From: a virus
Length of the DNA: 24,631 nt
Strand: one strand, 5' to 3'
IMG/VR virus record: IMGVR_UViG_3300043539_000550
Span: 1-24,631 of that record
The position numbers and the translations under genes are program-made. The notes under the pieces are model-generated. The model saw only the letters and a list, made by a program, of their open reading frames with translations, was not told the DNA's origin and made no database searches. Within the stretch, counting starts at the first letter, position 1; each line of letters starts with the position of its first letter. Of the stretch, positions 1 to 24,631 are shown piece by piece.

Positions 1-102
1 ATTAACTACCACAGACTAGAGGTTTTGAGTTTGACATCTATGGAAGAGTATGATAAACTTATGTTAGAGATGAAAGGACCCGCAAATGGACTACGCAGAT
101 AA
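1..102 (+). CDS. C-terminal end of an unidentified protein (5' truncated)
   Basis: Frame 1 is open from the first base to TAA at 100-102 and encodes a 33-residue tail ending KGPANGLRR. The start lies outside the window. The next gene begins 17 bases before this stop, and an AAAGGA ribosome site for that gene lies inside this frame, so the two are probably translationally coupled. I do not recognise the family from so short a piece. Confidence 0.55.
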   Translation: MNYHRLEVLSLTSMEEYDKLMLEMKGPANGLRR

Positions 103-379
103 GACAGGACTACTAGGTCAACTATGGATTGACTATCGTGAGGACGAGAACTTCTCGCTCTTTATGGAATACAACGACATTGGTTTGCCATTGTCCTATG
201 TAGTGGCAGAAGGTTTGGTGCCAGCACTAACACAACTGGGCGAGGACTATGTTGATGAGACTATCGAGATGTTGTTTAAACTTCTTGAGATTACAGAACA
301 AGAAGTGGAGTTGCTACCCAGAATTAATTTAGATTCAGTTCTAGAACTCGCACACCAAAAGAAAAACACAATCGAGTAA
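86..379 (+). CDS. hypothetical acidic protein, 97 aa
   Basis: ATG start with AAAGGA about 9 bases upstream, inside the preceding gene (17-base overlap). The protein is acidic, mostly helical in appearance, with no membrane segment, no cysteines and no motif I recognise. It is followed directly by a GC hairpin that probably ends the transcript. Real gene status is supported by the overlap, the ribosome site and the terminator position. Function unknown. Confidence 0.75.
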   Translation: MDYADKTGLLGQLWIDYREDENFSLFMEYNDIGLPLSYVVAEGLVPALTQLGEDYVDETIEMLFKLLEITEQEVELLPRINLDSVLELAHQKKNTIE

Positions 380-383
380 TCTG

Positions 384-397
384 GCCCCTGCGGGGGC
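384..397 (+). terminator. GC-rich hairpin after the 86-379 gene
   Basis: GCCCC (384-388), loop TGCG, GGGGC (393-397), four bases after the stop codon. Only a weak T-rich tail (TATATTTTC) follows, so this is a plausible but not perfect intrinsic terminator. Confidence 0.55.
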
Positions 398-529
398 GCC
401 CTATATTTTCTCATATGTCAAACCATGCAAACCACATTTTCAAAAGATGATTACGAACGATCAAAAATTTTTCCCCAAACCTAGCATATTACGATGGGCC
501 AATTCTTTTCCCCAAACCTAGCATATCCT

Positions 530-543
530 GGTTTGGCCAAACC
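530..543. repeat. 14-bp perfect palindrome GGTTTGGCCAAACC
   Basis: Two CAAACC boxes meet head to head to form a perfect palindrome, the only such arrangement in the repeat cluster. It is about 35 bases upstream of the -10 box for the gene at 591 and would suit binding by a dimer of the factor that recognises the repeats. Confidence 0.6.
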
Positions 544-575
544 TTATACCATACAAACCTTATATTGTCAAACCA

Positions 576-584
576 TGTTATAAT
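576..584 (+). promoter_or_regulatory. extended -10 promoter for the gene at 591
   Basis: TGTTATAAT is an extended -10 element. It ends 6 bases before ATG at 591, so the transcript would start at or next to the start codon. There is no good -35; the CAAACC boxes around it suggest regulation. Confidence 0.6.
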
Positions 585-590
585 TAAACC

Positions 591-842
591 ATGCCACATC
601 ACTTTGCAAAGATGTATGAGAACAAGTCCCATAGACATGATTCTCTTTCTGACTCTGCTATCTTTAATGAAGCAGTAGGTTCTATAACGGGTATGTTGTA
701 TTCTATTGTTACTCTTAAGGCTTTCTTTCCTTTCTTTAGATCCCCTGCGGAAATCATTGATAATGCTGTTAATCATGCCCCTTATCCTATGCCGTCGCAA
801 AAATCGGGGGAGTCAAAGTATACCCAATTAACCCTATGGTAA
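591..842 (+). CDS. hypothetical protein, 83 aa, leaderless
   Basis: ATG lies 6 bases after an extended -10 box and there is no Shine-Dalgarno sequence, so the mRNA is probably leaderless. The protein has His-rich and Ser-rich stretches near its N-terminus and a short hydrophobic middle (about residues 30-50) with no clear transmembrane helix. No family recognised. The opposite strand is open too (489-800), but it has no promoter or ribosome site, so I chose this strand. A hairpin with a T tail follows the stop. Confidence 0.55.
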   Translation: MPHHFAKMYENKSHRHDSLSDSAIFNEAVGSITGMLYSIVTLKAFFPFFRSPAEIIDNAVNHAPYPMPSQKSGESKYTQLTLW

Positions 843-847
843 ATAAC

Positions 848-890
848 AAACCTTTTATCCTGGTTTCTTAAATATTTGATAAAGGTTTTT
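848..890 (+). terminator. imperfect hairpin with T tail after the 591 gene
   Basis: AAACCTTTTATC (848-859) pairs with GATAAAGGTTT (878-888) with one bulged T, followed by further T residues. Both arms contain a CAAACC-type box, so the hairpin may equally be a by-product of two inverted protein-binding boxes. Confidence 0.45.
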
Positions 891-918
891 CAAAATAAGA
901 TTACGATTATCGACAATT

Positions 919-944
919 TCTCCCTGGTTTTGGGAGATTTTTTT
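919..944 (+). terminator. intrinsic terminator
   Basis: TCTCCC (919-924) pairs with GGGAGA (932-937), loop TGGTTTT, followed by seven T residues (938-944). This is a textbook rho-independent terminator for + strand transcripts and sits just upstream of two strong promoters, insulating them. Confidence 0.75.
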
Positions 945-959
945 ATGCAGCAAATGGGC

Positions 960-988
960 TTGACAAACCTTAAAAACTAGGATATAAT
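960..988 (+). promoter_or_regulatory. consensus promoter P1 of the control region
   Basis: TTGACA (960-965), 17-base spacer, TATAAT (983-988): a perfect sigma-70/SigA-type match. No start codon follows at the leaderless distance, so the product is either a long leader or an untranslated RNA running into the iteron/DnaA-box region. Confidence 0.7.
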
Positions 989-1011
989 GCCCAAACCCTG
1001 CATATGATGGT

Positions 1012-1040
1012 TTGACAGATATGAAGGTTTGTGATACAAT
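1012..1040 (+). promoter_or_regulatory. consensus promoter P2 of the control region
   Basis: TTGACA (1012-1017), 17-base spacer, TACAAT (1035-1040). A CAAACC-type box overlaps the -35 and another lies in the spacer. It reads into about 200 bases without a gene, past the iterons and DnaA boxes, so it could supply an origin transcript or primer. Confidence 0.65.
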
Positions 1041-1114
1041 CCCCGACATAAGGTTTTGAGGTTTGGGGTTTGTCGCCCAGAAGATTACGACGCCATCTAT
1101 AAAAGGGCCCTATA

Positions 1115-1141
1115 CTCCACTATCCTCCACTTTACTCCACT
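1115..1141 (+). repeat. three CTCCACT iterons, exact 10-base period
   Basis: CTCCACT occurs at 1115-1121, 1125-1131 and 1135-1141, all on the same face of the helix. An AT-rich stretch (about 1150-1178) and perfect DnaA boxes follow. Phased short direct repeats beside an AT-rich tract are typical of replication origins, though they could also be regulator sites. Confidence 0.65.
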
Positions 1142-1178
1142 TCTAGACTGTCTAATAATATAATCAGTAAGATTAATC

Positions 1179-1233
1179 TGTGGATAACTTGTGGATAACT
1201 ATGATATTTTTAGCCTATTAGCCTGTGGATAAC
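1179..1233 (-). other. three perfect DnaA boxes (candidate replication origin)
   Basis: TGTGGATAAC, the complement of the TTATCCACA DnaA box, occurs at 1179-1188, 1190-1199 and 1224-1233. The first two are 11 bases apart, about one helical turn. A fourth copy is at 1523-1532. Four perfect 9-mers within 360 bases are not expected by chance. With the iterons and the AT-rich stretch just to the left, this suggests an origin or DnaA-controlled site that recruits host DnaA. Role inferred from sequence only. Confidence 0.65.
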
Positions 1234-1238
1234 TATAC

Positions 1239-1267
1239 TTGACAGGCAGACACATCCGTAATATACT
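1239..1267 (+). promoter_or_regulatory. promoter for the gene at 1274
   Basis: TTGACA (1239-1244), 17-base spacer, TATACT (1262-1267), then 6 bases to ATG. The third DnaA box ends 5 bases upstream of the -35, so DnaA could affect this promoter. Confidence 0.8.
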
Positions 1268-1273
1268 TAGAAT

Positions 1274-1519
1274 ATGACTAAATTTGCAGCCTTTATATTC
1301 TTACTTCTCACATCACCAATATGGGTAACGATCTTTGTTTTATTCGGTGCTGGCATCCTTGCTTTCTTTATTAACAACTGGCAAGGCTTTATCATTCCTA
1401 TCATAATTGCTATTCTTTGGAACATGCCAGATAAAGAAAAGCCTACTACAGGGACTTCGAGTGTTCCAAAGGCTCCTCGTGAGACATATGGTCATATCTT
1501 TACCAAACCTAAGAACTAA
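1274..1519 (+). CDS. small membrane protein, 81 aa, leaderless
   Basis: A near-consensus promoter ends 6 bases before ATG and there is no ribosome site, so the mRNA should be leaderless. Residues 4-31 and 36-50 are strongly hydrophobic, giving two membrane helices or one long hairpin; the C-terminal 30 residues are hydrophilic and basic. A second frame (1407-1730) overlaps but lacks start signals. The gene lies between two copies of the 16-base repeat CCTGTGGATAACTATA. Function unknown; position next to the candidate origin allows a membrane-anchor role, but nothing shows it. Confidence 0.7.
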   Translation: MTKFAAFIFLLLTSPIWVTIFVLFGAGILAFFINNWQGFIIPIIIAILWNMPDKEKPTTGTSSVPKAPRETYGHIFTKPKN

Positions 1520-1522
1520 ACC

Positions 1523-1532
1523 TGTGGATAAC
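1523..1532 (-). other. fourth DnaA box, in a 16-base direct repeat
   Basis: TGTGGATAAC again. It lies within CCTGTGGATAACTATA (1521-1536), an exact repeat of 1222-1237. It overlaps the stop codon of the minus-strand gene 1532-1771. Confidence 0.65.
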
Positions 1533-1771
1533 TATATTTTTGCGGTACAAGGATCAGACACCCTATGGGATAAGAACTCCCCACATGGGCATAAGGCTTC
1601 CTCACAGTGGCAGTTATCCTTATCTATCAAACCTTCATTAACAGGTAGAGGGTTGCAGGGTTTATTACTCTCATGGGAGACATATTCGCCACATGGGGAA
1701 AAGCCTATCTTGCCATACTCACCAGCATGACCTATTCCTTTAGGGCTTGCGTTACATAGTTCTGGTTTCAT
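1532..1771 (-). CDS. small Cys/His protein with an internal repeat, 79 aa, leaderless
   Basis: The protein has two copies of a motif of the form PCGE(Y/F)(V/L)SH followed by PC: residues 26-39 and 62-75. Extra cysteines are at 6, 54, 56 and 61. This pattern suggests zinc binding, with C27/H33/C39 and C63/H69/C75 as possible ligands. The start is supported by an extended -10 box (TG, one base, TAGAAT) ending 6 bases before ATG, as for other leaderless genes here. It is one of two minus-strand genes in the left arm and is divergent from the methyltransferase at 1848. No family recognised. The motif repeat could instead come from a non-coding DNA repeat. Confidence 0.5.
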   Translation of the reverse strand: MKPELCNASPKGIGHAGEYGKIGFSPCGEYVSHESNKPCNPLPVNEGLIDKDNCHCEEALCPCGEFLSHRVSDPCTAKI

Positions 1772-1777
1772 ATAGGT

Positions 1778-1786
1778 ATTCTATCA
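1778..1786 (-). promoter_or_regulatory. extended -10 promoter for the 1771 gene
   Basis: On the minus strand TGATAGAAT ends 6 bases before the ATG whose first base is 1771. No -35 visible. Confidence 0.5.
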
Positions 1787-1831
1787 TGCTATTGGGGATT
1801 ATGATGACATCTTTTTATTCCCCGAATTTTA

Positions 1832-1840
1832 TGCTATACT
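1832..1840 (+). promoter_or_regulatory. extended -10 promoter for the methyltransferase
   Basis: TGCTATACT, ending 7 bases before ATG at 1848. No ribosome site between them. Confidence 0.6.
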
Positions 1841-1847
1841 GGACGAT

Positions 1848-2441
1848 ATGATCAATTATAAAAATAGCAAGAGTTCTTCATTCCAAGAGTCGTTTGCCAT
1901 ATCTATGACCCAGGAGAAGAAGAATGGTTTCTATGTAGAGTTAGGCTCAGCAGACCCATATATCGAAAGTAACACCTATTTACTAGAATCTGAGTTTGGA
2001 TGGAAGGGGCTTGCCTTAGAAATTGATGAAGGTCTGGCTCAAAGATATAACTCCTCTGACCGTACTAACAAGTGCACTAACGCTGATGCTTTAACCTTTG
2101 ACTACCTGTCTTATTTTAGAGACAATAACTTCCCAAAGACTATTGACTTCTTGCAGATTGATATTGATGGACATGACAAAGGAAACTGTCTATTAGCCCT
2201 CCTAGCCCTGCCTATGCTACAGTATAGATTTTCGGTCATAATCATTGAGCATGACCTGTCTCAAAACTACAAGAGAGCCTCCATGAGAGATGCTCAAAGA
2301 GAAATCTTAAGCAGCCTAGGATACAAACTAATTGGGCAAACCCTTAGTGAAGACTGGTGGATCGATCCAGAATCAGTAAACCAAGAAGCCTATAGATATG
2401 ATATCTTCAACGGACATCCACTTATTGGAGAAGTAAAATGA
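1848..2441 (+). CDS. FkbM-like SAM-dependent methyltransferase, 197 aa
   Basis: The segment FYVELGSADP (about residues 28-37), then SNTYLLES and GWKGLALEID, matches the SAM-binding start of FkbM/Methyltransf_21 proteins, whose usual form is FVDVGA..G..SNT...E...GW.G...E. The acidic segment IDFLQIDIDGHD (about 97-108) fits the next Rossmann strand. Such enzymes O-methylate sugars or small molecules; the substrate here is unknown. The gene is leaderless, and its stop overlaps the ATG of the following hydroxylase (ATGA), so the two are co-translated and may act on the same target. Confidence 0.8.
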   Translation: MINYKNSKSSSFQESFAISMTQEKKNGFYVELGSADPYIESNTYLLESEFGWKGLALEIDEGLAQRYNSSDRTNKCTNADALTFDYLSYFRDNNFPKTIDFLQIDIDGHDKGNCLLALLALPMLQYRFSVIIIEHDLSQNYKRASMRDAQREILSSLGYKLIGQTLSEDWWIDPESVNQEAYRYDIFNGHPLIGEVK

Positions 2442-3010
2442 ATGTAATCCAACACGCAGATGGCATATATGAAATAGAAGATTTCCTAAATGATGAAGAG
2501 CAAGAACTATTTCTATCTTCATGCACAGATGATGGATGGGAAGAGTCTCACCCAGGAAACATAACTAAGCCAATGACAAATGAAGAGTTTAGTCTAAGAG
2601 ATAAACTGCTTGCTAGGCTAGGTACTTTTTTTGAAAACGTGGATTCTTTCTCTACTGTTAATCGCCTAAGAAGACTAACAACAGGTGAGTTTATGTGGCC
2701 TCACGTAGATGCTGGAAAGCCTCCAATACTTCCAGACACTGTAACCCCCATAGAAACTCCAGTAGAATCAAAGAGTATAGTCTTTGGGGTTGCGATATAT
2801 CTAAATGACAAGTTTACAGGTGGTGAGTTATCCTACCCAGATATTGAACTAGATATCTATCCAAAGCCTAGAAGTGCAGTTATTCATAATGCTAAGTTTA
2901 ACCATGAAGTTAAGACTGTTACCTCTGGTAATAGATATTCTATAACAGCATTTATTTATGGTGATGAGACTACCAAGTTTAATGGCCATGCCCAGGATAA
3001 TAACCAATAG
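2438..3010 (+). CDS. 2-oxoglutarate/Fe(II) dioxygenase, prolyl-4-hydroxylase type, 190 aa
   Basis: The Fe ligands are readable as H89 and D91 (WPHVDAG) and H156 (FNHEV), and the 2-oxoglutarate-binding residue as R166 (SGNRYSITAF). Between them is a jelly-roll stretch (VAIYLND...GGELSYP) typical of P4H-like oxygenases. Such enzymes hydroxylate proline or other side chains, and are common in phages. Four-base overlap with the methyltransferase upstream. A small hairpin follows the stop. Substrate unknown. Confidence 0.85.
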   Translation: MNVIQHADGIYEIEDFLNDEEQELFLSSCTDDGWEESHPGNITKPMTNEEFSLRDKLLARLGTFFENVDSFSTVNRLRRLTTGEFMWPHVDAGKPPILPDTVTPIETPVESKSIVFGVAIYLNDKFTGGELSYPDIELDIYPKPRSAVIHNAKFNHEVKTVTSGNRYSITAFIYGDETTKFNGHAQDNNQ

Positions 3011-3024
3011 TGCCCTTTAGGGCA
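3011..3024. terminator. short hairpin between convergent genes
   Basis: TGCCCTTTAGGGCA immediately after the stop codon of the hydroxylase; stem TGCCC/GGGCA with a four-base loop. No T run, so its terminator role is only suggested by its place between convergent genes. Confidence 0.45.
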
Positions 3025-3042
3025 TATGTAGGTTTACTACTT

Positions 3043-3372
3043 CTATTTTGCGCCGAACTCTAAAGACTTACCTATAGCATTATTGACCATGCGGACCAAA
3101 CCTCGTCTCGTAATTTTTGACGCATCGAACGTCTCCGTATACCCACCTTGAGGCATATCTGCCTTATCTAGGAAATGTCCGTACTTAGTCCTTAGTGTGT
3201 CTAATACTAGAGATTCTACTGCTCTTGCTTGATCCCGTTCGGAAAACCACCAATACTTAATTAGGACCCAGCCCTTCTGCCTGTGGCTTGCAAACCTTCT
3301 ACCAGACACATCAGATATGCCTATCTTAATAGCCTTATGTATTGGGCTATATAGTATATATAGTAGGGTCAT
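3043..3372 (-). CDS. GIY-YIG/T5orf172-like nuclease-family protein, 109 aa
   Basis: LLYILYSP at residues 3-10 and IKIGIS at 15-20 resemble the GIY-YIG signature strands; R25/R26 and E53 (VESLVLD) fit the conserved Arg and the metal-binding Glu. MPQGGYTETFD (73-83) is a motif I recall from actinobacterial and phage relatives. I start it at residue 29 of the longest frame because a perfect TATAAT ends exactly 6 bases before this ATG, predicting a leaderless mRNA. It is one of two minus-strand genes in the left arm and is divergent from 3421. Possibly a homing-type or small DNA-processing endonuclease; activity not shown. Confidence 0.75.
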   Translation of the reverse strand: MTLLYILYSPIHKAIKIGISDVSGRRFASHRQKGWVLIKYWWFSERDQARAVESLVLDTLRTKYGHFLDKADMPQGGYTETFDASKITRRGLVRMVNNAIGKSLEFGAK

Positions 3373-3378
3373 GTATCT

Positions 3379-3384
3379 ATTATA
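3379..3384 (-). promoter_or_regulatory. -10 box for the GIY-YIG-like gene
   Basis: TATAAT on the minus strand, 6 bases from the ATG at 3372. It abuts the -35 of the opposite promoter, so the two cannot be occupied at once. Confidence 0.65.
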
Positions 3385-3385
3385 C

Positions 3386-3414
3386 TTGACATACCCTGTC
3401 AAAATCGCTATAAT
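3386..3414 (+). promoter_or_regulatory. consensus promoter for the 3421 gene with a palindromic operator
   Basis: TTGACA (3386-3391), 17-base spacer, TATAAT (3409-3414), 6 bases to ATG. The -35 is one arm of a perfect inverted repeat TTGACA-N5-TGTCAA (3386-3402), a likely operator. Confidence 0.8.
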
Positions 3415-3420
3415 TAAGGT

Positions 3421-3627
3421 ATGATAAACATGGAAATACCTGACCCGTTTACTCAATTCAGAATAGATAAATACAACAGAACAAAAGGATTACGATATGA
3501 TTTCTTTTCTGGGGAATGGGATATGGAGTGTGGTTGTTGTGGAGAACCCCTTAATGCTCCAAACCGAAAGACCATGACAAAAATTAGACTATACCATACA
3601 AGAAATGAGTGCTTAGGTGGATACTAA
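3421..3627 (+). CDS. small Cys-rich protein, 68 aa, leaderless
   Basis: A perfect consensus promoter ends 6 bases before ATG. The C-terminal half holds ECGCCGEPL (two close Cys pairs) and later H59 and C64, consistent with a zinc knuckle. Function unknown. The next gene begins 11 bases before its stop. Confidence 0.7.
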   Translation: MINMEIPDPFTQFRIDKYNRTKGLRYDFFSGEWDMECGCCGEPLNAPNRKTMTKIRLYHTRNECLGGY

Positions 3628-3781
3628 TTGCTGCACTATATCTAAGGATAATGATGCTTTTTGGGATACCCACCAAACCATGTCAGATGGTCATATCTGG
3701 TGTGTTACCAAGTATATTGTTGATAAGGCTAAGGCTCAAGTTAAGTCTAAGTATGGCAATAAGAAAAGACATCGCCAATGA
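3617..3781 (+). CDS. hypothetical protein, 54 aa, GTG start
   Basis: Opens with GTG right after an in-frame TAG and ends with TGA that overlaps the next ATG (ATGA), the same coupling seen across the window. The protein begins MDTNCC and ends in a basic tail KKRHRQ; it contains three Cys and three His. The overlapping frame at 3609-3800 is hydrophobic and unlike its neighbours, so I prefer this one. No strong ribosome site; start is tentative. Confidence 0.55.
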   Translation: MDTNCCTISKDNDAFWDTHQTMSDGHIWCVTKYIVDKAKAQVKSKYGNKKRHRQ

Positions 3782-4011
3782 AAAAATGTTATGCTACTAA
3801 AAATGATGGTAAGACCTGCTTTGCAAATGTAGCACATCCTAAACAATACTGTCATATCCATGACCCAAATGGAAAGTTTAGACAGCAATTAAAGCGTAAA
3901 GGTATGGGCAAGGGATATACTCCAAAATGTGATCATACTTGGTATATGAGGGAGCCTGGTATACAATGTACAAAGTGTTTAGTTATATGGGAGAGTGATG
4001 AAAGAGCCTAA
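3778..4011 (+). CDS. zinc-binding small protein, 77 aa
   Basis: The N-terminal pattern KKCYATKNDGKTC....YCHIHDP matches small phage and bacterial proteins with a C-x9-C...YC-x-H motif (DUF5763-like), thought to bind zinc. A second pair C51/H53 and C64/C67 lies near the C-terminus. Coupled by ATGA overlap to the gene before and by a 14-base overlap to the gene after. No catalytic residues seen. Confidence 0.7.
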   Translation: MKKCYATKNDGKTCFANVAHPKQYCHIHDPNGKFRQQLKRKGMGKGYTPKCDHTWYMREPGIQCTKCLVIWESDERA

Positions 4012-4120
4012 GATAGCCCAAATGGACTGGCGTAGCCTTGGATATTGGCCCGTATGGAAAGATGGAAAAAAGGTATGGGTACCCAAAGACAAGATAAACA
4101 CTGATGATGAACAAACTTAA
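3998..4120 (+). CDS. hypothetical protein, 40 aa
   Basis: ATG preceded by GGGAGAG, a good ribosome site, inside the end of the previous gene. Basic, Trp-rich (four Trp) short protein with WPVWKDGKKVWVPKDK in the middle. No family recognised. Ends just before the promoter for 4139. Confidence 0.6.
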   Translation: MKEPKIAQMDWRSLGYWPVWKDGKKVWVPKDKINTDDEQT

Positions 4121-4123
4121 ACA

Positions 4124-4132
4124 TGATATAAT
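4124..4132 (+). promoter_or_regulatory. extended -10 promoter for the 4139 gene
   Basis: TGATATAAT, ending 6 bases before ATG at 4139. Confidence 0.65.
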
Positions 4133-4138
4133 CGGTAT

Positions 4139-4264
4139 ATGAATAAATCTAAGTGTTTTTTCTGCGAAAAAGATGCAACTCATTACGATGTTGTAGTAGA
4201 TCACGCTGACTACATAGTTGCAGATGTATGTCTAACTCATTTGTCTGTGAGCCATGTTTCATAA
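4139..4264 (+). CDS. zinc-ribbon microprotein, 41 aa, leaderless
   Basis: C6-x2-C9, then C31-x2-H34 after a short beta-like stretch, with ATH at 13-15: the same spacing as the DUF7455-like protein at 18883 and the 48-aa protein at 11366. These are probably single zinc ribbons. The extended -10 box 6 bases upstream supports this start. Stop codon overlaps the next start (TAATG). Confidence 0.65.
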   Translation: MNKSKCFFCEKDATHYDVVVDHADYIVADVCLTHLSVSHVS

Positions 4265-4500
4265 TGGACAAAAGAATCCTTAAAGATGGATCTGAGGTTG
4301 ACTCTTTTAATAAGCCAGTTGATCTAGTTATTCATACTAAGGCCCCTGGAAAATGGAAATTAATTGATTTAGAAACAGGGGAAGAGTACCTTGGATCTGA
4401 GATAAGCACAGACTTTGCAGAAGTGCTTAGAGAAAAGGTTAACATTAATAAAATAGGCACTTGGGTAAAAACCAAGTGGAAACAAAAGCAAGTTGACTAA
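4264..4500 (+). CDS. hypothetical protein, 78 aa
   Basis: I start it at ATG 4264, which shares its A with the TAA of the preceding gene; a longer frame from 4228 would overlap that gene by 37 bases and has no ribosome site. Central WKLIDLETGEEYLG looks like a small beta-rich fold; the C-terminus is basic with several Lys and Trp. Similar phage proteins are known only as hypothetical. Its end carries the -35 of the promoter for 4528. Confidence 0.65.
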   Translation: MDKRILKDGSEVDSFNKPVDLVIHTKAPGKWKLIDLETGEEYLGSEISTDFAEVLREKVNINKIGTWVKTKWKQKQVD

Positions 4501-4521
4501 ACCCTAACTTTAAGGTATACT
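4493..4521 (+). promoter_or_regulatory. promoter for the 4528 gene
   Basis: TTGACT (4493-4498), 17-base spacer, TATACT (4516-4521), 6 bases to ATG. The -35 lies in the last codons of the preceding gene. Confidence 0.75.
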
Positions 4522-4527
4522 TGATAT

Positions 4528-4812
4528 ATGGAACAATGGATTAATGACTATGCCTCATGGGTGCTTGCTCTCAGTGGGGTTGCAGCAATCTATTTTGTTG
4601 GAAGAAAACAAATTTGGGCATGGATCTGGGCTACATTTAATGAGGCTATGTGGATCTACTATGCCTTAGTAACTAAGCAGTATGGCTTTATCTTTGCTGC
4701 AATTGCATACTCTATTGTTTATATTAGATCTTACAGACACTGGAAAGACTTAGAAAAAGAACAGTTGTCTTGGAAAAGTTTTACACAATTGATATGGAAG
4801 GAAAACAAATGA
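4528..4812 (+). CDS. three-TM membrane protein, PnuC/SemiSWEET-like half-transporter, 94 aa
   Basis: Three hydrophobic segments at about residues 8-25, 29-46 and 52-68, then a hydrophilic C-terminus. The segment with W..FNEAMWIYYA and GFIFAAI.YS..Y....W resembles PnuC-type vitamin transporters, whose fold is built from 3-TM repeats as in SemiSWEETs. At 94 aa it is about half a PnuC, so it would have to work as a dimer. PnuC in phages feeds NAD precursors; the substrate here is inferred weakly. Leaderless start from a strong promoter. Confidence 0.6.
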   Translation: MEQWINDYASWVLALSGVAAIYFVGRKQIWAWIWATFNEAMWIYYALVTKQYGFIFAAIAYSIVYIRSYRHWKDLEKEQLSWKSFTQLIWKENK

Positions 4813-4901
4813 TGATTAACGCTTTATTTTTAATACCAACTGCTATTGCAGCGTATTTACTGTGTTACTTTATAATGACATACAAAGTAGATCAAGACTA
4901 A
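4809..4901 (+). CDS. single-TM micropeptide, 30 aa
   Basis: ATG overlaps the TGA of the preceding gene (ATGATG). One hydrophobic helix (about residues 3-23) with a short charged tail. Probably co-translated with the transporter-like protein and could be an accessory subunit; unproven. Confidence 0.5.
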   Translation: MMINALFLIPTAIAAYLLCYFIMTYKVDQD

Positions 4902-4917
4902 TTTTAGGAGAATAAAG

Positions 4918-5091
4918 ATGAGTATAGATGAAATGGCATTAAGAGAAGAGATAGCAAGAGAGATTGAAGCCCTTCCTATTGAACCATCTGTAACAAATGC
5001 ATTAGGCATGCGTCTTGCTGCTGCACATGTTGCAAGAGGAAAAGCAAATTATATGGCCAGTATTTTTGAAAAACAAATGGACTTTGAGTAA
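4918..5091 (+). CDS. hypothetical protein, 57 aa
   Basis: TTAGGAG ribosome site 8 bases before ATG. Helical, acidic N-terminal half and an Ala-rich middle (RLAAAHVARGKA). No motif recognised. Confidence 0.65.
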   Translation: MSIDEMALREEIAREIEALPIEPSVTNALGMRLAAAHVARGKANYMASIFEKQMDFE

Positions 5092-5094
5092 TAA

Positions 5095-5391
5095 GTGAGA
5101 CACACAACAAAGATAGAAAAGACTAGGGTCTGGCCTCTAAGAGTTATAGGGAATATATGTGGTGGATTTGCTGGCAATCATTTGTTCAAGGCTATAATTC
5201 TAGATGAAGATGGCAATCTAGGTTGGCGTTATAAGTACCACGGTAAAATGTGGGTAGTGCTTAACAAACCTTACAGGTGGTGGGGCACATATTATGAACT
5301 TGATATTCAAGGACTAAAGGATGATCTAGATGGTGCTGGATGGGATGACTATGACGAGTTTGGTAAAGCCTACTGGGATAAAGATGAGTAG
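5095..5391 (+). CDS. hypothetical protein, 98 aa, GTG start
   Basis: GTG start three bases after the previous stop; no clear ribosome site, so coupling is likely. Rich in Trp, Tyr and Gly with an acidic C-terminus (WDDYDEFGKAYWDKDE). No recognised domain. Confidence 0.65.
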   Translation: MRHTTKIEKTRVWPLRVIGNICGGFAGNHLFKAIILDEDGNLGWRYKYHGKMWVVLNKPYRWWGTYYELDIQGLKDDLDGAGWDDYDEFGKAYWDKDE

Positions 5392-5488
5392 GATACTTGT
5401 TTGTCCCGTCTGCAAAAAAGAATGGAACCTTCGATGGGGCATTATGGCTAATGAATCTCTATCTAATCACATGAAAGAACACCAATGA
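5384..5488 (+). CDS. single C2H2-type zinc finger microprotein, 34 aa
   Basis: CPVC at residues 7-10 and HMKEH at 29-33 give a C-x2-C ... H-x3-H finger with a hydrophobic core (W14, L16, L26). It overlaps the preceding gene by 8 bases and the next gene by ATGA. Likely a DNA- or RNA-binding accessory factor; role unknown. Confidence 0.6.
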   Translation: MSRILVCPVCKKEWNLRWGIMANESLSNHMKEHQ

Positions 5489-5934
5489 AACCTCTTGCAT
5501 ACATCTTTGACGTAGACGGAACTCTAGCCAATGTAGATCCTTACCTTCACTATGTTCGTGGCTCTAATAGGGACTATGAGGCTTTTCATGAGGCTTCTGT
5601 AGATGCCCTGCCAAATATAGAGGTAGTAGAAATGTTAAACAATGCTTTCTTTGATCAGATGCACGTCATTATTGTCACATCAAGAAAAGAAACTTGGCGT
5701 GGACTAACATCATATTGGCTTGCTAAAAATGACATTGGACATCATGCACTATACATGCGTGGTGATGATGATAACAGACCAGACTATGAAGTTAAAAAAG
5801 ATATCTTACTTAAGATTAAGAAACATTGGAGCGTCGTTCATGCAGTAGACGATAACCCTAATGTAATTAGGTTGTGGGAAAATTATGGAATACCTACTAC
5901 CAAGATCGGAACATGGGACGGAGATAAGTCTTGA
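5485..5934 (+). CDS. HAD-superfamily phosphatase, polynucleotide-kinase 3'-phosphatase-like, 149 aa
   Basis: Motif I is FDVDGT (residues 8-13; D9 nucleophile, D11 acid/base), motif II VTSRKETWR at about 61-69, and the C-terminal acidic motif AVDDNPNV at about 125-132. Length and layout fit the phosphatase domain of T4 PseT-like enzymes, which removes 3'-phosphates from nicked tRNA or DNA; no kinase P-loop is present. Repair of host-cleaved tRNA would make sense for a phage carrying tRNAs, but this is inference. Its end carries the -35 of the next promoter. Confidence 0.8.
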   Translation: MKPLAYIFDVDGTLANVDPYLHYVRGSNRDYEAFHEASVDALPNIEVVEMLNNAFFDQMHVIIVTSRKETWRGLTSYWLAKNDIGHHALYMRGDDDNRPDYEVKKDILLKIKKHWSVVHAVDDNPNVIRLWENYGIPTTKIGTWDGDKS

Positions 5935-5959
5935 CACAGACATCCCAATATGATATGAT
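5931..5959 (+). promoter_or_regulatory. promoter for the 5966 gene
   Basis: TTGACA (5931-5936), 17-base spacer, TATGAT (5954-5959), 6 bases to ATG at 5966. Confidence 0.75.
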
Positions 5960-5965
5960 TAGATC

Positions 5966-6103
5966 ATGAGCCAAAGAGTTAAGAAAATTTATAAGTGCGT
6001 TGAATGTGAGACTATGATTACTATTGTAACCAAGGTTCACGAACTACCAGAGTCAATTATCTGTCCATGTGACAGCGTAGCAGAAAATCAGGGTGCAAAA
6101 TGA
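5966..6103 (+). CDS. zinc-ribbon-like microprotein, 45 aa, leaderless
   Basis: C11-x2-C14 and C33-x1-C35 suggest a small zinc ribbon. Strong promoter 6 bases upstream. Its stop overlaps the next ATG. Confidence 0.65.
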   Translation: MSQRVKKIYKCVECETMITIVTKVHELPESIICPCDSVAENQGAK

Positions 6104-6261
6104 GAAAGTCCAACAACAAAGCCTCTCAGCATAAAATTAAGAGAGCAGTTAAGAACAAGAAAAGAACACAGGCTAAGCCATACCTTTCAAAGTTTGAGCG
6201 TAAACAAAAAAGAATCAGAGAAGCAATTATTCTTGGAGCATTGAAGTCAGTGCCTAACTAG
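6100..6261 (+). CDS. highly basic small protein, 53 aa
   Basis: ATGA overlap with the gene before. About a third of the residues are Lys or Arg, with only two acidic residues, so it probably binds nucleic acid. No family recognised. Confidence 0.6.
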   Translation: MRKSNNKASQHKIKRAVKNKKRTQAKPYLSKFERKQKRIREAIILGALKSVPN

Positions 6262-6275
6262 AACTGGAGATAGTC

Positions 6276-6419
6276 ATGGTAGATCATGATGAGTTAAACA
6301 AAATATCAAAAGAACTAAAGCGTTACATTATTAAACAACATATGAAAACATATTATTATACTACTATTGGAATTTTATGTTTTCTGCTTGGAACATTCTT
6401 TGGATTACTAATTAAATAA
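6276..6419 (+). CDS. single-TM microprotein, 47 aa
   Basis: Ribosome site CTGGAG upstream. Charged N-terminal half, then one membrane helix (about residues 27-46). It is the last protein gene before the tRNAs. Confidence 0.6.
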   Translation: MVDHDELNKISKELKRYIIKQHMKTYYYTTIGILCFLLGTFFGLLIK

Positions 6420-6425
6420 GGACTA

Positions 6426-6500
6426 GCACCAGTAGCCAAGTTGGTTAAGGCACCGAACTCATAATTCGGCTATTCGTAGGTTCAAGTCCTACCTGGTGTA
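6426..6500 (+). tRNA. tRNA-Met(CAT) (or Ile with lysidine), 75 nt
   Basis: Acceptor GCACCAG/CTGGTGT (one G-T pair), anticodon stem CCGAA/TTCGG with loop CTCATAA (anticodon CAT), T-arm GTAGG/CCTAC with loop TTCAAGT. CCA is not encoded. The paired position 1 and the absence of GGG/CCC in the anticodon stem argue against an initiator tRNA. A CAT anticodon cannot by itself separate elongator Met from Ile(k2C). Confidence 0.9.
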
Positions 6501-6504
6501 CTAG

Positions 6505-6576
6505 ATCTCTGTAACTCAGTGGAAGAGTGACACCCTTCTAAGGTGTAGGTCGTAGGTTCGAATCCTACCAGGGATG
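6505..6576 (+). tRNA. tRNA-Arg(TCT), 72 nt
   Basis: Acceptor ATCTCTG/CAGGGAT, anticodon stem ACACC/GGTGT with loop CTTCTAA (anticodon TCT, reads AGA), T-arm GTAGG/CCTAC with loop TTCGAAT. No encoded CCA. AGA codons look frequent in this window, so it probably serves the phage's codon use. Confidence 0.92.
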
Positions 6577-6583
6577 CTATAAT
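6575..6583 (+). promoter_or_regulatory. extended -10 box for a putative small RNA
   Basis: TGCTATAAT, whose first bases are the end of tRNA-Arg. Transcription would start at about 6590, at the first base of a 10-bp stem. No ORF starts there. Confidence 0.5.
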
Positions 6584-6589
6584 AGTAGT

Positions 6590-6660
6590 AAGGGTGTGGT
6601 TAGAGTATGTGTGTCGGGAAACATATATGCTTTATGTTGCAACACCACACCCTCCTAAAT
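6590..6660 (+). ncRNA. candidate small RNA with a 10-bp closing stem
   Basis: AGGGTGTGGT (6591-6600) is perfectly complementary to ACCACACCCT (6644-6653). Inside, AACATA (6620-6625) pairs with TATGTT (6633-6638). An extended -10 box puts the transcription start at the base of the long stem. It lies between the + strand tRNAs and the - strand right arm, so it might instead act as a convergent terminator, but no good T run follows. CCTCCT just after the stem resembles the anti-Shine-Dalgarno sequence of 16S rRNA. Confidence 0.45.
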
Positions 6661-6681
6661 TTTGTATGAAAAACTATTTAT

Positions 6682-7419
6682 TTATCTAGCAGGATTCCAG
6701 AATAAAGAATCGTCTTCGTATATCTTTTTATCTAGTGTAAAATTTTCAAGAATTAAATCTTTTTCGCTTTGAGTTAAAGAATCGAACAGTCTTTTTGAAG
6801 CATCATTCTTAAAATATGTTTTGTCAATTTGTGATAAATCAACATCTAGTTCTACGCCTAAGTCTTCTGATATTTTTTTAACCAGCAATGTGTAATCCAT
6901 ATTTTTTAATTCATCAGTTCTAATAAACAAATTCGTTCTATTAATTCTATCATATATTAACTCTTCGTCATATTCCTTTTGCTCATCATGGAAAAATTGT
7001 GCTTCCTTAATAACAGACATTGCTGCTGGGTCTGGACTTAAAGCAAAATTATGCGCTTGAAAATCTTTCATGTAGTTCCAGTAAGATAACTTATCAAACA
7101 ATTCTTCTTTTTCAACATTGAGGTTTTCTCCTCTTATAACATGCCAATTTTCTTTGTCTATTAAGTCTGCTCTACCTGCAGCAGCATGACATACAGTGCT
7201 AACAAAAAACTCAGAAGGCTCTCTAAAAAGTGAGATAACATATGTTTCATCATCTATAAAGAATGGCCATCCACCGTGCTGTCTCATGTCTTCTGGCATT
7301 CTAAGATACTCAATACCGTGTTTAGCAAGAGTATCTTCCATAGGTCTGATAATATACTTTGTTAAGAATCTACCACCAGTTTTTGGTATGTGTAAAAAAT
7401 AAACTTTGTTATATTTCAT
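6682..7419 (-). CDS. sulfotransferase-family protein, 245 aa
   Basis: HIPKTGG at residues 10-16 is the 5'-phosphosulfate-binding loop of PAPS-dependent sulfotransferases, and LFREPSEFFVS at about 64-74 matches the 3'-phosphate-binding segment (R66, S74). The rest is diverged. Such enzymes move sulfate from PAPS to a sugar, protein or small molecule; the acceptor is unknown. The start lies directly after the previous stop, with AAGGCAAAG upstream. It pairs logically with the APS kinase at 16155, which could supply PAPS. A second family member is at 17470. Confidence 0.8.
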   Translation of the reverse strand: MKYNKVYFLHIPKTGGRFLTKYIIRPMEDTLAKHGIEYLRMPEDMRQHGGWPFFIDDETYVISLFREPSEFFVSTVCHAAAGRADLIDKENWHVIRGENLNVEKEELFDKLSYWNYMKDFQAHNFALSPDPAAMSVIKEAQFFHDEQKEYDEELIYDRINRTNLFIRTDELKNMDYTLLVKKISEDLGVELDVDLSQIDKTYFKNDASKRLFDSLTQSEKDLILENFTLDKKIYEDDSLFWNPAR

Positions 7420-7548
7420 TTACTTTGCCTTGTGCTTTACTTCGTAAGGTGCGATCTTGGACTTAATACGACCATCTTTATATAATCTAACAATCCATCC
7501 ATCTTTAATCTGAATAGGATTAAACGCTGCTGCTTTTTTCTTTGGCAT
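7420..7548 (-). CDS. basic microprotein, 42 aa
   Basis: The start overlaps the stop of the gene before (TAATG) and its stop abuts the sulfotransferase ATG, so it is locked into this operon. Sequence starts MPKKKAAAFNP and holds DGWIVRLYKDGRIKSK, a short two-strand pattern. Function unknown. Confidence 0.65.
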   Translation of the reverse strand: MPKKKAAAFNPIQIKDGWIVRLYKDGRIKSKIAPYEVKHKAK

Positions 7549-7850
7549 TACTTTACCATCCTAAATGGAGAATCAATCCAACTATCTGACTTAGCGACTG
7601 GAATACAGTTAGGTACTGGCTTTCCGTCTGCACCTGGCTTCATGCCTCTTTGTACATAGCCATCCCAGCAAGGTGCTTGCTTAGCAACTGTTTCAGCCTG
7701 GCAATCTGGACACTCTTCACAGGTTACGTTTAGTTCTTTACAAGTTGGACAACCACAGTCTTCGTATGCCTTACCAATTGATGAGTCGTACATAGCCATA
7801 GCAACTTCTGAATCGATTGCTGAAGAAGAGCATTTTGGGCAGTTTGTCAT
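7548..7850 (-). CDS. Cys-rich zinc-ribbon protein, 100 aa, leaderless
   Basis: CPKC at 4-7 and a dense set CGCPTC...CEECPDC (about 32-50) imply two zinc sites. The C-terminal PCWDGYVQRGMKPG..GKPVPNC motif (about 60-82) is one I recall from many phage proteins of unknown role. An extended -10 box (TGATATAAT) ends 6 bases before this ATG and lies in the last codons of the upstream HNH gene. Operon with the two genes downstream. Confidence 0.7.
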   Translation of the reverse strand: MTNCPKCSSSAIDSEVAMAMYDSSIGKAYEDCGCPTCKELNVTCEECPDCQAETVAKQAPCWDGYVQRGMKPGADGKPVPNCIPVAKSDSWIDSPFRMVK

Positions 7851-7856
7851 ACTATA

Positions 7857-7865
7857 ATTATATCA
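7857..7865 (-). promoter_or_regulatory. extended -10 promoter for the 7850 gene
   Basis: Minus-strand TGATATAAT, 6 bases from ATG; overlaps the stop codon of the HNH gene. Confidence 0.65.
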
Positions 7866-8130
7866 TACCGTTAAGCCTGTTGTAAGTCCTGATCCTGTGG
7901 CAGTTGGCACAAACCACTTCACACTTTTCTATTTCTTTCTTGATAGCCTTCCATGAAAAACCATCATGGATCATCCTTGACACATTGTACTTCTTATCTC
8001 TTATGTGATCAAAGTCTAGGATTATATGGTTACCAACACCACAGTCTACACAGCCAGAATCTTCTTTTATCTTAGCAAGCATCTTCTTATACTGCTGCTT
8101 ATTATAGGTGTCTAACTCTTTGTCAGTCAT
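7858..8130 (-). CDS. HNH endonuclease-family protein, 90 aa
   Basis: CVDCG, then ILDFDHI, then CANCHR near the C-terminus: the zinc-stapled HNH fold, with the DFDH segment providing the active-site His and CxxC pairs holding zinc. I start it at residue 15 of the longest frame because a minus-strand TATAAT ends 7 bases before this ATG. Free-standing small HNH proteins in phages serve in packaging or as homing endonucleases; which applies is unknown. Confidence 0.8.
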   Translation of the reverse strand: MTDKELDTYNKQQYKKMLAKIKEDSGCVDCGVGNHIILDFDHIRDKKYNVSRMIHDGFSWKAIKKEIEKCEVVCANCHRIRTYNRLNGMI

Positions 8131-8137
8131 TGATATT

Positions 8138-8143
8138 ATTATA
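8138..8143 (-). promoter_or_regulatory. -10 box for the HNH gene
   Basis: TATAAT on the minus strand, 7 bases before the ATG at 8130. No -35 visible; it lies just downstream of the structured RNA at 8158-8241. Confidence 0.55.
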
Positions 8144-8157
8144 CCGCCAAATGTTAG

Positions 8158-8241
8158 GTCCCACACAGGCAATTCACCTGACTTGCGCCACGGTCTCTAT
8201 CCAATGGGTAACTAATCCATCACTAAGGTCCTGTGTGGGAC
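8158..8241 (-). ncRNA. candidate small RNA with a 12-bp closing stem
   Basis: GTCCCACACAGG (8241-8230 on the minus strand) is perfectly complementary to CCTGTGTGGGAC (8169-8158), enclosing 60 nt. A minus-strand TATAAT at 8253-8248 places the transcription start exactly at 8241, the first base of the stem. The enclosed sequence can form smaller helices, such as ATGG/CCAT. It is tRNA-sized, but I find neither a T-loop nor an anticodon arm. It sits between pstS and the HNH gene. Confidence 0.5.
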
Positions 8242-8247
8242 ACTTCT

Positions 8248-8253
8248 ATTATA
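8248..8253 (-). promoter_or_regulatory. -10 box for the 8158-8241 RNA
   Basis: TATAAT on the minus strand, just inside the intergenic region before pstS ends; 6 bases from the stem start. No -35 visible. Confidence 0.45.
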
Positions 8254-8256
8254 CTG

Positions 8257-9300
8257 CTACTTTGAACTTATTTCTGCTACTCTCGCCTTTGAGAATTTAA
8301 GCATAGAACTTCTGATTGGCGAGTAGCCAAGATCTTCAGCCTTCTTTCCACAGGTATCAAGCATGAAGTTAAAGAACTTTTTAACTGAATCATTCTTTGA
8401 GTTCTTTTCTTTGTATGCTACACCATAGGTAAATGTAGATATGTTATAAGATAGTTTGTTTGGGTTCTTATAGTTTATCTTAACTACACCACTTTTATCT
8501 GGAATAAAATCTCCAAGAAATACAGAGGCTGCGCTAACTGTTGGTTGTATAAACCTTCTAGCCTCATTCTCAACAGACACTGTCTTTAGTCCTCTTGCAT
8601 ATGATATCTCATTATATCCAATAGAGCCATTTGTAGTGCTCTGTACCATTGCAATTCCATGTGATCCAGAAGCACTGTTCATATACTGCTTAGATATGTC
8701 TCCAGGAAATGCACTTGAAAAGTTTTTATTTCCTGGCTTTGTCCAAATTGTTGGAGCCACAGCATTTAAATATGAAGTAAAAACTTCTGAAGTTCCAGAA
8801 CCATCAACACGGTATACAACTCTAATCTTTGTTGCTGGTATCTTAGGTAGTTTTCCTGATATAAGGTTTTCTTTTAATATCTGTGGGTCGTTCCACATTG
8901 TTATTTGTCCCGCAAAAACTTTAGCAAGAGTATCTTTACTCATCTTTATAGTAACTTTATATCCATCAAGTTTGTAGATAATTCCAATTGGCCCTGCTAC
9001 TAATGGAACATATGTAAACTCTTTTGATGGCTTTACTTCTGTCCCAGAGTAAGGAACATCTGACATAGCAAAGTCTGTTACTCCATTTGAAAACATATTC
9101 TTTCCAGCACCTGAACCAGATGCTCCATACACAACAGAATCTCCTGTTGATTTCATAAATTCGACCCTGCATCTGTCTATAAAGTTAGCAGCAAATGTGG
9201 ATCCAGCACCTTGAAGGTTATCGGCATGTGAAGGGGTAATAAAAAAAGCATTAGCAAATATGGCTAATGCTGCTGATAAAGCAATGAATTTAAATTTCAT
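8257..9300 (-). CDS. pstS: phosphate ABC transporter substrate-binding protein PstS, 347 aa
   Basis: The N-terminus MKFKFIALSAALAIFANAFFI, ending in SHA, is a signal peptide for export. The mature protein begins LQGAGSTFA and contains ASGSGAGKNMF, SDVPYSG and YRVDGSGTSEVFTSYL, the phosphate-binding loops of PstS. It would capture phosphate for the host Pst transporter during infection, as pstS of marine cyanophages is thought to do. I start at residue 17 of the longest frame because of the signal peptide and because TATACT ends 6 bases before this ATG. No pstCAB is present, so it relies on the host. Confidence 0.92.
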   Translation of the reverse strand: MKFKFIALSAALAIFANAFFITPSHADNLQGAGSTFAANFIDRCRVEFMKSTGDSVVYGASGSGAGKNMFSNGVTDFAMSDVPYSGTEVKPSKEFTYVPLVAGPIGIIYKLDGYKVTIKMSKDTLAKVFAGQITMWNDPQILKENLISGKLPKIPATKIRVVYRVDGSGTSEVFTSYLNAVAPTIWTKPGNKNFSSAFPGDISKQYMNSASGSHGIAMVQSTTNGSIGYNEISYARGLKTVSVENEARRFIQPTVSAASVFLGDFIPDKSGVVKINYKNPNKLSYNISTFTYGVAYKEKNSKNDSVKKFFNFMLDTCGKKAEDLGYSPIRSSMLKFSKARVAEISSK

Positions 9301-9306
9301 ACTTAT

Positions 9307-9312
9307 AGTATA
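9307..9312 (-). promoter_or_regulatory. pstS: -10 box for pstS
   Basis: TATACT on the minus strand, 6 bases before the pstS ATG, with no -35 match. The weak -35 fits a regulated promoter, but I see no clear PhoP/PhoB box. Confidence 0.55.
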
Positions 9313-9376
9313 TACGACAAGGCTATAAAGTTTTGTTATAAATGGCAAACAAACAAAGAACTTTAGATGAATAATG

Positions 9377-9479
9377 GAGCAGTTTATGGACTTGCTCAGG
9401 TCTCCCAGGGTGCGACCCTGGCTTATCCGTACTCAGCAATAGGGTTGCTATAAGCAACTGCATGTATCATGACGGAATA
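9377..9479 (-). ncRNA. structured RNA region upstream of pstS
   Basis: Three consecutive hairpins and an outer helix: TCCGT (9426-9430) with ACGGA (9472-9476), enclosing GTTGC/GCAAC (9444-9448, 9454-9458); then CCAGGGT/ACCCTGG (9405-9411, 9415-9421); then GAGCA/TGCTC (9377-9381, 9393-9397). A minus-strand TATAAT (9491-9486) would start transcription at about 9479. It reads towards pstS but ends before the pstS promoter. It could be a small RNA, a leader element or a terminator for Hsp20 transcripts. No known riboswitch consensus recognised. Confidence 0.45.
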
Positions 9480-9485
9480 CTATCT

Positions 9486-9491
9486 ATTATA
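9486..9491 (-). promoter_or_regulatory. -10 box at the end of the hsp20 gene
   Basis: Minus-strand TATAAT just after the hsp20 stop, in front of the structured RNA. No ATG at the leaderless distance. Confidence 0.4.
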
Positions 9492-9908
9492 CTACTTAAT
9501 TTTAATAGACTTGGGCTTTTTATCTTCAGGAACAATACGAACCACATTAACATGCAGCATCCCGTCCTTAAGTTCTGCAGATGTTACTTCCATATACTCT
9601 CCCAGTGCAAAAGATCTTACGAACTTTCTTCCTGCGATTCCTTTATGAACTACCTCTGCATCTGTAACTTCAACAATCTCACCCTTGATAATCAATGTTC
9701 CGTTATCTACTGAAACATCAATATCGTCTTTTGAAAAACCAGCGACAGCCAGTGAAATCTTGTATGTATCTTCATCTAGTTTGATTAGATCATACGGAGG
9801 GTATGACTGTGAGTTTGTTTTATGTGCTGTATTTAGGCGACTCAACTCTCTGTTGAAGCCAATAAAAAAAGGATCATTGAATAGATCCATAGCGTACTTT
9901 GTTACCAT
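9492..9908 (-). CDS. Hsp20/alpha-crystallin small heat-shock protein, 138 aa
   Basis: The alpha-crystallin domain spans about residues 35-130 with LAVAGFSKDDIDVSV and GTLIIKGE, and the C-terminus carries an IKI anchor (SIKIK). The N-terminal MDLFNDPFFIGFNREL is the usual oligomerisation arm. It holds unfolding proteins; phage copies are proposed to protect phage proteins or aid capsid assembly. RBS AAGGGGAA lies just before ATG, and a consensus promoter (9966-9994) precedes a leader of roughly 50 nt, so unlike its neighbours this gene is not leaderless. Confidence 0.92.
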   Translation of the reverse strand: MVTKYAMDLFNDPFFIGFNRELSRLNTAHKTNSQSYPPYDLIKLDEDTYKISLAVAGFSKDDIDVSVDNGTLIIKGEIVEVTDAEVVHKGIAGRKFVRSFALGEYMEVTSAELKDGMLHVNVVRIVPEDKKPKSIKIK

Positions 9909-9965
9909 GTTATTCCCCTTTCAAGCGAATAAGTTAAATTACCCCCCTATTGGGCAGGTATAAAT

Positions 9966-9994
9966 ATTATAGCATAGAAAAGCAGGCCTGTCAA
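9966..9994 (-). promoter_or_regulatory. consensus promoter for hsp20
   Basis: Minus strand TTGACA (9994-9989), 17-base spacer, TATAAT (9971-9966) preceded by TGC. The -35 sits in the loop of the terminator hairpin of the upstream gene. Confidence 0.75.
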
Positions 9995-10008
9995 GTAACA
10001 AGCCTGCT
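9981..10008 (-). terminator. intrinsic terminator after the 10023 gene
   Basis: AGCAGGC (10008-10002) pairs with GCCTGCT (9987-9981), followed by TTTTC on the minus strand. The loop holds the hsp20 -35 box, so termination and the next promoter overlap. Confidence 0.7.
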
Positions 10009-10022
10009 AGTCTAGAGTGAGA

Positions 10023-10322
10023 TTACTTTACCTGGTTAGTAGCCTTGCCTCCACCAGATGACTTCTTTGCAGGAGCCTTCTTTGCGGTCTTCTTAACAAC
10101 CTTTGCAGACTTAACTGCTGCATCTACCTCATCTACTGATGGCATCTTGCCGAATGCAGGATCGTTAGGGTTGGCTGCTCTCAATACAACGGGCACAAAT
10201 GCTCCAAGTAGTGAGTATGCTAGTGTCTGGGGATCTGTAACTCCAGAAGCATACATTGCTGTTGCTGCTCCAAGTACTGATCTTCCGTATGACGCCAGTG
10301 CGTTTTTGATTTGTTGATTCAT
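10023..10322 (-). CDS. holin-like or lysis-associated small protein, 99 aa
   Basis: The first 55 residues contain two Ala-rich hydrophobic helices (about 12-26 and 35-50), then ANPNDPAFGKMPSVDEVDAAV and a Lys/Ala-rich tail with KKSSGGGK. The same KKSSGGGGK tail ends the endolysin at 19632. Proteins of this look accompany lysis genes in actinobacteriophages, so a holin or structural accessory role is plausible but not certain. RBS TAGGAGG overlaps the stop of the XapX gene. A terminator follows. Confidence 0.65.
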   Translation of the reverse strand: MNQQIKNALASYGRSVLGAATAMYASGVTDPQTLAYSLLGAFVPVVLRAANPNDPAFGKMPSVDEVDAAVKSAKVVKKTAKKAPAKKSSGGGKATNQVK

Positions 10323-10332
10323 AATTTTCCTC

Positions 10333-10491
10333 CTAGGATATTATTTTTGTTAGTACTGTAAAACCAATCCATAGACCAATAATTCCTGCGACTCCCGCAA
10401 AAACTGGTGGTGCTGGGACTGGCAATTTGAATGCAGCAAATACTACACCACATCCAAAACCTGTTAATACTGATAGTATCACATCTTTCAT
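10333..10491 (-). CDS. XapX-domain membrane protein, 52 aa
   Basis: MKDVILSVLTGFGCGVVFAAFKLPVPAPPVFAG followed by a second hydrophobic helix matches the XapX (DUF1427) pattern: helix, KLP.PAPP, helix. Two membrane segments at about 4-20 and 30-49. Function of the family is unknown. ATG overlaps the stop of the monooxygenase gene (ATGA). Its place beside the holin-like gene allows a part in lysis. Confidence 0.8.
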   Translation of the reverse strand: MKDVILSVLTGFGCGVVFAAFKLPVPAPPVFAGVAGIIGLWIGFTVLTKIIS

Positions 10492-11369
10492 TTTTTATTT
10501 TCCTCTACATATCGTTTAATAAATGGAACTATTACGTTGACCTCTTCTGATGGTACTGCATTAATAAGCATATGGTTTATGCCTTTACTTTCAAGAGTCT
10601 TTACAAGATCATCAAACTGATCGTATGTAAGATAGGCAGTATCAAGGACAGGCTGTGGAACCTCTCCTTTTTTCCATACTGGTCTGACGACATGGTTTGT
10701 TAACAAGTCAAGTTCTTCTTCTGTTTTTCTAATAACAGGAGTAATGGCAATCATTACTTCTACACCCTTTAGTTCAAGAGGAATCTCTGCAGAACGATGC
10801 CTTAAAAAATCAGACCATGCTCCACGAGCATATATGTGATATGGCAAAATAATTTTGTGACCATACTTTTTTGCTACTTCAAATACATAACTGTTTGTTG
10901 TTGAGACATATACGTCTAATTTATTTTTATGATTTGGGTCACGCCAATATCCTGGAGAATCTTTGTCTTGATCCATTTCATTTAAAACTTTGAGAAATTC
11001 TATCATGTAGTTTGATCTGTCAAGAGGGCTTGATTTGTCATTAACATCTCCAACAACACCACCAACACCATCTTCATGATCTTTTATGTATCCAGAAATT
11101 AAATTAATCTGAAGCCTACCTTTATCTATCCTGTCCATAGATCTATTTATCATAGAAAGATATTGAGGAGATATTGTATATGGACGAATGGCTACTAAGT
11201 ACTTAATGTCTTCGCCTTTTTCTATATCTTTTGCTGTCTTTACAAACATGTCTCCTTCTGGGATATCATGTGTAAACATAACTCCAGAAAAGTTATGGTT
11301 GTTTAGGTTGGATGGATCTTTTGGATCCCCAGGGTTTCCCATTACTCCACCAAAATAATAAAATTTCAT
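10488..11369 (-). CDS. luciferase-like flavin monooxygenase, SsuD-like, 293 aa
   Basis: YLVAIRPYTISPQYLSMI (about 57-74) followed by IDKGRLQINLISG matches the FMN-barrel segment of bacterial luciferase-family enzymes such as alkanesulfonate monooxygenase (typically AVRPG..P......DR.S.GR...N.V.G). The C-terminal half has the usual alternating strands and helices. Shorter than SsuD (about 380 aa). It would use reduced FMN and O2 on an unknown substrate. ATGA overlap with the gene before. A paralogue lies at 18044. Confidence 0.8.
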   Translation of the reverse strand: MKFYYFGGVMGNPGDPKDPSNLNNHNFSGVMFTHDIPEGDMFVKTAKDIEKGEDIKYLVAIRPYTISPQYLSMINRSMDRIDKGRLQINLISGYIKDHEDGVGGVVGDVNDKSSPLDRSNYMIEFLKVLNEMDQDKDSPGYWRDPNHKNKLDVYVSTTNSYVFEVAKKYGHKIILPYHIYARGAWSDFLRHRSAEIPLELKGVEVMIAITPVIRKTEEELDLLTNHVVRPVWKKGEVPQPVLDTAYLTYDQFDDLVKTLESKGINHMLINAVPSEEVNVIVPFIKRYVEENKK

Positions 11370-11512
11370 ACTGTTACCTTAGCGTAATGATAATCACACA
11401 AATCAACTATTCTTGTTTCAGAGTTTGCCCATATATGGGTGCTTTCTTCTTCGCAAAACTCTTCTTCACAGATGAATAGGTTAATGTTCTTTGTGCTTTT
11501 TAATCGTATCAT
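11366..11512 (-). CDS. zinc-ribbon microprotein, 48 aa
   Basis: C15-x4-C20, STH at 24-26 and C39-x2-H42 follow the same layout as the 41-aa protein at 4139. Coupled at both ends: TAATG with the gene upstream and ATGA with the monooxygenase downstream, which strongly supports translation. Confidence 0.7.
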   Translation of the reverse strand: MIRLKSTKNINLFICEEEFCEEESTHIWANSETRIVDLCDYHYAKVTV

Positions 11513-11922
11513 TACATTATTCTATCATAGTCTTCTGGGAGTAGTTTCTTTAACTTTTCAAATTCTGAAGATATTTTTTTTAAAGCAAAATCATGAGGGG
11601 CAAGCATGCCCTCAACTGATGACCCATACTCATTATAGTAGTCAATCTGTGGACCAACTTCATTAATAAATGAACTCAAACCAGCCTGCACTTCTTCTAT
11701 ATATTGATATGCCCAATCACGAGAATCTGAAACAAATTTCAAAAAATCCTCATTAGACTGATCTTTGTCTGTTTTGTTTGTATTCCTTGTTAACTGCTGC
11801 AGCAATAAAGCCTCTAAGGTCTTAGCAATAATAACCTTGTTAGCCCTTTTTTGTATAACGTATAAAGATAAGAAAAGCAAAGTTAGAGAAGACAAGATAC
11901 ATATAAAAATTAACTCAATCAT
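11512..11922 (-). CDS. single-pass membrane protein, 136 aa
   Basis: One N-terminal membrane helix (about residues 3-24), then a helical cytoplasmic part with NEDFLKFVSDSRDWAYQYIEEVQ, reminiscent of conserved actinophage proteins of unknown function. ATGA overlap with the gene before it. Confidence 0.75.
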   Translation of the reverse strand: MIELIFICILSSLTLLFLSLYVIQKRANKVIIAKTLEALLLQQLTRNTNKTDKDQSNEDFLKFVSDSRDWAYQYIEEVQAGLSSFINEVGPQIDYYNEYGSSVEGMLAPHDFALKKISSEFEKLKKLLPEDYDRIM

Positions 11923-12158
11923 AATTCTTTACCCCCTTCTCTTACTAATAGAACAATCGCTCCATTATCTTCTAGTGCTTTTTTAACACGGATCATATAC
12001 TCTATTGCCTGCTTTTTCTTTTCAACTGTTTCAAGAGACATAAAGACTTTTTCTTTTGCTTTAACAGTTATGAATGTGTCATTATCTACTAACTCTAAAG
12101 AAAATCCTTCAGGACATCTAAGAGATCTGAATGCTCTTCTCATCTGATCTGTATACAT
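11919..12158 (-). CDS. hypothetical protein, 79 aa
   Basis: Begins MYTDQMRRAFRSLRCPEGF and is followed by a small alpha-beta pattern; no catalytic motif. Its start is one base after the WhiB stop; the next start overlaps by four bases. Confidence 0.7.
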   Translation of the reverse strand: MYTDQMRRAFRSLRCPEGFSLELVDNDTFITVKAKEKVFMSLETVEKKKQAIEYMIRVKKALEDNGAIVLLVREGGKEL

Positions 12159-12159
12159 A

Positions 12160-12441
12160 TTACTCCATTGTTAGGGACTGCCATGTTATTCCCCAGTCTG
12201 TCTTTGTCTTATGGCTAGAAAACTCTTTTGATATTTCCCCATTTTCTAAGTATACTCCACCCCAAACTCCCCACTCTTTTCCAGAAACTCCTACAGAAAA
12301 ACATTCTTTTCTTACAGGACACTTAGAGCATAGCAAGTCTACGGCAGGCCTTAGTAATTCATCTTCTTCATACTTATCAAAGAATACATTTGTATCATAA
12401 TCTAAGCATGCAGCATTATCTTTCCACTCATACTTATTCAT
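12160..12441 (-). CDS. whiB: WhiB-family iron-sulfur transcription regulator, 93 aa
   Basis: Four conserved cysteines, C12 and C38-x2-C41-x5-C47, would bind a 4Fe-4S cluster, and GVWGG at 58-62 is the WhiB turn motif. WhiB proteins occur only in Actinobacteria and their phages, which anchors the host assignment. Phage WhiB proteins can bind the host sigma factor region 4 and shut off host promoters. RBS in GTAAGGTAAT, coupled to the genes on both sides. Confidence 0.92.
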   Translation of the reverse strand: MNKYEWKDNAACLDYDTNVFFDKYEEDELLRPAVDLLCSKCPVRKECFSVGVSGKEWGVWGGVYLENGEISKEFSSHKTKTDWGITWQSLTME

Positions 12442-12442
12442 A

Positions 12443-12655
12443 TTACCTTACATACTTGTCAGGTATTTCCCATCCAGTTCTAGAAACGACAAAGATCTTT
12501 TTTAAGTGCCAAGCATTATTTTTTAATGCTCCCTGCTTTGATGTAAAGGCCTTATCTGACCTTGTCATCTCTACAACATCCCATCCATCCCAGGAAAGGT
12601 TGCTGTTCTTGGAAACAATTGCTTCCATTTTTTCAAGAGAACTGATTGATACCAT
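12443..12655 (-). CDS. hypothetical protein, 70 aa
   Basis: RBS AAGGAG before ATG. Contains NLSWDGWDVVEMTRSDKAF, a Trp-rich segment, then Lys-rich helix and C-terminal IPDKYVR. No family recognised. Its stop is two bases before the WhiB start. Confidence 0.7.
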   Translation of the reverse strand: MVSISSLEKMEAIVSKNSNLSWDGWDVVEMTRSDKAFTSKQGALKNNAWHLKKIFVVSRTGWEIPDKYVR

Positions 12656-12667
12656 TATGTGTGCTCC

Positions 12668-13018
12668 TTAGAAGTTGTATACGTTTGTGTTGATATTTTT
12701 TGATCTTGATAAATTTACTATTCGAGAAGTCTGCTCTTTTGGATTAGAAACAAAAGCAAAATGATTAAAACTGTTCATGTTTTCTTCAATCCATTCGGGA
12801 GTAACTCTAAATAATTTAATAGACTTTCCTCTAGACTTCATTCCTCTTTCAGAAAGGTTAACAAACTCAGATGCCATTGCACTAATATTTGATGGACCAG
12901 CAGTGTACAAGTAAAACTCCTTGTCGCTTTCTTCTAGTTCAGATAATGCGACTGCCATTGCTCTAAGAAAAATGTTGTAGTTGTTGAAACTAGTCGTTCC
13001 CTGCACCCCTACTATCAT
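12668..13018 (-). CDS. SLOG/YspA-like Rossmann protein, 116 aa
   Basis: Starts MIVGVQGTTSF with AGPSNISAMASEFVNLSERG in the middle; the pattern of strand-helix repeats and the Gly/Ser loops fits the SLOG (DprA/LOG/YpsA) superfamily, which binds nucleotides or nucleotide-derived signals. RBS AAGGGAT 6 bases before ATG, overlapping the end of the previous gene by 29 bases. Substrate unknown; related proteins are common in tailed phages. Confidence 0.6.
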   Translation of the reverse strand: MIVGVQGTTSFNNYNIFLRAMAVALSELEESDKEFYLYTAGPSNISAMASEFVNLSERGMKSRGKSIKLFRVTPEWIEENMNSFNHFAFVSNPKEQTSRIVNLSRSKNINTNVYNF

Positions 13019-13403
13019 TGCTTATCCCTTCTCTTAGTTTGTCCAGTATGAATAACATCTTGTCTAATTGTACCTTATCCATGGTGCTCGTGTCAACTTG
13101 TATCGCAGAGTCTTTGCTGATCAAATTGTCTACCATTGGTGCTGTATAAAACCCATTGTCTTTAATCCAGTACGCTTCATTTTCAACAATGATAACTCTA
13201 ACATTTTCTTTTTCTTGACGAATTTTTGACTGGCTTTTTCTATTTATCTTTTCAATATATTTTCTCTGCTTGGAGTATTGATTATGGATCATAGATTGAG
13301 TCATCATGGGCTCATAAACTTTTTCCTTTTTAAAGAAGACTATGTATCCTATTATTAATAATAAAGGAACAGTTAAAGCCAACGCTCCATACAGACTATT
13401 CAT
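12990..13403 (-). CDS. membrane-anchored hypothetical protein, 137 aa
   Basis: N-terminal membrane helix (about 6-24), then FFKKEK and a basic coiled-coil-like part (residues 35-70), then an acidic C-terminal domain. RBS-like TGGGGGC before ATG. A TGATACAAT extended -10 box lies about 25 bases upstream, so it may have its own promoter. Function unknown. Confidence 0.7.
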   Translation of the reverse strand: MNSLYGALALTVPLLLIIGYIVFFKKEKVYEPMMTQSMIHNQYSKQRKYIEKINRKSQSKIRQEKENVRVIIVENEAYWIKDNGFYTAPMVDNLISKDSAIQVDTSTMDKVQLDKMLFILDKLREGISNDSRGAGND

Positions 13404-13437
13404 GAATGCCCCCAGATAACGATTGTATCACTTTTCT

Positions 13438-13659
13438 TTAAACCCTCAGTCTCCAGTTCATGGCTTTAGGACCTTGCTTTATCATTTGAAACATATGGTG
13501 CTTATATTGTTCTGTTAGTTCTGCATAGATTTCTGGATTTACTAACTCAAGTTTGTCTGTTATAGAGTAAAGCATTTCGCCTTTTTCATCTATTCCAGCC
13601 ATCTCTATGGCACCTTGCATAATTAAATGCTCTACCATTGCTTGGCTTCTTAGGTTCAT
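13438..13659 (-). CDS. hypothetical protein, 73 aa
   Basis: Helical protein with GAIEMAGIDEKGEMLYSITDKLELVNPEIY and a tail containing QGPKAMNW; a related KGPKNMEW string ends the 31-aa protein at 16103. Start overlaps the stop of the nuclease gene (TAATG). No function recognised. Confidence 0.7.
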   Translation of the reverse strand: MNLRSQAMVEHLIMQGAIEMAGIDEKGEMLYSITDKLELVNPEIYAELTEQYKHHMFQMIKQGPKAMNWRLRV

Positions 13660-14066
13660 TACTTCCCAGACTTCTTTCTAGCCTTTGCAAGTGCGTCAAA
13701 GTCCTTAACCTTTGTGTCGCCCAGATATCCCCATGCATAGCCATCATTAATCATCATGTCATTTAAAGACACTGTGTCATCATTAACGTATATCCAACCC
13801 AAGATACGGCCATACTTTTCAGATGAATCCATCTTCTCAGTCTTGATTACAACAGATTTGGCATCTTTTAGAGCCTTCTTTAAATATTCTTTAGACTCAA
13901 GGCCAAGAGCCTTTTCCTTAAGATCTTTTGTGCGAGACTCAGGAGTATCAATACCAGCCAATCTTACACGAGATGAAAACAAAATGTCAAACCCTAAATC
14001 AATAAGAACGTCAATGGTATCTCCATCTACTACATTCTCTACTTTTCTTACATAATACTGATACAT
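13659..14066 (-). CDS. thermonuclease (staphylococcal nuclease family), 135 aa
   Basis: The SNase fold is clear: VDGDTIDV at about 14-21, RVRLAGIDTPESR at about 34-46 (the Arg and Asp of the active site), ALGLESKEYL, and EKYGRILGWIYV at about 82-93 (Glu and Arg catalytic pair), ending with LND.MINDGYAWGY. It cuts DNA or RNA with Ca2+. I start at residue 8 of the longest frame because AAGGGGG lies 6 bases upstream of that ATG. No signal peptide, so it acts inside the cell, for example on host DNA. Confidence 0.9.
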   Translation of the reverse strand: MYQYYVRKVENVVDGDTIDVLIDLGFDILFSSRVRLAGIDTPESRTKDLKEKALGLESKEYLKKALKDAKSVVIKTEKMDSSEKYGRILGWIYVNDDTVSLNDMMINDGYAWGYLGDTKVKDFDALAKARKKSGK

Positions 14067-14077
14067 AATAAGCCCCC

Positions 14078-14362
14078 TTAGACCCAATGTTTAATTATAG
14101 CACTTACAGCAAGAATTGTCCACAGTATATTAAACCAAATAATTGTAGGCAAAGTCTTTACTGTCGATGACCAAATCAATGCAAGGCTTGATACCAATGC
14201 AAAGATGTATAGCCACCACCATTGCTTACCGAATAGTAAGCCTGGAAATATAATAGATATTTTTGTCATAAAAGCAAAGAACTCAACAGTGTTTGGCTTG
14301 TTCCAATACTCTTTGTGTCTCATTGTCTTTAGAGCATTAATCCACTCTGTTCTAAATTTCAT
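14078..14362 (-). CDS. small membrane protein, 94 aa
   Basis: Three hydrophobic stretches, about residues 30-45, 50-65 and 73-90. GGAGGG before the ATG at 14362 fixes the start, 12 residues inside the longest frame. It overlaps the halogenase stop by four bases, so the two are coupled. Function unknown. Confidence 0.7.
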   Translation of the reverse strand: MKFRTEWINALKTMRHKEYWNKPNTVEFFAFMTKISIIFPGLLFGKQWWWLYIFALVSSLALIWSSTVKTLPTIIWFNILWTILAVSAIIKHWV

Positions 14363-15903
14363 TTTAATCCCTCCAAAAATTTCCTGTGATCTACACATTC
14401 TGACACCTTGTAGTCTTGATATTTCTTGTAATAGTCATACATATCAACACCCTTTTTATAGTCTGCAGAATTTTCTATATATGCTTTTGCAACATCTTTA
14501 TTAATTGTGTTGTGTGCAGATCCCACAAAGGTCCAACTATTTGATGACCAGTGCTCTCCAGAGTCAAACTTGTTTGGAAGTCTGACATTCCACTTGTTAA
14601 TTTTTTCTTGCAGATCTTTTGGCGCATTCTCATATGAAAACTTTTTCCAAAACTCTGTATCATTTCTTAAAGTCATATAGTGAAAATATATAAATTCAGA
14701 AATATTATTGTTCATACTAACTATGTTCTTGTTAAACTCTTGTCTTATCTCTTTCGAGTTCTCGAATAGCCATAGCGGATTGTCAAATATCTGTGTCAAC
14801 TCTACAATGCTAACCCAAATTGATGTTGCTTCTAGTGGCTCAACAAAGTTTGCTGCAAGGCCTACTGCAACACAGTTGTTGATCCAGGGCTCTTCATAGC
14901 ATCCAGCATTAAACTTAAAGCCACCCTTGTCTTTTCTTGGATAGGTTGGCTCATAGCCTAAGAACTCTTCTATCTCTTTCACTGCTGCTTCTTCAGAGAT
15001 AAGGGATGAGTCGTAGACATACCCACAACCAAACCTGTTCTGGAGTGGAATCTTCCACATCCATCCGTATTTCATAGCAATTGCTTCTGTGTAGGATGGA
15101 ATCTTATCTGTCATCTCAACAAAAAATGGAACAGCAGAATCTACTGGAAGAAAATCTTTATAACTTTTCCATTTAGAGTCATATACTTTTCCAATGATTA
15201 GCCTGTGAAATCCGCTACAATCAAAAACAAAATCACACATAATCTTTTCATCATTTTCTAAAGTTAAACCATTTACATAGTTATCTTTATCTAGTGAGAC
15301 ATTTTTTATTGTGCCATCAACTACTTTAATTCCTCTTTCTTTTCCTATTTCTTTTAGTCTATTTGCTAGTTTGGTAGCATTAAAATGTATAGAAATATTT
15401 CCTATTTTTTTATAATCATCTATAGGATCTTTTTTAGATACAAATCCGAAATCTCTCTTGTTTGCTTCCAAAGTAAAGGGGACTTTATTTGCTTCTGAAA
15501 TTTTTTCTGTAAAGTCTATCTTCTTTACGCTATTATTTAAAGCAATGCTTGCTGCAATAAGAGGGCTATTAGAAAGATACCTATCGTACACAGCATCAAA
15601 GCCTAGCGACCTATCTGTTGTAGAAAAACCATGGTAATAAAACTCTCCATCATTGTTCCAATTTGTAAACTTGATTCCATTTTTAATAGTTGCATCACAA
15701 TTTTTTATTAGGTCAGACAAAGGAATATTTAAATGGTCAAAGAAATCTGCAAGGTATGGGGTTGACCCTTCTCCTGCTCCCAAGATTCCTATTTCTGTTG
15801 ACTCAATAACAGTTATGTTTAGGTCTGGGTATGATCTTTGGGCTTTAAGTGCAGTAAGCCATCCAGCACTTCCACCACCAACAACAACTATATTCTTTGT
15901 CAT
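14359..15903 (-). CDS. flavin-dependent halogenase (tryptophan-halogenase family), 514 aa
   Basis: FAD-binding GGGSAGW at 9-15, the diagnostic WMWKIP at 281-286, and FVEPLEATS at about 353-361. K74 (DATIKNGIKF) and E355 align by position with the catalytic Lys and Glu of PrnA-type halogenases, so it looks active. Such enzymes chlorinate or brominate indoles, phenols or peptide-bound aromatics using reduced FAD, O2 and halide; the substrate is unknown. Full-length for the family. GGGGAGAAAG ribosome site fixes this ATG. Coupled to the DUF2061 gene upstream (TAATG) and the membrane protein downstream. Confidence 0.9.
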   Translation of the reverse strand: MTKNIVVVGGGSAGWLTALKAQRSYPDLNITVIESTEIGILGAGEGSTPYLADFFDHLNIPLSDLIKNCDATIKNGIKFTNWNNDGEFYYHGFSTTDRSLGFDAVYDRYLSNSPLIAASIALNNSVKKIDFTEKISEANKVPFTLEANKRDFGFVSKKDPIDDYKKIGNISIHFNATKLANRLKEIGKERGIKVVDGTIKNVSLDKDNYVNGLTLENDEKIMCDFVFDCSGFHRLIIGKVYDSKWKSYKDFLPVDSAVPFFVEMTDKIPSYTEAIAMKYGWMWKIPLQNRFGCGYVYDSSLISEEAAVKEIEEFLGYEPTYPRKDKGGFKFNAGCYEEPWINNCVAVGLAANFVEPLEATSIWVSIVELTQIFDNPLWLFENSKEIRQEFNKNIVSMNNNISEFIYFHYMTLRNDTEFWKKFSYENAPKDLQEKINKWNVRLPNKFDSGEHWSSNSWTFVGSAHNTINKDVAKAYIENSADYKKGVDMYDYYKKYQDYKVSECVDHRKFLEGLK

Positions 15904-16106
15904 TACTTTCTCCCCCATTTAACCTTATTCCAACCACGCTCATGGAAGTAATAAAGGATTGTTTTTGTAACTACCTCGAAACTTGCGATTGCACCTGCTG
16001 TAACTGGTTCTTTGGTTATAAGCCAAGCAATAGCAAATGTATCTGCTGTTCCAATTATACGCCAGGTAATGGCCTTTAATGCTGATCTTTGTTTAGATAC
16101 ATTCAT
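15903..16106 (-). CDS. DUF2061 membrane protein, 67 aa
   Basis: KAITWRIIGTADTFAIAWLITKEPVTAGAI and a C-terminal LYYFHERGWNKVKWG match DUF2061: two membrane helices and a conserved YY.HER.W end. I prefer ATG 16106 over an upstream GTG because GGAG is correctly spaced for it and it overlaps the stop of the 31-aa gene (ATGA). Family function unknown. A second copy is at 19414. Confidence 0.85.
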   Translation of the reverse strand: MNVSKQRSALKAITWRIIGTADTFAIAWLITKEPVTAGAIASFEVVTKTILYYFHERGWNKVKWGRK

Positions 16107-16198
16107 GCTGGCCACTCCATATTTTTAGGACCTTTACTGATTATGTTCCAAACCTTAGATACCCATCTCTTTACGCTTTTGCGTAGCCGATATAGCAT
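16103..16198 (-). CDS. 31-aa microprotein overlapping the APS kinase gene
   Basis: Reads MLYRLRKSVKRWVSKVWN and ends KGPKNMEWPA. Its first 44 bases overlap the end of the APS kinase gene in another frame, and its stop overlaps the DUF2061 ATG, the coupling seen all along this operon. Basic amphipathic helix plus a conserved-looking tail; the KGPK.M.W string also appears in the 73-aa protein at 13438. No good ribosome site, so translation needs proof. Confidence 0.5.
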   Translation of the reverse strand: MLYRLRKSVKRWVSKVWNIISKGPKNMEWPA

Positions 16199-16913
16199 GA
16201 ATGTCTGCCCCCAAATCTACTTGTTCAATCTTATATCCGACATCTCTGCCATATACAATGTTAGTAATGTTAGGTAGTCTTAATACTAATGCACCATCCA
16301 TAAATTCATCTTTGGCAATATACTCTTTTACCTGATCAAACTTAAGTGGATCTTTCTCACTTGTATTGTATGTATTACGAACCCCAAGAAGTACCTGCTC
16401 TGTTCTTTTCCCTGCCTCTTTGTAAAGAGCGTGATGTCCTTCATGCCATGGCTGATATCTGCCCAGCATAAGGGTTGTAGGGGCTGTCCAGTCGTGTAAC
16501 TGGCAAGCAGCAATGATAAGGTCAGCCTCTTCTTCTACTGTCATCCCACAGGGGATTCTGACATCACATGACTCTGGGTCTTCCCACATCTTGTTTGTAT
16601 CTTCAAATCTTCCAGACTCAATTCTGTCTACCCAAATTAAAATATCTGGCTTACCAAAGGCTGCACGGGTTAGATCAGTTGGGCATACGAAATCAACTAT
16701 CACTGGAGCAACTCCCTGCTTAGAAATAAGTCTAGCCATGTCTCCCATACGTCTTGCCTGTTCAATTCTGTCTTCAGGGCTAAAACCTAGATCTGAGTTT
16801 ACTGTTGCACGAACCTCATCTGCATTAAGATGGATAGCGTTAATTCTTTCTTTGAGTGCCTTGGCCAACTCTGTCTTGCCTGCACCTGGCAGACCAATAA
16901 TCTGAATAATCAT
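16155..16913 (-). CDS. APS kinase fused to a nucleotidyltransferase domain, 252 aa
   Basis: N-terminal half is CysC-like: Walker A GLPGAGKT at 7-14, NADEVR at 30-35 and GFSPEDRIEQARRMGDMA at 43-60, the pattern of adenylylsulfate kinase, which makes PAPS from APS and ATP. The C-terminal half is a separate adenylyl/cytidylyltransferase-type domain: GRYQPWHEGHHALY (HxGH at 157-160) and ISATQKRK at 241-248, the usual ISSTxxR-type site, closest in look to NMN adenylyltransferases. Its partner reaction is uncertain: ATP sulfurylase-like, or an unrelated nucleotide. ATGA overlap with the hydroxylase before it. It would feed the two sulfotransferases. Confidence 0.8.
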   Translation of the reverse strand: MIIQIIGLPGAGKTELAKALKERINAIHLNADEVRATVNSDLGFSPEDRIEQARRMGDMARLISKQGVAPVIVDFVCPTDLTRAAFGKPDILIWVDRIESGRFEDTNKMWEDPESCDVRIPCGMTVEEEADLIIAACQLHDWTAPTTLMLGRYQPWHEGHHALYKEAGKRTEQVLLGVRNTYNTSEKDPLKFDQVKEYIAKDEFMDGALVLRLPNITNIVYGRDVGYKIEQVDLGADIHAISATQKRKEMGI

Positions 16914-17473
16914 TTTTTCCCTATCTCTGTGTTTGGCATAATGTCAATTAACAAATGTACCCTATCTATTTCACTGCCATTATTTACATAGTGAGTTCTT
17001 GAGTTGTTTATTTCCCAACATTCTCCAGTGCCCATCTTAACCCTATCATCTCCTACACCAAAGAATACACTGTCAGAAGTAACTACTGGGATGTGGTTTC
17101 TTCTTGAAAGCATTAGATAGTCTCCTGCATCATGATGATGTGCTATATCTTGACCTGCTTTTAACTTAATCAAAAGGACCATACCTCTGACACCCTTGTG
17201 GATTCTTTCAAGGTCTGAGATTATTGGCTCAAGAATTTCAAGCAGCCCAGTATCATTAGATGTTTTCTGAGTAGAAAATTCTTCTCCTTCTTTCCACATA
17301 AGATCTGCGGTATAGACAAAGTATGAGTTAGTATCTTTATGAACATAGTAGTTATCTTGTCTTGATGTATTGATAAACCACTCTTCAGAAAAACTATCTA
17401 TATAGTTTTTGATGGGCTCAACATCATACTTACTGTGTTGCTTAAAGTTAAAGTCTTCTAGCGTCTTTCTCAT
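16910..17473 (-). CDS. aspartyl/asparaginyl beta-hydroxylase-family dioxygenase, 187 aa
   Basis: HHHDAGDY at 112-119 and RRNHIPVV at 124-131, then GECWEINNSRTHYVNN (about 150-165) and DRVHLLIDI (about 170-178) match the Asp/Asn hydroxylase (PF05118) pattern. The Fe ligands are two His (in HHHDAG and RTHYV) and R171 would bind 2-oxoglutarate. It hydroxylates a peptide Asp/Asn or a small molecule. Four-base overlaps on both sides tie it to the sulfotransferase and APS kinase. Confidence 0.85.
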   Translation of the reverse strand: MRKTLEDFNFKQHSKYDVEPIKNYIDSFSEEWFINTSRQDNYYVHKDTNSYFVYTADLMWKEGEEFSTQKTSNDTGLLEILEPIISDLERIHKGVRGMVLLIKLKAGQDIAHHHDAGDYLMLSRRNHIPVVTSDSVFFGVGDDRVKMGTGECWEINNSRTHYVNNGSEIDRVHLLIDIMPNTEIGKK

Positions 17474-18054
17474 TTTGCCTCCAGGGTCTGATTAAAATCT
17501 TTAGAATATCCAAAGTTAATAAAGTCAGAACTGTAGAAATCCTGAACCATTTTTATTGCCTCATCTGAATATTCTTGTATATATGATTCTACCACATAGT
17601 TGCCTACATTGTAAAATCCAAGTTCCCAGCCGAGTTCATCCTCTAACTCTTTTAGGTTTTCAAACTTATAAAGTCTTTCTACTTGAAGGATGTCCTGATC
17701 CATAATATAAAAAGACTGGGGTATGTGTAGCAGTGGGCTTATTGTAGATATTTTTCCTTGCTTAATGTTGTCTAGATATTGTGCAAAAGATATGTTTGTT
17801 TGATTAGTTTTGTTGTACTGCTTGTAACAACTGTAGGTTCTTGTGTATGGATTTCTTACAACAGCAAAAGAAAATACTTTTTCATCTATTAAATTTGCCT
17901 CTTTTAAATATGAGTATGGGTCATGATGCCTTGGCCATTCTCTCTTCCAGTTATCCAAATTGTTTTCATCTAATATTTTAGAAATTGAAGAGCCTGCAGT
18001 TTTTGGTATGTGAACAAACAAGACTGAACCATACTTTTTCCCTTTAATTATCAT
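17470..18054 (-). CDS. sulfotransferase-family protein (Sulfotransfer_2), 194 aa
   Basis: HIPKTAGSS at about 15-23 is the PAPS 5'-phosphosulfate loop, and VVRNPYTRTYSCY at about 65-77 is the 3'-phosphate site (R67, S75). The C-terminal part holds LYKFENL and ELGW..G. ATG 18054 is preferred; a GTG 15 bases upstream (18069) is an alternative and neither has a strong ribosome site. Overlaps the monooxygenase before and the hydroxylase after. Acceptor substrate unknown. Confidence 0.88.
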   Translation of the reverse strand: MIIKGKKYGSVLFVHIPKTAGSSISKILDENNLDNWKREWPRHHDPYSYLKEANLIDEKVFSFAVVRNPYTRTYSCYKQYNKTNQTNISFAQYLDNIKQGKISTISPLLHIPQSFYIMDQDILQVERLYKFENLKELEDELGWELGFYNVGNYVVESYIQEYSDEAIKMVQDFYSSDFINFGYSKDFNQTLEAK

Positions 18055-18883
18055 CTTGTTCAGACTCACTATTTATTTCTTTAACAAGTTTATGTACCAT
18101 CGTATCGTTGTTCTGGTTCCATTCATCTTTAAAGTTAGTTGTGTTAGTGAACAACAATAGATCAGTTATCCCTTCATCCTTAAGATCAATTATTTGTTGT
18201 TTAACTGTTTGATAATTTCCAATTATTGACCACTTTAAGGACCTAGGGTTAAGCGCAAGTGAACTTTCTTCATACTCTTTAATATCTTCATCTGATTCTA
18301 AAATGGTTACATTAGCACTGACCATTCGGTTTTTAATGCCATCAAACTTTTCTAGATTTTCTCTGTATGTGTCTAGCATACACAAAGAAGTACCATTAAA
18401 CATTCTGACAGTCTCTAAAGAGTAGTCAGAAAAACCACTAAAAACCATTGGTGGTCTTATTTTTGTTGGGCAATACATTTTGTACATGTTTACAAAATTT
18501 CTCAAGTATGTAGTTCTTTTTTGAATGCTATCAACTGACTCTGATTCCCCAAAGATGTCAAACTCTAAATCTGGCTCATCTTCTCTTTGATGAAAATCAC
18601 CAGCCACCCAGTTAAACACGAGTCTGTTGCTATCTATTTGGTCATATCCTATAGTCATCATTCCAGCATACTGAGCACTTACGTGGTATGGCCTTAAAGC
18701 AATCATGTACTTTAATTTATTTCCTGGAATTAATGCTGCTGCAGACTTTATAAAGTAGTCTCCTTGTTGTGAATGAAAAGTTAGCAAGACTGACTTATAT
18801 CCAGAATCCTCTAGTTTGCTAGAAAGATCTTTTAGTTCTTGTACATTTTTATGCTGATCCCTCAACATGTAATGAATCTTCAT
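18044..18883 (-). CDS. luciferase-like flavin monooxygenase, second copy, 279 aa
   Basis: KYMIALRPYHVSAQYAGMM (about 58-76), followed by IDSNRLVFNWVAGD, matches the same FMN-barrel region as the enzyme at 10488. The N-terminal SKLEDSGYKSVLL and C-terminal DEGITDLLLF also fit the family. Clearly a paralogue, but diverged across most of its length. It overlaps the DUF7455-like gene by one base and the sulfotransferase by about 11. Confidence 0.8.
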   Translation of the reverse strand: MKIHYMLRDQHKNVQELKDLSSKLEDSGYKSVLLTFHSQQGDYFIKSAAALIPGNKLKYMIALRPYHVSAQYAGMMTIGYDQIDSNRLVFNWVAGDFHQREDEPDLEFDIFGESESVDSIQKRTTYLRNFVNMYKMYCPTKIRPPMVFSGFSDYSLETVRMFNGTSLCMLDTYRENLEKFDGIKNRMVSANVTILESDEDIKEYEESSLALNPRSLKWSIIGNYQTVKQQIIDLKDEGITDLLLFTNTTNFKDEWNQNNDTMVHKLVKEINSESEQDDN

Positions 18884-19104
18884 TACTGTGCTAGTTTTTC
18901 TCGCTCATCAATAACACTGATCATAAATGACATCATGCTATTGTAGCCATCTGGAATAGCCATGATTTTATTGTAGTGGTGACCACAGAAGAATAAATCT
19001 CCAGTTATTCCAGTAACCTTGACTAGTGCCTCTGCGTTGCATCGATCACAACGATCAAGGGGTGTAAGTGTCCATTCTTTTTCTTCAGCCTTGTCTTTGA
19101 TCAT
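18883..19104 (-). CDS. DUF7455-like zinc-ribbon protein, 73 aa, leaderless
   Basis: LTPLDRCDRCNAEALVKV (about 12-29), then FFCGHHYNK, gives C-x2-C and C-x2-H ligands as in the actinobacterial DUF7455 family. I start it at MIKDKAEEKEW because TATAAT ends 7 bases before that ATG; a longer frame (to 19152) has no signal. First gene of the run leading to the halogenase, so its promoter may drive the whole cluster. Confidence 0.8.
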   Translation of the reverse strand: MIKDKAEEKEWTLTPLDRCDRCNAEALVKVTGITGDLFFCGHHYNKIMAIPDGYNSMMSFMISVIDEREKLAQ

Positions 19105-19111
19105 ACTAAAC

Positions 19112-19117
19112 ATTATA
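19112..19117 (-). promoter_or_regulatory. -10 box at the head of the tailoring operon
   Basis: TATAAT on the minus strand, 7 bases before ATG 19104. It overlaps the first base-pairs of the FmdB gene's end. Confidence 0.6.
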
Positions 19118-19303
19118 CTACCGCTTTCTGTTATCAGTGGAATAAAATCCACTACCGTTGAATACTGCTCCTACATTAGAGTATACACGAACTAGAGGTG
19201 AATTGCAAGTTTCACATTTATATCCAGGATCGTTTTCTTGAATAGATCTTTCTTTGGTAAATCTTTGTGCACATGGCATACAATCATATTCGTACAGTGC
19301 CAT
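19118..19303 (-). CDS. FmdB-family zinc-ribbon protein, 61 aa
   Basis: YEYDCMPCAQRFTKER at 4-19, CETCNSPLVRVYS at about 30-42, then FNGSGFYSTD at 48-57: the full FmdB/Zinc_ribbon_8 pattern with two CxxC pairs and the GSGFY.TD end. Family role is regulatory but not settled. Confidence 0.88.
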   Translation of the reverse strand: MALYEYDCMPCAQRFTKERSIQENDPGYKCETCNSPLVRVYSNVGAVFNGSGFYSTDNRKR

Positions 19304-19306
19304 AGG

Positions 19307-19414
19307 CTACTTCTTCTTTTTTGCTTTTACTGTCCAAACAGGTGCGTTAAGATTATCGCCACCCCAGTCATAGCCAAGTGCTTTAACAACAAACCTAATT
19401 ATTTTAATACGCAT
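19307..19414 (-). CDS. basic microprotein, 35 aa
   Basis: Starts in the stop of the DUF2061 gene (TAATG) and ends four bases before the FmdB start. Sequence has ALGYDWGGDNLNAPVW and a lysine tail (KAKKKK). Unknown function; the tight packing supports it. Confidence 0.6.
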   Translation of the reverse strand: MRIKIIRFVVKALGYDWGGDNLNAPVWTVKAKKKK

Positions 19415-19632
19415 TATTTAATTCCCTTTCCAAATTTAGCCCAGACTCTCTCATGTAGGTAATAGAATGTCATTTCTAATGCCATGTATGAAAGTGCGTA
19501 TAGTCCAACATACTCCCATTCAGCCTCACCATAAATTATATGGCTTGCTGCAAATAAAATTCCAGCAACAAAAGTAAAATGTACAAATGGCCAACTGATT
19601 GTTTTTAGTACTGATTTCTTTTTAGATTCCAT
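19414..19632 (-). CDS. DUF2061 membrane protein, second copy, 72 aa
   Basis: SVLKTISWPFVHFTFVAGILFAA... and the C-terminal TFYYLHERVWAKFGKG match DUF2061 and the copy at 15903. Two membrane helices. Start overlaps the stop of the endolysin gene by one base. Confidence 0.85.
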   Translation of the reverse strand: MESKKKSVLKTISWPFVHFTFVAGILFAASHIIYGEAEWEYVGLYALSYMALEMTFYYLHERVWAKFGKGIK

Positions 19633-20276
19633 TATAGTGCCACAGGTCCCTTTCCTCCGCCACCAGATGACTTCTTTACTGCTGGCTTTGCTGATTTTTT
19701 TGCAGCATCTGCAGTTGTAGTCTTAACAGGTGTTGCTGCTAACTTGTTTAGTAGTGGAGCATTCTCTTCTCCAGTATAAACTGGACGGCCCCAACCAACT
19801 ACAGCATTAACTAACTTCTTCTTGTTGTTTTTTACATATGCACGAGTCTTCTCTACGCACATTCCTCCGTTGCGCTGATCTCCCTTTGCAGTTCCTGAAG
19901 TGTTTCCTTCAATAACTTGGATTGTTCCATCGCCATTGTTCTTAATGCAAAGACCAACATGTGAAATACGATTTACACCATCATCTGGAAAATCAAAATA
20001 GATCCAGTCTCCTGCTTGTGGATCATCATTACGAGCATCTGACCAACGCTCATTCTTCTTAAACCAGTCTGATGCCTGAACTGTTGATGCAGACTTAGGG
20101 AATGACTTTACGCCTGATGTAAATGCACACCAAGAAACAAAAGATTGGCACCATGGCTGGAAGTTAACCTTAATCCATGCACCATACTTTGTTTCGTTAT
20201 CTTTTGGGCCTTCTATTGTGCCCAACTCTTTCTTTGCAACCTCAATGATTGCTTCTAGACTACCTTTTGCTGCCAT
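19632..20276 (-). CDS. endolysin, CHAP/TIGR02594-like amidase, 214 aa
   Basis: WCQSFVSWC (C43 likely nucleophile) and ISHVGLCI (H106) form the CHAP-type Cys-His pair, with VIEGNTSG at about 121-128 as the third site. QAGDWIYFDF is the usual strand before the His. It cleaves peptidoglycan for lysis. After residue 170 comes a linker and a Lys/Ala-rich tail ending KKSSGGGGKGPVAL, possibly for wall binding. No signal peptide. AAGGAGG ribosome site fixes the ATG; a promoter lies at 20306-20335. Confidence 0.85.
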   Translation of the reverse strand: MAAKGSLEAIIEVAKKELGTIEGPKDNETKYGAWIKVNFQPWCQSFVSWCAFTSGVKSFPKSASTVQASDWFKKNERWSDARNDDPQAGDWIYFDFPDDGVNRISHVGLCIKNNGDGTIQVIEGNTSGTAKGDQRNGGMCVEKTRAYVKNNKKKLVNAVVGWGRPVYTGEENAPLLNKLAATPVKTTTADAAKKSAKPAVKKSSGGGGKGPVAL

Positions 20277-20305
20277 GATATGCCTCCTTATTGACATGTA
20301 GTTCT

Positions 20306-20335
20306 ATTATATCAGAACAATAGCATGTCTGTCAA
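20306..20335 (-). promoter_or_regulatory. promoter for the endolysin gene
   Basis: Minus strand TTGACA (20335-20330), 18-base spacer, TATAAT (20311-20306) preceded by TGA. The transcript has a short leader with the ribosome site AAGGAGG. Confidence 0.75.
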
Positions 20336-20347
20336 CAGGGGGATATA

Positions 20348-21139
20348 TTATATTTTTACTAGGGATGGATTAAGAGCAGACTTTGCTCCCGCAATAGCCT
20401 TTTCAATTTCAGAACAAACAAATGCAAACTCTTCTTCAAAGATTTCTGGAGATCTATCAGGTCCCATTGCTGGGCTCTTTCCTTCTGCAATCATTGCCTC
20501 TTTTAGAGTTTTTTCGATGTCATAGTTTAGGACTGTGCATGTAAAGTGCTTCATCACATATCCATCTTTATCAATTAAGTACTTCTCGTAGTTACCACCC
20601 ATTTGCACTCCATCATAGAATCCAATGTTTAACCAAGGTGACTTAAATTTTCCTTCAACATTTCCATCCTCTAGAGAATCTCTCATTGATCGCAACTGAT
20701 CCATTTGTGATGAAATTTCTGCATATACTTCGTGAGGTGGTAGCGTTGGCTGTCCTAGTCCGTTAGTTCCAGTACCTAGTCCATTTTCTAATACTTCATT
20801 TAATAACTCATGAGGAACTGAAGAAACCATCTCTGAGTACTTGAAAGTTGTGTTGTAAACTTCTTCTCCATACGCCTTTGAGTCTAGACCGCAAGTAATT
20901 CCTTGTGACCACTTTCCCTTAGTAACTCCTGGACCACAATAATCATTTGTTGGTATGGCAATAATCTCAAAGTCTTCACTGTTGTACTTGTCTTGAAGCA
21001 TCTGAAGAACCTCTAGTTGGTTGGCGTTTCCACAACCGACTGTAGTATTCGCAACCAATGTAACCTTGCCCTTATATTGGTCAAGATGGTTCGGAGTGCC
21101 TTCTGCTGAGTTTAATTGGATGTCATATATTGATCTCAT
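20348..21139 (-). CDS. glutathione-peroxidase-like (thioredoxin-fold) protein, 263 aa
   Basis: GKVTLVANTTVGCGN at 24-38 and FEIIAIPTNDYCG at about 54-66 match glutathione peroxidases, with C36 in the place of the catalytic Cys/Sec. KYLIDKDGYVMKHF near residue 205 matches the family's second half. At 263 aa it is far longer than the usual 160-180: extra segments lie between residues 100 and 190 and at the C-terminus. It may reduce peroxides during infection. I start at residue 18 of the longest frame because TGCTATAAT ends 6 bases before this ATG. Confidence 0.75.
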   Translation of the reverse strand: MRSIYDIQLNSAEGTPNHLDQYKGKVTLVANTTVGCGNANQLEVLQMLQDKYNSEDFEIIAIPTNDYCGPGVTKGKWSQGITCGLDSKAYGEEVYNTTFKYSEMVSSVPHELLNEVLENGLGTGTNGLGQPTLPPHEVYAEISSQMDQLRSMRDSLEDGNVEGKFKSPWLNIGFYDGVQMGGNYEKYLIDKDGYVMKHFTCTVLNYDIEKTLKEAMIAEGKSPAMGPDRSPEIFEEEFAFVCSEIEKAIAGAKSALNPSLVKI

Positions 21140-21145
21140 GACTAT

Positions 21146-21154
21146 ATTATAGCA
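21146..21154 (-). promoter_or_regulatory. extended -10 promoter for the 21139 gene
   Basis: Minus strand TGCTATAAT, 6 bases before ATG. A second extended -10, TGTTATAAT, is at 21208-21216. Confidence 0.65.
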
Positions 21155-21225
21155 CATTTTATTGCTTATTTTACGCTGGCAGAGTGGCACGATCTTGTTT
21201 CTTTTAGATTATAACATTTTGATAA

Positions 21226-21891
21226 CTAATTGTCCATACTTTTATACAACTGCTTTAGTCCTTTGAGTGTTCCTATGTCCATATATTTTCCACCTGGCTT
21301 TACAGCCCTAATATCTAGATTCATATCAATCCACTCCTGTATCTGTTTTCCTGGATGCTCTAAGTCTGGATTCAAATATCTGATCATATTTTTACGAAAC
21401 AACATTGTCCCCCACATATCTGGGTAGTCACAATCATCTTTTTTGTCTTCTGAAGATAAGACCTTGTCTCCTGAAACCTGAACTTGCCCTACACGACCTT
21501 TTAGATCATCCCCACATTCCCAAATACCAAGCACTAAGTCTGCATTGGTTTCTTTAAACATTTCTTTATATATATTCCCTTGAGCATTAAGAATATAGGT
21601 GTCTGGCATTCCAACCAAAACAGTGTCGTTATAGTCTCCGATCATAAACTTAATTGCCTCAGACATTGTTGATGGCTCATGAACAATAAGTTTAATATTC
21701 ATATCCATATTTTCAACAATTGGAACCCATTCAGATCTTGTAGATACACGAACTTCATCACAGAACTCAAGCATTTGTTCTACATGCCACTGTAGCAAAG
21801 ACCTTTCATCAGATATTGGTAAGCAAAATTTTGGTATGCCACCAACTCTTGATGACCTTCCAGACGCTGGCAGTACTCCAATTATAGCCAT
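21226..21891 (-). CDS. sugar-phosphate nucleotidyltransferase-like protein, 221 aa
   Basis: LPASGRSSRVGGIPKFCLPI (residues 6-25) is the NTP-binding signature GxGxRxxxxxxxKxxLP in a slightly altered form, and VGMPDTYI near 93-100 is the metal-binding Asp segment. Such enzymes join an NTP to a sugar-1-phosphate to activate it for transfer. Start at residue 11 of the longest frame, with AAGAAGG 8 bases upstream. It overlaps the glycosyltransferase gene by 10 bases, which suggests one pathway. Confidence 0.8.
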   Translation of the reverse strand: MAIIGVLPASGRSSRVGGIPKFCLPISDERSLLQWHVEQMLEFCDEVRVSTRSEWVPIVENMDMNIKLIVHEPSTMSEAIKFMIGDYNDTVLVGMPDTYILNAQGNIYKEMFKETNADLVLGIWECGDDLKGRVGQVQVSGDKVLSSEDKKDDCDYPDMWGTMLFRKNMIRYLNPDLEHPGKQIQEWIDMNLDIRAVKPGGKYMDIGTLKGLKQLYKSMDN

Positions 21892-22547
21892 TCTTGAGAC
21901 CTTCTTATTTCTAAATCCCAATAACCAGGGATCTCAAAGTTTTGACTTTTTTTTAGCATATAGTATTTTTTATTATATAAACTTGTTTTTCCAAATTTTT
22001 CTTTTAATTGTTTATCACTTTCCACTGTTGTACCTGCTCCGCTAGGGCTAACAACATTAAAATACTTATTATCAAAGGATAAGTGCTTTCCATTTTCTTG
22101 TTTCATTACACGAAAAAGTCTTTCACGATAGTCATCGTCTTCAAATAAATATGGGTAGAAGCGTTCATCAAACAATCCAACCTGCCTTATCACATCTTCT
22201 CCAATAGAAAAACAACTAAAGCCCTCGCTTGATGTTACTAAAGAGGACTCTTTGCTAATTTCAGATAATAACTTTAATGATCCTGGAATCCAATATGTGT
22301 CTGCCGAAGTAAACACCCAATACTTTTCATGAGGGTATAGTTTGATGGTTAGATTCCAAGAACCAGACATTCCCAGGTTTGATGGAAGGTTTAAAACTCT
22401 AATATTTAAATCTGTTCTGCTGGGAACATAATTTTCTAAACCATTATTTATTATTAAAACTTCTTTGATTGGAAAATCTATTGACTTTAGGCTTTCCTCT
22501 AACAGATCATACCTATTTAATACTGGAATAGATAATACAGGTATCAC
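21882..22547 (-). CDS. glycosyltransferase family 2-like protein, 221 aa, GTG start
   Basis: IPVLNRYDLLEESLKSI and EVLIINNG at the N-terminus, WVFTSADTYW (an SAD in the DxD position) near 77-86, and GLFDERFYPYLFEDDDYRERL at about 123-143 are the GT-A landmarks. It transfers a sugar to an unknown acceptor, perhaps a virion or cell-surface glycan. GTG start with a perfect AAGGAGG 4 bases before it. Confidence 0.82.
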   Translation of the reverse strand: MIPVLSIPVLNRYDLLEESLKSIDFPIKEVLIINNGLENYVPSRTDLNIRVLNLPSNLGMSGSWNLTIKLYPHEKYWVFTSADTYWIPGSLKLLSEISKESSLVTSSEGFSCFSIGEDVIRQVGLFDERFYPYLFEDDDYRERLFRVMKQENGKHLSFDNKYFNVVSPSGAGTTVESDKQLKEKFGKTSLYNKKYYMLKKSQNFEIPGYWDLEIRRSQEWL

Positions 22548-22584
22548 TTAGCCTCCTTTTAAGTCTTTATATATTGTATCACGC

Positions 22585-22655
22585 TGCCCCACCTGGCCTC
22601 GATCCAGGGGCATCCGAATTAACAGTTCGGCACTCTACCAACTGAGTTATAGGGC
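22585..22655 (-). tRNA. tRNA-Asn(GTT), 71 nt
   Basis: Acceptor GCCCTAT/GTGGGGC (with two G-U pairs), anticodon stem CCGAA/TTCGG with loop CTGTTAA (anticodon GTT), T-arm CCTGG/CCAGG with the unusual loop ATCGAGG in place of TTCRA. No encoded CCA. The 5' flank CTGCCCCA is a perfect competitor for the 3' acceptor strand (see findings). Confidence 0.85.
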
Positions 22656-22691
22656 AATGGGGCAGTTTAAAGTCATGCCTAGGACTATTAT

Positions 22692-23564
22692 TTAGTTACG
22701 AATGTATGATGCAGTGCCAATTAAAATCTTTGGAAGAGATGTGAGATACTCACCAAATGTTTTAAATGTGTTGCGATTTACGTAAGATGCTGCAGATACT
22801 ACAGTTGCTACAGAACTACCAGCAGTATCTGTTGGAGAACCGTTATACTTAGTAATGCGTACCTTGCCAAGTGCAACCATGTCAAGTCCAGGACCTGTGT
22901 TTGTTGCTGCCTCTAGTTGTGTTGCATTACCTAGTGCTCCCACGCCGATTACACCATTAACACATGAAGGGAATCCCACAACATCTCGTCGACGATCATT
23001 TCCTGTTGCAACAAAAACTGGAATGTTATTAGTGTTTAATGATGCTACTGCATTAATAACAACTTTATCTGTTGAGCATAGTGCAAGGTTTCCTGTACTT
23101 ACTGTCGACTGACTAATTGACAAAGCATCAATGCTGTACTTTGCTGCATTTTGTGATACCCAATTAATTGCTGAAGCCAATGCTTTCACATCTCCTCGTG
23201 AGTTTCCAAGACTTGTGACATCGTTAAATCTAACAAAGACAATCTTTAGATTTGGATTTACTGTTAGGGCAGCCTTTACCATAGAGTCTCCATGGTAGGT
23301 TGCATTGTTTACAGACACTGGCCAAGGTGCAGATGCTGCTCCCTTTCCTTCCATAAACAGTTCTCCGTTAGGACAAGACATATTTTCTTTTGGGGTTGTT
23401 GACTTTACAGTTGTAAAGCAGACCTCATGAATAATTGATGGAAAGTTATTTGAGTTAATAGCAGAGTCAATAATCGCTAAGACTCTTTCATCTTGTGCTT
23501 GTGCTGGTGCAACTGCTGTAAATGCAATTGCAATTGATAGTAGTGCTAGTAGTGTTTTCTTCAT
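22692..23564 (-). CDS. secreted subtilisin-like serine protease (S8), 290 aa
   Basis: Signal peptide at 1-23 (MKKTLLALLSIAIAF... ending APAQAQ). The catalytic triad is readable: D33 in LAIIDSAI, H91 in ATYHGDSM, S251 in AGSSVATVV, with the oxyanion N189 in VATGND. A Cys pair near 49/64 and C163/C201 may form disulfides. The usual His motif (HGTxVA) is altered to HGDSM. RBS AAGGAG before this ATG. Unusual for a phage: it would be exported, perhaps to cut surface proteins of the host or of competitors. Confidence 0.85.
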   Translation of the reverse strand: MKKTLLALLSIAIAFTAVAPAQAQDERVLAIIDSAINSNNFPSIIHEVCFTTVKSTTPKENMSCPNGELFMEGKGAASAPWPVSVNNATYHGDSMVKAALTVNPNLKIVFVRFNDVTSLGNSRGDVKALASAINWVSQNAAKYSIDALSISQSTVSTGNLALCSTDKVVINAVASLNTNNIPVFVATGNDRRRDVVGFPSCVNGVIGVGALGNATQLEAATNTGPGLDMVALGKVRITKYNGSPTDTAGSSVATVVSAASYVNRNTFKTFGEYLTSLPKILIGTASYIRN

Positions 23565-23581
23565 TTTATTCTCCTTGTTTT

Positions 23582-23800
23582 TTATTGTTTGATTTTTAAA
23601 ACTACTTGGCAAGGGTCTCCGCCCTCTTCCCATTCTTGTTGTTCTTCGTCTGTCATATAGGGATCACCCTCATGTGTATTGCAGAACGGTTCAGTTACCC
23701 ATCCCCGTTCAATACCGTTTTCAAGCCAGATTTCAAACTCGTCAAAGTCTGATTCTATGTTCTGAATGTCCTTTAGGATCTCTTCAAATTCTTCGCTCAT
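23582..23800 (-). CDS. acidic hypothetical protein, 72 aa, leaderless
   Basis: Very acidic, with a conserved-looking segment EPFCNTHEGDPYMTDEE and WEEGGDPCQVVLKI, which I recall from unnamed actinophage proteins. Consensus promoter ends 6 bases before ATG. Two Cys and one His could bind a metal. Confidence 0.7.
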   Translation of the reverse strand: MSEEFEEILKDIQNIESDFDEFEIWLENGIERGWVTEPFCNTHEGDPYMTDEEQQEWEEGGDPCQVVLKIKQ

Positions 23801-23806
23801 ATACTA

Positions 23807-23835
23807 AGTATACTCCTATAGACTGACGATGTCAA
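23807..23835 (-). promoter_or_regulatory. consensus promoter for the 23800 gene
   Basis: Minus strand TTGACA (23835-23830), 17-base spacer, TATACT (23812-23807), 6 bases to ATG. The -35 lies in the end of the neighbouring Ntn-hydrolase gene. Confidence 0.8.
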
Positions 23836-24340
23836 CTGGGCCCATGCATGATGGGTTAAATTTAATTGCAGCATTTACTGCTTGGACTACTCTATTCCTT
23901 GCATTTTTCTGCTTATCTGTTGCATATAAAACTCCATATGCATACTCTGCTCCAGACCCCATAGCAAGGTATGGGAGTGTATACTTAGATAAAGACATGT
24001 CCGCAGAACTATGCTCATAGATGTTTCCACGAACTGCAATAATTAAACCAAGGTCTCCATCTTTTGATGTATCAACCCAGAACTCGTTGTAAAATTCTTT
24101 TAGTTCTTTAATAAATCTTGTCTGCATAAACTTGTCTGTGTCTTTAATGTTAGGTGGTGTTGGCTTAAAGTTATAACGGATTCTTTCTCCGTCCATTGAT
24201 CCAGCGTAACCAATAAGATAAGGACCTATCTTCCAAACCTTTGGTGCTTCAAGTGCTAGAATGGTGCCATCATCTGATGCCCCACGATCTCCAGCCATGT
24301 AAATTTTATCTTCATGGCGTACAACTGCAATACAGGTCAT
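23816..24340 (-). CDS. Ntn-hydrolase, HslV/proteasome beta-like, 174 aa
   Basis: MTCIAVV would expose Thr2 as the N-terminal nucleophile once Met is removed; AGDRGASDDG at 16-25 and APKVWKIG at about 32-39 supply the conserved Asp and Lys sites of proteasome-type hydrolases. Length fits HslV (about 175). No HslU-like ATPase is present in the window, so it may use a host partner or act alone, for example as a self-compartmentalising protease. RBS GGAGAGG, 8 bases before ATG. Confidence 0.78.
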   Translation of the reverse strand: MTCIAVVRHEDKIYMAGDRGASDDGTILALEAPKVWKIGPYLIGYAGSMDGERIRYNFKPTPPNIKDTDKFMQTRFIKELKEFYNEFWVDTSKDGDLGLIIAVRGNIYEHSSADMSLSKYTLPYLAMGSGAEYAYGVLYATDKQKNARNRVVQAVNAAIKFNPSCMGPVDIVSL

Positions 24341-24345
24341 GACAG

Positions 24346-24396
24346 AGCCCTCTCCAGATAGGTGATACTCAAGTATACCATTGCCCAGAGAGGGCT
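24346..24396. repeat. 9-bp inverted repeat around the Ntn-hydrolase promoter and RBS
   Basis: AGCCCTCTC (24346-24354) and GAGAGGGCT (24388-24396). On the minus strand the first arm is the ribosome site of the Ntn-hydrolase gene, and the second lies in its promoter spacer. Confidence 0.6.
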
Positions 24397-24401
24397 GTCA
24401 A
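24372..24401 (-). promoter_or_regulatory. promoter for the Ntn-hydrolase gene
   Basis: Minus strand TTGACA (24401-24396), 18-base spacer, TATACT (24377-24372). The leader is about 25 nt with RBS GGAGAGG. Confidence 0.7.
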
Positions 24402-24417
24402 CTACCTTCAATAATGA

Positions 24418-24631
24418 CTAATTAGCCTTTTTGTCTACCGTCTTAAACGCATCATTGATCTCTGCCAATGTGAGTTTTCCATCGTCCAAAAAAGCCCTTG
24501 CCAGTCTTTCAATGACTGTTGCTACGCCTAATAGTCCTGCTAAGAATACTGCCTGCATTGTGTCAATTCCAACCACTGCTCCAGCACCAAGTACTGATAG
24601 ACCAGATGCTGCAAAGACTGCTAGGATTCTC
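24418..24631 (-). CDS. holin-like membrane protein, 5' end outside the window
   Basis: The last 70 residues are readable, from RILAVFAASGLSVLGAGAV to DKKAN. Two hydrophobic helices (LAVFAASGLSVLGAG and AVFLAGLLGVATVI) are followed by LDDGKLTLAEINDAF, which looks like half an EF-hand loop. Similar short proteins with two helices and this tail occur as holin-like genes in actinobacteriophages. Start not seen. Confidence 0.6.
   Translation of the reverse strand, partial: RILAVFAASGLSVLGAGAVVGIDTMQAVFLAGLLGVATVIERLARAFLDDGKLTLAEINDAFKTVDKKAN

Follow-up and report, generated by a model that had tools for sequence, protein, structure and literature searches.

Organization and proposed function of a minus-strand gene run in a probable freshwater actinophage

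The gene run found on the minus strand of a 24,631-nucleotide viral sequence (IMG/VR record IMGVR_UViG_3300043539_000550, hereafter the window) raises the question of whether a phage here carries one coupled system for sulfation, halogenation, and hydroxylation, as a sequence-only reading had suggested, or several functions that share a place. We tentatively favor, at a probability of roughly 45%, a modular tailoring cassette that occupies a fixed cargo slot in phages whose hosts are probably freshwater actinobacteria, its enzymes acting in the manner proposed below, most likely on a molecule of the host surface or one linked to the membrane.

The carrier of the run is a tailed phage, probably of a freshwater actinobacterium. 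The genes code, in order, for a luciferase-like (LLM) flavoprotein, the sulfotransferase SULF1, the hydroxylase HYD, an APS-kinase-like/nucleotidyltransferase fusion, a DUF2061 protein, the halogenase HAL, and g106. The features of the window, all on the minus strand, are as follows:

20306..20335, minus: sigma-70-like promoter match (12/12 with extended -10; a consensus match only)
18883..19152, minus: DUF7455 zinc-finger-like gene, left border of the cargo slot (PF24254, E 1.8e-14)
18044..18883, minus: LLM1, luciferase-like/SsuD-like flavoprotein, 279 aa (NCBIfam alk_sulf_monoox, E 1e-8; SsuD profile, E 1.7e-15)
17470..18069, minus: SULF1, PAPS-type sulfotransferase, 199 aa (PF03567, E 7.7e-8)
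16910..17473, minus: HYD, 2OG/Fe(II) Asp/Arg-hydroxylase-family enzyme, 187 aa (PF05118, E 4.3e-12)
16155..16913, minus: fusion of an APS-kinase-like domain and a minimal NMNAT-like nucleotidyltransferase, 252 aa (PF01583, E 5.5e-15; phrog_10255)
15903..16115, minus: DUF2061 protein (PF09834, E 4e-23)
14359..15918, minus: HAL, flavin-dependent (tryptophan-type) halogenase, 519 aa (PF04820, E 2.4e-101)
14078..14398, minus: g106, small protein, hydrophobic by hydropathy with about 3 membrane segments, partner of HAL
13659..14087, minus: SNase-type nuclease at the right edge of the slot (PF00565, E 5.8e-16)
12160..12441, minus: WhiB-like regulator, an actinophage marker (PF02467, E 6e-12)
10488..11369, minus: LLM2, second luciferase-like protein (PF00296, E 1e-7)
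6682..7419, minus: SULF2, sulfotransferase-like by motif only (HIPKTGG and FREP...S in alignment)

These coordinates and profile matches bear out the run of enzyme genes that the sequence-only reading had named, although it overlooked the DUF2061 protein and the membrane protein g106, both of which are constant partners. The genes are joined by overlaps or short gaps. The earlier description of them as overlapping holds for most borders (by 1 to 40 nt when each gene is given its longest start), whereas a 39-nt gap separates the fusion from the DUF2061 gene that follows it. The upstream promoter match could drive the transcription unit, and the genes of the run are under purifying selection (dN/dS medians of 0.10 to 0.20).

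A cargo slot with exchangeable modules

In relatives, the cassette lies in a fixed slot bounded on one side by the DUF7455 gene (the border in 86 loci) and on the other by the nuclease-WhiB block; when the slot is empty, the SNase-type nuclease directly follows DUF7455. Since WhiB does not select for the run, it was used as a marker to sample 39 slots. SULF1-HYD-fusion-DUF2061-HAL-g106 is present in 14 of these and the fusion without SULF1 in 11; the remaining 14 lack the fusion, with 12 having none of these genes and two having only HAL-g106. Three pairs recur across the larger set: SULF1 is never found without HYD in the 86 slots and adjoins it even in a distant record (L459, 41% identity), DUF2061 accompanies the fusion in 56/57 slots, and g106 accompanies HAL in 31/31. 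Across loci, the identity of SULF1 tracks that of HYD (rho 0.78) and of the fusion (rho 0.75). The cassette is thus a set of exchangeable modules, namely, the pairs SULF1-HYD, HAL-g106, and fusion-DUF2061, rather than one unit.

This result separates two parts of the earlier proposal. That the genes form a phage-borne tailoring cassette is supported by their recurrence, their conserved order, and their conserved catalytic residues. That they constitute one coupled system is not sustained: the check for togetherness in related phages returned the same slot, order, and pairs, but also the fusion-DUF2061 and HAL-g106 pairs without the other modules, with gene identities reassorting from locus to locus. 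Further, some large records have a halogenase but no fusion, and one of 120 kb (G020) has SULF1, SULF2, HYD, and HAL, likewise without the fusion. On the side of the reading that we favor, several fusion-positive large records devoid of SULF1 and SULF2 carry other sulfotransferase families.

It is a serious possibility, though one we hold as somewhat doubtful, that the slot is only a hot spot in which accessory genes gather as independent cargo, with the hydroxylase-sulfotransferase pair, the kinase fusion, and the halogenase each serving a separate purpose. Consistent with this, fusion-DUF2061 stands alone in many slots, HAL-g106 stands alone in 2 of the 39, and HAL also occurs in a different setting alongside FkbM, nuclease, and Hsp20 genes; moreover, the identities of HAL and the fusion (rho 0.16) and of DUF2061 and HAL (rho 0.04) are uncorrelated. 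Against it stand the absence of any SULF1 without HYD among the 86 slots and the presence of both HAL and the fusion, in conserved order, in 14/14 WhiB-sampled slots with SULF1.

Predicted enzymes of the run

SULF1 has the motifs and the fold of a PAPS-dependent sulfotransferase: its 5'-PSB (KTAG) and 3'-PB (VRNPY.R..S) are invariant in the alignment, and AlphaFold and Foldseek recover the sulfotransferase fold. The second sulfotransferase claimed for the window, SULF2, shows a PAPS-loop-like motif but has no Pfam, PHROG, or NCBIfam match, and its best PDB match is marginal (5t03, E 0.03). HYD, previously called an Asp/Asn hydroxylase, is here read as an Asp/Pro-type member of the 2OG/Fe(II) Asp/Arg-hydroxylase family, with the HxD...H triad and the 2OG-binding Arg (H113, D115, H161, and R171) invariant in 19 sequences; however, its nearest solved structure is L-proline cis-4-hydroxylase (E 3.9e-5), with the beta-hydroxylase a weak second.

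HAL is a flavin-dependent halogenase by family and motifs, and its halogenating activity is predicted. K79, E363, and WxWxIP are retained in 63/63 sequences, the lysine and glutamate presumably having the catalytic roles that we assign them from PrnA/PyrH, and the FAD motif GxGxxG(W) is present in all sequences covering that region (61 to 62 of 63). Hence, the catalytic motifs whose fate in relatives had been singled out as a check are conserved in SULF1, HYD, and HAL.

The enzymatic activity of LLM1 appears uncertain. It has no Pfam match above the cut-off, and the positions of the SsuD catalytic residues, which we take to be Arg226 and His228, are not conserved in the profile alignment; it accordingly does not classify as SsuD type. 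The second monooxygenase proposed elsewhere in the window is recovered as LLM2.

The kinase-nucleotidyltransferase fusion

The kinase half of the fusion passes the Pfam APS_kinase cut-off (residues 2 to 84) and retains the DxxR, F, DR, and RR motifs; the top Foldseek matches of the AlphaFold model (pLDDT 91.9) are all APS kinases. It does not reach the CysC equivalog cut-off (TIGR00455, 59.6 versus 138.7 bits). At the APS-site positions, which we take to be D63, R66, F75, R80, N83, and S107 (P. chrysogenum numbering), the Asp, Arg, Phe, and Arg are kept, Asn is replaced by Gln/His and Ser by Cys, and the lid is not alignable. The second half has a subthreshold CTP_transf_like match (residues 149 to 186), resembles NMN adenylyltransferases in a profile comparison (2qjt, E 1.7e-9), and is a minimal HxGH domain of about 110 aa; there is no match to the ATP-sulfurylase domain PF01747. 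Judging from its sequence, then, the “APS kinase” of the earlier reading is not a plain CysC but a divergent kinase half joined to an NMNAT-like nucleotidyltransferase.

The NMNAT-like character of the second half suggests that the fusion might instead make or salvage a nucleotide cofactor, as in NadR-like NAD salvage, with the kinase acting on a nucleoside or nucleotide. Phage NadR/NadM salvage is already known (PMC9503650), and a PnuC-like gene is present in the window (PF04973, at the cut-off) and lies beside the fusion in several relatives. We consider this role unlikely, however. In both sequence and fold, APS kinases rather than NadR-type kinases are the closest relatives of the kinase half; the nucleotidyltransferase lacks the middle part of NMNATs; and the NadR family model scores 13.9 against 341 bits (TIGR01526), its order of NMNAT followed by RN-kinase being absent. 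PnuC occurs in 0/86 slots, and its adjacency, rejected here as proof of NAD salvage, may reflect only a shared place near WhiB.

In the reading that we favor, the supply of PAPS by the fusion to the sulfotransferases is plausible because 25 of the 27 slots with SULF1 also contain the fusion (in the other two it is just past WhiB), although the 120-kb record G020 has two sulfotransferases and no fusion. The earlier claim that an APS kinase would supply PAPS may hold: the kinase half has the affinities of an APS kinase, but it is divergent and fused to an NMNAT-like nucleotidyltransferase. The hosts are likely acI-type bacteria, which lack assimilatory sulfate reduction (PMC5301498), and a plain APS kinase would therefore have no APS. 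In the WhiB-sampled loci, a sulfotransferase is present in 17/25 fusion-positive and 0/14 fusion-negative cases, an excess that is strong in these raw counts but loses significance, and the comparison its power, when the downstream length is made the same (6/10 versus 0/3); as the loci are related, Fisher tests overstate their independence. Whole-record counts were set aside in favor of these loci, as the negatives are often short fragments, several from one lineage.

In SAR11 and SAR86, the two halves are separate neighboring genes. The SAR11 neighbors encode a methyltransferase, Rieske, M24 peptidase, and enoyl-CoA hydratase proteins, with no sulfotransferase among those scanned, and so did not point to sulfate. 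DUF2061 was likewise rejected as a sulfate-assimilation partner, since 0/30 Pseudomonadota DUF2061 loci have an APS-kinase-like gene within 1.5 kb. It is conceivable, if improbable, that the fusion by itself amounts to a minimal PAPS synthase feeding the hydroxylase-sulfotransferase-halogenase cassette, its NMNAT-derived half being a third kind of sulfate adenylyltransferase; if so, phages would activate sulfate (as would the two genes in SAR11 and SAR86) in hosts without the pathway.

Least probable is an auxiliary metabolic role in sulfur scavenging, with a CysC-like kinase and the SsuD-like LLM proteins supplying the sulfur assimilation of the host: the similarity of LLM1 to SsuD and the publication of freshwater-phage cysC as assimilatory sulfate reduction genes (PMC10914622) are outweighed by the missing host pathway, the unconserved SsuD positions, and a cassette that combines sulfotransferases but no reductases.

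Proposed mechanism

We propose that HYD would add a hydroxyl group and that SULF1 would transfer sulfate from PAPS to that hydroxyl or to the same substrate. The activated sulfate would come from the fusion, with the kinase half as an APS 3'-kinase and the nucleotidyltransferase half possibly making its adenylyl substrate. Alongside this sulfation branch, and not strictly coupled to it, HAL together with the membrane protein g106 might halogenate an aromatic group. The enzymes could add sulfate, hydroxyl, and halogen, and might all act on one product. The target would most likely be a host surface or membrane-linked molecule altered during infection, e.g., against superinfection.

Relationship to known systems

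Phage halogenases and phage cysC are already known, carried as single genes. VirX1 (6qgm, found by sequence) and the halogenases of cyanophages and Pelagibacter phages are likewise phage-borne members of the Trp_halogenase family, and two from marine phages share 35% and 40% identity with HAL. The best match to HAL, from HTVC008M (40% over 92%), is encoded by a gene overlapped by a 2OG dioxygenase gene. Unlike these, HAL is found in actinophages, always with g106, adjoins the sulfotransferase and kinase fusion, and has the catalytic loop EATS rather than ESTG. The Actinomycetia phage DSL-LC01 (PMC10611076), also freshwater and with an assigned actinobacterial host, has WhiB and a tryptophan halogenase, but the latter is only 30% identical and lies beside a glycosyltransferase, and the annotation of the surrounding 15 kb or so includes neither a sulfotransferase nor a hydroxylase nor the fusion.

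The published freshwater phage cysC (PMC10914622) shares the APS_kinase domain, and WhiB actinophages occur in the same data sets; the fusion differs in its divergent kinase half and added NMNAT-like half, though the published cysC may or may not be this fusion. The human PAPS synthases PAPSS1/2, with an APS kinase at the N terminus and an ATP sulfurylase at the C terminus, have the same kinase-then-nucleotidyltransferase order, the kinase fold, and several APS-site residues in common with it, but in place of PF01747 the fusion has its short NMNAT-related domain. Phage NadR/NadM (PMC9503650) also combine a HIGH-family nucleotidyltransferase with a P-loop kinase; in the fusion the order is reversed, the kinase is of the APS-kinase type, and the nucleotidyltransferase is short.

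A megablast search of the window against named phages gave no match, and SULF1, HYD, and LLM1 have only distant matches there or none, whereby no described cassette corresponds to this one. As the sequence-only reading had supposed, the combination of sulfation, halogenation, and hydroxylation was found neither in the literature nor in any named phage.

An exchangeable slot for these three activities would mean that phages assemble pathways for chemical tailoring in bacteria that rank among the most abundant in freshwater. The fusion is widespread, and surveys are likely to annotate it as a gene of assimilatory sulfate reduction, which raises the question of its true product.

Layout of the gene run

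The virus record is linear and single, spanning 24.6 kb. Each of 50 60-mers sampled from the window recurs in a near-identical 61.7-kb record (G015 or L014). That record encodes the large subunit of a terminase as well as a minor tail protein, and the virus is therefore a tailed phage. Based on WhiB and freshwater relatives, we infer an actinobacterial host. In gene order, with the longest starts, the junctions of the run comprise overlaps of 1, 26, 4 and 4 nt, a 39-nt gap, and overlaps of 16 and 40 nt.

19152-14078, minus strand: genes for DUF7455, LLM1 (luciferase-like flavoprotein), SULF1 (PAPS-type sulfotransferase), HYD (2OG/Fe(II) hydroxylase), a kinase-nucleotidyltransferase fusion, DUF2061, HAL (halogenase) and g106 (small hydrophobic membrane protein)
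20335-20306: perfect sigma-70-like promoter match upstream of the run, consensus match only
14122-14094: second, strong sigma-70-like match, consensus match only

Elsewhere in the window are a glutathione-peroxidase-like N-terminus fused to ~190 residues of no known kind (20348-21190), a PstS-like phosphate-binding protein (8257-9348), Hsp20 (9492-9908) and a PNKP-type HAD phosphatase (5485-5934).

The tailoring enzymes

Consistent with the sequence-only reading of a tailoring cluster, catalytic motifs are kept among relatives. HAL is clearly predicted to be a flavin-dependent halogenase, with the Lys, Glu and WxWxIP kept in 63/63 relatives, although its catalytic loop reads EATS rather than the ESTG of the halogenase structures compared. 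Both PAPS-binding motifs of SULF1 are invariant across 18 sequences, and its structural model, of moderate confidence (pLDDT 84), has the fold of a sulfotransferase; SULT1A3 is the top match (E 8e-5), and HS 6-O-sulfotransferase also matches (E 8e-4). HYD retains the HxD...H triad and the Arg; the earlier label of Asp/Asn hydroxylase holds as a family name only, the nearest relative being, by a weak match, L-proline cis-4-hydroxylase. The LLM proteins are SsuD-like, lack the SsuD Arg/His catalytic positions and are of uncertain enzymatic activity. The proposed second sulfotransferase (SULF2) resembles sulfotransferases in its motif only. The run genes show median dN/dS values of 0.10-0.20. For the cassette enzymes, activity, substrate and target are predictions.

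The kinase-nucleotidyltransferase fusion

Residues 1 to ~115 of the fusion are nearest to APS kinases, both by sequence and by AlphaFold model (pLDDT 91.9); at the APS site, Asp, Arg, Phe and Arg are retained and Asn and Ser substituted. Residues ~145-252 form a short nucleotidyltransferase of the HxGH kind, whose closest matches are NMN adenylyltransferases and which bears the invariant signature GRxVGY...I[S]AT..R. The whole protein corresponds to phrog_10255, found in Stenotrophomonas, Xanthomonas and Clavibacter phages. We take the two activities to be linked, because the halves are adjoining genes on SAR11 and SAR86 chromosomes (L272, L278, L283, L296, L300, L301, L314) and share one open frame in several alphaproteobacterial genomes. 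The separate SAR11 genes have methyltransferase, Rieske, M24 peptidase and enoyl-CoA hydratase genes in their vicinity. In a search for ATP sulfurylase of the PF01747 type, 12/14 genomes with this kinase or fusion, including all the SAR11 and SAR86 ones, had none. Other viral contigs (L235-L239) encode a relative that consists of the kinase half only, and a small PnuC-like protein (4528-4812 in the window; score at the Pfam cut-off) often adjoins the fusion in relatives.

The cassette slot in relatives

The cassette occupies the slot between the DUF7455 gene and the nuclease-WhiB block. In 86 distinct loci the record covers this whole stretch, from DUF7455 as far as WhiB. Among these, SULF1-bearing slots carry HYD in 27/27 cases, the fusion in 25/27 and HAL in 23/27; g106 accompanies HAL in 31/31, and DUF2061 the fusion in 56/57. 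That the genes stay together was borne out in part. WhiB was used to sample 39 slots irrespective of the run genes: 14 have SULF1, HYD, fusion, DUF2061, HAL and g106 in this order (LLM1 ahead in 10 of them). In another 11 the fusion is present but SULF1 is not, and some of these carry relatives of HYD, LLM1 or SULF2. The fusion is missing from the remaining 14, of which 12 contain no cassette gene and two contain HAL-g106 only. Gene identities reassort among loci (in L048 the fusion is 100% identical and HAL 68%), and SULF1 still adjoins HYD in a distant record, L459.

Two loci, L020 (~1800-10600) and L035 (~2400-9500), depart from this layout: the nuclease-g137-g116-WhiB block either occurs twice (L020) or stands between the modules, so that SULF1-HYD precedes one block and fusion-DUF2061-HAL-g106 lies past WhiB. 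Conserved subtilase-like and proteasome-like (Ntn) genes (22692-23633 and 23816-24340 in the window) adjoin the slot in many relatives.

Possible PAPS supply by the fusion

It is plausible that the fusion supplies PAPS to the sulfotransferases. In favor are its association with SULF1 across slots and the sulfotransferase-like genes of other families in large fusion-positive records (e.g., G025, G026, G030, G031, G291-G293). Any sulfotransferase-like gene occurs in 17/25 fusion-positive versus 0/14 fusion-negative WhiB-sampled loci. Against it, the positives are longer, and requiring 8 kb downstream gives 6/10 versus 0/3 (p 0.19, with relatedness of the loci causing p-values to overstate independence and most records being fragments). 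In addition, a 120-kb record (G020) has SULF1, SULF2, HYD and HAL, with the fusion absent from the whole record. Assimilatory sulfate reduction is missing in acI actinobacteria (PMC5301498). Should these be the hosts, an ordinary APS kinase would find no APS to act on; APS would then have to come from the nucleotidyltransferase, unless the fusion has another role.

Relation to known phage systems

VirX1 is a known phage halogenase. Halogenase genes are present in 20/153 cyanophages (PMC10452541) and phage DSL-LC01 (PMC10611076), and cysC genes are known in freshwater phages (PMC10914622). A similar hydroxylase-halogenase pairing is seen in Pelagibacter phage HTVC008M, whose own 2OG dioxygenase gene overlaps its halogenase gene (L003, 9421-11380). 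In line with the view that the combination is undescribed in phages, a literature search of open-licence papers found no description of the sulfotransferase-hydroxylase-fusion-halogenase combination, and no SULF1-HYD pair was found in named phages. Accessory-gene cassettes are themselves known in phages; what sets the present one apart is its unusual chemistry.
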